Assembly: GCF_002923755.1 (NCBI RefSeq)
Contig: NZ_PGFZ01000009.1
Location: forward strand, 22,345 to 67,168
Direction of reading: 5' to 3'
Source of the DNA: Methylovulum psychrotolerans
Lineage (GTDB): Bacteria; Pseudomonadota; Gammaproteobacteria; Methylococcales; Methylomonadaceae
DNA length: 44,824 nt
A program made the position numbers and the translations under genes. A model generated the notes under the pieces. The model searched no databases. It had not been told where the DNA came from and saw nothing but the letters and a program-made list of their open reading frames with translations. Every line of letters starts with the position of its first letter. Positions within the stretch are counted from its first letter, which is position 1. Positions 1 to 44,824 of this stretch are shown here, one piece after another.

Positions 1-123
1 CGCCGCCCGCCCAGTTTTTAAAGGCTTCGGCAGGTTTTATCATCTTAATCTAAGCCAATGTTTTCATAATAAAATTTAATACAAAAAGCAAGCATATTAA
101 TTCCATAAGGAAGCTGAGTTTTA

Positions 124-444
124 TTATGGGCTATAAGTTTCCGAATACAGGTGATGCAATTCCAAATAGCTTGCTTGTGATAACTTATCCATATTGCTGT
201 TTATATAGCTTGGAATGAGCGCAACAAAAAAACGAAAAGGCTTACCATTCAAAGATTGCTCTTCGTATCCGCTCGCCTTATATTTACGGAATTCTTGTAA
301 TAGCTGATCATAAATCCATCTGTCGTTAGGATCAAAATCGGGAGGCCATTCGTCACCACAGTTTTCATGTACCCTTTCAAGACGCATAATCTCATTCTCT
401 AAGGCAATTATGCCATGTTGAATAATTGTCGGTGAGATAAACAT
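124..444 (-). CDS. hypothetical protein, 106 aa
   Basis: I do not recognise this protein. It is small and fairly acidic, with an aromatic, charged middle (WPPDFDPNDRWIYDQLLQEF) and no signal peptide, membrane segment or metal motif. The start at 444 is the only sensible Met. It stands alone, followed upstream of its start by about 80 bases and then a probable IS630 end near 526. It may be a small remnant or an immunity-type protein, but nothing in the sequence decides this. The reading frame is open and unlike the shadow frames around it, which is the main support. Confidence 0.45.
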   Translation of the reverse strand: MFISPTIIQHGIIALENEIMRLERVHENCGDEWPPDFDPNDRWIYDQLLQEFRKYKASGYEEQSLNGKPFRFFVALIPSYINSNMDKLSQASYLELHHLYSETYSP

Positions 445-525
445 AAGATCATCCGTATTGCATTTTGTCTAATTTGTTTAATGTATTATGCAATATCAGC
501 AAATCCCGCATAAACCTTAACTATA

Positions 526-1682
526 TTGAAACCTGTAACTTTCGTTTGGCAAACTACCTACGCTTACCCGAACATCGCAGTTTCTCCTCCTCCGGGTCTA
601 TGGACGTTTTAGTCCAAAGGCGGTCGGCCAGCTCAAGGGGGTTTGCGTTGATGGCTTCCTCAAAAGCCTCGGCCTGGGCGATCAGTTTGCTTTCGTCGTC
701 GTAACAGGCGTGGTAGGTGACGTCCTCGCGGAACCATTGCCACACATGTTCGACGGGCATGAAGTCGGGGCTGTAGGGCGGCGACGGCATCAGGGTGATG
801 CCCAGTTCCTGCGCCGCCTGTTTGACTTGGCGGCTGCGGTGGTAGGGGGTGTTGTCCCAAATGAGGGTGATGTGGTCGGTGGCGGCAAAGCACGCCCTGA
901 TCTGCCGGAGGACTTCCACTGTCGCGTCCCCGTTGGCTTTGGTGGCGGGGAAGAGCCGCACTTGGGCGCGGTTGTAGAGATACACCCCGAAAAACGACAC
1001 TTTCGCCAGCCCCGGCGAACTGGAACTGACCCAAGCGCGTTCGCCTTTGACCGTCCAACCGTAGCCTTCGTCGGTGTCCAGATGGATATGGGCCTCGTCC
1101 AAATAGACGATCTGGGTCTTGCCTGCGGTGGCCGCCGCCAGCCGTTCTTGGAGCGGGGCGATGAAGGCCTCCCGCCGTTCCGGGTCGGCCTTGTTCAGGA
1201 GTTTGCGCCATTTCTTCCAAGAAAAACCCATATCTTTCAGGGCTTTCCTGACACTCTCACGGCAACAGCTGACACTGTGGGTTTTTTTTGACCCACTCCA
1301 CCAGCCGTTTTAACGTCCAGCGGGGCATGAAAGCGGCTTCGGTTTGGGCTTGCGGCGGCTCCGCCGCCGATTGGAGGCTTTGGTGAATCAGACCTGCTAA
1401 TCCGTCGGTGATTTTCCGGCAAAAAGGGGGAGGTTTCCGCCCGTATGCCGATAAAACAGGCTTTCATGCCCCTTTTTGTTATATCGCCGCACCCAATCCA
1501 TCACGGTCTGGTGGTTCCTTCCGGTTTCGCGCCCGACTTGGCTCGCGCTCTTGCCGCCGCAGATCTCGAACAAGGCAAAAAAACGCTCACGGGTGCGCGG
1601 GTGGTCGCCGTTGACTGCCAGATCCCTTAAAAATTCGGGTAACTGGCCCCATTTGTCATAACTTACTTTTAACATGTTTCAA
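526..1682 (-). mobile_element. IS630-family-like insertion sequence, ends tentative
   Basis: The interval contains one transposase gene of the IS630/Tc1-mariner type (DDE_3). The proposed ends are a short inverted pair, TTGAAACCTGT at 526-536 and ACATGTTTCAA at 1672-1682, with one mismatch. A TA target duplication, usual in this family, is not clear at the right side, so the true ends may differ. The transposase is interrupted, so the element is probably not autonomous. Confidence 0.4.
554..1675 (-). pseudogene. IS630-family transposase, frameshifted twice
   Basis: The N-terminal part (1675 to 1397) has a helix-turn-helix with SASQVGRETGRNHQTVMDW. The C-terminal part (1231 to 554) carries the DDE nuclease: VYLDEAHI (first Asp), LIWDNTPYH (second Asp) and PDFMPVEHVW (final Glu). 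These two parts lie in the same frame. The linking segment, which reads RWTLKRLVEWVKK, lies in another frame. One shift is needed near the C5T5 run around 1415-1425 and a second at an A8 run (complement of 1282-1289). IS630 elements can use programmed frameshifting, but two compensating shifts suggest decay or homopolymer sequencing error. The stop at 1397-1399 ends the first part. Confidence 0.75.
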
Positions 1683-1838
1683 AACGGATGGGGGAGTGTT
1701 TTTAAAACGCGGCATGATACGGCCAATACCCGTTTTTTGCCACCCGGAATCCCATGCAAAACTCCTTGTTTCGCGTGATTGCTTGTCAAATAGAAGTTAC
1801 TGTTTTCGGCATGGTTAAGGTTTATAAAGATTCTTCGA

Positions 1839-2483
1839 TCATGGTTTTTCTCCTTTGTTGGTGATTTTAAAGCTACAAACAACACCGCCTTTGGCCATGC
1901 ACTCGACCTGTTCTATCTCACTTTCCAGTAAAGACGAAATCAACGTCCGGTCAAATTCACAAACTTCTTCATGTTTTTGTGCCAGGTCATGATAGACGCA
2001 ATTGCAGGCTTCAATAGTCCGTTCATTGTTATCTAGATTTTTGATGGCTTTTGCCTGGAAACCCAGTTGCGCCATTATTTTTAGCAAACCCTCCAGTTTT
2101 TCGTCCGGTTGTTTGCCGACAAACTGGGGCAACAGGCTTTGCGACAAATGGACCGCCAACTTATGCAGATAACGCTGTAAAGCTTCGGAACCCATTTCGT
2201 CTTTGAGGTTGCGAAGAAGCAATTCGGAAAACCAAGCGTATTGCTTGGGAAAGCTGTTGATGCCCGCTTCGGTCAAAATAAAGCTACGGACTGGACGGCC
2301 TGAGGTTTTATGGATCCCGCCGGTTTGTATGTAACCGTTTTTTTGTAGCGTGGCGAAATGTTGCTGTACGGCGTTCCTGGAGATGTCTAAGGCCGTGGCG
2401 ATTTCGTCAATGCTCAGCCCTGCCTTGTTTTCCAGCAATAAGGTAAGGATTTCATGTTGTCGGGATTTGATCTTGTCAACCAT
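1839..2483 (-). CDS. winged-HTH regulator with Cys cluster (COG2345/SufR-like), 214 aa
   Basis: Residues 8-55 form a winged helix-turn-helix (IDEIATALDISRNAVQQHF) like those of DeoR/ArsR-type regulators. The C-terminal part carries Cys160, Cys162, Cys175, Cys195 and Cys203; Cys162 and Cys175 have the C-X12-C spacing known from SufR, a 2Fe-2S or 4Fe-4S repressor. I infer that the protein may sense iron-sulfur or redox state; the later Cys spacing is not that of canonical SufR. The gene is divergent from the HPP-CBS gene across 266 bp, which makes that gene a likely target. No suf genes are nearby. Confidence 0.7.
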   Translation of the reverse strand: MVDKIKSRQHEILTLLLENKAGLSIDEIATALDISRNAVQQHFATLQKNGYIQTGGIHKTSGRPVRSFILTEAGINSFPKQYAWFSELLLRNLKDEMGSEALQRYLHKLAVHLSQSLLPQFVGKQPDEKLEGLLKIMAQLGFQAKAIKNLDNNERTIEACNCVYHDLAQKHEEVCEFDRTLISSLLESEIEQVECMAKGGVVCSFKITNKGEKP

Positions 2484-2749
2484 ATAAGTGCTTTATGCCC
2501 ATCCGCTAAATGGATAAAGAATAACAAAAAAATCGTACATTAAACAGTAATAAACCATATAACATAAATATATTGTATAAGTTATTTTTGTTTGTTATCA
2601 TTTTTCGCGTAGCTGAACCCATTTGGCTATAACCCTGAAAATGCCATGATGGCCAATACCCAAAACCATAAGGGCGCAACTACGGGCAAAACGCTTTATG
2701 AATAGATGCCTTTTGGATTTTCCCACTCTGAACAACAGGTTTCTCTAAG
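2484..2749. promoter_or_regulatory. divergent promoter region between regulator and HPP gene
   Basis: This AT-rich stretch of 266 bp separates the starts of two divergent genes. A loose inverted repeat, ATAAC at 2559-2563 and GTTAT at 2581-2585 around a TATA-like core, is a possible operator. No strong sigma-70 promoter can be assigned by eye. Confidence 0.3.
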
Positions 2750-3937
2750 ATGGATATTAAGCCATTTTTTCAGTTCATCACCGTTGATCCGGTCAATTTA
2801 AGCATCAAAGGCAAATTGCTTTCTGTGCTTGCCAGTTTCATTGCTATTTTAGTGATCGCATGGGTCACCCAAAAAGTTGGGGTTGGTTCCGCTTACCCGA
2901 TTATAGTCGCCTCGATGGGCGCTTCCGTCGTCATCCTGTTTATTTTGCCTAGCAGCCCGCTTGCGGCACCGTGGCCATTGGTTGGCGGGCAACTGGTTTC
3001 GGCAGCCATTGGCGTCGCTTGTGCCCAAATGATTGCCGATACCGTCTTGGCATCGGGCTGTGCGGTCGGAGCCAGCATCCTTGCCATGCTGTTGCTGCGT
3101 TGCCTGCATCCTCCGGGCGCGGCCACGGCACTGACACCTGTCATTAGCAGCACCCCTGACCATTTGCTGGATTACAGTTTTGTCTTGATGCCCGTGGGCG
3201 TTAATGTGGCGGTCATGTTGTTTATGGCGGTTGCCATCAACCGCTGGATATTGCGTTACGGATACCCTACAGCCATCCCTTTAGCTGACAAGAACAAGCG
3301 CGGACACAGCACCCTTATCCAGCCTTCCCAACGCACCGGCATTTCTGCACAGGATGTGGAATTGGCGTTGGAGAATATGGATAGGTTTATGGATGTTTCG
3401 GCGGGGGATTTGAGCAAACTGCTTACCGATGCCCAGATGCAAAGCTTCAAACGTTACCAAGGCAACATCAGCTGTGCGGATATTATGGTTAAACCTATTC
3501 TGACGGTTGAATATGGGACAGAAGTCCAAGAAGCCTGGAAAACCATGCACGACGGCAAGCTTAACGCCTTGCCTGTTATTGACCGTGCCCACCGTGTCAT
3601 TGGCATTATCACTTGGAATGATTTTTTTAAATTCGTTGACGTGGAAGCCAATGAAACGTTTACGGAAAAATTCAAGGCTTTTGTCCGCCGTACGCCGGAT
3701 GTCACCACCGAAAAACCGGAAGCGGTCGGCCATATCATGGCTAGCCCTGTTAGTGTCATGCCGGAAAACAGCCATATCGCCGAACTGATCCCTTTGATGG
3801 CAGATCAAGGTTATCGGCAAGTTCCGATTGTAAATGACGAAAATCGTCTGGTGGGCATGGTGTATCAGGCCAATTTAATTGCCGCCCTTTATAACAAAAG
3901 CCACGATTATGCGAAAAACCAACCCGTGGGCATTTAG
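2750..3937 (+). CDS. HPP family membrane protein with CBS domain pair, 395 aa
   Basis: The N-terminal half (about residues 20-165) is strongly hydrophobic with several membrane helices and carries the family signature RCLHPPGAATAL (His120-Pro121-Pro122). HPP proteins are integral membrane proteins; cyanobacterial and chloroplast members have been linked to nitrite transport. The C-terminal half (about 240-370) has two CBS domains, with DIMVKPILTVEYGTEVQEAW and HIMASPVSVMPENSHIAEL, which usually bind adenine nucleotides and regulate the attached domain. The HPP-CBS fusion is a known arrangement. It faces a Cys-rich regulator that may control it. The substrate cannot be read from the sequence. 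Confidence 0.85.
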   Translation: MDIKPFFQFITVDPVNLSIKGKLLSVLASFIAILVIAWVTQKVGVGSAYPIIVASMGASVVILFILPSSPLAAPWPLVGGQLVSAAIGVACAQMIADTVLASGCAVGASILAMLLLRCLHPPGAATALTPVISSTPDHLLDYSFVLMPVGVNVAVMLFMAVAINRWILRYGYPTAIPLADKNKRGHSTLIQPSQRTGISAQDVELALENMDRFMDVSAGDLSKLLTDAQMQSFKRYQGNISCADIMVKPILTVEYGTEVQEAWKTMHDGKLNALPVIDRAHRVIGIITWNDFFKFVDVEANETFTEKFKAFVRRTPDVTTEKPEAVGHIMASPVSVMPENSHIAELIPLMADQGYRQVPIVNDENRLVGMVYQANLIAALYNKSHDYAKNQPVGI

Positions 3938-4125
3938 GCCCGCACCGGACAAAGGGCGGAGTTTTTCATTGATGCCGCCCATTTCGTGCTGATGCCGTTC
4001 CCCGTTCCTGAAATGTGCAGTAAGCCGTTAATGAGCATGACAACCTTCATAACCGATATAACAAATGGCTTGTGGATGTAGGCTAATGTAAACGGCTTAA
4101 TCATCTTGCTAGGCCTATGGCGGGA

Positions 4126-5244
4126 TCAGCCTTGCGGTTTCAATACCAGGAGCTTGCCGATGGATTGCAGCCCCACCACTTCTTCTAGCGCCAAGCCAGA
4201 TTGCCCAAAAAGGTGCCGCCACTGTGCCAGCGTCCTTTCCCTGCCCCGTGTCGCCATAAACATCTGCATATCAAAAGCGGCGCTGGCAAAGTCGGCTTGG
4301 TTTTTTGCAACCACCCATTCCAACAGCGCAATACGGGCGCCAGTGCCTGCACAGGCGGAAGCCAGATTGCCCAACGCCTTGACACAAGCCCCGTCATCCA
4401 TGCCGTGCAGGACGGCACTTAACAAATAGATGTCCCGGTCATTGTTTGCGCTTGGGACCGATTCCAGCAAGTCCCCGGCCTGAAAAGCCAAGCGGGCAAG
4501 CAAGCTGGGCGGGGCTTGCTCCGCCCAGTGGTTTGCCGCCGCTTGGATCACCTGGCTACGGTCAAACACCAATGCCGACAAATGCGGATGCCGCTTCAAT
4601 AAGGCTACGGATTTGTTGCCCTGCGAACCGCCCACATCAATGACCCGGTCAAATTGGCACCAATCGAAATCCGTGGCAAAGCTGTCGCCCGTCAATGCCT
4701 CCACACTGGCCATGGCACGGGTAAACAGCCGGTCGAATTCGGCGTGGCTATCCATATAGCCATACAGCGTGTCACCGTGGGCGAGCTGAAACGGCACCTC
4801 ATTATTACGCATGCCCTGTTCCAATTGCTCATACCAGGGCACGCTCATTTCTGGCGAGTTGTGCATCAAGATCATCGCGCGGACGTTTTGGGGGTTATCT
4901 TCGCGCAAGTAAGCGGAAAGCCGGTTGTTCCTGAACGAACCCGGAGGCTGTTCTGTAAAGATACCCATTGCTGAAAGCATCCGTAACAAACGGTGGACGG
5001 CATCCGCCGATGCGCCGATGTGTGCCGCTATGGCTGCGGCGGTGAGGGTTTTATCCGCCAGAACGGACGCTATATCTAAGCGGACAGCGACATGCAGCGC
5101 CCGGGACTGCCAAAACGCCGACCCGATTTGTATCAGCCGGAACGGTGGCGGGGTGAGTTTATTGGGGATGGACTGCAACCAAGCGGCAAACTGCATCAGC
5201 TTGGCAAAACGGCGGACCGCGCCCGGATTTTTCTGTAATGGCAT
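4126..5244 (-). CDS. SAM-dependent O-methyltransferase (Methyltransf_2 type), 372 aa
   Basis: The protein has a dimerisation-type winged helix at about 35-110 and a class I methyltransferase domain from about 180. The SAM-binding glycine motif is VIDVGGSQGN (about 201-210). LSAVLHGMDD (about 275-284) matches the VLHDWDD-like region of hydroxyindole and hydroxyneurosporene O-methyltransferases. Family members methylate hydroxyls on aromatic, polyketide or carotenoid substrates; the substrate here is unknown. It lies 12 bp downstream of a TetR regulator gene on the same strand, so the two are probably cotranscribed and autoregulated. Confidence 0.8.
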   Translation of the reverse strand: MPLQKNPGAVRRFAKLMQFAAWLQSIPNKLTPPPFRLIQIGSAFWQSRALHVAVRLDIASVLADKTLTAAAIAAHIGASADAVHRLLRMLSAMGIFTEQPPGSFRNNRLSAYLREDNPQNVRAMILMHNSPEMSVPWYEQLEQGMRNNEVPFQLAHGDTLYGYMDSHAEFDRLFTRAMASVEALTGDSFATDFDWCQFDRVIDVGGSQGNKSVALLKRHPHLSALVFDRSQVIQAAANHWAEQAPPSLLARLAFQAGDLLESVPSANNDRDIYLLSAVLHGMDDGACVKALGNLASACAGTGARIALLEWVVAKNQADFASAAFDMQMFMATRGRERTLAQWRHLFGQSGLALEEVVGLQSIGKLLVLKPQG

Positions 5245-5256
5245 GACAAACCCTTC

Positions 5257-5883
5257 CTATTCTGCTCTGACTACCAAGCCAGATGCCAATAACTGGCCGT
5301 TGAACGTGGCCAATTGGCCAAAAAACGCACTGTCCATGACTTTGCCCTGCGCCTCAAAAAAATCTTTCAGCAGTATCGGCATCATCGCCAGACTGACAAA
5401 TGCCATCCGAACCATATCAGGGTCCAAATCCGGCCAGGCTTGGCCGTCTGCCTGCCATTGCGTCACTTTTTTGGTGCCGCGCGTCCGCCCCCGCTCCAAT
5501 AATTGGTGGATAAAATGGCGGCCTGGCCCTTGGTTAAGCGCCAAAACCTTCAAGATGAGCTTGGGAAATTCGGGCTGTTCCGCCATCGTCCGGTAATACA
5601 GCAAGAAAAAGTCCTTAAACCCATCAACAGTGTCCAGCATCTGCCCGTCCAACACCTTAAGCAAGGGATTTAGCGTGTTGCGGATCATCTCTTCATACAA
5701 ACCTTCCTTATTGCCAAAATAGTAACGGATCATCGATACGTTGGCATCGGCTTTTTCGGCAATCAGACGGGTCGTAACCTTGTGGTAGTCATCGGAAAGG
5801 AAGCTGTCGAGGGCCGCTTTGAGCAAACGCTCGCGCACGGGATCAGGAGTTACGTCAGGGTTGGTGGTCATTGCCTTTTCCAA
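5257..5883 (-). CDS. TetR/AcrR family transcriptional regulator, 208 aa
   Basis: The N-terminal region (about 14-60) is a TetR-type HTH, with RERLLKAALDSFLSDDYHKV followed by TRLIAEKADANVSMIRYYFG, ending in the usual YYFGNKEGLYEEM. The C-terminal helical ligand domain is divergent, as is normal. It is the first gene of a two-gene minus-strand unit with the O-methyltransferase and likely represses its own promoter in the 5884-6378 region. The ligand is unknown. Confidence 0.85.
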   Translation of the reverse strand: MEKAMTTNPDVTPDPVRERLLKAALDSFLSDDYHKVTTRLIAEKADANVSMIRYYFGNKEGLYEEMIRNTLNPLLKVLDGQMLDTVDGFKDFFLLYYRTMAEQPEFPKLILKVLALNQGPGRHFIHQLLERGRTRGTKKVTQWQADGQAWPDLDPDMVRMAFVSLAMMPILLKDFFEAQGKVMDSAFFGQLATFNGQLLASGLVVRAE

Positions 5884-6378
5884 ATAGCCGATAGAAAAGG
5901 TTAGGTTATCAGCGGCATGTTGATGCCGCCAGACATTTCGTCAATCAAATTTGCTGGTTTGATTGATAATGGGAAGGCAGTTTAATAAATAATTTTTTCA
6001 TTTTTACAGTGTTAAAAATGGTGTGTTTGCCATCCAGGCATAGATAATGCACATAATCTTAACATGAAGCCGTCGGGCTTTGGGCGCCGTGCCGCCCGCG
6101 TCCGTTAAACTAAACGTGTCACCGGCATTAAACCGGTCTTGTCAACACGGCGGATGCGGGGGCCGCCGCCACACGGGCGGCGGCGGGTTGGCGGGTTCGG
6201 GGCGAGCCCTTAAGCACATTTTTTTAACCCGCGTTTTTTCACGCTTTCAATTTAAGCGTTTTAAAGTAAAATTGTAAACAGACGGTTTGTATGGCGCGAA
6301 GCCTTCACTCGTTTGATGGCCGGACGCTACCGTACGGCAACACACCCTTTCACCCTACCGACCACGGGCGCACTTATT
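5884..6378. other. intergenic region with GC-rich hairpin
   Basis: No convincing gene is visible in these 495 bases. They should hold the TetR-operon promoter (right end, minus strand) and the promoter of the cassette starting at 6379. A perfect hairpin has arms GCCGCCGCC (6162-6170) and GGCGGCGGC (6176-6184) with a 5-nt loop. It may be a terminator-like or REP-like element, though no T run follows. Confidence 0.4.
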
Positions 6379-6765
6379 ATGAACATCAGCGGACAAACTC
6401 TTGAACTTATTTTTGTGGTGTCGGATGACAGCGAAGCAGATGCGGTAATGGCACACCTTAGGCACGCCACCACCGGGGAAAGCCCGTTGTCGTTAACGGA
6501 ATTGGTGGTCGACGAGGCCTTAGGGGCTGTGTCCAATGAAAAAGTGATCACGGCGATTTTGGTTTTCGCCTTACATATCACTGAAGGGGTGTTAGGGGCG
6601 ATGGTATATGATTTGCTGAAAGCCTATCCCAGCATTGCCTGCGTGGCGGGGGAAACCCCGGTGATCCAGGACGACCTTAACGACCTGCCCGCTTTGGATG
6701 CCAAGTTGCGCAATGCGTCGCTATCTTCCCCTGCCGTTCCGACGGTCGGTTCCGGCGAAGCGTAA
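6379..6765 (+). CDS. hypothetical protein, 128 aa, first gene of a four-gene cassette
   Basis: I do not recognise this protein. The ATG at 6379 (MNISGQTLELIFVVSDDSEA) is preferred over the in-frame start at 6313 because the extension has no recognisable fold and is compositionally odd. It is acidic, with a hydrophobic helix in the middle (VITAILVFALHITEGVLGAM) that could be membrane-associated or buried. It is followed after 23 bp by a metallopeptidase-like gene, and the four genes to 8914 share a strand and close spacing, so they probably form one unit. Confidence 0.55.
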   Translation: MNISGQTLELIFVVSDDSEADAVMAHLRHATTGESPLSLTELVVDEALGAVSNEKVITAILVFALHITEGVLGAMVYDLLKAYPSIACVAGETPVIQDDLNDLPALDAKLRNASLSSPAVPTVGSGEA

Positions 6766-6788
6766 GCCGCCTATCCTTAACTGCCGCC

Positions 6789-7631
6789 ATGCAGGCGATA
6801 AGCGATGGCAATTTAGCGGCCATTTTGCGGGATGCCGCCCGTTTAAGCCCGGCGGAAGGCTGGTTCGGCGCGACCGCCAACCAACTGATCTGCGCTAAAT
6901 TAGCTAAAACGGCGGTCAGCTTAGCGGAAGTGTCCGCGCTTTCGGCGGCTTTTTTGTCGGAACGCCGCGCGGCGGTGAAAAACATCCTCGGTGACCACGC
7001 CTTTATGTCCGACAATACCGAATTCGCATTCCTGCCGGTCGCTGAAAGCTTTGCCTACGCGTATGTTCAAGACAATACCGCCGCCATTTTGCTGAGTTTA
7101 GGGCTGGTCGAAGCGCTTAGGTTCAGTTGTCTGTCGGGGCAGTTAGCGTCGGCCGCCCGCCGCCTACAAAGCGACCCGGCGTTAAACGCCGCCATCAGCC
7201 CCGCCGCCCGCGATACGCTGTCTGCCGAATTGCGGTTAATGACCGCTTATTTCAACGCCTGCACCGTTTTGTATTTTCACAGCCCGTTCCCTTTGCCGAA
7301 CGTCACCGCCGCCTTAGACCCCCATATCCTGCACCAGACCGATGTGACGCTGCAAGCCGTGCTGATGTTTGTCATCCTGCATGAAATGGGGCATGTGCAT
7401 TTTTACAGAAACCAAAGGCCTTTGCCCTCCCCAGGCCTAGTTTGGGAATTTGCCGTACCTGAAATGCTGGACGCAAGGAAAGAGGAAGAGTTATACGCCG
7501 ACCGCTTCGCCTTGTCGTCCGTACCGGCAGCTTTTCGGCTTCCGTTAGTTCATGCCGCAACCTTTTTCCTGCACTTTCATAATTATGTAGATGTGGCCAA
7601 AAATGCCCCGCCCGGCATCCCTTGCCCGTAA
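6789..7631 (+). CDS. putative zinc metallopeptidase-like protein (HEMGH), 280 aa
   Basis: A zincin motif HEMGH lies at residues 198-202, within FVILHEMGHVHFYR. It is followed by EEELYADRFAL, a plausible third-ligand Glu/Asp helix of the kind seen in M48 and ImmA/IrrE-like peptidases (E-x2-AD). The N-terminal 190 residues are not recognised. A second, divergent HEMGH protein is encoded at 7874-8914, suggesting an ancient duplication. The 3' end overlaps the next gene by 10 bp. The start codon is ATG with no clear Shine-Dalgarno sequence. Proteolysis is inferred from the motif only; the target is unknown. Confidence 0.6.
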   Translation: MQAISDGNLAAILRDAARLSPAEGWFGATANQLICAKLAKTAVSLAEVSALSAAFLSERRAAVKNILGDHAFMSDNTEFAFLPVAESFAYAYVQDNTAAILLSLGLVEALRFSCLSGQLASAARRLQSDPALNAAISPAARDTLSAELRLMTAYFNACTVLYFHSPFPLPNVTAALDPHILHQTDVTLQAVLMFVILHEMGHVHFYRNQRPLPSPGLVWEFAVPEMLDARKEEELYADRFALSSVPAAFRLPLVHAATFFLHFHNYVDVAKNAPPGIPCP

Positions 7632-7870
7632 ACCGGATCGCCGCCCTATATGCTCAAGCCCGCCAGTACGCTGATACAGACGCAACTGGGCAATTGGCGG
7701 TAAAAAATGCTTTAGATAACGGAATGGATTGTTGGCAATCCGCCGCCACGCCAAAAATGGGTTTGGCGGCACTCCGGCGTTTTGTCGGTGGTTTGAACAG
7801 TTATGACTGGCAACCCAGCGTTGAGGCACTGTTATTGCTGGCCGACCCCAACCTGCAAAACGGGGGTTAA
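7622..7870 (+). CDS. small hypothetical protein, 82 aa, TTG start
   Basis: This short frame starts with TTG inside the end of the preceding gene (10-bp overlap) and stops 3 bp before the next ATG, which suggests translational coupling. The product is not recognised; it is mainly helical with no membrane segment (VNRIAALYAQARQYADTDAT). Its position between two HEMGH proteins suggests a partner or inhibitor role, but that is speculation. It could be non-coding, though the tight packing argues against that. Confidence 0.45.
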   Translation: MPVNRIAALYAQARQYADTDATGQLAVKNALDNGMDCWQSAATPKMGLAALRRFVGGLNSYDWQPSVEALLLLADPNLQNGG

Positions 7871-7873
7871 GCC

Positions 7874-8914
7874 ATGCTTTCCGCCATTAGCCTAACCGAA
7901 ACCGCCCTATCATCAGCGCCGTTGTTTGACGGGTTAGTCAGCACCACCGCCCGCATAACCCTGCTGCGTAGCGGTTTTGCAGTGTCCGTGCCGTCCGACG
8001 AAGCCGACATCGCCGAATATATCGGCCATTTTAGTGGCCTTTGGCAACGGGTCGGCGACGGTTCCACGCCCAACCCGCATGAAGTGCGCCGCCAAATGGA
8101 CTGCCAAGAAGCCATGCTATACGAATTATGGAACTTGGCCTTATTGCAGGACTTCCCTAAAGCCACCCGCCCCGACGTTGTCCAAGCGGCGGTGACGAAA
8201 TCCGCCAGTCCGCTGATTTTAAGCAGACAACGGCAAAACTCGCCACTGATCATAATGGCAACCGGATTGTGGACAATGGTATTAGGCTGCGTGTTAGGTT
8301 TACTGAATTGGGCGGAGTACACGGGGCACCGCGAAACCATGGGCAAACGCATTTTTCAAGCGTCAGTAACGGCGTGGGTAGAAAATGACCCTTCTTTAGG
8401 CCCTGTCGGTGGAGCCATCGCCGATGCCGCAACGATAGACCTTGATATTACCCACTTTGCCGTAGGCTTGGCGAATGCCGCGTTCACTTGGGCATTTTTG
8501 CATGAAATGGGCCATTTTTACCTTAACCATCTGCCCGCAGGCCGTACCGTAAATTACATGGCCGCCGGGGGCGTACAGGCCGAAACCCGCCATTACAGCC
8601 ACTTGGCGGAATTGGAGGCCGACCGCTTCGGCTTTGGCCGTTTTTTGGCGTTACTGCCCCACACCCAAAGCATCCGCGAAAAAATGCCTTTCGGCCCGCA
8701 AATCGACCATGCCCCCATCTTATTATTGGAGATAATTGACCTGGCTTACACCATTACCGACAAACCGGCATGGCGGGCATCCCCCACCCACCCGCCGCCC
8801 TTGGTCAGGGCCACCGCATTACGCGAAGACAACGCCCAGGCACTTTCCGAACCAGGGCGGGATTTTTACGCCTATTTTCATGAACGTTTGCTGGCGATAA
8901 ACACCGAATTTTGA
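7874..8914 (+). CDS. second HEMGH metallopeptidase-like protein, 346 aa
   Basis: The motif HEMGH lies at residues 210-214, in AFLHEMGHFYLNHLPAG, with the downstream helix HLAELEADRFGFGRF supplying a possible third zinc ligand. The layout (about 200 residues, HEMGH, then E-x2-ADRF) is the same as in the protein at 6789-7631, but the overall identity looks low, so the two are distant paralogues. WTMVLGCVLGLLNW near residue 140 is hydrophobic and might be a helix against a membrane. It is the last gene of the four-gene cassette. Biological role unknown. Confidence 0.6.
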   Translation: MLSAISLTETALSSAPLFDGLVSTTARITLLRSGFAVSVPSDEADIAEYIGHFSGLWQRVGDGSTPNPHEVRRQMDCQEAMLYELWNLALLQDFPKATRPDVVQAAVTKSASPLILSRQRQNSPLIIMATGLWTMVLGCVLGLLNWAEYTGHRETMGKRIFQASVTAWVENDPSLGPVGGAIADAATIDLDITHFAVGLANAAFTWAFLHEMGHFYLNHLPAGRTVNYMAAGGVQAETRHYSHLAELEADRFGFGRFLALLPHTQSIREKMPFGPQIDHAPILLLEIIDLAYTITDKPAWRASPTHPPPLVRATALREDNAQALSEPGRDFYAYFHERLLAINTEF

Positions 8915-8939
8915 ACGCCCCGCAGCCATACATCAGATT

Positions 8940-9014
8940 GTCAAGTTTTCGGTTTTTTTTAGCGGTGGGCGTGTGCGGCCAAGATGACCGCGTCCTAAAA
9001 ATCGAAAACTTGAC
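8940..9014. repeat. 12-bp inverted repeat, 51 bp apart
   Basis: GTCAAGTTTTCG at 8940-8951 is matched perfectly by its reverse complement at 9003-9014. The pair brackets a 51-bp segment with no gene. It could be the ends of a small non-autonomous element or a large hairpin ending the upstream cassette. The surrounding 8915-9116 stretch shows nothing else. Confidence 0.35.
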
Positions 9015-9116
9015 CGTTGAGTATATAATGGCCGGATATCATGGGGACACAGAGAGGCATGGCTTGCTTGGATTAAGTGTCCCAGACGGCCACTGCTTGT
9101 TGCACAAAGCCTTGGC

Positions 9117-9330
9117 GTTATCGGCGCGGATTCAATCAAAGGGGCTTGTTTTATGGTTTATAATAAAATCAAGCACTTATACCAAACGGTTAAAAAACCG
9201 CGCCGATGATTGATTTATAAGGGAAAACAGGGTGATTTTACATTTATTTTCAAGGTTACTTATAAATAATGAAGTCCGCGCCGAAAATGCCCCGAATGGG
9301 CCTTGCCAAACAAGGGGTTATCAGGGTACA
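9117..9330 (+). promoter_or_regulatory. CRISPR leader 1 (214 bp)
   Basis: This stretch abuts the first repeat of array 1 and matches the leaders of the other three arrays at the same length. Shared blocks include GTTATCGGCGCGG at the start, AAAAAACCGCGCC, TTGATTTATAAGGGAAAA, TTTATTTTCAAGGTTAC, and, just before the repeat, a CCTTG-CAAGG hairpin. It is the most divergent of the four in the first 60 bp. Confidence 0.75.
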
Positions 9331-9513
9331 GTACGACTGCCCGGACTTTGATAACGGGATGAAAACAACTCAGCAATGACATAGGCTTCTTCCACCGACC
9401 CCTTGTACGACTGCCCGGACTTTGATAACGGGATGAAAACTACAACTCCCGCTGAATCTTTTAAAGAAACAACATAAGTACGACTGCCCGGACTTTGATA
9501 ACGGGATAAAACC
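9331..9513 (+). CRISPR. CRISPR array 1: 3 repeats, 2 spacers
   Basis: Repeats of 36 bp lie at 9331-9366, 9405-9440 and about 9478-9513. They begin GTACGACTGCCC and end GGGATGAAAAC. Spacers are 38 and 37 bp. The last repeat is degenerate (GGGATAAAACC), which marks the leader-distal end. The last 8 bases of the repeat, ATGAAAAC, would form the crRNA 5' handle, which fits a type III system read on the plus strand. Confidence 0.95.
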
Positions 9514-9544
9514 TCCAAATCTCTTACTTCCAAAGGTGACTCTA

Positions 9545-9820
9545 ATGCCAATGACAACCGTTACACTTACCAGCAATGGGCAGGTTGTTATCCCGAAGCT
9601 TATTTGCGATCAGTTGCATTGGCAGGCGGGGCATGAACTGGTGGTGGAAGTGACGGCGGCGGGGGTATTGCTGACTTCAAAACCGCAAGCGAAGCCGTTA
9701 AGGCTGGAATCTTTACGCGGCTTTTTAAAACAAGATGCCCAGCCTGTCGGCCTTGAAGAACTCTGCTTGCCTGTTGACTATGCGGCTGAGAGGGCAGAAC
9801 GTGGGCAACCGGGCGGATGA
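9545..9820 (+). CDS. AbrB/MazE-like antitoxin, 91 aa
   Basis: The N-terminus (TTVTLTSNGQVVIPKLICDQ) is a SpoVT/AbrB swapped-hairpin DNA-binding domain, as found in VapB/MazE antitoxins. The C-terminal tail would bind the PIN toxin encoded next. The start at 9545 is preceded by AAAGGTGA at suitable spacing. The stop overlaps the toxin start as ATGA (9817-9820), so the two are coupled. It probably represses its own promoter. It begins only 31 bp after array 1. Confidence 0.85.
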   Translation: MPMTTVTLTSNGQVVIPKLICDQLHWQAGHELVVEVTAAGVLLTSKPQAKPLRLESLRGFLKQDAQPVGLEELCLPVDYAAERAERGQPGG

Positions 9821-10212
9821 TCGCCTTAGACACTAATATGCTGGTGCGGCTTATTGTTGACGACCACCCGCAACAAGCGCAGCTTGCCGAAAATCTGCTA
9901 AAAAGCCATCGTGCCCTTATTCCGTGTACGGTAATTTTAGAGACCGAATGGGTCTTGCGGTCGCGTTATAAAGTACCGCGCGAACGTATCCACGCTTTTT
10001 TGCAATTGTTGCTGCAAACAGAAAACACCGTGATAGAAGCCGCCCATACCCTACACCGTGCGTTGGGCTGGTATGCCCAAGGAGCCGACTTTGCCGACGC
10101 GCTCCATCTTGCCAGTTGTGGCGATGCCGTTATGCAGACGTTTGATAAGGCGTTTTGCAAAGCCGCGCGGGAAGCGGGCGACGCCCCTCAAGTGCGAGTT
10201 TGGGAGTTATAA
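9817..10212 (+). CDS. PIN-domain toxin (VapC-like), 131 aa
   Basis: This is a typical PIN ribonuclease of usual length. The acidic residues are in place: Asp5 (MIALDTNMLVR), Glu42 (ILETEWVLRS), Asp94 (DFADALHLA) and Asp110 (TFDKAF). VapC-type toxins cut tRNA or rRNA and are inhibited by the cognate antitoxin, here the AbrB-type protein just upstream. Its position between CRISPR arrays 1 and 2 may stabilise the locus; that is inference. Confidence 0.87.
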   Translation: MIALDTNMLVRLIVDDHPQQAQLAENLLKSHRALIPCTVILETEWVLRSRYKVPRERIHAFLQLLLQTENTVIEAAHTLHRALGWYAQGADFADALHLASCGDAVMQTFDKAFCKAAREAGDAPQVRVWEL

Positions 10213-10310
10213 GCCGCGTCAATGAGTCAAACAAGCCCGCCCCGGACAGGCCACTATTGACTTGCCACCTGTACGCCAAGGCCAGAACTGCTTTGCAACT
10301 TAGTTTTGAC

Positions 10311-10524
10311 GTTATCGGCGCGGTTTTGGAAAAGGGAGCGGTTTTTGGGGTTTTTAATGGAATCAAGCACTTGCGATAAATAGTGAAAAAACCGCGCCGT
10401 ATGTTGATTTATAAGGGAAAACAGGGTGTTTTTAGGTTTATTTTCAAGGTTACTGACAAATAAGGCAGTCCGCGCCGAAAATAGCCATAATGGGCCTTGC
10501 CAAACAAGGGGTTATAGGCGTACA
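10311..10524 (+). promoter_or_regulatory. CRISPR leader 2 (214 bp)
   Basis: This leader ends at the first repeat of array 2 and is nearly identical to leaders 3 and 4. GGCGCGGTTTT near its start and AAAAAACCGCGCC near 10385 form a long-range inverted pair. A CCTTG-CCAAA-CAAGG hairpin sits about 15-30 bp before the first repeat. Similarity to leader 3 extends upstream over CTTAGTTTTGAC. Confidence 0.8.
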
Positions 10525-10991
10525 GTACGACTGCCCGGACTTTGATAACGGGATGAAAACACAGTTACATTGCAAAGTGTAATATCTGAGCCTGTCGGTA
10601 CGACTGCCCGGACTTTGATAACGGGATGAAAACTTAAAGGTAATTTTGCCGCCATTTCTAGGTAAATTGGTGTACGACTGCCCGGACTTTGATAACGGGA
10701 TGAAAACACGAGTTGCCTTAAGTCTGCGAAAGATTTTGCTTTGTACGACTGCCAGGACTTTGATAACGGGATGAAAACTATATTTAAAACATGCCGATGT
10801 TCTTAATGTGTTTGTGTACGACTGCCCGGACTTTGATAACGGGATGAAAACAAAATTGCCGCTGAAACTTCCGTGTTGTCGATTTGTGTACGACTGCCCG
10901 GACTTTGATAACGGGATGAAAACTTTAAACGCTTGAGCGTTCAACGGTCCATTATAATCAAGTACGACTGCCCGGACTTTGATAACGGGAT
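10525..10991 (+). CRISPR. CRISPR array 2: 7 repeats, 6 spacers
   Basis: Repeats begin at 10525, 10598, 10672, 10743, 10816, 10888 and 10962. Spacers are 35-38 bp. The fourth repeat has one change (GCCAGG for GCCCGG). The last repeat is cut after GATAACGGGAT at 10991 and lacks the 3' end with the crRNA handle. It is followed directly by unrelated sequence with a CCCCTGAGCGAAG element. Confidence 0.97.
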
Positions 10992-10999
10992 ACTCCTCC

Positions 11000-11025
11000 G
11001 TCCCCTGAGCGAAGCCGAAGGGGAC
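11000..11025. repeat. small palindromic repeat (GTCCCC...GGGGAC)
   Basis: GTCCCC and GGGGAC flank TGAGCGAAGCCGAA just after the truncated terminal repeat of array 2. Elements of the CCCTGAGCGAAGCCGAAGGG type are common dispersed intergenic palindromes in many bacteria. It may have clipped the array end. Confidence 0.5.
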
Positions 11026-11102
11026 AATCAAAAATGCTTGCCCTACCCAAACACGCTTCCCCCCCTACCCCAAAAACCCCCCTTAAGGCAGTAACTCCGC
11101 CC

Positions 11103-11125
11103 AAATAGTGAATACTTCACTATTT
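11103..11125. promoter_or_regulatory. 23-bp palindrome upstream of the cas operon
   Basis: Perfect arms AAATAGTGAA (11103-11112) and TTCACTATTT (11116-11125) surround TAC. The site lies about 90 bp before the cas6 ATG, where the operon promoter should be, so it may be an operator. No regulator gene is in the cas operon. The remaining 10992-11215 sequence shows no gene. Confidence 0.45.
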
Positions 11126-11215
11126 TCTAGGTAATACTTAATATCTTTCCCTGTTTTTTGCTGTTACGATACCCATCGCTTGCCGTTTGCCCTGTCAAAC
11201 GGTCGCCGTTGCCAG

Positions 11216-12313
11216 ATGCTGGTATTAAAAACCTGCCGTATCCCTATTTGCCAATTAACCGAACGGTGTAGGCTGAACCCCAACACCTTATCCTTAGAAA
11301 GGTGTACTTTGCCCAGACCGAACACCCCTGACAGCCCCCTGCCCTATAGCCAAGGCGGCAATTTGCAAGACTTCCGCTTGGCGTGTTTCCAATTCCAATT
11401 GCGCCTGCACGGCAGCCTGGAACTGCCGCCTTATAAAGGCGCGAGCTTCCACGGCGCGTTAGGTTTGGCTTTGGCGAAAATCGGCACCCGCTTCCGCGAT
11501 TTTTTTTACCAACCCACCCCGCCCGCACACTGGCAAGCCCTGCACCAAAAACCGCCCAAGCCCTATATCCTGATCCCGCCGCTGGACGAGCAGACCCATT
11601 ACCAAGCGGGCGACACCCTGGACTTAAGCCTGGTGCTATACGGCCCCGCCATCGATTACCTGCTGATTATCTTCGCCGCCCTGGAGCATCTGGGCGAATA
11701 CATGGGGCTGGGCAAACAGCGCGGGCATTTTTGCGTCGAACGCATCAACCAAATCAGCCCATACGGGGTGCGGAGCCTGTACCAGAACAACCGCTGGGTC
11801 GGGCAAAGCCAAGCCCTACACGTCGCGCAGTTTTTCGCCGCCCCTAGCGCCGTGGCGCAATTGCGCTTAAAACACACCACCCGCCTACGCCTAAAAACCG
11901 CCAACGACCTGCTGCGCACCGCCCCGCCGTTCGGCCTGCTCATGCACCGCCTGCTAGGGCGCATCAACAGCCTCGCCACCCTCTACGGCAGCGGCATCGT
12001 CATCACGCCCGAAGAAAAACAGCATTTATTGGCGTTGGCGGACACGGTAACCATAGAACACAGCAGCCTAGAATGGCACGACTGGCAACGCTACTCGCAA
12101 CGCTCACAAAGCACCATGTCCTTCGGCGGGCTACTGGGCGAAACGGTCTACACAGGCGAACTCGGCCCATTCGTGCCGTGGCTGGCTTTGGGGCAATGGG
12201 TGGGCGTTGGGGGGAAAACGAGTTTTGGGTTGGGGTTGTATGAATTGGCGGGGTTAACGGCAGACGTTGCACCACAAGCCGGGCCTAATAACCCACCCGG
12301 CATTTATCTCTAG
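11216..12313 (+). CDS. cas6: Cas6 pre-crRNA endoribonuclease, 365 aa
   Basis: This RAMP-fold protein cuts CRISPR transcripts within the repeat. The C-terminal part has the glycine-rich signature VGVGGKTSFGLGLYEL, and GGLLGETVYTG with LGPFVPWLALGQW is typical of the large Cas6 group (COG5551). The core begins around DFRLACFQFQLRLHG with LPPYKGASFHGALG. The ATG at 11216 gives an N-terminal extension with no clear fold; a TTG at 11363 preceded by AAGGCGG is an attractive alternative start. It heads the operon that continues into cas10 after 15 bp. It should produce the ATGAAAAC handle of the arrays. Confidence 0.88.
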   Translation: MLVLKTCRIPICQLTERCRLNPNTLSLERCTLPRPNTPDSPLPYSQGGNLQDFRLACFQFQLRLHGSLELPPYKGASFHGALGLALAKIGTRFRDFFYQPTPPAHWQALHQKPPKPYILIPPLDEQTHYQAGDTLDLSLVLYGPAIDYLLIIFAALEHLGEYMGLGKQRGHFCVERINQISPYGVRSLYQNNRWVGQSQALHVAQFFAAPSAVAQLRLKHTTRLRLKTANDLLRTAPPFGLLMHRLLGRINSLATLYGSGIVITPEEKQHLLALADTVTIEHSSLEWHDWQRYSQRSQSTMSFGGLLGETVYTGELGPFVPWLALGQWVGVGGKTSFGLGLYELAGLTADVAPQAGPNNPPGIYL

Positions 12314-12328
12314 GCTTAGAAGGTATTC

Positions 12329-14902
12329 ATGAACGAACAGGATCACGTTGTTTTTGGCAGTTTGCTCCACGATATAGGCAAATTTTTTCAACGGGCGGAA
12401 ACCTTAGGGGCGCATTACCAAGATGAGGACATAAAACAGCGTTATTGCCAAACCGATAGCCAAGGCGGCTGGGTGGGGAGTCATGTTTTAAACACCCTGA
12501 GCTTTTGCGAGCGGCTAGCCGCCCAGCTCCCCATCTTAAACCCGCCCATATCAGAAAGCCCCCCGGAACACTGGGTGGACTTGGCGGCTCACCATCACCG
12601 GCCCGTGACCGACAATAACGCTTATTTGGCAAAGCTCGTTCAAGCGGCGGATGCTTTCGCCAGTGCCGAGCGCGAACAAGGCGAGTTTCAGCACCAAGGC
12701 ATACATCAAAAAACGCGCTTGGAGGCATTGTTAGGGCGAGTGACTTTAAAAAATGCCGTCAATCCGGCTAACTATTTCTTACCTTTAGCCGAACTGGCCT
12801 TAACCGAGGCCGCGATTTATCCAAAATCCGCCGAGGCTTGGGGGATGCACGCCGAGCAAAAAGACGGCAAGAGCGTGTGGTTGGCGCAAGCGGACACCTT
12901 AAGCCGAGACTATAAAAAAATGGCGGTAGCTTTTTTACAGGAACTGGACGCTTTCCCACAGTATGGGCAAACCAGCCCCCAAGCCCTACGCGCAATCAGC
13001 CGCACTTTATTGGCGTTAATGGAAAAATACTTAAGCCAAGTGCCTGCCGCCACCAATGTGTTACGGCCTGACATTTCTTTATACGACCATCTGCGCATTA
13101 CCGCCGCCATTGCCGAAGGCTTATACCGTTACCATGCCGACAAGCACAACCTTGCCAGCATCGATTTTAACGACTTGGGCACAAAAAAATGGCTGTTGGT
13201 GTGCGGCGACTTTTCGGGCATTCAAAACTTTATTTACAAAATCACCAGCAAAGGGGCGGCCAAAGGCTTGCGGGGGCGGTCATTGTTTATGCAGTTGCTA
13301 TGCGATGCCGCCGCCGAGCAAATCCTCCGCACCTTAGGCTTATATCCCAGTGCGCGGATTTATTCTTCGGGCGGTAAGTTTTACTTGCTGATCGCCAAAA
13401 CCCAGCAAACCGCATTAACTAGCGAAGTGGAGCGCATAAATCAGGCTTTATTATCAGAATTTCGGGGCGAACTGACCTTAAGCATAGGCATGGCGGAACT
13501 GAAAGCCGATGATTTTAAGGAGGGCGAAATGGGTAAGCACTGGCAGGCGGCTAACGATGATTTGCAAAAAAAACGCCAGCGGCCTTTTGTCTCTCAAATC
13601 GACCAAGATGCCGACTTTTTTATGCCGGAAGACTTACACACGGCAGGGGCTTGCCAAGTCTGTGACCGGGATGACGCATCGGCAGGTATCCATGAAGAAA
13701 CCGGCCCAGATAATGGCGGGCTTTTTAGGATTTGTAAACAATGTAAGGGATTGCGCGATATAGGTAGGGAATTAGTGGATGCCCAGTATTTATTCTGGGT
13801 ATGGGGAGCTGACCGCGTTACGGTTAGGAAAAACAAACCGTCTTATTTGCACCGTATTTTGTTACCCGGAACGGATTGCACCCTGTATTTCTTAGCGGAA
13901 CCGCCCCTGTTTGCCCCAGACATTGCCTTATATGATTGTCATTTGGAAAGCCTGAATAAGTTAGCCGCACCTAATGGCAACCAATATGGCTATTCGACCG
14001 GGTTTAGGTTTGTCGGCAAATGGGACACAGCCAAAGAGAGCGGCGAGTTTGAGTTTAATGGTTTCGCCGACCATGCCATAGGCATAAAACGCTTAGGGGT
14101 CTTACGCATGGATGTGGATAATCTGGGTGAGCTTTTTATACGCGGCCTACAGTTTAAACAGCCGCAGGGGGGTGTGCAGACCATGGGTTCCTTATCGCGG
14201 GTCGCCACCTTATCAAGGCAATTGCACTTATTTTTTGCCGGCTACTTATCGGTGCTTGCCGACGCTTTTCCGCGTTGCCAGATCATTTATGCGGGCGGGG
14301 ATGATGTGTTTATCCTCGGCAGTTGGGATGAGTTGCCGGACTTGGCGCACAAAATCCGCACAGAATTTCGCCGTTACTGCGCCGATAATCCGCATTTTAC
14401 CATTTCGGGCGGTATCGCTTTAGCGACGGGCAAATACCCGATTTCTAAAACGGCAGCGACGGCGGGCGAAGCGGAAAGCCAAGCCAAGCATTTGCTACGC
14501 GGCAATCAACCGAAAAAAGATGCCTTAAGCTTTTTAGGCACGGCTATCGGCTGGGAACATTTCGACGAGGCTAAACAGTTAAGGGACGACATTTGCAAGT
14601 TGACCGAAGACACTAACAGCAATGCCATCATCGACCGTTTACGGCAAGTGGTTATCGCCACGGATGAACTGAACGCGCAAATGCCTAAACCGACCACGGC
14701 TATTTTATATTGGAATAAATGGCGCTGGCGGCTGATTTATAACCTTAAGCGTATGAGCCAGCGTGATAGTGAGATTGAGCAGGATTTAAAAGCATTGCAA
14801 ACTAAATTGCTGACCATACCGCCCGAAAATGAGCAGGGCATTTTGGATTGGCTACAAATGCCCGTGCGTTGGGCGGAATTTTTGATGAGGAAGGAGAGAT
14901 AG
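12329..14902 (+). CDS. csm1: Cas10/Csm1, HD and GGDD intact, 857 aa
   Basis: This is the large subunit of a type III-A complex. The N-terminal HD nuclease motif is HDIGK (His14, Asp15), for target-activated DNA cleavage. A zinc-binding part has Cys442, Cys445, Cys469 and Cys472 (CQVCDRDD, CKQCK). The second palm domain has GGDD at 656-659 (AGGDDVFILG), the cyclic oligoadenylate synthetase site; the first palm region lies around ICGDFSGIQNFIY-like VCGDFSGIQNF. Length is slightly above the usual Csm1. Both active sites appear intact, so DNase and second-messenger output are predicted. It is followed after 1 bp by csm2. Confidence 0.95.
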   Translation: MNEQDHVVFGSLLHDIGKFFQRAETLGAHYQDEDIKQRYCQTDSQGGWVGSHVLNTLSFCERLAAQLPILNPPISESPPEHWVDLAAHHHRPVTDNNAYLAKLVQAADAFASAEREQGEFQHQGIHQKTRLEALLGRVTLKNAVNPANYFLPLAELALTEAAIYPKSAEAWGMHAEQKDGKSVWLAQADTLSRDYKKMAVAFLQELDAFPQYGQTSPQALRAISRTLLALMEKYLSQVPAATNVLRPDISLYDHLRITAAIAEGLYRYHADKHNLASIDFNDLGTKKWLLVCGDFSGIQNFIYKITSKGAAKGLRGRSLFMQLLCDAAAEQILRTLGLYPSARIYSSGGKFYLLIAKTQQTALTSEVERINQALLSEFRGELTLSIGMAELKADDFKEGEMGKHWQAANDDLQKKRQRPFVSQIDQDADFFMPEDLHTAGACQVCDRDDASAGIHEETGPDNGGLFRICKQCKGLRDIGRELVDAQYLFWVWGADRVTVRKNKPSYLHRILLPGTDCTLYFLAEPPLFAPDIALYDCHLESLNKLAAPNGNQYGYSTGFRFVGKWDTAKESGEFEFNGFADHAIGIKRLGVLRMDVDNLGELFIRGLQFKQPQGGVQTMGSLSRVATLSRQLHLFFAGYLSVLADAFPRCQIIYAGGDDVFILGSWDELPDLAHKIRTEFRRYCADNPHFTISGGIALATGKYPISKTAATAGEAESQAKHLLRGNQPKKDALSFLGTAIGWEHFDEAKQLRDDICKLTEDTNSNAIIDRLRQVVIATDELNAQMPKPTTAILYWNKWRWRLIYNLKRMSQRDSEIEQDLKALQTKLLTIPPENEQGILDWLQMPVRWAEFLMRKER

Positions 14903-14903
14903 T

Positions 14904-15548
14904 ATGGCAAGATTTTTTACTGGGGATTATAAAAATAAGATGGATTTTGAATACGGTGAATTTCATCCTTTTTTCAGCGAACTTAAACAATTCAAAAAAA
15001 ATACTGAACTTCCTGACAAGGCAAAAATTGAGCGGTCTATTGCTACAGCAAGCGTTTTTTTTAATCAATTTGTGACTGAAAAAAACAACCTGACTGAACG
15101 AGGGGTAAAGGTTTCTGATGTATTGCTTGAATGCGAGAATTTAATAAAAACAATCTCAGTTCCCGATAATGATATTTTAGAAAACATCATTAAACAAGAT
15201 GGTAGCGCAAGATGGCTGGTTTTGTTTGGGGAGCGCCTAGGGGGGCATTGTGCCATATCCGGTGTGTCAAGTTCACAAATCCGAAATATTTATGGCCAGG
15301 TAAAAAAATTGGAGTTGCTTGTTGCCATTAAGCCCGAAACAGAATTATTGGATGCGCTATCACAACGAAAGTTAATATTGCTCATCCCGCGTTTAGCTTA
15401 TGCTGCCAAAAGGCAAGAAGCAATAACTGAATTAAGTAATGTACTAAGCAGAAGCATCAAAAAAATTATAACTGTAGGTGATTTTATGCGGTTTTCACAG
15501 TATTTTGAGGCAATTCTTGCTTACCATAAAGCCTTTGGCGGTAAATAA
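14904..15548 (+). CDS. csm2: Csm2 small subunit, long form, 214 aa
   Basis: The C-terminal 120 residues match Csm2, the alpha-helical small subunit that lines the target RNA in the backbone (SSSQIRNIYGQVKKLEL, VGDFMRFSQYFEAILAYHKA). At 214 aa it is longer than the usual 120-150 aa; the first 90 residues are a poorly conserved extension rich in Lys and Glu. RBS GGAG precedes the ATG, which lies 1 bp after the csm1 stop. Base composition is more AT-rich than its neighbours. Confidence 0.85.
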   Translation: MARFFTGDYKNKMDFEYGEFHPFFSELKQFKKNTELPDKAKIERSIATASVFFNQFVTEKNNLTERGVKVSDVLLECENLIKTISVPDNDILENIIKQDGSARWLVLFGERLGGHCAISGVSSSQIRNIYGQVKKLELLVAIKPETELLDALSQRKLILLIPRLAYAAKRQEAITELSNVLSRSIKKIITVGDFMRFSQYFEAILAYHKAFGGK

Positions 15549-15563
15549 TTTAAGGAATAGACC

Positions 15564-16379
15564 ATGAGCGACACAAATACAGCCCCAAAAATCAGCAAGA
15601 AAATTTTTATACGCGGCACAATCACCGCCTTGACAGGTTTGCATATCGGCGGCAGTTCGGTCGCCATGTCGATAGGGGGAGCCGATAAAGTTGTGGTGCG
15701 TAATCCGCTCACTAACGAACCCTATATCCCCGGTTCTTCGTTGCGGGGCAAAATGCGTTCTTTACTGGAACGGGTCAGGGGAAAGGAATCCGAAACAGGA
15801 AATGGTTCAGGTGGCTTTTCTTGTGAATTAACGGCTGATAACAAACTTAAAGCCGATGCTGGCAAAAACCCTGCTACCGATTTAGGCAAGCTATTCGGGG
15901 TTTCTGCCGCCGAAAATAATAAAGAAACCAATAAAAGCCCTACCCGCCTGATAGTACGCGATGCCCATCTGACAAGGGAAAGCAAAATCCGCCTAGAAAA
16001 TGCCCCTAATACCGATATGCCCATGACCGAGGTTAAGACCGAGGTCAATATTGACCGTATCACTGCCGCCGCCAATCCTAGGCAATTTGAGCGCGTACCC
16101 GCAGGGGCAGTGTTTCAATTTGAATTTATCCTGACTTTGCTGGAAGGCGATGATGATGCCGTGTTTTTAAACTTAGTCCGAGAAGGTATGGAGCTAATGC
16201 AAAATGACAGCTTAGGCGGACACGGTTCGCGTGGTTACGGTCAAGTTGAGTTTACTGTACAAACGCTACAAGAACGGACTGCCGAAAATTACCGTAACGG
16301 CAAACCTGCCACCGAAAGAGAAAATGATAATGACAGGTTTGCGGTTTTTTCGAAAGCCCCAGCACCGCAAGCCGCTTGA
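15564..16379 (+). CDS. csm3: Csm3 backbone RAMP, target RNA nuclease, 271 aa
   Basis: Csm3 forms the repeated backbone of the complex and cuts bound target RNA every 6 nt. The signature YIPGSSLRGKMRSLLER is present, as is the Asp41 in SIGGADKVVVRNP, equivalent to the catalytic Asp33-type residue. The C-terminal GSRGYGQVEF is the usual glycine-rich loop. The stop TGA at 16377-16379 precedes the csm4 ATG by 8 bp. Confidence 0.94.
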   Translation: MSDTNTAPKISKKIFIRGTITALTGLHIGGSSVAMSIGGADKVVVRNPLTNEPYIPGSSLRGKMRSLLERVRGKESETGNGSGGFSCELTADNKLKADAGKNPATDLGKLFGVSAAENNKETNKSPTRLIVRDAHLTRESKIRLENAPNTDMPMTEVKTEVNIDRITAAANPRQFERVPAGAVFQFEFILTLLEGDDDAVFLNLVREGMELMQNDSLGGHGSRGYGQVEFTVQTLQERTAENYRNGKPATERENDNDRFAVFSKAPAPQAA

Positions 16380-16387
16380 GGCCTATC

Positions 16388-17365
16388 ATGCTTTGTTACC
16401 GCCTGCATTTTACCGCGCCCTTCCATATTGATAGCCGTGGCGATGCCTTCCACGAGCGTTCAGAAACGTTTATCCATTCGGACACGCTCAGTGCCGCGTT
16501 GTTGTCGGCATGGGCATTGTTAGAGCCGGACCGTGTGGCGGAGCGTGCCGAACAGCCGCCGTTTAGCTTAAGCTCGGCGTTTCCATTTTATAAAGACCAC
16601 TATGGTCAATACCACTATTTTTTACCCCGCGCCCTGAACACGCAAGCCGTGCAATTGCCTAAAGAGCGTTTGCAAGATGCCAAAAAAATTAAAAAACTGC
16701 AATGGTTGGAAGTGGCGTTATGGCGAAAAACCTTTACGGCAGAGTGGCTAACGGGCAAAACTCCGTTGCCTGATATTAAACAAGGTTGTCTGGCCTTCGC
16801 CAAACAAACGCATTTGCGGGCCTTATGGGCAGAAGAAGAACGCCCGCGCTTGGCGATAGATAGGCTTACTAACGCCACGCTGGATGGGCAGTTGTTCCAC
16901 TTAAGCCGGATATGGTTTGACCAAGATGGCGGTTTGTATTTTTTGGCAAAGCCCTTTGCTAAGCCAGCCGAACAAGCTGCGTTTGAAGCGGCCTTGAGCT
17001 TGTTGGGCGATAGCGGCATCGGTGCGGACAGGAGTAACGGCAATGGTTTTTTTAAGTGGGAACACGGGCAAAACCCCGGTTTACGCTTAGCCAAAGCCGA
17101 TGACCGCGCCGTTGCCCTGTCTTTAATCAGCCCCGATATTGACAAGGATTGCCGACCGGATTGGTTAGAAAAATCGGCCTATAAACTGGTGTCGCGGGGC
17201 GGGTGGATAGGGCAAAGCGGCCTGCGTAAAAAACGCTTGCGCATGTTTGCCGAAGGCAGTGTGTTTAAGCGCCCCCTGCAAGGCCAGGTGGTCGATATAA
17301 CCCCTGAAAATGCCCCCAATAAGGTATGCCGGGATGGACGGGGCTTTTTTGTGCAAGCGGGGTAA
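16388..17365 (+). CDS. csm4: Csm4, crRNA 5' handle binding RAMP, 325 aa
   Basis: The N-terminus MLCYRLHFTAPFHI and HSDTLSAALLSAW are typical of Csm4, which caps the complex with Cas10 and holds the crRNA handle. GDSGIGADRSNGNGFF is the glycine-rich RAMP loop. The ATG at 16388 is preferred; an in-frame TTG at 16376 would overlap csm3. It is followed by csm5 after 6 bp. Confidence 0.92.
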   Translation: MLCYRLHFTAPFHIDSRGDAFHERSETFIHSDTLSAALLSAWALLEPDRVAERAEQPPFSLSSAFPFYKDHYGQYHYFLPRALNTQAVQLPKERLQDAKKIKKLQWLEVALWRKTFTAEWLTGKTPLPDIKQGCLAFAKQTHLRALWAEEERPRLAIDRLTNATLDGQLFHLSRIWFDQDGGLYFLAKPFAKPAEQAAFEAALSLLGDSGIGADRSNGNGFFKWEHGQNPGLRLAKADDRAVALSLISPDIDKDCRPDWLEKSAYKLVSRGGWIGQSGLRKKRLRMFAEGSVFKRPLQGQVVDITPENAPNKVCRDGRGFFVQAG

Positions 17366-17371
17366 TCGGTT

Positions 17372-18913
17372 ATGAAAATGAGCATGAAAGGCAAAACCTT
17401 AAGCCTAAAAGTAGGGCTGGAAATTTTAACCCCCGTACAGTGCGGATCAGGACAGGACTTGACCCAAGATTTTGATTATGTGGTGGAGAATGGACAAGTT
17501 TTTGTAGTTGACCAAGAGCGCATGTTTACGGCGATAGCGTCAGGCGATAAGCAGTTAGACGATGCTTTGCTGGGTGGAGAGTGTAATCTAAGTTACTGGG
17601 TTAATGAGCTGGCGGGTGAGCGTTATGGCTACGCTTTACCGATGCTTAGTAGGACGACGAAAACCTTCACCAAGTTCCGAGAACATTTAAAGGACGCGCT
17701 ATACCAGCCTTATATTGCGGGCAGCTCTTTGAAGGGGGCAATAACCACGGCGCTGCTTGCAGATTATTTGCGTGAATTACCTAAAGCCATTTATCAGGAA
17801 CTGTTACCTAACATAGCAAATAAACCAGAAAATACACATGCGGCAAAAAAATTACTTGATACTTTATTAGGTGAAGACCCCGAGCACAATATTTTCCGGG
17901 CGTTACATGTGAAAGACGTTATGCTTCGAGCAGAAGATCTCTGTTTAGTTGATATTCGGTGGCTCAATTTAACAACAGATAGCACAAATAAAGTCAGTGC
18001 TGAATGGCGTAGGATAACAGGAAAAAATTTTCCTATTAATGAGTGGAAAAAAGCTAATGGCATACATGCCGAAATGCTCAAACCCAAAAGCCAAGCGCAA
18101 TTTCAATTGCAATGGGATGAATTCCTCTTAAGTGACCTATCTACATGGTATACATCAGCCCACGACATTTTACCGCGTGATTTTGCCGGACTCAAAGAAC
18201 GCTTAAACAGGCACGCCCGTTACCGCTTAGAACAAGAAATTAAATTTTATCATGATTATGGGGCTATAAAACCGGAACAAGCATGTATAAAATTACTGTC
18301 TGCTTTACAAAATGACCCGGACAGCATTTATTTACAATTGTCTTGGGGCAGTGGTTGGCGGGGAATGACGGGCGATTGGCTGGAGCCCGATTTGACAAAA
18401 GAAATGTGCCAGCTCTTTGGCTTGCGTAAATCCGTGTTATCTGAGCTGCCGTTTCCAAAAACCCGCCGTTTAGCCGTATCGGGAGAAGAACCTAAACTAC
18501 CTTTAGGTTGGGTGCGTTTGTTTTCCTATTCGCAAATTGAAGAAAAGCTAAAACAAGAACAGCTAAAACCCCAAACTGAAGCCGCTCTGCTCGATGCCGA
18601 AACTCAACAACTGGGTTATCAAGGACTGGCGGCTGAGCTGTATAAAAAAAGCCAAACCGAGAAATGGGCTGTCAAAAACAACTCGGAAAAATTTTATCGG
18701 GCCATGAATACCGATTATTTGCAAAAAATCGAAGAGGAACCCAACCCCGAAATAAAAAAACAGGCAGTGGCTATTATTAGCGGGCTTATGGATACACGCA
18801 ATAAAGGCATTATGAAAAACCCGGAAAAGAAAAAAGGCAAACGCCAAGATTTTGAGTATGGCGACAACCCTAGAAACATCGCCATTAGGCTTAATAATAT
18901 TAAACTCAGCTAA
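17372..18913 (+). CDS. csm5: Csm5 RAMP, crRNA 3'-end subunit, 513 aa
   Basis: LEILTPVQCGSGQDL and the RAMP signature YIAGSSLKGAITTALL identify Csm5, which caps the complex at the crRNA 3' end and promotes crRNA trimming. It is longer than many Csm5 proteins. Three in-frame ATGs (17372, 17378, 17384) leave the exact start open. Charged C-terminal lysines (NPEKKKGKRQ) precede the end. The next gene starts 14 bp downstream, so the operon continues. Confidence 0.9.
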   Translation: MKMSMKGKTLSLKVGLEILTPVQCGSGQDLTQDFDYVVENGQVFVVDQERMFTAIASGDKQLDDALLGGECNLSYWVNELAGERYGYALPMLSRTTKTFTKFREHLKDALYQPYIAGSSLKGAITTALLADYLRELPKAIYQELLPNIANKPENTHAAKKLLDTLLGEDPEHNIFRALHVKDVMLRAEDLCLVDIRWLNLTTDSTNKVSAEWRRITGKNFPINEWKKANGIHAEMLKPKSQAQFQLQWDEFLLSDLSTWYTSAHDILPRDFAGLKERLNRHARYRLEQEIKFYHDYGAIKPEQACIKLLSALQNDPDSIYLQLSWGSGWRGMTGDWLEPDLTKEMCQLFGLRKSVLSELPFPKTRRLAVSGEEPKLPLGWVRLFSYSQIEEKLKQEQLKPQTEAALLDAETQQLGYQGLAAELYKKSQTEKWAVKNNSEKFYRAMNTDYLQKIEEEPNPEIKKQAVAIISGLMDTRNKGIMKNPEKKKGKRQDFEYGDNPRNIAIRLNNIKLS

Positions 18914-18927
18914 ATAATGAGGCACTT

Positions 18928-19560
18928 ATGGAACAGCAATCTATAAATAATGAAGAAATATCTTGGATACAATTAAAATGCGCCCAATTGAAATACGTTT
19001 TCCATACCGATAAAACACCGATTATCGTAACGCTTGCTTTTATAGTATGGGTCATCATAGATTATTCTTCTGGCTGGAAAGTTGCTGATGATTTTAAAAC
19101 ACTATGGAATTCGGATTTAGATCAAATCGTTTCTTCGGCGACGCTGGTGGTCGCATTATTTGTTTGGCATGGCGAGATTAGCAATAACTGGAAGCAAAAC
19201 CTACCCAAACGGCTAACGGTAGAATTTAAAAATCCTCAAGAAGAATTGGTGCTATTGTGTATCAACGCCTATCTTTCTCATGATGCTGACATTAGAAATT
19301 TGGGGCAACAAATTGGTGGACAAATGTGTGACAATGACCGCTTCCTCCACTTAAGGGCGGCTTTGATTGACCATGATACAGGCCGTATAGCGTACTCCTC
19401 TGAAACAGGCCATTATCTCCATTATAAAGTCACTTTTATATTTACCCAATTACCAGAAGCTCTCAAAAATCTACCAGAGGGGAAATGTAAGAAATGGGTA
19501 TTCCCTTTTGAATCGCAAAATATGGAGATTGTGGAGAGAACTTCATGCTTGAACTACTAG
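18928..19560 (+). CDS. two-TM membrane protein, Csx23-like putative cA4 effector, 210 aa
   Basis: Two membrane helices lie near the N-terminus: TPIIVTLAFIVWVIIDYSSG (about 29-48) and IVSSATLVVALFVWHGEI (about 68-85). A soluble domain of about 120 residues follows. That layout is the same as Csx23, a membrane effector whose C-terminal domain binds cyclic tetra-adenylate. I cannot align it to Csx23 by eye, so this is inference from architecture and from its place between csm5 and csx3. GAGG precedes the ATG. It overlaps csx3 by 16 bp. If correct, it would disrupt the membrane when Cas10 detects a transcript. No csm6 gene is in the window. Confidence 0.55.
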   Translation: MEQQSINNEEISWIQLKCAQLKYVFHTDKTPIIVTLAFIVWVIIDYSSGWKVADDFKTLWNSDLDQIVSSATLVVALFVWHGEISNNWKQNLPKRLTVEFKNPQEELVLLCINAYLSHDADIRNLGQQIGGQMCDNDRFLHLRAALIDHDTGRIAYSSETGHYLHYKVTFIFTQLPEALKNLPEGKCKKWVFPFESQNMEIVERTSCLNY

Positions 19561-19793
19561 AAATCGACTTATCCACATTCTACGACGGGACCGCCAAGCT
19601 GGCCTTATTGTCCGATTACGAACAGCAAGCGAAAAGCTTGGCGGGTGAGGGGCAGGATGTGGTGCTGACGGGGGCGGCGCCGGTTTGGCTGTATTTGCGC
19701 ATTGCCCATGCCCTGCATGGCAAAGCCAAAAGCCTGCATTACCGCTCTCCGGTGACTGGCGATGTGCTGGTGTTTGACCATAACCCGCATTAA
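19545..19793 (+). CDS. csx3: Csx3-like protein (Crn3 ring nuclease family), 82 aa
   Basis: VVLTGAAPVWLYLRIAHALH followed by a basic strand and VTGDVLVFDHNPH corresponds to the Csx3 core, where family members read VVISGRGPIWL, AH and a V-Y-DPR-like strand. Csx3 degrades cyclic tetra-adenylate and so ends type III signalling. At 82 aa it is a short form and lacks the fused AAA domain of some homologues. The ATG at 19545 with GGAGAG upstream lies inside the end of the membrane-protein gene, so their levels are probably coupled, as expected of an effector and its off-switch. Confidence 0.72.
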   Translation: MLELLEIDLSTFYDGTAKLALLSDYEQQAKSLAGEGQDVVLTGAAPVWLYLRIAHALHGKAKSLHYRSPVTGDVLVFDHNPH

Positions 19794-19818
19794 GCAAGAT
19801 TTGCCGCTTAGTTTTGAC

Positions 19819-20032
19819 GTTATCGGCGCGGTTTGGGAAAAGGGGGCGGTTTTTGGGGTTTTTAATGGAATCAAGCGCTTGCGGTAAATAATGAAAAAAC
19901 CGCGCCGTATGTTGATTTATAAGGGAAAATAGGGTGTTTTTAGGTTTATTTTCAAGGTTACCGATAAATAAGGCAGGCCGCGCCGAAAATAGCCATAATG
20001 GGCCTTGCCAAACAAGGGGTTATAGGGGTACA
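19819..20032 (+). promoter_or_regulatory. CRISPR leader 3 (214 bp)
   Basis: It starts 25 bp after csx3 and ends at the first repeat of array 3. It is nearly identical to leader 2, including CTTAGTTTTGAC just upstream, the AAAAAACCGCGCC block and the CCTTG-CAAGG hairpin before the repeat. Confidence 0.8.
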
Positions 20033-20418
20033 GTACGACTGCCCGGACTTTGATAACGGGATGAAAACACCCACAGAACAAGCTGCAAAACAATTTTCAG
20101 ATCTGTACGACTGCCCGGACTTTGATAACGGGATGAAAACATAAATTGAATCAAGGTCATCAAGCCCTTCACTGTACGACTGCCCGGACTTTGATAACGG
20201 GATGAAAACATAGATGTTGGCGGCAGTGCCTACGGTGGTCAACCAGTACGACTGCCCGGACTTTGATAACGGGATGAAAACCCAATATTTTCGTTAATCA
20301 CCGAAACCAACGAACTGGTACGACTGCCCGGACTTTGATAACGGGATGAAAACCAACGGGTCAACAAACTCTGCAATGATGTTCTTTTGTACGACTGCCC
20401 GGACTTTGATAACGGGAT
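20033..20418 (+). CRISPR. CRISPR array 3: 6 repeats, 5 spacers
   Basis: Repeats begin at 20033, 20105, 20174, 20246, 20318 and 20389. Spacers are 33-36 bp. The last repeat keeps 30 bases, to GATAACGGGAT at 20418, and then diverges (AAACAAAC), the same breakpoint as in array 2. The RT-Cas1 gene starts about 110 bp downstream. Confidence 0.97.
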
Positions 20419-22437
20419 AAACAAACAACAACGCCCAAGGCGGTAGGTTTAGGCCGCAACTGAGGCTATTCGGATGTTGCCGACCGGATCGGGGCGGCCT
20501 ACACTTTGCCCTGTACTTCGGAGTCGCCCTATGCAAGCCGTCACCTTAGCCGATGCCCTCACCGATTTCGTTTTACGTCAGGCTTGGGCTAAGGTGTACG
20601 AAAACCAAGGCTGTGCGGGGGTGGATGGGCAAAGTTTGGCGGATTTTTCACAAGCCTTACCCGCCCAGCTAGATACCCTGCGCGATGAAGTGCTGTACGG
20701 CACTTACCGCCCGCGCCCGCTGTTGCGGGTGGCGATAGACAAGCCCGCGGGCGGCAAACGCCCGCTATCCATCCCCGCCGTGCGTGACCGGGTATTGCAA
20801 ACCGCTGTCGCGTTAGTCACCGAACCGCTGTTTGAAGCCGAGTTTGAGGATTGCAGCTTTGCCTACCGCAAAGGCCGCAGCGTCGAACAAGCCGTGGCGC
20901 GTATCCAATTACGCCAACGCCAAGGCTACCAATGGGTGGTCGATGCCGACATCCACGGTTTTTTTGACAACATCGACCATTCCATCCTCATGGCCGAAGT
21001 CGGCCAACTGATTAAAGATGTGGGGCTGCTGGCGCTCATCCAATGCTGGTTACAAGCGGTGGTGGTGGCAGACGGCCAGCAATTTGAGCTGGACAAAGGC
21101 ATCCCCCCAAGGCTCGCCCATCGCCCCGGTATTGTCCAACCTGTATTTGCACCATCTGGACGAAACCCTGCTCGACAATGACCTCTGCCTCGTCCGTTTT
21201 GCCGATGATTTTGTCATCCTCTGTAAAAGCCAAGACCGTGCCGAACAAGCCTTGGAGCTGACCGATACGGTGCTGGGGCAATTACGGCTCCGGTTTAACG
21301 TAAAAAAAACCCGGATAGTGCATTTTGACCAAGGCTTCCGCTTTTTGGGCGTGCAATTTATCCGCTCCTTGGCCTTTAAAACGGAAGCCGACCCGCCCGA
21401 TGGCTTGGGCTTACCACCAGCACCCGCCCCGCCAGCCGCTGCACAAGCCGCCGAGCCGCTGACCCTGATGCAATTGGCCTTTTCAGAAGCCAAATTGGCC
21501 GCCGATGATTTCCCCGCGCGTGAACCGCCCTTAGAAAACTGGGCGTTGCCGGACCCGGAAGATTTGCCGTCCGACCACGAACCGCTGTTGCGCACGCTGT
21601 ACATCCTCCAGCACGGGCAAGTGTTGGGTAAAGAGTCCGAACGCTTGGTAGTCCGGCAAGAAAAACAAATAGTGCGCGAAATACCTGCCCTTAAAGTTGA
21701 CCAAATCATGGTGTTCGGCAACGCCCAAATCACCACCCAAGCCATGCAGCTCTGCTTGCAAGAGCGTATCCCCATTTACCTGCTGTCCGGCCAAGGCCAA
21801 TATTATGGGGTCATCGACTCCTTCACGACCGAACCCGTACTGCTCCAGCGCGAACAGTTCCTACGCGCGGGCGATGCGACGTTTTGCCTAAAACTAGCCA
21901 CCGCCGTGGTGTCCGGCAAAATCGCCAATAGCCGCCTGATGCTGCAACGCCTGGCCCGCCGCCATAACGGCGGGGAGTTGACACAAGCCACAGATACCCT
22001 GAAAAACTTGCTTGCCCGCTTGCCGGCCGCCACCACCTTAGATGAATTGCGCGGCTTTGAAGGCAGCGCCGCCAAAACCTATTTTCAGGCCTTAACCGCC
22101 AGCGTCGATCCGGCTTGGAGCTTTAACCGCCGCGTCCGCCAGCCGCCTACCGACGGTATTAACGCCCTGCTGTCTTACGGTTACACCTTGCTGTTTTACA
22201 ATGTTTATTCGCTATTGCGCAGCCGGGGGCTTAATCCGCAAGTCGGCTTTCTTCATGCCCTGCAACAAGGCCATCCGGCCTTGGCCTCGGATATGATGGA
22301 AGAGTTCCGCGCCCCTGTGGTTGATGCCGTGGTTTGGAAACTGGTGCTAAACAACCACCTCACCCCCGCCGATTTTGATTATCCGCGCACCGAGGGGGCG
22401 GGTTGTTATCTTAAAGCCCCGGCCCGGCAAACCTTTA

Positions 22438-23467
22438 CCTGATTAGCAAGATGCTTCAGCCAAACCCAGTATTACGCGAAAGGACGGCGTATACTAAAGC
22501 CATATCATTTAAGGGGCCGTATCATGGCGATGAACCGCATTCAATTCCAACCTGGGCTGTCACTGCCTGCGTTTCTTAAGCAGTTCGGCAGCGAAGCGCA
22601 ATGTGAGGCCGAACTTGAGCAGGCCCGTTGGCCTGAGGGTTTTGTCTGCCCCTGTTGTGGCGGAACCGGCCATAGCGTGTTTAAAACCTTCCAGTGCAAA
22701 GCCTGCCGCCGCCAAACGTCACTGACCGCCGGGACGCTCTTCCAAAGCACCCGCCTGCCGCTGACGGTTTGGTTTCTGGCGATCTATTTCATTAGCCAAG
22801 CCAAGACCGGGCTGTCCGCATTGGCTTTGAAGCGGCTGATTGGCGTCAGCTATCACACGGCTTGGCTGATCCAGCACAAGCTGATGGCGGCGATGTCCGA
22901 GCGTGACGCGGACTACACCCTCAGCGGCAGGGTCGACATTGATGACGCCTATCTTGGCGGCGAACTCAGCGGCGGCAAAGCGGGCCGGGGGTCTGAAAAC
23001 AAAGTGCCTTTTGTTGCCGCGCTGTCGCTTGACGACGACGGGCATCCTTTATACATCAAGCTGTCCCCCGTTCCGGGCTTCACCAGCGAGGCTATTGCCG
23101 ACTGGGCGAAAACCAACTTGGCACCCGGCAGCACCGTCTTATCTGACGGGCTGGCCTGCTTCGCGGCGGTGACCCGGGCGGATTGCCAACACGAGGCGAT
23201 CATTGTCGGCGGGCGAAAACCTAAAGAAATGCTTGAATTCCTATGGCTCAACACCATACTGGGCAACCTCAAGACCAGCCTTGGCGGCGCTTACCATGCG
23301 TTTGGGTTCGCAAAATACGCCTCGCGTTATCTGGGGGCGTTCGCCTATCGCTTCAACCGCAGGTTCCAGCTCGACAGGCTTCCCATGCGCCTGCTTGTTG
23401 CCGCCATCGCCGTTGGGCCTCGCCCAGAGGTTTGGATCCGCTCGGCTGAAGCATCTTGCTAATCAGG
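22438..23467 (+). mobile_element. IS1595-type insertion sequence in the cas1 3' end
   Basis: The element is 1030 bp. Perfect 24-bp terminal inverted repeats lie at 22438-22461 (starting CCTGATTAGCAAGATG) and 23444-23467. An 8-bp target duplication AACCTTTA is found at 22430-22437 and 23468-23475; 8 bp is the usual size for this family. It carries one transposase gene in the same direction as cas1. The identical terminal repeats and target copies indicate recent insertion. Confidence 0.96.
22524..23462 (+). CDS. IS1595-family transposase, 312 aa
   Basis: An N-terminal zinc ribbon (CPCCGGTGHS, CKACRRQTS) is followed by a DDE-type nuclease domain with VDIDDAYLGGE (first Asp), VLSDGLACF (second Asp) and the NTILGNLKTSLGGAYHAF region. 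The zinc-ribbon plus ISXO2-like domain order is standard for IS1595. The stop codon lies inside the right terminal repeat, as the coding region runs to the edge of the element. The gene is intact and the element may be active. Confidence 0.93.
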   Translation: MAMNRIQFQPGLSLPAFLKQFGSEAQCEAELEQARWPEGFVCPCCGGTGHSVFKTFQCKACRRQTSLTAGTLFQSTRLPLTVWFLAIYFISQAKTGLSALALKRLIGVSYHTAWLIQHKLMAAMSERDADYTLSGRVDIDDAYLGGELSGGKAGRGSENKVPFVAALSLDDDGHPLYIKLSPVPGFTSEAIADWAKTNLAPGSTVLSDGLACFAAVTRADCQHEAIIVGGRKPKEMLEFLWLNTILGNLKTSLGGAYHAFGFAKYASRYLGAFAYRFNRRFQLDRLPMRLLVAAIAVGPRPEVWIRSAEASC

Positions 23468-23626
23468 AACCTTTATCAAAGCCTTGGAAGAAAAGCTGAA
23501 CGCCGCCATCAACCACCCCGTCACCCAGCAACCGCTGGACTATCGCCGCTGCATGGAATATCAGGTGGAGCATTTGACCCAGGTGATACGCGGCACAGCC
23601 AGCGGCTATCAGCCCTTGGTGTTCCG

Positions 23627-23905
23627 ATGACGCAGTTATGGTTGGTCAGCTACGACATCGGCGATGACAAAGCCCGGCGGCGGGCGTATAACTTGCTGAA
23701 AAATTACGGCAAGCGGGTACAATACAGCGTCTTTGAATGCCATTTGGACGCGCCGCAGTTAAATTTGCTACGCACCGGATTATTAGCCGAACTGGCCAGC
23801 ACCGACAGTTTGCGCTGGTATCCGTTGTGTGTCTGGTGCCATGGGGCGGTTTTTTTTCAAGGCGTGGGCGACCCGCCGGACGATGAAGGGTTTTTTCTGC
23901 AATGA
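23627..23905 (+). CDS. cas2: Cas2, first copy, 92 aa
   Basis: MTQLWLVSYDIGDDKARRR is the Cas2 ferredoxin-fold start with the conserved Asp, and QYSVFECHL is the family signature. Cas2 dimers bridge Cas1 during spacer integration. The ATG overlaps the original cas1 stop as ATGA, so translation was coupled to RT-Cas1 before the IS arrived. It is slightly shorter than the second copy and ends with a tail GDPPDDEGFFLQ. It overlaps the next cas2 by 4 bp. Confidence 0.9.
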   Translation: MTQLWLVSYDIGDDKARRRAYNLLKNYGKRVQYSVFECHLDAPQLNLLRTGLLAELASTDSLRWYPLCVWCHGAVFFQGVGDPPDDEGFFLQ

Positions 23906-24183
23906 GCGGCTTTTACCTGATTTGTTTTGACGTGCATCACCCCAAAAGGCTGCGGAAAATCGCCAATGAAATGGAAAATTTCGGCAACCGCGTCCAACGC
24001 AGTGTGTTTGAATGCCATTTGGAAACGGCGCAGTTGGCGGATTTGCAACAGCGTTTGGAAACGTTGATGGAGCCCGTGGCCGACCAAGTCCGCTACTATC
24101 CGTTATGCGGCAAAGATAAGCAGCGGATTATTGTCGATGGCCTAGGCCAAGTGAGCGCCGACCCGGATTTTCACTTAGTCTGA
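23902..24183 (+). CDS. cas2: Cas2, second copy, 93 aa
   Basis: MSGFYLICFDVHHPKRLRKI has the Cas2 start with its Asp, and QRSVFECHLETAQL the signature. It shares the fold and VFECHL core with the preceding Cas2 but is clearly divergent, so it is not a fresh duplicate. The two overlap as ATGA (23902-23905). A heterodimer or alternative partner for RT-Cas1 is possible. Leader 4 starts 32 bp downstream. Confidence 0.9.
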   Translation: MSGFYLICFDVHHPKRLRKIANEMENFGNRVQRSVFECHLETAQLADLQQRLETLMEPVADQVRYYPLCGKDKQRIIVDGLGQVSADPDFHLV

Positions 24184-24214
24184 GGGCGGGGCTTTAATGC
24201 CACTGATTAGCGGC

Positions 24215-24428
24215 GTTATCGGCGCGGTTTTGGAAAATGGGGCGGTTTTTTGGGTTTACAATCAAATCAAGCACTTGCGGTAAATAGAGAAAAAACCGCG
24301 CCGTATGTTGATTTATAAGGGAAAATAGGGTGTTTTTAGGTTTATTTTCAAGGTTACTGATAAATAAGGCAGTCCGCGCCGAAAATGGCCTTAATGGGCC
24401 TTGCCAAACAAGGGGTTATAGGAGTACA
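24215..24428 (+). promoter_or_regulatory. CRISPR leader 4 (214 bp)
   Basis: It ends at the first repeat of array 4 and matches leaders 2 and 3 almost throughout, with a few substitutions. The AAAAAACCGCGCC block, the TTGATTTATAAGGGAAAA block and the CCTTG-CAAGG hairpin are all kept. Confidence 0.8.
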
Positions 24429-24905
24429 GTACGACTGCCCGGACTTTGATAACGGGATGAAAACAATCGATTTGTTCTTCGCCAACACGCATGGCCAGAA
24501 GTACGACTGCCCGGACTTTGATAACGGGATGAAAACAAATATATATCATCGTCTGATAAAAGATCACTTATTGTACGACTGCCCGGACTTTGATAACGGG
24601 ATGAAAACTCAATACTGTTTTGTAATTCAGAACAATCAGTTATCATTTGGTACGACTGCCCGGACTTTGATAACGGGATGAAAACAATGAGGCAGAAAGT
24701 TCAATTTCATGTAATTCGCCGGTGTACAACTGCCCGGACTTTGATAACGGGATGAAAACTCAGCAAATGCATCAAACACGTCCGCTTGGGTGTCGATTGT
24801 ACAACTGCCCGGACTTTGATAACGGGATGAAAACTCATTTTGTCGCCGACAAAGACCAGCAATTCTGTCGTACAACTGCCCGGACTTTGATAACGGGATG
24901 AAAAT
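24429..24905 (+). CRISPR. CRISPR array 4: 7 repeats, 6 spacers
   Basis: Repeats begin at 24429, 24501, 24573, 24650, 24724, 24799 and 24870. Spacers are 35-41 bp. The last three repeats carry the variant GTACAACTG instead of GTACGACTG, and the final one ends AAAAT instead of AAAAC. This leader-distal variant is expected for the oldest end of the array. Confidence 0.97.
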
Positions 24906-25465
24906 AAGCGGATGTTGCTATGGCTAGCCAAGTGCGCGGCTTAGCAAACAAACATCGCCAACCTTATTGGCGTAATATTGGCTTGCTTTGTCGCCGCTTG
25001 CCTTTGTCATTCAAATAACCCGCACATTGGGTAACTTGCCTTGTAGGGATAGCTACTACCATCATTTCTAAAAAACTAATGATTGCCGTTAGTTTTTTAA
25101 GTCAGTCTGCTCCCCTGCTTAACCGCCCGGCCTATAGCTATCTGCGATAATTAAAGACAGGTTTTGGTTAGCGGCAGGTCTATACGCTTTTTCGCATAGC
25201 ACTTTGGCTTGTTTTTGGGCTTGGCTGGAGTATCACGGCACTTCAAAATGACAGCAGGGCAAGCGCATGTAAATTAAACGCTTTTATAATCAATAAGATA
25301 TGGGAATAAAAAAGCCTCAATAAATGCCAATTCTTATACAAAACATTGAGTATACGATAATTTAAAAAATCAAATGCGTTTACCCTGAAAATGACGGCGC
25401 AAATTAGGTGGGGTTACATCGGAAATGTTAAAATAACCGATTTTTAGATGACAAGGATGCTTTCC
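24906..25465. other. intergenic region with AT-rich hairpin
   Basis: No convincing gene is seen in these 560 bases. A perfect 11-bp hairpin has arms TAAAAAACTAA (25069-25079) and TTAGTTTTTTA (25089-25099) with a 9-nt loop; its A-rich and T-rich arms could act as a weak bidirectional terminator for the array transcript. The rest should include the promoter of the IHF-like gene. Confidence 0.4.
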
Positions 25466-25774
25466 ATGAACCTATCAGACTTGATAAAGAATTTAAGCGC
25501 GAGACAACCGCACCTGACGGCCGAGGCTGTCGGGCCTATTGTGGGTTGCATCTTAAAGTCCCTCACTGAAGCGGTCATCCAAGGTGAGCGCATTGAAATC
25601 AGGGGCTTTGGCAGTTTCACGCGCCACCGGCTGCCGCCGCGTGTTAGCCGTAACCCGAAAACGGGCGAACCCGTGCAATTGCCGTCCCGGTCAGGAATCC
25701 GTTTCAAACCGGGTAAGGAACTGAGGTTACGGGTCAATAAGTCCGGCTTTAGTATTGCTGACCCGTCAGGTTAG
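25466..25774 (+). CDS. IHF-beta/HU family DNA-binding protein, 102 aa
   Basis: GERIEIRGFGSFTRHRLPPR and VSRNPKTGEPVQLPS are the hallmark arms of IHF-beta, with FKPGKELR near the end. The protein would bend DNA. The N-terminus is more divergent than in usual IhfB, so it may be a specialised paralogue. The start at 25466 (MNLSDLIKNLS) follows AAGGA at 8 bp; ATGs at 25448 and 25457 fit less well. It lies 560 bp after array 4 and 82 bp before phoU. IHF assists spacer integration in type I systems, so a link to the arrays is possible but not shown. Confidence 0.85.
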   Translation: MNLSDLIKNLSARQPHLTAEAVGPIVGCILKSLTEAVIQGERIEIRGFGSFTRHRLPPRVSRNPKTGEPVQLPSRSGIRFKPGKELRLRVNKSGFSIADPSG

Positions 25775-25856
25775 GAAGTGCCCCTCCAACACCCGATACC
25801 GAAATCCCGTCGCGCCTAAAACGGCACCGGCGTGAAACCAACAGCAGAAGGCCATT

Positions 25857-26570
25857 ATGGACGACAGCAAGATACGCCGGCACATATCCCGGCAATTCAA
25901 TACCGAACTCGAAGAAATACGCAATAAGGTCTTGGTGATGGGGGGATTGGTTGAACAGCAATTGGCTTTGGCCATCCAAGCGTTCACCACTAATGATATG
26001 GAAACCGCCGAATTTGTTCTGAGGCGGGATATCCTGATCAATGACATGGAAGTGGAAATTGACTTGGAATGCACTCAGACCATCGCCTTAAGGCAACCCA
26101 CCGCGTTTGATTTGCGGGTGCTGCTGACGGTCATCAAGATTATCGGAGAGCTGGAAATCATCGGCGACCATGCGGAACGGATCGCCAAAATGGCCATCAA
26201 GTTGTCCGACACGGAAGGCAAACATGAGCAATACCACGAAATACTGCATATGGCCGAATTGGTCAAAAAGATGCTGCACGGGGCGTTGGACGCTTTTGCC
26301 AGAATGTCCATAGACGGCATCACCGCGATTACAGGCATGGACGGAAAGGTCGACCTTGAATATGCCGGCATTGTCAGGCAATGGGTCACCCATATGATGG
26401 AAGACCCGCGCAACATCACCCGGACGTTACACGGCCTATGGGCAGTCCGGGCATTGGAACGCATTGGCGACCATGCCTGTTACCTGTGTGAACACCTGAT
26501 TTTTATGGTCAAAGGCGAAGCTGTCAGGCATTTGAGCCAACAGGAACTTGAAGCAAAGTTAAAATCCTAA
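25857..26570 (+). CDS. phoU: PhoU phosphate signalling protein, 237 aa
   Basis: PhoU has two three-helix bundles that bind metals and link the Pst phosphate transporter to PhoR. The tandem signatures are visible: RDILINDMEVEIDLECTQTI and LLTVIKIIGELEIIGDHAERIAKMA in the first half, ALERIGDHACYLCEHLIFMV in the second. The length is usual. pst and phoBR genes are not in the window, so this is an isolated copy. Confidence 0.93.
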   Translation: MDDSKIRRHISRQFNTELEEIRNKVLVMGGLVEQQLALAIQAFTTNDMETAEFVLRRDILINDMEVEIDLECTQTIALRQPTAFDLRVLLTVIKIIGELEIIGDHAERIAKMAIKLSDTEGKHEQYHEILHMAELVKKMLHGALDAFARMSIDGITAITGMDGKVDLEYAGIVRQWVTHMMEDPRNITRTLHGLWAVRALERIGDHACYLCEHLIFMVKGEAVRHLSQQELEAKLKS

Positions 26571-26643
26571 ACCTGCCCCATAATAAAAAACCGCCAAAAA
26601 ATGGTTGTATTTTCAGGTTACAGGCGGTGGCCATCATTCCACC

Positions 26644-27411
26644 CTACGCAAACCGGGCGTTCCGCCCTTGGCGGTCAAGCCCCGTGTCGCGTTCAAATAC
26701 CGTCACCAATATCTTATAATCATCCTTGACAAAAAATACGAAATGCAACGTGCTGTCGGGATGCCGCCACACTTCCGGCACGTCGCCGTACTTGCCGATT
26801 TTATGTTCCAACACATTCTTCGGCAGCGCCACTTTTTCAATGTCGGCATTCGATTGCAAGCGTTTTGTCAAGCTTTTCCAAGTCGTTTGCATATTAATGG
26901 TGCCGACGTGTTCGTGATACCGTTCCATCGCGTGCCTAGTGATGGCGAAATTCCCTTGTCCATTGGCGGCCTTAAATGTCTCCATACCCCGCAATGCCTC
27001 GCCGTCAACAGTCAATATATTGCCCAAATCCTCTTCAGTCGGAAACCAACCACGGTCTTTCGAGACGGTGATCTCCGCCTCCGTGTAACGGGTAAACAGC
27101 GGGTATCCGTATTCGTACAGGGAGTTGATTTGGGTTTTCCGTTGCCCCAGTTTTTTTACCGCACCTTTCGACACCACTATCACCAAGTTATGTCCGGTGA
27201 GGTTTTTGTTGAAGACGCAAACGTCACCGAGCAGGTGGCGGATAGCAACCACTTCGGCAGCAGCTGCCCTGTTTTCGCACGTCAGTGCTAACCGGACATC
27301 AAGTGCCTTCTTCCGATGTTTACCGGTTGTCCAATAGACACGGACAACCATGCCGTCACCGGACAACAATTCTGACACCGCATATACCGTCAACGTATTC
27401 TTTCCGCACAT
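26644..27411 (-). CDS. hypothetical protein, 255 aa
   Basis: I do not recognise this protein. The C-terminal third has ITRHAMERYHEHVG and later STLHFVFFVKDDYKILVTVF, a helix-then-beta pattern reminiscent of DUF4258/RelE-like small RNase folds; this is a weak resemblance. The start at 27411 follows AAGGAG at about 10 bp; an internal Met (27351, MVVRVYW) is an alternative. It is convergent with phoU. Short minus-strand frames upstream, MGFGGGEFHTILPAN (27488-27568) and MKVPAIQTGKLTEF (27356-27472), may be small genes of the same unit. Confidence 0.5.
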   Translation of the reverse strand: MCGKNTLTVYAVSELLSGDGMVVRVYWTTGKHRKKALDVRLALTCENRAAAAEVVAIRHLLGDVCVFNKNLTGHNLVIVVSKGAVKKLGQRKTQINSLYEYGYPLFTRYTEAEITVSKDRGWFPTEEDLGNILTVDGEALRGMETFKAANGQGNFAITRHAMERYHEHVGTINMQTTWKSLTKRLQSNADIEKVALPKNVLEHKIGKYGDVPEVWRHPDSTLHFVFFVKDDYKILVTVFERDTGLDRQGRNARFA

Positions 27412-27802
27412 CGCTTATATTCTCCTTGCCAAACTCCGTCAATTTACCCGTTTGTATGGCGGGCACTTTCATGTCGGTGTCGGAAAGCTATTTGGTGATA
27501 TTGAGATAAGCCCAATCCGACAAGTTGGCGGGCAGAATCGTGTGGAACTCGCCGCCGCCGAAACCCATCGGTTATGCCTTTAAATTCCCATAATAGTCTT
27601 TAGTCGACATACCGCATGTCATACGCAACATATTGAAAAATAAAAATTATACTTTTCATAGGATTCAGTTGCAATAATCTTTTGCCCAAATTTTTAGATT
27701 CAATAAAGTGTCCAATGATTGGACACTTTATTTTAAATTGTATCCATTGCGTCATTATTTGTTGGGTGTATAATGAAATCTTTACCTGGTGAGGATTTAC
27801 AG
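27412..27802. other. junction region upstream of parA
   Basis: This stretch separates the chromosomal-type genes from the par operon. It holds the first copy of the GTGTCCAAT palindrome, two short minus-strand frames of doubtful status, and AT-rich sequence likely to contain the par promoter. No tRNA, direct repeat or integrase that would define an attachment site is seen. Confidence 0.4.
27702..27732. promoter_or_regulatory. palindrome copy 1, candidate parS or par operator
   Basis: Perfect 15-bp arms (AATAAAGTGTCCAAT and its complement) surround a single G. It lies about 70 bp upstream of the parA start. Two further copies follow parB. The one-base centre suits a dimer binding site rather than an RNA hairpin. 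Confidence 0.65.
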
Positions 27803-28678
27803 ATGCAAGCAAGCCAAGACAATGCCTATCTTTGTCCGATTATTGCGGTTTATAATCAAAAAGGCGGGGTTGGCAAAACCACCACGGTCGTCAATTTGGC
27901 GGCTGAATTCGGCAGGAAAGGTTGCGCCGTGTTGGTGATAGATGTTGACCCGCAAGCCAACGCGTCGACCCATATCGGGGCTATTGACCCCAACCTATAT
28001 GAGAAAAATGCAATAGCATTATTCTGTGATAAAAAAACCCGAACCGACATTGCCCATCTGGGTGCTTTAATCAGCCAAGATGTCAATGATGGCTTTGAAA
28101 ATGTCTGTTACATACCCTCAACAGACCAATTGGATATTGTCGTGACCGAAACGCTGAGGATTCACTCCAACAGGCCGCTCGAAGAATTAAAGGCGCGGTT
28201 AACGCTGTTGCGGGATGCGTTTGATGTGATTCTGATTGATTGCCCCCCTGCCCTTTCTTTGCTGACCGGCAACGCCATATCGGCCGCCACCCATTTTATG
28301 ATTCCTATTGACACCAGTTCTGATTATTCAAGGACGGGCTGGGTGAATTTGATGACCTACATCAAAGACAAAACCCCTGAAACCAATCCTGATTTGGTTT
28401 ATCTGGGCGCATTGCTCACCCGCCATAGCGAAAGCATTAATGTCCAAAAGGCGATTGCGCAGTCTTTCGATGAATTGGAGATGGAAATGGATTTGTTTCC
28501 TGGGGTGGGCAAAAGGTTGCCCGTCTATATCCATACCTCAACCAAAGTCGGCGAAGCATCGGTGCTTAGGGAGCCTATTAGAAAAACGGCGAGAAGCAAT
28601 AAGGTGACGAAAGATTACAACGATCTGGCGGATTACTTATTGGAGACGTTGTCAATTCAGCAATCATTAAAGGCCTGA
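27803..28678 (+). CDS. parA: ParA-family partition ATPase, 291 aa
   Basis: The deviant Walker A motif KGGVGKTT lies near residue 23, preceded by IIAVYNQ. VIDVDPQANAS and VILIDCPPALS are the Walker A' and B motifs. ParA ATPases move plasmid or element DNA on the nucleoid with ParB. The start at 27803 (MQASQDNAYL) follows GGTGAGGA; an upstream in-frame ATG at 27773 has no such site. There is no N-terminal HTH, so autoregulation would rest on ParB or another protein. parB begins 8 bp after its stop. Confidence 0.92.
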   Translation: MQASQDNAYLCPIIAVYNQKGGVGKTTTVVNLAAEFGRKGCAVLVIDVDPQANASTHIGAIDPNLYEKNAIALFCDKKTRTDIAHLGALISQDVNDGFENVCYIPSTDQLDIVVTETLRIHSNRPLEELKARLTLLRDAFDVILIDCPPALSLLTGNAISAATHFMIPIDTSSDYSRTGWVNLMTYIKDKTPETNPDLVYLGALLTRHSESINVQKAIAQSFDELEMEMDLFPGVGKRLPVYIHTSTKVGEASVLREPIRKTARSNKVTKDYNDLADYLLETLSIQQSLKA

Positions 28679-28686
28679 GGTAACGT

Positions 28687-29637
28687 ATGTCAACAGATCA
28701 CAAAAAGCCCTCGGCACTTGAGCGCTTGCAAAGCAAGATTGCCACCAATGGCCAAACCCAGTTAAAAGCCATATCGGAAGTCAAAGAAAGAAATAGTCTA
28801 GTGAGTGCCGTTAATGAAGCAAGCCTAGATATTGAGCTAATAACGCCCAATCCTTTCCAACCCAGGAAAGTGTTTGATCATGAGAAAATAATCGAATTGG
28901 CAGAAGCCATCAAAGAAAACGGCTTGATCCAGCCAATTGCGGTGAGGGCGGCTGATGACGGCTATCAAATTATTGCGGGAGAAAGACGTTTTCGTGCGTG
29001 TAAATATCTAGGCCACACCCGCATTCAGGCAGTCATTTTTGATGCGGATGATGAAGCCACGGCAATGATGGCTATTTCTGAAAATATAGACCGGGAGGAT
29101 TTGACCGATTACGAAGTCGGCCAAGCGATTCAAAACATTGCCCACTTATTTAAAAAGAAAACCGAGTTGAGTCGGTATACGGGCAAAACACGTTCGGACA
29201 TTTACCGCTATTTGGCATTTAACGACCTCCCGGATTGGGTTAAAGGCAGGCTCAACGGCAATCCTAGCCTTATCAACAGGAATAATGCCCAACTGTTGGT
29301 GTCGTTCTTCAAAGAAGCGGATTATGTTGAAAGCCAGCATAAAGAGCATGTCCTTGCGGCTTTCAACATGGTTGAGGAGAGTGCATTAACCCAGACGTTG
29401 CTGATACCCAAAATCAGAAGGTTAATACGCGATGCGGAAAATCCCCGCCGACAATCGGATAATGTGGTGTCAAAAAAGTACGCCTTAAACGGAAAAAATG
29501 TCGGCGGGTTTAGTTTTGATGACAATAAGGTGATAATAAAACTTAATTCGGCATTAATCACCGATGAGGTGGCGAATTCCATTTATCAGATGGTTGCAGA
29601 TGCGTTGGCTGAGCTTGATGCCGGCTCAGATAACTAA
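28687..29637 (+). CDS. parB: ParB-family partition protein, 316 aa
   Basis: The ParB/Srx domain is clear: ELITPNPFQPRKVF, then GLIQPIAVR and IIAGERRFRACKYLG (the CTPase box), and AISENIDREDLTDYEVGQAI. A central helix-turn-helix (ELSRYTGKTRSDIYRYLAF) would bind its centromere site, possibly the palindromes at 27702, 29636 and 29765. The stop overlaps the second palindrome. GAGG lies 6 bp before the ATG. Confidence 0.92.
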   Translation: MSTDHKKPSALERLQSKIATNGQTQLKAISEVKERNSLVSAVNEASLDIELITPNPFQPRKVFDHEKIIELAEAIKENGLIQPIAVRAADDGYQIIAGERRFRACKYLGHTRIQAVIFDADDEATAMMAISENIDREDLTDYEVGQAIQNIAHLFKKKTELSRYTGKTRSDIYRYLAFNDLPDWVKGRLNGNPSLINRNNAQLLVSFFKEADYVESQHKEHVLAAFNMVEESALTQTLLIPKIRRLIRDAENPRRQSDNVVSKKYALNGKNVGGFSFDDNKVIIKLNSALITDEVANSIYQMVADALAELDAGSDN

Positions 29638-29664
29638 AAAGTGTCCAATGATTGGACACTTTTT
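29636..29664. promoter_or_regulatory. palindrome copy 2
   Basis: Arms AAAAAGTGTCCAAT and ATTGGACACTTTTT surround G. It overlaps the parB stop codon. A T run follows, so a terminator role cannot be excluded, but the 1-nt centre is poor for an RNA loop. Confidence 0.65.
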
Positions 29665-29764
29665 TGAACGTTGATCGAATTGATGGCATTCTGTAGCGAC
29701 CGTGCAACGACAATATTTCATTGGCTTTTAGCCTAATGAATTTCTCAATAGTCACACACTTATA

Positions 29765-29791
29765 AAAAGTGTCCAATCATTGGACACTTTT
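29765..29791. promoter_or_regulatory. palindrome copy 3
   Basis: Arms AAAAGTGTCCAAT and ATTGGACACTTTT surround C, so the centre base differs while the arms are kept. It lies 101 bp after copy 2 and 83 bp before the first 121-bp repeat. Confidence 0.65.
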
Positions 29792-29873
29792 GATTAAGAT
29801 TTATTATTGACTATTTTGCGTTTTATGATGAAAATTAGCCAATTTCTGTGGTTTCCTTTGGAAACCAGAAAAA

Positions 29874-29994
29874 GTGCCAGTTCAGCACGTTAAATGACGA
29901 ATAAACATTGCAACATAGAAACAAAGCAGTTTTACTGTAATTTGAAAACAACGCGGCTTGCCGCAACCTGAAAACAACACGGCCTTGCCGTAAT
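29874..29994 (+). repeat. 121-bp multi-hairpin repeat, copy 1
   Basis: This is the first of three related copies (also 36703-36823 and 39722-39843). It has four small hairpins in series: GTGC-CAGTTCA-GCAC, CAGT-TTT-ACTG, CGGC-TT-GCCG and CGGC-CTT-GCCG, the last three spaced by AAACAA-type linkers. It ends 8 bp before the leader switch of the MoxR gene. Confidence 0.8.
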
Positions 29995-30002
29995 TTACAA
30001 CG

Positions 30003-30071
30003 AACCCACCAGGGAACCATTTCCCCGGTAGGGCATTTGTGTTTCCTGTTCAATATAGGAATATACAGATG
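30003..30071 (+). promoter_or_regulatory. leader switch L1 (moxR-like gene)
   Basis: ACCC at 30004-30007 precedes A (AGGGAA, 30011-30016), A' (TTCCC, 30021-30025) and GGG (30031-30033). B (ATTTGTGTTTCCT, 30035-30047) can pair with A, or with C (AGGAATATACAGAT, 30057-30070), which holds the ribosome-binding site and start codon. Confidence 0.6.
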
Positions 30072-31031
30072 AACAAAATTTCAGTCGCCTCCACTTTCGG
30101 CATCGATGCACCACAGGCCTTTACTGTAGATGCGTTTGTTGATGACCAACACCCTTTGATTCCTCCTAAAACAGATTATGTGTTTAGAAAGGATCATGTC
30201 CGTGACCTTCTGGCTTTTTTGTCTAAGCCTTACGGTGACGCTTATTATTTGACTGGCCCCACAGGATCGGGAAAATCGTCTTTGGTTTGCCAAATGGCAG
30301 CCCGATTAAATTATCCCGTGCAGCAAATAACCTGTCACGGCCGTTTGGATTTTAACGATCTCGTCGGGCAATTCATGATGTCTAACGGTTCTATGACGTT
30401 TGTCCACGGGCCATTGTCAGTGGCGCTTCGTGACGGGCATATTTTGATTTTGAATGAAATCGATCTAATGGACCCATCCGAACTGGCCGGATTAAACGAC
30501 ATTATCGAAGGTAATTCTCTGACCATTCCTCAGAACAATCGCGAAGTCATTAAGCACCATGCCCATTTCCGTTTAATTGTCACGGGCAATTCAGCGGGAC
30601 AAGGCGATGCAAGCGGTTTGTATTCGGGGGTCATGCAACAAAATTTGGCGTTTATGGATCGGTTTAGAATGATGGTCGTGGATTATCCAGAGCCTTCAGT
30701 TGAAAAAGCCATACTTAACCAGAGACTGGAAGCCCTAGGCGTTCCGCTTGATTCAATCATGGATGTGGTGATCGACAACATGATTAAAGTAGCGAATGAA
30801 ATCCGCCAGCTTTTTATGGGTTCAGTTGATGGTGTCGGGGCATTAACGGTAACGATGTCAACCCGGACATTAATACGCTGGCTCAATATCATGGTGAATT
30901 TCCGACGTGCCAAAAACGTGCTGCCGTATTCACTGGAACGGGCTTTATCTTTCCGGGCGGAACCTGCGCAACGTGAAGCGATCCACCGGATTGCCAAAGA
31001 CATTTTTGGACATGATTGGGAGATGGCATAG
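30069..31031 (+). CDS. MoxR/CobS-like AAA+ ATPase, 320 aa
   Basis: Walker A is GPTGSGKS (63-70), Walker B is ILILNEID (125-132), and LIVTGNSAGQGDASGLYSG covers the sensor 1 region. The family (CbbQ, NorQ, CobS) works with VWA-domain partners as remodelling chaperones. Here the partner is likely the VWA protein at 33652. The start at 30069 follows AGGA at 8 bp. It heads a long plus-strand unit that begins after a 121-bp repeat and leader switch L1. CobS itself is a cobaltochelatase subunit, but no cobalamin genes are present. Confidence 0.85.
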   Translation: MNKISVASTFGIDAPQAFTVDAFVDDQHPLIPPKTDYVFRKDHVRDLLAFLSKPYGDAYYLTGPTGSGKSSLVCQMAARLNYPVQQITCHGRLDFNDLVGQFMMSNGSMTFVHGPLSVALRDGHILILNEIDLMDPSELAGLNDIIEGNSLTIPQNNREVIKHHAHFRLIVTGNSAGQGDASGLYSGVMQQNLAFMDRFRMMVVDYPEPSVEKAILNQRLEALGVPLDSIMDVVIDNMIKVANEIRQLFMGSVDGVGALTVTMSTRTLIRWLNIMVNFRRAKNVLPYSLERALSFRAEPAQREAIHRIAKDIFGHDWEMA

Positions 31032-31118
31032 CGGTTAATGTTTTATCCTTGCCGCTATTGGCAAGGCGTAATCGGTAAAGACCAGGTATCTTAACCGGAA
31101 TTTTTGAAACAATTTTAA

Positions 31119-31189
31119 CACCCCAGAAGGGCAAATCCAGCCCTGACGGGCATATTTGCCCTTCTTTACATTATTGGAGAGCAACTATG
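31119..31189 (+). promoter_or_regulatory. leader switch L2 (DUF3150-like gene)
   Basis: A (GAAGGGCAAAT, 31126-31136) and B (ATTTGCCCTTC, 31154-31164) are perfect complements. A' is GCCCT (31140-31144), followed by ACGGG. C (AGAGCAACTAT at the RBS and start) pairs with B only with a bulge. Confidence 0.55.
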
Positions 31190-32407
31190 ACTACAAGCAC
31201 AACCGCCACTACAAACACCACCCACACAGCCGAGTTCATGCTCGACCAACTCCAAGTGGTGAAACTGACTATCCGGCTCTGGACTAGCTCCAAGAAGCTG
31301 CGCCCTGAAGACCTTAAATTGGCTGACGGCACGGTTTTGCCCCCTGACACGTTAGCGTCGCTGGGTACTAAAAAGACGATTGACCCTAAGCAGTTGCTTG
31401 AGTTTACCCGAATCAAGAAAGAAGCTGAGCGTATTTGTCTCGAAGCCGGCACCCGCTTTATCGGCGGTTTCGCAAACCCTTCTGAGGAAATACCTAGGAT
31501 CGTCAATGAACTTGACGCACTTTCTCGTTTATTTGACCAAGAAAAGCAGCGCTTTTTAAACGTCTATTCAGAAAGCACCGAACACTGGATTAACCAACAT
31601 CCAGATTTTGCGGATGCTATCAGAAACGCCATCGAACCTGCCGCCAGTGTGGCTCGGAAATTGGTTTTTGATTACATGGTGTTTCGGGTAAGCAAACCTC
31701 AAGGCGAGTTGGGGGATTCATTGAACAGGCATACCCTTTCATTGAGCGACCAGTTATTTAGGGAAATCGCCCAAGATGCCAAAGAGCTTATTGACCGTTC
31801 GTTTGTCGGCAAAGATTCTGTCACCGGGCGGGTTTTGAACGCTTTTCGACGTATGCGTGACAAACTGGATAGCTTGGGTTTTCTGGATTACCGTTGCTTT
31901 CCCATCGTTGACGAAATTGACAGGGTTTTAGCGTCAATACCTAAAAGTGGCCCTTACAACGGTTCTGCTTATCATGCCTTGTTCGCGTTGGGGTTATTGT
32001 TGTCCGACCCTGACAAGGTGAAGGCGCATGGTGGTGGTTTGTCACAAACGCAGGCTTCATGGCCTGATGATGTCGGGCAACCGTCCGCTTTTGAATCCGT
32101 CATGCCAGAAGATGATGAACAAGCGATGGCTTGGCCTAACGAAACTACATTGTTCACGTTGGATGATTATAACGCCATACAATACGTCGAAGATGATGAC
32201 GAAGATGATGATGTCGGAAATCCCCGGTTACCGCCACATTTCAACAGGACTGCATTATCTGAATGGGATGCCACACAAGCCATCGTATTTACCGGGGCTG
32301 TGCAACAACCCACCACAGATGTAGCCGATGCAAAAACTGACGGTAACGTCGTAAAAACACAGATTCCTGTCCCTGCCATCAATAGCACCAATGACATGTG
32401 GTTCTGA
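31187..32407 (+). CDS. DUF3150-like protein, 406 aa
   Basis: After a Thr-rich start, residues 17-250 are helical and contain FMLDQLQVVKLTIRLWTSSK, ARKLVFDYMVFRV and DKLDSLGFLDYRCFPIVDEI. This matches my recollection of DUF3150, a family found in integrative elements beside a MoxR/CobS-type ATPase and a VWA protein, which is also the order here. The C-terminal 130 residues are acidic and low in complexity (EDDDEDDDVGNP). Function unknown; it probably forms a complex with its neighbours. GGAG precedes the ATG. Confidence 0.65.
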   Translation: MTTSTTATTNTTHTAEFMLDQLQVVKLTIRLWTSSKKLRPEDLKLADGTVLPPDTLASLGTKKTIDPKQLLEFTRIKKEAERICLEAGTRFIGGFANPSEEIPRIVNELDALSRLFDQEKQRFLNVYSESTEHWINQHPDFADAIRNAIEPAASVARKLVFDYMVFRVSKPQGELGDSLNRHTLSLSDQLFREIAQDAKELIDRSFVGKDSVTGRVLNAFRRMRDKLDSLGFLDYRCFPIVDEIDRVLASIPKSGPYNGSAYHALFALGLLLSDPDKVKAHGGGLSQTQASWPDDVGQPSAFESVMPEDDEQAMAWPNETTLFTLDDYNAIQYVEDDDEDDDVGNPRLPPHFNRTALSEWDATQAIVFTGAVQQPTTDVADAKTDGNVVKTQIPVPAINSTNDMWF

Positions 32408-32432
32408 CAGAATCCCATGTAATCTAATCTTA

Positions 32433-32499
32433 CCCGGCGGGTGCCAACTATCCGTATGGGCAGTTCGTATCCGCCATCAACTATTTGGAGATAGCTATG
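32433..32499 (+). promoter_or_regulatory. leader switch L3
   Basis: A (GGCGGGTGCCAACT, 32436-32449) pairs with B (AGTTCGTATCCGCC, 32462-32475) at 13 of 14 positions, counting wobbles. GGG lies at 32458-32460, after upstream ACCC. C (TTGGAGATAGCTATG, 32485-32499) pairs with B over GATA/TATC only, so the third arm is weak. Confidence 0.45.
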
Positions 32500-32919
32500 C
32501 GAACAATATGCCCACAAGTAAGTGGTATCTATGAAAACAACAACCATGCTGATCCAAGTGATCCTTATGCTTTCCTGATGCTCAAAAAAGACCATCCAGG
32601 ACGGGAGTTAATTTCAACTAATGCTTTTAAGGTAAATGTATCAGGTGAAATTGACCCAAACCATAAACATCCGCTTGATTGCTTTGCCCGTGATTTTGGA
32701 GATTTTATCAAACCAATTTATCGTCCCATTGACAACGAACTCTTTGATGCGCTCGATTTAGTTTTCCAATTAGCATCATCAAATTGTTTAGACAATGAAT
32801 ACGATATCGAAAATGCTGGTGATGAAATTTGTTATGAGATTGCAACAGAGTGTAAGCGACAACGTACTGCACTTAATTTAGTGAATGACTACCTTGCAAA
32901 TCATCCATTGGTAGTCTGA
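32497..32919 (+). CDS. hypothetical protein, 140 aa
   Basis: I do not recognise this protein. It is acidic and Cys-containing, with DNELFDALDLVFQLASSNCL and ENAGDEICYEIATECKRQR in the C-terminal half. There is no membrane segment. The start at 32497 follows TTGGAG. It is AT-richer than the genes before and after, and is flanked by leader switches L3 and L4. Confidence 0.6.
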   Translation: MRTICPQVSGIYENNNHADPSDPYAFLMLKKDHPGRELISTNAFKVNVSGEIDPNHKHPLDCFARDFGDFIKPIYRPIDNELFDALDLVFQLASSNCLDNEYDIENAGDEICYEIATECKRQRTALNLVNDYLANHPLVV

Positions 32920-32940
32920 TAAGCAACACTTAAATTTTTA

Positions 32941-33006
32941 CCCACGGGAAAGCAATTTTCCCGTTTAGGGTTCTCTTGCTTTCCCTTCATTAAAGGAAAG
33001 CAAATG
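32941..33006 (+). promoter_or_regulatory. leader switch L4
   Basis: A is CGGGAAAGCAA (32945-32955), A' TTTTCCCG (32956-32963), GGG 32968-32970, B TTGCTTTCCC (32976-32985) and C GGAAAGCAAATG (32995-33006). B pairs perfectly with A, and with C over nine contiguous pairs including the RBS. One of the clearest examples. Confidence 0.7.
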
Positions 33007-33567
33007 GGATATACACATAATTTTCAAATAACAAGACGACCAACTCAAGAAAATTGGGCGCATCTCATGTTTGATGTTGAACATCTAATTAAAACGTTGC
33101 CCAGTTATCATGAATTGATAAACCTTGGTTCTGATGTCGACAAGGGCATTGTCCTGCGCGGCCCGATGGGTGATAAAAAGCCTATCTGCAATTCAAGAAA
33201 GATTGCCTTCAATGGTGACTCCTTAACGGATTCCGCCTGCGAAACCTTCTTGTTAGCCCCCAAAGTCATGGCTGATTCATGCAAAACAGCCCGCCAGCCC
33301 TACGATTTTGTGGTCTGCGCGTCATTGGTTCTTGGTTTTTTGCACATCCCTGATTTTGTGCTTACCAGCGATGGTGACACGGATGACTGGCTTCCTGCCG
33401 TATCTTGGGTGCGCCAGAATATCAATCCGGCTGCGGTGATGCCGTCTGCTATCAAGGAGGTTAAATCCAATGTGACGGCGGAACCCCCACCAAAATCGGC
33501 AGCTACCCAAACGCTGTCAGTGTATTTCACCACTATGCCATTGTCTGTTCCAGACGCCTATTTCTGA
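33004..33567 (+). CDS. hypothetical plasmid/phage-type protein (MGYTH start), 187 aa
   Basis: The MGYTHNF start, with IAFNGDSLTDSACETFLL and CKTARQPYDFVVCASLVL, matches a family of uncharacterised proteins common on plasmids, phages and integrative elements. Its function is not known. The conserved core is about residues 1-130; the C-terminal tail is Ser/Pro-rich and less conserved. Confidence 0.7.
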   Translation: MGYTHNFQITRRPTQENWAHLMFDVEHLIKTLPSYHELINLGSDVDKGIVLRGPMGDKKPICNSRKIAFNGDSLTDSACETFLLAPKVMADSCKTARQPYDFVVCASLVLGFLHIPDFVLTSDGDTDDWLPAVSWVRQNINPAAVMPSAIKEVKSNVTAEPPPKSAATQTLSVYFTTMPLSVPDAYF

Positions 33568-33583
33568 AACAGACGATTTTATA

Positions 33584-33654
33584 ACCCAACTGGGGCAACC
33601 ATACGCCCCAATGGGGACATGGTTTGCCCCGTACCTTTACTGGAGCAAACCATG
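33584..33654 (+). promoter_or_regulatory. leader switch L5 (VWA gene)
   Basis: A is TGGGGCAACC (33591-33600), A' GCCCCA (33605-33610), GGGG 33613-33616, B GGTTTGCCCC (33621-33630) and C GGAGCAAACCATG (33642-33654). B:C pairs 9 of 10 bases over the RBS up to the start codon; B:A is an alternative. Confidence 0.7.
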
Positions 33655-35283
33655 AAACAAAACAGAACGTTAAACGGCGCATTCCCGATTGTCGCCGCCG
33701 CCTTGGGCAATAGCTTGGGCGTAAAAGTCAGGGTCGGCGGATGTGTTGCCCAAACTGACGGCAAGACAATCACCATTCCGGCGTATAACCAGGATGACCC
33801 GTATTATAAGGACATTGCTTGGGGATATTTGGCGCACGAAGCGGCACATGTGCGGTTCAGTGATTTTGATGAATTCACACGCGCTGCAACCAACCCAATC
33901 CGCAGAACAATGGTCAATATCCTAGAGGATATCCGCATCGAAAGCGGCATCATCAGGCTTTATCCAGGGACTAAACAGACCCTACAAAAAATGGATGAAC
34001 ACTTGTTCTTGGGCAATAACAGCCGTTCAGACAAACCAATGGCACCCGCCACCATTTTGTCGAATTTTATGTTATTGAGGTTGAGTGCCGATGTCCTGGG
34101 CTTCAAGTCCCTAAATGATGTGGCAGATGCAGCTGAAGCGGATCTGGCAAAGACTTTTCCTGAAGCGTCGGTCACACGTCTGATGGCCTTGCTCTCCGAC
34201 GTGCCTTTCCTACAAAACACCCGTGACTGTGTCAGATTAGCTGACCGCATATTACGGATGTTTGAAGAGGAACGGGAGACAGCGGCACAACATGAACATC
34301 AGGAGCAATTCCCGGAATCTCCACCAGAAGATAGTCCACAACCTCCTGGTCAGGCTAATGATGTGCAAGCTCAAGAACAGGAACAAACGCAATTTTACCA
34401 AATCCTCTCTTCCGTCCTGAATGCGTCTGACGAGGATTTGCCCGTAGACCGTGCAGAAACCATCAGGGACATTTTGGACGGGCAGCACCAAGCCTGTTAT
34501 GACGAAGATGTTGAATTGCCCGTTGCTAGGAAGCCTGAATGTAATGCCGTTCTTGGCCAAGAACTATTAAAAAAGGTACTTGGTCACTCTGCCCGCCTCA
34601 GGTTGGCTCTGCAAAGCTTTGTACAAGGAAGCCAAAACCACAGCCGAAGCCACAAACGCTCCGGCAACAAAATTGACGGCAGCCGTTTGCACAAGTTGGC
34701 TTTAGGCGATTCAAGGTTGTTCGTACATCAAGCACCAAAACAATCGCCGAATGCGGCGTTTGCCATCCTTATTGACGCTTCAGTTTCCATGAACACAGAG
34801 GTCGCCGACACCGGACAAAACCGGATTGGGTTGGCGATGGAAGCGGCCTTGGCCCTGGCGTTGGCATTGGAAGCAATTCCTGGCGTCAATCCATCCGTGA
34901 CCAAGTTCCCGTATGAAGATACCAACGACGTAGTTCCCCTATTGCGGCATGGGCAAAAAGTCAGACCCAATGCTGCGGCTTTTTTGCCTGTCACTAGCGG
35001 ATTAACGCCGCTGTGTTCGGCTTTATGGTATACCGCTTCTTCCGTATTGTCGGCACGCGAGCATCGCAAAATCATTATGGTGCTTAATGACGGACAACCT
35101 GATAATTTGGATGCCACAAGGTCTGTCATTAGACGTTGCGAAGCATCTGGGATAGAGCTCATAGGTGTCGGTATTGGTTATGACACCAGCCACTTGTTCA
35201 GCAGGTCAATTGTTATTAACGACCTGTCTGAATTGGGTACCCAACTGTTTCGCATCAGCCGGGATTTATTGGTTGCCGCTTAA
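33652..35283 (+). CDS. CobT-like VWA-domain protein with HEAAH motif, 543 aa
   Basis: The C-terminal half is a von Willebrand A domain with a MIDAS motif DASVS (Asp375, Ser377, Ser379) in FAILIDASVSMN, and later TSGLTPLCSAL and VLNDGQPDN. This is the expected partner of the MoxR-type ATPase. Near the N-terminus AHEAAHVRFSD (His62, Glu63, His66) resembles a zincin HExxH. The middle is Glu/Gln/Pro-rich and probably disordered. The start at 33652 follows GGAG. The pair may remodel a protein target during element replication or transfer; that is inference. Confidence 0.82.
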   Translation: MKQNRTLNGAFPIVAAALGNSLGVKVRVGGCVAQTDGKTITIPAYNQDDPYYKDIAWGYLAHEAAHVRFSDFDEFTRAATNPIRRTMVNILEDIRIESGIIRLYPGTKQTLQKMDEHLFLGNNSRSDKPMAPATILSNFMLLRLSADVLGFKSLNDVADAAEADLAKTFPEASVTRLMALLSDVPFLQNTRDCVRLADRILRMFEEERETAAQHEHQEQFPESPPEDSPQPPGQANDVQAQEQEQTQFYQILSSVLNASDEDLPVDRAETIRDILDGQHQACYDEDVELPVARKPECNAVLGQELLKKVLGHSARLRLALQSFVQGSQNHSRSHKRSGNKIDGSRLHKLALGDSRLFVHQAPKQSPNAAFAILIDASVSMNTEVADTGQNRIGLAMEAALALALALEAIPGVNPSVTKFPYEDTNDVVPLLRHGQKVRPNAAAFLPVTSGLTPLCSALWYTASSVLSAREHRKIIMVLNDGQPDNLDATRSVIRRCEASGIELIGVGIGYDTSHLFSRSIVINDLSELGTQLFRISRDLLVAA

Positions 35284-35321
35284 CGAAATTGATTTCGGCT
35301 TTTCCTTTAATTAGCGTTTTT

Positions 35322-35387
35322 AACCCAATCGGGAAATTTCCCGGTGATGGGCATTTTCCCGATTTTTTCACGAGAAAAATATATGCC
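35322..35387 (+). promoter_or_regulatory. leader switch L6 (33-codon ORF)
   Basis: A is CGGGAAA (35330-35336), A' TTTCCCG (35337-35343), GGG 35349-35351, B GCATTTTCCCG (35351-35361) and C CGAGAAAAATATATGCC (35371-35387), pairing CG-GAAAA and ATGCC with B. The C arm covers the start of a short ORF at 35383, not of the larger gene at 35481. Confidence 0.55.
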
Positions 35388-35484
35388 TGTTTTTAAGATA
35401 AACCCGAATATCAGCTCCAAATACCAGCAGGAACTAGGGGCAAGGTTGTCCCTAATTTCAGTTTGCTATTGGAGAACCTTATGA
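35383..35484 (+). CDS. short ORF, 33 aa, possible leader peptide
   Basis: MPVFKINPNISSKYQQELGA is the first part of a 33-residue frame that ends in the sequence TTATGA, so its stop overlaps the ATG of the next gene at 35481. It has its own leader switch (L6) placed exactly over its start. Both facts argue that it is translated and coupled to the next gene. An internal hairpin, AAGGTT (in the 35440s) with AACCTT just before 35481, could hide the downstream start until the short ORF is read. Confidence 0.5.
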   Translation: MPVFKINPNISSKYQQELGARLSLISVCYWRTL

Positions 35485-36380
35485 GCCAAGTCGATTCCAA
35501 TTTATTCGACACTTATCCAGAATTACTGAGTTACCCACAATGTCAGTACAGCGATATTGAAATACAGGGTGTCGTCGAGATTAACAGTGACGGCCAGACA
35601 GAAACCCAGTGCCAAATAGATGACGAAAATCCACATTTTTTTTCAGTTTATATCAGGCACAAGGACGGTTGCAGCGAAGTCATCGCCGATGCGGGGCTTA
35701 GCAAGCTTAACGTTTTGCGTGAGTTTTCCCAAAGATTGGCTGACCGGCACCAATGGCGCTATAAAGATTATACGCTGGGCCAGGCTTATTGGCTTGATGT
35801 GTCGCAGATGGCGGGTCATCTTGAAGCCCATGCCCTCAATCAAAAAACTTGGTTTTGCAGGTTATGCAAACAACCGACAAAGCTTATCTTCGGCACGCTG
35901 TCGCTCTGTCAACAATGCCTGGGACTTTTGCCACATATCGGAACTAAGATTATTTCCATCCAAGGCAAAATGTCCGAGACAACAAATGCCGTTGATATTC
36001 TGACTGTTAATAACTCGGAGGGCGTTGTCGACGGCATATTTCCAGAACAGGAAAACTGCTTTTCTGTCGTGTTTCAAAATGGTGTGACGCAATTTTTAAG
36101 TCCTAGGGAAATCACCGACACCCATAACTACCGGATCATCAAAAAACATGATGTGCATTGTTATGTTGTGGTCAGGGTTTCCGCTAGGGGCATTGAAGCC
36201 GAAAGCCACCAGGCAGCAATTGAAAAAGCCGAAGCGGCGCTTGATTTTCATGCCATGCTGAGTACCGGAGCGGATATGGAATATGCCGAAATAGTTATCG
36301 GGCATACTGTTGATGAATTAGGTGATGAAAACTACCTGAACACTGGCCACTACAAAGCCCAATACGCCCCATTTTTTTAG
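35481..36380 (+). CDS. hypothetical protein with zinc ribbon, 299 aa
   Basis: I do not recognise the family. The centre has a four-Cys zinc ribbon, WFCRLCKQPTKL followed by LSLCQQCLGLL. The N-terminal 120 residues are mixed alpha/beta with a DGCSEVIADAGLSKLNVLRE segment that recalls DUF1828-like domains, weakly. RBS TTGGAG precedes the start. It is the last gene of the first switch-controlled unit; a 322-bp gap follows. Confidence 0.6.
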   Translation: MSQVDSNLFDTYPELLSYPQCQYSDIEIQGVVEINSDGQTETQCQIDDENPHFFSVYIRHKDGCSEVIADAGLSKLNVLREFSQRLADRHQWRYKDYTLGQAYWLDVSQMAGHLEAHALNQKTWFCRLCKQPTKLIFGTLSLCQQCLGLLPHIGTKIISIQGKMSETTNAVDILTVNNSEGVVDGIFPEQENCFSVVFQNGVTQFLSPREITDTHNYRIIKKHDVHCYVVVRVSARGIEAESHQAAIEKAEAALDFHAMLSTGADMEYAEIVIGHTVDELGDENYLNTGHYKAQYAPFF

Positions 36381-36702
36381 GCTCACCAAATGGGGCATTT
36401 TTGGGCAAGACTTGCCATTCAATTGTTAATGGCTGTCAGATTATCGGCGGACGGCAAAGACATTTTCGGCCATTTAACGCCCAAAACGTCACTGTACGAT
36501 TGAACTACAGCACAAAAGCAACGTATTTCAATACGGCACAAAAATATTCCAAAAGGAACTGTTAAATCGTGTCTTTTGGCCTTAACCACTTGACGGTATT
36601 GGTATAAAATACAGTCAACGCCATTGCGGAATTTACTGTTTGCGTATTGCTTAAAGACGGTTTTAACGAATTTTTGTAGCTCCCTACGGGACTCAAAAGC
36701 CA
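36381..36702. other. intergenic region, 322 bp
   Basis: It separates two transcription units. A small CGTATT-TCA-AATACG hairpin lies near 36520-36535. No gene, clear terminator or promoter can be assigned by eye. It leads directly into copy 2 of the 121-bp repeat. Confidence 0.35.
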
Positions 36703-36823
36703 GTGCCAGTTCAGCACTTTAAATGACGAATAAACATTGCGACATAGAAACAAAGCAGTTTTACTGTGATTTGAAAACAACGCGGTTCGCCGTAATCTGA
36801 AAACAACACGGCCTTGCCGTAAT
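36703..36823 (+). repeat. 121-bp multi-hairpin repeat, copy 2
   Basis: It has the same length and hairpin order as copy 1. In the third hairpin the arm-loop reads CGG-TTCG-CCG, so the pairing is kept despite change. It precedes leader switch L7. Confidence 0.8.
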
Positions 36824-36840
36824 TTTAAACATTCACCTGC

Positions 36841-36905
36841 TGGGGAAATCACTTCCTTAGTCGGGTAACGTGTGTTTCCCCGGTTTTACCGAGGATACAC
36901 ACATG
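36841..36905 (+). promoter_or_regulatory. leader switch L7 (46-aa protein)
   Basis: A is TGGGGAAATCAC (36841-36852), A' TTCC (36853-36856), GGG 36863-36865, B GTGTGTTTCCCCGGT (36870-36884) and C ACCGAGGATACACACATG (36888-36905). B:C pairs 13 of 15 positions across the RBS to the start codon. The longest B:C helix of the set. Confidence 0.7.
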
Positions 36906-37043
36906 AAAAGCATCATCATTTTAACGTTAGTATTAGGCACTGTCGGCACAGCATTATCTGCCGGTAAACAAGCGTTTGACACAACCGTTCAATTAAACCA
37001 ACAACGTCATGCACAAATTGCTGCACTGACTACAAACCCTTAA
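36903..37043 (+). CDS. small secreted or membrane protein, 46 aa
   Basis: The frame begins MKSIIILTLVLGTVGTALSA, a signal peptide or single membrane helix with a plausible ALSA cleavage site, and continues with a short polar tail ending LTTNP. It is too short for most gene finders. Leader switch L7 lies precisely over its start with GAGGA as RBS, which strongly supports translation. Function unknown; entry exclusion or a lysis-like role is only speculation. Confidence 0.65.
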   Translation: MKSIIILTLVLGTVGTALSAGKQAFDTTVQLNQQRHAQIAALTTNP

Positions 37044-37105
37044 ATTTTAGGCAACTTAGCGTTTCTAAATTTTAACTTTCATCTGAGGATCGCTGTCCTC
37101 ATAAA

Positions 37106-37182
37106 CATCCTTTGGGAGACTTTTGCTCCCTTTGGGTCGCATACAGGTCTCCCTCTTTAATTGATTGGAGATTTTTAATATG
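37106..37182 (+). promoter_or_regulatory. leader switch L8 (ssb)
   Basis: A is GGGAGAC (37114-37120), A' GCTCCC (37125-37130), GGG 37134-37136, B GGTCTCCC (37146-37153) and C TTGGAGA (37165-37171). B pairs fully with A over GGGAGAC, or with the RBS through TCTCC/GGAGA. A further GAGGAT-CCTC hairpin lies just upstream. Confidence 0.6.
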
Positions 37183-37536
37183 CATAACAGTGTCACACTT
37201 GTTGGCCGTTTAGGTAAAGAACCTGAAATTCGTTACACTCAGGAACAAGCACCTATTGCGACCCTATCTATCGCCACCACCGAGTATCGTAAGGATGGCG
37301 CTGCTTCCCATACCGAATGGCATCGCGTCGTTTTGTTTGGCAAATTGGCTGAAATCGTCCGTGACCGTAATCCGAAAAAAGGGTCGATGATTCTTATCGA
37401 AGGCTCACTTCGCACACGCAAATGGCAAGATTCCGCCAAAGTCGATCGTTACACCACTGAAATTATTGCCAACATTTATACAGAACTCGGCTCAAAATCC
37501 GAGCATTCTTCAAATGCTTCTGACAATCCATTTTAG
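37180..37536 (+). CDS. ssb: single-stranded DNA-binding protein, 118 aa
   Basis: This OB-fold protein has NSVTLVGRLGKEPEIRYT at the start, EWHRVVLFGKLAEI and GSMILIEGSLRTRKW, all typical of SSB. The C-terminal tip is DNPF, a shortened version of the DDDIPF tail that recruits partner proteins. It is shorter than chromosomal SSB, as is usual for element-encoded copies. It probably protects single strands during transfer or replication. Start 37180 follows TTGGAG. Confidence 0.92.
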   Translation: MHNSVTLVGRLGKEPEIRYTQEQAPIATLSIATTEYRKDGAASHTEWHRVVLFGKLAEIVRDRNPKKGSMILIEGSLRTRKWQDSAKVDRYTTEIIANIYTELGSKSEHSSNASDNPF

Positions 37537-37615
37537 CGTTGTTTATCAATATGAAATTGGATTAGTATCTGCCTAATGTCATTGACATTTGGCTTTTCTA
37601 TTTCCTAATTTCCAT

Positions 37616-37687
37616 TTCCCCCGCCGGGACAGCTTTTAGCCCTTTCAGGACTTAAGGTGTTCCGGCATTTTTTTAGGAGGTCACATG
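37616..37687 (+). promoter_or_regulatory. leader switch L9
   Basis: A is GCCGGGACA (37623-37631), preceded by CCC. B is TGTTCCGGC (37658-37666) and pairs with A through one wobble. C (AGGAGGTCACATG, 37675-37687) pairs with B only over short TCC/GGA and TGT/ACA blocks, so this copy is weaker. Confidence 0.45.
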
Positions 37688-38041
37688 GTAAAGACATTTC
37701 AAACGCCTGCCCAACAGTACGCCCATGATAAGTCAAATTTCGATATTTTTAACGATTACGATTTTTTATGGGGTAAAGAGTCGGATTCCACTACGCCTTG
37801 GTCGGAGTCGGATATTTTGTGCCTATGTGAAAAATTGTTGGAATCATCACTTGCCAGCTTGTTGGATAGCAGACGTTCATGGAATACCAGAAAAGAAATC
37901 TATTTTTGGATTCTGAACGAATCTGACAAAAATCCTTTCAGTTTCAACAATTGTTGCCAATTTACCGGTGTTGACCACGATGTCATCAGGGATTTTGTCA
38001 TGCAAAAATTCAAACCACAGCTGCTTCGCCAGCTCCATTAA
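37685..38041 (+). CDS. hypothetical protein, 118 aa
   Basis: I do not recognise this protein. It is helical and rich in aromatic residues, with DFLWGKESDS and NTRKEIYFWILNESDKNPFS. There is no membrane segment. AGGAGG is an unusually strong RBS for this region. It lies between leader switches L9 and L10. Confidence 0.6.
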   Translation: MVKTFQTPAQQYAHDKSNFDIFNDYDFLWGKESDSTTPWSESDILCLCEKLLESSLASLLDSRRSWNTRKEIYFWILNESDKNPFSFNNCCQFTGVDHDVIRDFVMQKFKPQLLRQLH

Positions 38042-38109
38042 ACCCATAAGGGGCAATTCCCCTTTTATGGAGTTATTGCCCCTAAAATGAATAGAGGTAT
38101 TAACTCATG
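38041..38109 (+). promoter_or_regulatory. leader switch L10
   Basis: A is AGGGGCAAT (38049-38057), A' TCCCCTT (38058-38064), B AGTTATTGCCCCT (38071-38083) and C AGAGGTATTAACT (38093-38105). B pairs perfectly with A over 9 bases and with C at 11 of 13 positions including a wobble. ACCC lies at 38042-38045. Confidence 0.65.
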
Positions 38110-38580
38110 CCAGAAAAATCAAAATTTATCGTAACTTACGAAATCAATTACGTCCATCGTGTTCAAGTAGGCTTTTTAGCCACCGATAAAGATGCGGCAA
38201 TTCTCTCTGCAAAAGAGGCATTTGATAATGGCACAATTTGGGATGACACCCATGAAATGCCCTTGTTATATGACCAATATATTGAAGTCGGTGACGATTC
38301 CTTAACGTTCAGCGCAGAACCCGTTTCCGATTTCCCGGAACCCGATGAGTCTATAATCGATATCCGCCGCAAAGAGCAAGCTTTCACAGATTGTGACTCC
38401 TTGCTTAAAGACGTGGGTTCTGGATTGAATTTTGCGATGGAAGTTTTTAGTGGGTTGCGATCAGTTCAGCCCGAAAATGCAACGCCAGCTTTTGAGTGCC
38501 CCGACTGCGGCCGTGTTTACGACGATGCCAACCAATGCCTTTCGGACGATTGCCCATCACGGGACGCATCAACTAAATAA
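38107..38580 (+). CDS. hypothetical protein with C-terminal zinc ribbon, 157 aa
   Basis: The C-terminus carries ECPDCGRVYDDANQ followed by CLSDDCPS, a four-Cys zinc-binding unit. The N-terminal 75 residues are alpha/beta with TDKDAAILSAKEAFDNGTIW, similar in style to small element-encoded proteins that begin with a beta-strand YEINYVHRVQV. Family unknown. Confidence 0.6.
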   Translation: MPEKSKFIVTYEINYVHRVQVGFLATDKDAAILSAKEAFDNGTIWDDTHEMPLLYDQYIEVGDDSLTFSAEPVSDFPEPDESIIDIRRKEQAFTDCDSLLKDVGSGLNFAMEVFSGLRSVQPENATPAFECPDCGRVYDDANQCLSDDCPSRDASTK

Positions 38581-38667
38581 AGTCCCGTCCGAGCCTTAAT
38601 ATTTTTTACTGGCCTTACATATCCATTTTCTGGAAGCCAACTCACGATAACTACAACTTATGAAAAT

Positions 38668-38739
38668 CCTGTAAGGAACCACATATCCTTAACGGATGCT
38701 GAGTTTCTTGCAGGCTTAAATATCCTGGAGAAACACATG
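38668..38739 (+). promoter_or_regulatory. leader switch L11
   Basis: A is CCTGTAAGGAAC (38668-38679), A' TCCTT (38686-38690), GG 38694-38695, B GTTTCTTGCAGG (38703-38714) and C CCTGGAGAAACACATG (38724-38739). B pairs with A through two wobbles, and with C as CCTG plus AGAAAC with a small bulge. Confidence 0.65.
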
Positions 38740-39006
38740 CAAACAAGCTGTATACAACAAACACATCAAGTGTCTATTGGACAAGACGAAGTAATTTTCA
38801 CTCACGCCGAAAGCGTCCGTTTTTGGCGGCTCAACAGCATCATGGCGTTACGCGCATGTCGAGCAGAGGAATGCCTAGCCGTTGACCCTGATCATTTAAG
38901 CGTAATCAGAGCCGATAACGCCGAGCTTGTCAAACTTGAAGCGCGGGAAAAAGCAGTCAAAGCCCGTCATGCCCGGATATACAACACCGGCTGTAGAAAA
39001 CACTAG
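38737..39006 (+). CDS. hypothetical protein, 89 aa
   Basis: I do not recognise this protein. It has an N-terminal beta-rich part (HQVSIGQDEVIFTHAESV) and a charged helical end (VKLEAREKAVKARHARIYNT). The leader and the first bases (ATGCAAACAA) are nearly the same as those of the gene at 39164, although the proteins differ. GGAG lies 6 bp before the ATG. Confidence 0.6.
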   Translation: MQTSCIQQTHQVSIGQDEVIFTHAESVRFWRLNSIMALRACRAEECLAVDPDHLSVIRADNAELVKLEAREKAVKARHARIYNTGCRKH

Positions 39007-39095
39007 AACTCAACAAACCTATGAATTTGCTGCTTACTGATTTTTTAAAACCCATTTTTTGACAGAAAACTAAGACAGCCAAATCTATAAACTAT

Positions 39096-39166
39096 CCTGC
39101 AAGGATTCACAATCCTTAATGGATGCTGTGTTCCTTGCGGTGACCAACTTCCTGGAGAAACACATG
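39096..39166 (+). promoter_or_regulatory. leader switch L12
   Basis: A is CCTGCAAGGAT (39096-39106), A' ATCCTT (39112-39117), GG 39121-39122, B GTGTTCCTTGCGG (39128-39140) and C CCTGGAGAAACACATG (39151-39166). It is a sister of L11: C is identical, while A and B have changed together. Confidence 0.65.
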
Positions 39167-39529
39167 CAAACAAAATACACAGCAGAAACACTGAAATTGG
39201 CCCTTGACCAATACATAGGCACGGAGAATTGGTACCATCACTCCTTATTGAAAAAATTTCTTTATACTGATGGCGCCCAATTTTTCTTTCAAGAAACAGA
39301 AAGCTATTGGTTGCTTGACCTGATTACCTTTGAATATTTTCCCTTATTGCAACATGAGCCGTTTTTGTCGATTGTCGTCGAATCAGAATCACAGCAATGC
39401 AAAATCTGTGTTGATGATGGCAATGGTAATGTGCTGGCAACTAAGCATATTTCTTTTAGCACATTAATTTCCGGTATTTGGAAGTTCTATTTGATTGACA
39501 ACGTATTGATGCTTCCGACTGAATATTGA
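39164..39529 (+). CDS. hypothetical protein, 121 aa
   Basis: I do not recognise this protein. It is acidic and aromatic, with FFQETESYWLLDLITFEYFP and ISGIWKFYLIDNVLMLP. The domain may resemble DUF6876, a small single-domain family of mobile elements, but I am not sure. The ATG at 39164 with GGAG at 6 bp is preferred over an in-frame upstream ATG at 39119 that lies inside the leader switch. Confidence 0.6.
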   Translation: MQTKYTAETLKLALDQYIGTENWYHHSLLKKFLYTDGAQFFFQETESYWLLDLITFEYFPLLQHEPFLSIVVESESQQCKICVDDGNGNVLATKHISFSTLISGIWKFYLIDNVLMLPTEY

Positions 39530-39623
39530 TTGGGATACGGTTACAACAGTTAGCCTGCTGAATGTGACTATGCTAAATATCACCTGATAAAATATACATT
39601 TTAATGTTTTATCTTAATTTTTT

Positions 39624-39651
39624 GATGACAATTGTATATACTCTTGTCATC
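39624..39651. promoter_or_regulatory. inverted repeat GATGACAA/TTGTCATC, candidate operator
   Basis: GATGACAA (39624-39631) and TTGTCATC (39644-39651) flank TTGTATATACTC, which looks like a -10 region. It lies about 70 bp before copy 3 of the 121-bp repeat, where the promoter of the third unit may be. Confidence 0.4.
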
Positions 39652-39721
39652 TTTCCAGAATGCAAAGCTTATGTATTGCGGAAAGATGGATTTTTGTGGT
39701 TCCTTTTTGGACCCGAAAGAT

Positions 39722-39843
39722 GTGCCAGTTCAGCACTTTAAATGACGAATAAACATTGAGACATAGAAACAAAGCAGTTTTACTGTACCCTAAAAACAAC
39801 GCGGCATTGCCGCAATCTGAAAACAACACGGCTTTGCCGTAAT
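39722..39843 (+). repeat. 122-bp multi-hairpin repeat, copy 3
   Basis: It has the same order of four hairpins as copies 1 and 2: GTGC-GCAC, CAGT-ACTG, GCGGC-GCCGC and CGGC-GCCG. One extra base is found in the third hairpin (CGGCATTGCCG). It precedes leader switch L13. Confidence 0.8.
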
Positions 39844-39852
39844 CTAAATCAA

Positions 39853-39922
39853 CCCACCGGGGAACCACTTCCCAGGTCGGGCATTTGTGCGTTCCCTGGC
39901 ATTTATTGAGGACTCACAAATG
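39853..39922 (+). promoter_or_regulatory. leader switch L13 (GHKL gene)
   Basis: A is CCGGGGAACCAC (39857-39868), A' TTCCC (39869-39873), GGG 39879-39881, B ATTTGTGCGTTCCCTGG (39883-39899) and C GAGGACTCACAAATG (39908-39922). B:C includes ATTTGTG with CACAAAT over the start codon; ACCC is at 39852-39855. Confidence 0.7.
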
Positions 39923-41524
39923 CAACAAACTCTCTTGACAGTCAACCCAACCAAATTGGTTAACGCATTAAGGCACAGTTTCACTAACAACACTACTGTG
40001 TTGGGGGAGCTGATGCAAAACTCCCGCCGTGCACAAGCGACATCGGTTGAATTCCTTTTTGACCACCCAACTAACACACTTACCGTCATTGATGACGGTT
40101 GCGGCATCGAATCCATCGATACACTGCTTACTGTTGCAGAATCAGGATGGAATGCCGATGTTATTGCTCAAGAACATCCGTTTGGCATTGGTTTTTTATC
40201 CGCTTTGTACGCTTGCCAGCATATCACTGTCGTCAGCAAAAGCGGGAAACTGATGTCAAATACAGATGAGATACTCACATTCCAACCGATTTCGATAGTA
40301 CCTGTCGATAATTGGGACGGAAAAACGGTTATCACGTTGCAAGAAATTGGGTTGGAGTTTGAGCAAATCAAACGCAAGCTGATAGAACTAGCGCGTGGCT
40401 TCCCAACGCCTATCGTCTTTGATGGACAGCTTCTCAGCCGAGATTGCGCCATTGATACTTCGAGTGAATTTATCGATACCGAAATCGGATCAATACGTTT
40501 GGCTATGGATAACAAAGAAAGTTGTGTCGATATTGATGTTTACTTTCAAGGTCTGCCCATTTATCGCACCAACAGAACTTTTCGTGATGCCATTCCAAGG
40601 CATATCATTCATCTCGATCCGTCCAAGTTTATAGCCAGGCTTCCTGACCGCGACAAATTGGTGGATGAAGAAAATGCGATCAAAACAATCAGAAGTACAC
40701 TCGCTAAATATATTGAGGACTATTATCTGAAATTGAAAGCGACTGTTGATCCAATGGATTTTGTCACAAACTATCAAATGTTAAATAGTTGGTATTTGCT
40801 TCATTTGCTGAACGATGTTCCTGTTGTGCCTGCTTGTGTTTTGCAAACTTTCGTTGATTATCCCAATTGTGACGAATCTGGATTTGGATACTATTTATCT
40901 CCGTCCAATGCGGTGTTAACATTGGCCGAGCTTAACAGCAAAGGTGTCGTCAGTATGGATGAGTGTGTTAAATACGATGGGGCTTTATGCCATACGTTTG
41001 CTATGCAGAAAGGCTATTATGTTTATCATGGCGGGCTGCATCCTGAACATTGGATACACCAGTTAGTCAAGAAATTAGAAAAACCAACGGTTGAGCTGGT
41101 TAATGAAACCCGATCAGCACTATTTAAAGGCGATTGGGTCTGGGTTCAAGTCCGTTTTTGTGATTCTTATGAAATTACAGTTGGCGGCGAAACTATCGAA
41201 ATTAATGGTCATACCATTTATTTGGGTGAAGATAATGGCAATGAAGTAGTAATGCCGCGTTTGGGCAATACGTCTGGCGTGTTGACACAAATATCTTCTT
41301 ATCGTGATGACAATGAGGATTTCCAGCAATCTGCTTATGAATCCGACCAAGCGGCATTATATTCTTTCTGTGTGGCTAATCGGACGGATGACCCGCTTGT
41401 CAGCATCCAGCAACTTTTGCCGACACATCTTCCGTGTCCAATATTGTATGGAAATAGTTTCCATCTTCATGTCAATGCGGATGGCAATGTGACTGTTACC
41501 ACGCTTGAAAAAATGGTTGCTTAG
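39920..41524 (+). CDS. GHKL/HATPase-fold ATP-binding protein, 534 aa
   Basis: The first 120 residues form an Hsp90/histidine kinase-type ATP site: N-box ELMQNSRRAQAT (Glu30, Asn34), VIDDGCGI (Asp59, Gly60, Gly62) and HPFGIGF. MutL- and Hsp90-like proteins share it. The remaining 400 residues are not recognised and show no HNH, kinase or toprim motif. Such stand-alone GHKL proteins occur on large plasmids and integrative elements, with unknown roles. The start at 39920 follows GAGGA. It heads the third switch-controlled unit. Confidence 0.75.
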   Translation: MQQTLLTVNPTKLVNALRHSFTNNTTVLGELMQNSRRAQATSVEFLFDHPTNTLTVIDDGCGIESIDTLLTVAESGWNADVIAQEHPFGIGFLSALYACQHITVVSKSGKLMSNTDEILTFQPISIVPVDNWDGKTVITLQEIGLEFEQIKRKLIELARGFPTPIVFDGQLLSRDCAIDTSSEFIDTEIGSIRLAMDNKESCVDIDVYFQGLPIYRTNRTFRDAIPRHIIHLDPSKFIARLPDRDKLVDEENAIKTIRSTLAKYIEDYYLKLKATVDPMDFVTNYQMLNSWYLLHLLNDVPVVPACVLQTFVDYPNCDESGFGYYLSPSNAVLTLAELNSKGVVSMDECVKYDGALCHTFAMQKGYYVYHGGLHPEHWIHQLVKKLEKPTVELVNETRSALFKGDWVWVQVRFCDSYEITVGGETIEINGHTIYLGEDNGNEVVMPRLGNTSGVLTQISSYRDDNEDFQQSAYESDQAALYSFCVANRTDDPLVSIQQLLPTHLPCPILYGNSFHLHVNADGNVTVTTLEKMVA

Positions 41525-41575
41525 AGTAGCCCGAAGAAAATTGTTAAACCCTGAACAATCTTCATAACTTTTATA

Positions 41576-41653
41576 TCCCTGCGGGAAAATTCATTTTCCC
41601 AGCCGTGGACACTGTTTTTTCCCGCACCGTCTGCCTAGTGCCGGAGAAACATG
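41576..41653 (+). promoter_or_regulatory. leader switch L14
   Basis: A is GCGGGAAAAT (41581-41590), A' ATTTTCCC (41593-41600), GG 41607-41608, B GTTTTTTCCCGC (41614-41625) and C GCCGGAGAAACATG (41640-41653). B pairs with A, or with C over GC, GG, A and AAAC with one bulge. Confidence 0.65.
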
Positions 41654-42484
41654 ATGTCCAAATCTTTTTTTCAAAAGAACGTTGACCGCCGCAGCCGTAC
41701 TGCAATGGCCAATTTTCTCAAATCACACTGCCGCTATGACACCATGCGTTCTTGGAACGGAATGACGTCATATGCCCAAAACATCAAGATTCATAATTTA
41801 GGCCTGTCATTTGAACAAGCCGACAGAGCCTATGACATGCTTGAAACCGACTACTGGAATGAAATTCGCCAGCCTATTGATACCTTCATTAGGGAACACG
41901 GCCATTCCTATACGATTGGCACCAATGGCCGATCTTCAGGTTATCTAGTTCTTTATGAATCGCATCTTGAGGTCACAGGCCATTACAGTTATTGCCCGAT
42001 GTGCGGCCAAAATAACTATAAAAAAGTGCCACCGATTTTTGTGGACATGAACGCACAAACCATTGCGCAAGAAATCCTTAAAAATCCAAACGCCCACCAT
42101 CCGAATGTCTATCTGCAACAGTCCACAGTCCAGGCATTGTCGATGACAGACGATGAGAAATGGATACTGGCAAATCGCCTGTCAATTGAATTACGCAACT
42201 GTTCTTTACACACCAGTTGTGGAATTTGCGGAACAACCCGCGTTAATTATCAAGTGCCGCCCAAGCGTTCGGTGGTACGAAGCAATGGCATTGATCAGGG
42301 TGAATGCTTTGACCAGGAAGATTGGACTATGTCCAGGCTTCGCGAACGGGTTGATTTGGTGTGTGCATTTGATGCAACGTGTGATGCCATCCGCGACAAC
42401 TACATTGCCTTGATCGGCAATTGCCGTGTCGTAGAATCCGTGGAATATCAGCCCATCGTAGTTAAGCAGCTTGCTTGGGTTTAG
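41654..42484 (+). CDS. hypothetical protein with two Cys pairs, 276 aa
   Basis: Family not recognised. YCPMCGQNNYKKVPP (about 115) and SCGICGTTRVNYQVPP (about 195) are two CxxC knuckles each followed by a VPP turn, so they may form one zinc site or two linked rubredoxin-like knuckles. Two adjacent ATGs occur at 41651 and 41654; the second fits the GGAG spacing (7 nt) better. Confidence 0.6.
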   Translation: MSKSFFQKNVDRRSRTAMANFLKSHCRYDTMRSWNGMTSYAQNIKIHNLGLSFEQADRAYDMLETDYWNEIRQPIDTFIREHGHSYTIGTNGRSSGYLVLYESHLEVTGHYSYCPMCGQNNYKKVPPIFVDMNAQTIAQEILKNPNAHHPNVYLQQSTVQALSMTDDEKWILANRLSIELRNCSLHTSCGICGTTRVNYQVPPKRSVVRSNGIDQGECFDQEDWTMSRLRERVDLVCAFDATCDAIRDNYIALIGNCRVVESVEYQPIVVKQLAWV

Positions 42485-42559
42485 CGCGACATGACACGTT
42501 ATTTCCTTGAGACGAAACTGGCCTAATATCCTCTTTTATCGGCCAGCTACCTTACACAA

Positions 42560-42708
42560 CCCTTCCGGGAGAAAACTTTTCTCCTCACAGGGGTGTTGGT
42601 TTTCTCTCGGAACTTTCTGTCTTGCCTTCCGGGACTTCCTTAATGCCCGTTGGCACGGGCATTAAGGAAGTCCCGGTGGTCGGGGCTATAACCAGGAGAA
42701 AAACCATG
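42560..42708 (+). promoter_or_regulatory. leader switch L15, with inserted hairpin
   Basis: A is TTCCGGGAGAAAAC (42563-42576), A' TTTTCTCC (42577-42584), GGGG 42590-42593, B GGTTTTCTCTCGGAA (42598-42612) and C CCAGGAGAAAAACCATG (42692-42708). B pairs with A and with C over the RBS. B and C lie about 80 bp apart because of a 22-bp stem hairpin between them. Confidence 0.65.
42629..42676. repeat. perfect 22-bp stem hairpin
   Basis: The arm 42629-42650 (starting CCGGGACTTCCTTAATG) is perfectly complementary to 42655-42676, with the 4-nt loop TGGC. No T run follows, so it is not a classic terminator. It lies wholly between segments B and C of L15 and looks like an insertion that leaves the switch arms intact. 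Confidence 0.85.
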
Positions 42709-42936
42709 ATTAACAATATACAAATTAAAGTTGGCCAAACCGTACAAGCTTTTTTTGAATCAGTTGATTCCGATGCAAGCTACAAAACGTTGGGGACAAT
42801 TGTAGGTATAAAAAGAAAATCATATAGATCAGAATCTTTTGATGAAGCAACAATTAAATGGGAAGACGGTACAGAGTTTTCAATTGATGAGTCCTTCTTT
42901 TTTAAAACAGTCCATGTGGTTGGAGGTTTGCAATGA
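42706..42936 (+). CDS. small hypothetical protein, 76 aa
   Basis: The protein looks like a single small beta-barrel: VGQTVQAFFESVD, GTIVGIKRKS and EATIKWEDGTEFSIDES, with the pattern of a KOW/Tudor-like or nucleic acid-binding fold; this is inference. Start 42706 follows AGGAG. The stop overlaps the next start by 4 bp (ATGA), so it is coupled to the primase-like gene. Confidence 0.6.
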   Translation: MINNIQIKVGQTVQAFFESVDSDASYKTLGTIVGIKRKSYRSESFDEATIKWEDGTEFSIDESFFFKTVHVVGGLQ

Positions 42937-44027
42937 AGACCTTCAATTTATCTGCGGACACCGTCAGAGCGCAAGCGGCCGGGCGGTGGTTGTTTATTTT
43001 TAATGCCCTTGCGCCTGAACTTGAATTTCCGGTATCAAAACTGGGTAAGCATACGCAATGCCCCGTCCACGGCGGAAAAGATGGTTTCCGGTTATTCCGA
43101 GATGCCAATCATTCTGGCGGGGGTATTTGTAACACTTGTGGCGCTAAGACGGATGGATTTCAATTATTGATGTGGTTGCGAAGTTGGAGCTTTCCTAATG
43201 CTTTATCTCATGTTGCTGCGGTATTAGGGATAATCAATGAAGCAATCCCTGCCACTGTTTTAAAGTCCGGCATCACTCCGTCAACTACCGTAGCGGATAA
43301 TGACCGGATTAGGGCTAGTCTCCGTAAAATCTGGCAGGAATCAAAACCGCTTCGGCATCCAGATGCGGAGCCTGCCAGGCTTTACTTCCGCAATAGGGGG
43401 CTGGGTGATGTGGCAATGGATTATCCAAATTTACATTTCCATCCCACATTGCAATACCGCGATGAAAACCGTCGTGTATTGGGTTACTTTCCGGCATTGC
43501 TTGCATTGCTCGAAAATAATGATGGCCCGGTCACAATCCACCGGACGTATCTCACGGGCGACGGGTTTAAAGCCGATGTCGCATTTCCGAAAAAAGTGAT
43601 GCCGGCACCGTCGGACAAGAAAGTCACCGGTTCCGCCATACGTCTAGGAACACCCGCCCATGTTTTGGGCGTCACCGAAGGCATTGAATCGGCTTTGGCC
43701 GTCATCCAAGCAACCGGCATGGTGACTTGGCCATTGGTCAGTTCGTCGTTAATGCCTAACGTTGAGTTGCCCAATACTGTCAAAAAGCTGGTCATTTGGG
43801 CTGATTTGGATCGTCCGGCAACCGTAACCGGCATTCAGGCCGGTTCGGAAGCGGCGGCGAAATTGGCCCATCGGGCAATAACCCTAGGTTTGCAAGTTGA
43901 AATCCGTGAACCGAAAGGCCCTATATCGGGCAATTCAAAATCATTAGATTGCTTAGATATCTTTAACAAATACGGATCGGCAGCGTTTGCGCTCTCCAGC
44001 CCGTATTTCAAAACTAAGGGGGAGTAA
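42933..44027 (+). CDS. primase-like protein with zinc finger and TOPRIM domain, 364 aa
   Basis: The N-terminus has a CHC2-like zinc finger (Cys43, His46, Cys66, Cys69 in QCPVHGGKDG and ICNTCGAK). The C-terminal TOPRIM domain has VTEGIESAL (Glu249) and VIWADLDRP (Asp291, Asp293). This is the layout of element and phage primases related to the P4 alpha and RepB' types. No helicase motif is present. GGAGG precedes the ATG, which overlaps the stop of the small upstream gene. It probably primes element replication or transfer. Confidence 0.85.
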   Translation: MKTFNLSADTVRAQAAGRWLFIFNALAPELEFPVSKLGKHTQCPVHGGKDGFRLFRDANHSGGGICNTCGAKTDGFQLLMWLRSWSFPNALSHVAAVLGIINEAIPATVLKSGITPSTTVADNDRIRASLRKIWQESKPLRHPDAEPARLYFRNRGLGDVAMDYPNLHFHPTLQYRDENRRVLGYFPALLALLENNDGPVTIHRTYLTGDGFKADVAFPKKVMPAPSDKKVTGSAIRLGTPAHVLGVTEGIESALAVIQATGMVTWPLVSSSLMPNVELPNTVKKLVIWADLDRPATVTGIQAGSEAAAKLAHRAITLGLQVEIREPKGPISGNSKSLDCLDIFNKYGSAAFALSSPYFKTKGE

Positions 44028-44079
44028 TGTATGTCCGGCAAATTGACACTTACTTTATCATCATAATCCCTTTTAATGC

Positions 44080-44122
44080 CCTGTCGCTACCTAGCCTTAC
44101 TTGAAGGCTGGGCGGCGACAGG
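44080..44122. terminator. bipartite hairpin between convergent genes
   Basis: Outer arms CCTGTCGC (44080-44087) and GCGACAGG (44115-44122) enclose an inner hairpin GCCTT-ACTTG-AAGGC. It lies between the primase-like gene and the convergent repressor gene, so a bidirectional terminator is plausible, though no T run follows directly. Confidence 0.5.
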
Positions 44123-44185
44123 AAATTAGACAACGTTAATTTGCTTTTAATTAAAATTTTTCATAAATGCTCTAATAAACTCAAC

Positions 44186-44824
44186 TCACCATTTGTTCAA
44201 TGAAGCAATAACCCGACCTATGATTTCAAAATCAACATTATTGTCGGACACGTCCAGGGTGTAAGGCGGAAATGTGCGATTAAGCCCAGATACCAGTAAC
44301 GCATTACCCTGTGACTGTAAATTATTTACCAGCACGCACTCCCCAAGTCGAAAAACAATTGCACAGCCATTCCCAATGGTTTTTCTTTGGGTATCTGCCA
44401 GCACCCAATCGTTATCTTTAATTTGAGGTGACATAGCATCCCCTTGGTTAATCACAACGACCACTTCTTTTAATGGCAAATTATTTTTAATAAACCAACT
44501 TATTGGAAAATAGACCAATTCATTTTCTTCGCAACGATTACCTTCTTCTCTTGCATATAACGGTATGCCTATAAAGTCTTTGTTATTTAGACTTAGAGCC
44601 ATTGGTGATGTAATCGATTTTATTTCTTCGTGGTTTAAGCTACCAAAGAGTACCCAGTTGATATCCACTCCGTGGTTTGACAGGTTGATCAAATAAGTGG
44701 CATCTGGCACTCCCTTATTCTGTTCGTACTTGTATTGCATATTTTTCCCAACACCACCTATTGAAGCAAAATCGGTTTGATTTAGCCTAAAACGTTTTCT
44801 TTCCGACCTAATCCTGTCTCCTAA
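44186..44824 (-). CDS. CI-like repressor with S24 domain, 5' end outside window
   Basis: The frame runs past the right edge, so the start is not seen. Upstream of the first internal Met the frame reads RFRLNQTDFASIGGVG, then KYEQNKGVPDATYLINL, a lambda CI-type HTH. The C-terminal domain is S24/LexA-like with GDAMSPQIKDNDWVLAD (nucleophile Ser). In the second motif, CVLVNNLQ, an Asn stands where the catalytic Lys normally is (LVKRLQ), so RecA-stimulated self-cleavage may be lost. It is convergent with the primase-like gene and probably controls the element. Confidence 0.8.
   Translation of the reverse strand, partial: LGDRIRSERKRFRLNQTDFASIGGVGKNMQYKYEQNKGVPDATYLINLSNHGVDINWVLFGSLNHEEIKSITSPMALSLNNKDFIGIPLYAREEGNRCEENELVYFPISWFIKNNLPLKEVVVVINQGDAMSPQIKDNDWVLADTQRKTIGNGCAIVFRLGECVLVNNLQSQGNALLVSGLNRTFPPYTLDVSDNNVDFEIIGRVIASLNKW

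Follow-up and report, generated by a model that had tools for sequence, protein, structure and literature searches.

Small RNA Leaders with Two Predicted Alternative Folds Precede Most Genes of a Block Related to IncA/C Plasmids and SXT-Like Elements

Leaders of the Window

The window, a 44,824-nucleotide stretch of DNA from Methylovulum psychrotolerans, carries a gene block related to the ssb-bet-exo-CobS-DUF3150-VWA block found in IncA/C plasmids and in SXT-like elements. As judged from the sequence and from predicted pairing, most genes of this block are preceded by a small RNA leader that can adopt two folds. A sequence-only reading had listed 15 leaders built in the order A, A', B, C, in which B can pair with either A or C; to this scheme we add an outer stem, P1 (CCC/GGG), which encloses A:A'. 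The resulting plan, P1(CCC)-A-A'-P1'(GGG)-B-loop-C(SD+AUG), is repeated from gene to gene in the related blocks of IncA/C plasmids and SXT-like elements. Two measures accompany the features below, namely a shuffle test, in which ungapped A:B plus B:C pairing with a common B was compared with 100 dinucleotide shuffles per leader (17 starts), and matches to the covariance model R1, whose E values refer to 665 kb and which was trained on 39 leaders out of 47 candidates, three of them from the window (31187, 33004, and 33652).

30003..30071, + strand: leader of the MoxR/CobS-like AAA ATPase gene (30069); R1 E 1.7e-4; shuffles 11/100
31120..31189, + strand: leader of the DUF3150 gene (31187); A 31125-31136, C 31176-31189; shuffles 0/100; E 7.2e-6, training member
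32431..32499, + strand: leader of ORF 32497 (weak); R1 E 0.022; shuffles 24/100
32939..33006, + strand: leader of ORF 33004; A 32946-32955, B 32976-32985, C 32995-33003; shuffles 0/100; E 2.1e-5, training member
33583..33654, + strand: leader of the VWA (CobT-like) gene (33652), the clearest case, with orthologous leaders; shuffles 1/100; E 3.8e-10, training member
33585-33588 with 33612-33615, + strand: P1 of the 33652 leader, with A 33591-33600 and A' 33605-33609
33618-33631, + strand: B of the 33652 leader, with C 33641-33654, which includes the SD and AUG
35322..35385, + strand: leader of the short ORF 35383; weak B:C; R1 E 0.023; shuffles 43/100
35401..35483, + strand: marginal 16th leader, gene start 35481, absent from the earlier list; E 0.77; shuffles 43/100
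36834..36905, + strand: leader of the short ORF 36903; A 36839-36849, C 36888-36902; shuffles 0/100; E 0.34
37106..37182, + strand: leader of the SSB gene (37180); no R1 match at E<=1; shuffles 6/100; relative in locus L043
37618..37687, + strand: leader of ORF 37685 (weakest); R1 E 0.50; shuffles 83/100
38041..38109, + strand: leader of ORF 38107; A 38049-38057, C 38092-38106; shuffles 0/100; E 0.18
38664..38739, + strand: leader of ORF 38737; P1 is ATCC/GGAT by eye; no R1 match at E<=1; shuffles 1/100
39091..39166, + strand: leader of the DUF6876 gene (39164); no R1 match at E<=1; shuffles 1/100
39851..39922, + strand: leader of the HATPase gene (39920); R1 E 0.016; shuffles 29/100
41575..41653, + strand: leader of ORF 41651; A 41580-41589, C 41638-41649; shuffles 0/100; E 0.12
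42560..42708, + strand: long leader of ORF 42706, read from the sequence; no R1 match at E<=1; shuffles 15/100 in a 110-nt frame that the leader exceeds and that is ill-suited to its length

The scrambled-leader comparison, which the earlier reading had named as a possible refutation, gave counts of at most 1/100 at eight of its 15 starts (31187, 33004, 33652, 36903, 38107, 38737, 39164, and 41651), whereas the other seven (37180, 30069, 42706, 32497, 39920, 35383, and 37685) were not singly better than their shuffles. The ungapped scorer misses bulged leaders, so some of these weak scores may be its own fault. R1 matched 11 of the 15 starts at E<=1, including 8 of the 12 outside its training set, and it also matched the opposite strand of the window once, at 33539-33617 (E 0.046). 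One measure or the other supports 13 of the 15 leaders. The shared architecture is confirmed, and a marginal candidate leader before 35481 is added. The two others are those of 37180, whose counterpart at L043:5005 (81% protein identity) has A and B complementary by eye, and of 42706, which carries an extra near-perfect hairpin between B and C (42619-42686, hairpin score 65). The 39164 leader resembles the 38737 leader in sequence.

Gene-Specific Pairing and Covariation

Pairing was next compared across elements in leaders selected by the core motif alone, a set that excludes loci L041, L057, L058, and L062 and the opposite-strand hits in L037, L047, and L056. It comprised 190 leaders after removal of exact duplicates and 137 after removal of near-identical ones, of which 136 were used since one B region was too short. 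A scored 19.6 with the B of its own leader and 13.0 with the B of other genes (z=26), and the corresponding values for C:B were 18.1 and 12.9 (z=22); with the G-run removed, z was 14.7 for A:B and 19.1 for C:B. Chance pairing was rejected on this comparison and on the dinucleotide shuffles. Leaders found later in other elements (79 of 99 rows of a second alignment, A3, ending in ATG and at least 55 nt long, reduced to 63 non-redundant and 51 used) gave an A:B z of 11.2, which became 10.6 (n=46) without seven rows near training rows and 8.9 (n=35) without two DUF3150-type blocks as well, each with 0/10,000 permutations.

Covariation was evaluated in alignment A2, the best 150 of 270 model matches, with 102 non-redundant rows. 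Three A:A' pairs, four B:C pairs, and the A:B pairs 12-40 and 13-39 exceeded the 95% permutation maximum, in controls that ignore relatedness. The A:B signal was recovered although A:B lies outside the model. Paired cells and covariation score exceeded every one of the 500 shuffles and every slid register both for A:B and for P1, P2, and B:C, the latter scores being flattered because A2 was fitted to those helices; A:B slid by -1 came close (69.7% paired versus 72.2%). Pairs with two-sided change were not above shuffles in A2 (331/500 for A:B and 218/500 for the model helices), nor were further pair types for A:B (52/500), and in A3 none of the A:B column pairs was significant. Covariation, which the earlier reading had suggested examining, was seen for A:A', B:C, and A:B in A2 and did not extend to the A:B columns of A3. 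P1 was almost invariant, and all 141 distinct rows have C-G as its middle pair.

Each of the 150 rows of A2 ends in ATG, and in 146 of them this ATG begins an ORF of at least 40 aa; in A3, 88 of 99 rows end in ATG and 72 open such an ORF, against a background of 223/417 ATGs with an SD-like site. As the ATG belongs to the model, it is the ORFs that test start-codon placement. Own-B specificity, the A2 covariation, and the later-found leaders together support the earlier claim that A:B and B:C, helices that exclude each other at the ribosome site, are under selection.

Folding Models and Proposed Mechanism

The leaders carry alternative conserved pairings able to hide or free the SD and AUG, as a cis translational attenuator would, with the A:B columns not significant in A3. 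The leaders are probably translational attenuators that act in cis within their mRNA, each with A as its anti-attenuator arm. In the OFF state, B would pair with C, the segment bearing the Shine-Dalgarno sequence and in many cases the AUG; in the ON state, A, an imitation of C, would capture B instead. A' and the outer stem P1 may hold A, and OFF would thereby be favoured. Since the pairing is kept despite gene-to-gene changes of letters, many genes could share one control mode with no common sequence. Translational control, as proposed in the sequence-only reading, would be the best fit to pairing at the ribosome site, and that interpretation as a whole is partly supported.

Energy calculations, restricted to leaders with scored helices (109 or 121 of 137), suggest that A:B forms first in the growing RNA. 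When the RNA was truncated at B, A:B appeared in the MFE structure of 87 of 109 leaders, and the fold forced to B:C was the more stable one in 90 of 109. In 121 leaders, the mean P(A:B) was 0.60 for RNA ending at -12, and the mean P(B:C) was 0.64 for RNA ending at +24. A default-off leader is therefore predicted by these models, in which A:B dominates before C exists and B:C then covers the SD and AUG. When everything between A and B was blocked, 41 of 84 leaders exchanged B:C for A:B. SD-AUG accessibility was 0.35, below the 0.47 obtained both with shuffled upstream sequence (n=137) and for 45 control genes. Control by folding kinetics, also raised earlier, may operate through a putative kinetic ON state, but equilibrium folding already favours B:C as soon as the AUG has been transcribed (RNA end at +3; mean P(B:C) 0.59, P(A:B) 0.19; 121 leaders).

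Most leaders are predicted to end in B:C, which would also suit a static attenuator, in which the B:C hairpin alone sets a low, constant translation and A:B is a by-product or folding guide with no switching. The published SXT bet case, presented only as a hindrance to translation (PMC4542580), and the A:B columns of A3 point the same way. Such an arrangement would hardly call for gene-specific A:B pairing (z 26, and 8.9 to 11.2 in the later-found leaders) or for A:B columns that covary in A2 while lying outside the model, and we regard it as unlikely. If A:B were instead an intrinsic terminator ending transcription between genes, a T-tract should follow it. TTTT does lie at most 9 nt past A:B in 39 of 121 leaders (9/11 in L035 and 10/11 in L036) but in 0/18 of the pRA1 locus L038, 0/12 of L055, and 0/7 of the window set, and the second helix sits at the SD and AUG of the ORFs opened in A2; termination was rejected as a general function on these T-tract counts, and we hold it to be improbable.

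Folded single-strand DNA sites exist in other systems, and the carriers here are conjugative or related elements, so hairpins in single-stranded DNA for recombination, or as single-strand promoters in conjugation, were also weighed. In A:B, G-U cells (143, 164.6 expected) were kept better than A-C cells (45, 74.5 expected), as would be expected of RNA; this advantage was absent in B:C and scarcely present in P2, so the RNA-versus-DNA test is mixed. Arms that vary by gene and are placed at the SD and AUG, and core leaders nearly confined to the coding strand, make DNA-level sites very improbable. A leader peptide with ribosome stalling, or translational coupling to the gene upstream, would likewise leave a hidden ribosome site, yet SD-led short ORFs occurred in 11 of 137 leaders versus 10.1 in shuffles and P1 lies at a variable distance from the preceding ORF (10-90% range 7-287 nt); both were rejected on these grounds and are scarcely credible.

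Occurrence and Relation to Known Systems

The leader design is not confined to the element in the window. The covariance-model search that the sequence-only reading had called for gave model matches in 42 of the 151 family genomes and in a few percent of those from the rest of the phylum; across these genomes, ArdC, RadC, RecT, and DUF3577 genes were also preceded by model matches. Within the blocks, nearly all leaders with the core motif are on the coding strand, and the design is confined to certain gene blocks. Among DUF3150-bearing genomes, 6 of 10 had no leader at E<=1e-4, and the VWA protein, used as a query against genome contigs, found one locus only.

Translational attenuators of the erm/cat type hide or free the ribosome site by alternative helices, as the leaders appear to do here. 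The latter differ in lacking a leader-peptide signal, in their topology (A:A' plus B:C versus A:B), and in standing one per gene across a block. An example of the erm/cat type is floR (PMC5890775).

The closest published counterpart is the translational attenuator upstream of SXT bet, noted too in IncA/C plasmids (Garriss et al. 2013, as cited in PMC4542580) and said in that review to lower translation of a highly transcribed gene. R1 matched L038:10297-10374 at the pRA1 bet gene (E 2.6e-5) and 8255-8319, ending at the start codon, at the RecT-family gene (8317) of L040 (E 0.0038), a locus whose block contains SSB, YqaJ, DUF3150, and RadC genes and which was taken as SXT-like because of this gene content. 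The L040 match corresponds to the position of the SXT attenuator, directly upstream of bet and over the ribosome site. Gene and element family are the same, and the leader hinders translation there and is predicted to do so here. The SXT bet attenuator (PMC4542580) is likely a published member of this leader class. As far as the review's description goes, that attenuator is in print for one gene, whereas the leaders here cover most of a block, occur in other element types, and have the alternative A:B helix.

No leader reached the cut-off of any Rfam 15 family in the window, L035, L037, L038, L039, and 18 short loci, and a known Rfam family was rejected as the identity of the leaders for the stretches scanned. 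Below threshold, the only leader hit was to mir-1993 (window positions 42624-42681; 21.6 bits, cut-off 82), and it corresponds to the extra hairpin of the 42706 leader. The radC RNA motif (RF01754), given as a Proteobacterial cis-regulatory candidate in PMC2864571, resembles the leaders in that both are such candidates and that some radC genes here also bear leaders; RF01754 was absent at E<=1 from L080, the radC-bearing locus that was scanned. The earlier statement that no RNA class of this design had been described stands with respect to Rfam 15 over the scanned stretches and is qualified by the SXT bet attenuator. No description of repeated leaders was found in the literature searched, which omits most subscription journals. 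Related transmissible plasmids and integrated elements carry this design again, with other letters for each gene, and it therefore has the look of a widespread form of gene control that is mostly undescribed.

Implications

SXT/R391 ICEs and IncA/C plasmids, whose control at the level of transcription is well studied, are important vehicles of drug resistance. Gene-by-gene translational control could explain low protein from highly transcribed genes such as bet, and a layer of this kind would show which genes form one programme. The near-fixed P1 sequence is as expected of a shared recognition site, and a putative common factor, as raised in the earlier reading, might act there. More tentatively, the leaders may constitute an RNA regulon of conjugative elements, in which one input through the near-fixed P1 core flips dozens of leaders with gene-specific arms; establishment genes (recombinases, SSB, anti-restriction, and ICE replication) would then be co-transcribed and translated at one stage only, such as the one that follows entry into a recipient cell. 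The covariance model can be compared with existing RNA-seq and ribosome profiling data. If true, the principle would be that of a regulon defined by a common folding plan and not by a common sequence.

Gene-Specific Pairing and Covariation

The leaders share the plan P1(CCC)-A-A'-P1'(GGG)-B-loop-C, where C holds the Shine-Dalgarno (SD) sequence and often the AUG, and A:B and B:C exclude each other. Pairing of A and of C with their own B was far above that with the B of other genes, which also held without the shared G-run. For leaders found later in other elements (set A3), own A:B pairing gave z = 11.2 (51 used), 10.6 (n = 46) once rows close to training rows were removed, and 8.9 (n = 35) once two DUF3150-type blocks were removed as well. 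A:B is absent from the covariance model R1 (built from 39 leaders), unlike B:C, which the model rewards, so that the C:B figures in A3 are biased.

Among 102 non-redundant rows of set A2 (the best 150 of the 270 R1 matches), the 95% permutation maximum was exceeded by A:A' pairs 12-19, 8-23, and 7-24, by four B:C pairs, by A:B pairs 12-40 and 13-39, and by one non-structural pair, 54-58, beside the SD. Position 12 covaries with A' and with B, and position 40 with A and with C, the pattern expected of mutually exclusive folds. The pairs that passed in A3 were four of A:A' and one of B:C; none was A:B. Of the two pairings for which the sequence-only reading claimed compensatory change, B:C covaried in both sets and A:B in A2 but not in A3. 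In A2, the counts of paired cells and of two-sided cells and the covariation score exceeded every shuffle, but the count of pairs showing a two-sided change did not. All 141 distinct rows had C-G as the middle P1 pair, and neither covariation nor two-sided change was seen in any P1 pair; P1 is therefore a shared recognition site or is fixed for folding reasons. By eye, the leader of 38737 seems to carry ATCC/GGAT at P1.

Orthologous leaders were compared for VWA (22 loci), DUF3150 (17), and MoxR (19), counting the window and some near-identical loci. By eye, many keep the plan with changed letters; C of the VWA leaders reads GGAGCAAACC, GGAGCAAGCC, GGAGTAGACC or GAGGTTAACC, with B altered to match. 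The plan was not seen by eye in the VWA leader of a Pseudoalteromonas plasmid nor in SSB leaders of several loci.

Predicted Folding

In equilibrium models of chosen leaders, forcing B:C (the proposed OFF fold) gave lower energy in 90 of 109, on average 4.0 kcal/mol lower over all 109, while RNAs ending at B had A:B (ON) in the minimum-energy fold (MFE) of 87 of 109. As the RNA grew from −12 to +3 and +24, mean P(A:B) went from 0.60 to 0.19 and 0.13, and mean P(B:C) from 0.01 to 0.59 and 0.64. When the segment separating A from B was blocked, A:B appeared in the MFE of 62 of 121 leaders instead of 16, and SD-AUG accessibility went up from 0.34 to 0.41; with B blocked accessibility reached 0.51, and with A blocked it dropped to 0.32. 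Within these models, this suggests that A' opposes A, giving an off-bias.

Leaders across Related Elements

The 30–44 kb part of the window, itself part of a 197-kb contig, encodes a MoxR-like AAA ATPase, DUF3150, a VWA/CobT-like protein, SSB, DUF6876, HATPase, and a toprim/primase-like protein, with ParA and ParB genes upstream. Beyond the block, downstream, lies an S24 (LexA-like) peptidase gene (44186–44740, minus strand); SetR of SXT likewise has such a domain, according to PMC4542580. Relatives of the VWA protein occurred in 1156 plasmid records; methanotroph plasmids ranked best, followed by records from Aeromonas, Edwardsiella, and enterobacteria. Of 101 genomes, 14 had a relative, the window's own genome counted; among named species genomes, the single VWA locus found was from an uncultured Methylococcaceae genome (protein 86% identical). 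In pRA1 (typed IncA), bet, exonuclease, DUF3150, and VWA genes form one cluster. A Proteus record (L040) has the order SSB, RecT, YqaJ, DUF3150, RadC, a gene content from which we infer an SXT-like element.

When gene starts were read, the same plan appeared at successive starts in Methylobacter, pRA1, and Pseudoalteromonas records, two Methylomonas records, and L040. Across 665 kb, R1 matched 270 times at E ≤ 1; some of these matches are short, and some cover the same hairpins from the opposite strand. The architecture first read in the window is shared by several element types. No match at E ≤ 1 occurred in L041, a 50-kb stretch of pRA1 that carries rep, par, and mob genes, nor in the compared loci L057, L060, L061, and L062. 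L058, which repeats the window's last 3.2 kb from 41657 and with it the 42706 leader, had none as well. At 73–101.5 kb of pRA1, a score of ≤1/40 shuffles was reached by 16 of 35 plus-strand genes; elsewhere 10 of 102 did so, most of them lacking the core motif by eye. Four pRA1 matches (L038:7695, 20642, 20901, and 21448) end at ATGs other than annotated starts, suggesting missed genes or wrong starts.

In genome samples that all include the window's genome and overlap otherwise too, R1 matched 42 of 151 genomes of the family at E ≤ 1e-3 (33 with at least two matches) and, at E ≤ 1e-4, 21 of 370 of the class and 15 of 397 of the phylum, 2 of the 15 outside the class. DUF3150 was present in 10 of the same 370 class genomes, 4 of which also had a leader; thus, under the stricter filters, 17 of 21 leader genomes lacked a DUF3150 match, and 6 of 10 DUF3150 genomes lacked a leader match. 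Among the loci looked at, up to 10 same-strand matches at E ≤ 0.01 fell in 20 kb (L093, L094). A STAXI RNA (Rfam RF01728, E 6.7e-18) lies at L082:939–1093, with a leader about 400 nt downstream of it.

Repeats and Neighbouring Features

Two further features lie at some of the leaders.

Window 29874–30000, 36703–36830, 39722–39850: three copies of a ~130-nt module, directly upstream of leaders
Window 42619–42686, L050:14770–14839, L042:2663–2726, L039:16133–16186: long near-perfect hairpin inside a leader

The module copies match at 88% over 142 nt and 94% over 97 nt, and paired short hairpins follow TGAAAACAAC. A different repeat, AAACAAACAG, occurs 7 times in pRA1 and 4 times in the Pseudoalteromonas plasmid, within leader blocks, and is absent from L041 and L040. 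Both are possibly promoter or antitermination sites. Of 7 places inspected, 4 have the long hairpin. It precedes toprim genes in L042 and L039, a toprim-adjoining ORF in the window, and an unidentified gene in L050, and may serve in priming or in a separate kind of regulation.

Three copies of the palindrome GTGTCCAAT(G/C)ATTGGACAC lie around parA and parB (window 27708, 29641, and 29769); it is likely a parS-type site. At 20474–22442, two overlapping ORFs encode a reverse transcriptase (RVT_1) and Cas1 (Cas_Cas1); their different frames indicate that an RT-Cas1 fusion appears split. A Cas10-like gene lies nearby at 12329–14902.

Relation to Known Attenuators

As modeled, the leader anatomy is that of a translational attenuator with an anti-attenuator: SD and AUG would be hidden where the conserved hairpin ends, and an upstream copy of C would compete. 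Release may come from a protein on P1/P2 (P2 being A:A'), an RNA chaperone of the host, or nascent RNA that refolds slowly. The way of working would resemble known translational attenuators; PMC4542580 describes one for SXT bet, consistent with this anatomy. The earlier statement that no described RNA class has this design must be narrowed, since the bet attenuator is probably one member. What stands as new, as far as the literature searches and Rfam scans show, is the repetition throughout a whole gene block, the gene-specific arms on a common plan, the A:B helix as a second possible fold, and the occurrence in several types of element.

At the loci looked at, leaders precede DUF3577/STY4534 ICE replication, ArdC-like anti-restriction, RadC, RecT, SNF2-type helicase, DUF932, and DUF3560 genes, a set that may serve establishment and DNA handling in conjugative elements. 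According to PMC4344509, SetCD binding is strongest at s089, the first gene of a large recombination operon, so that leaders of this operon would be in transcripts made in bulk.
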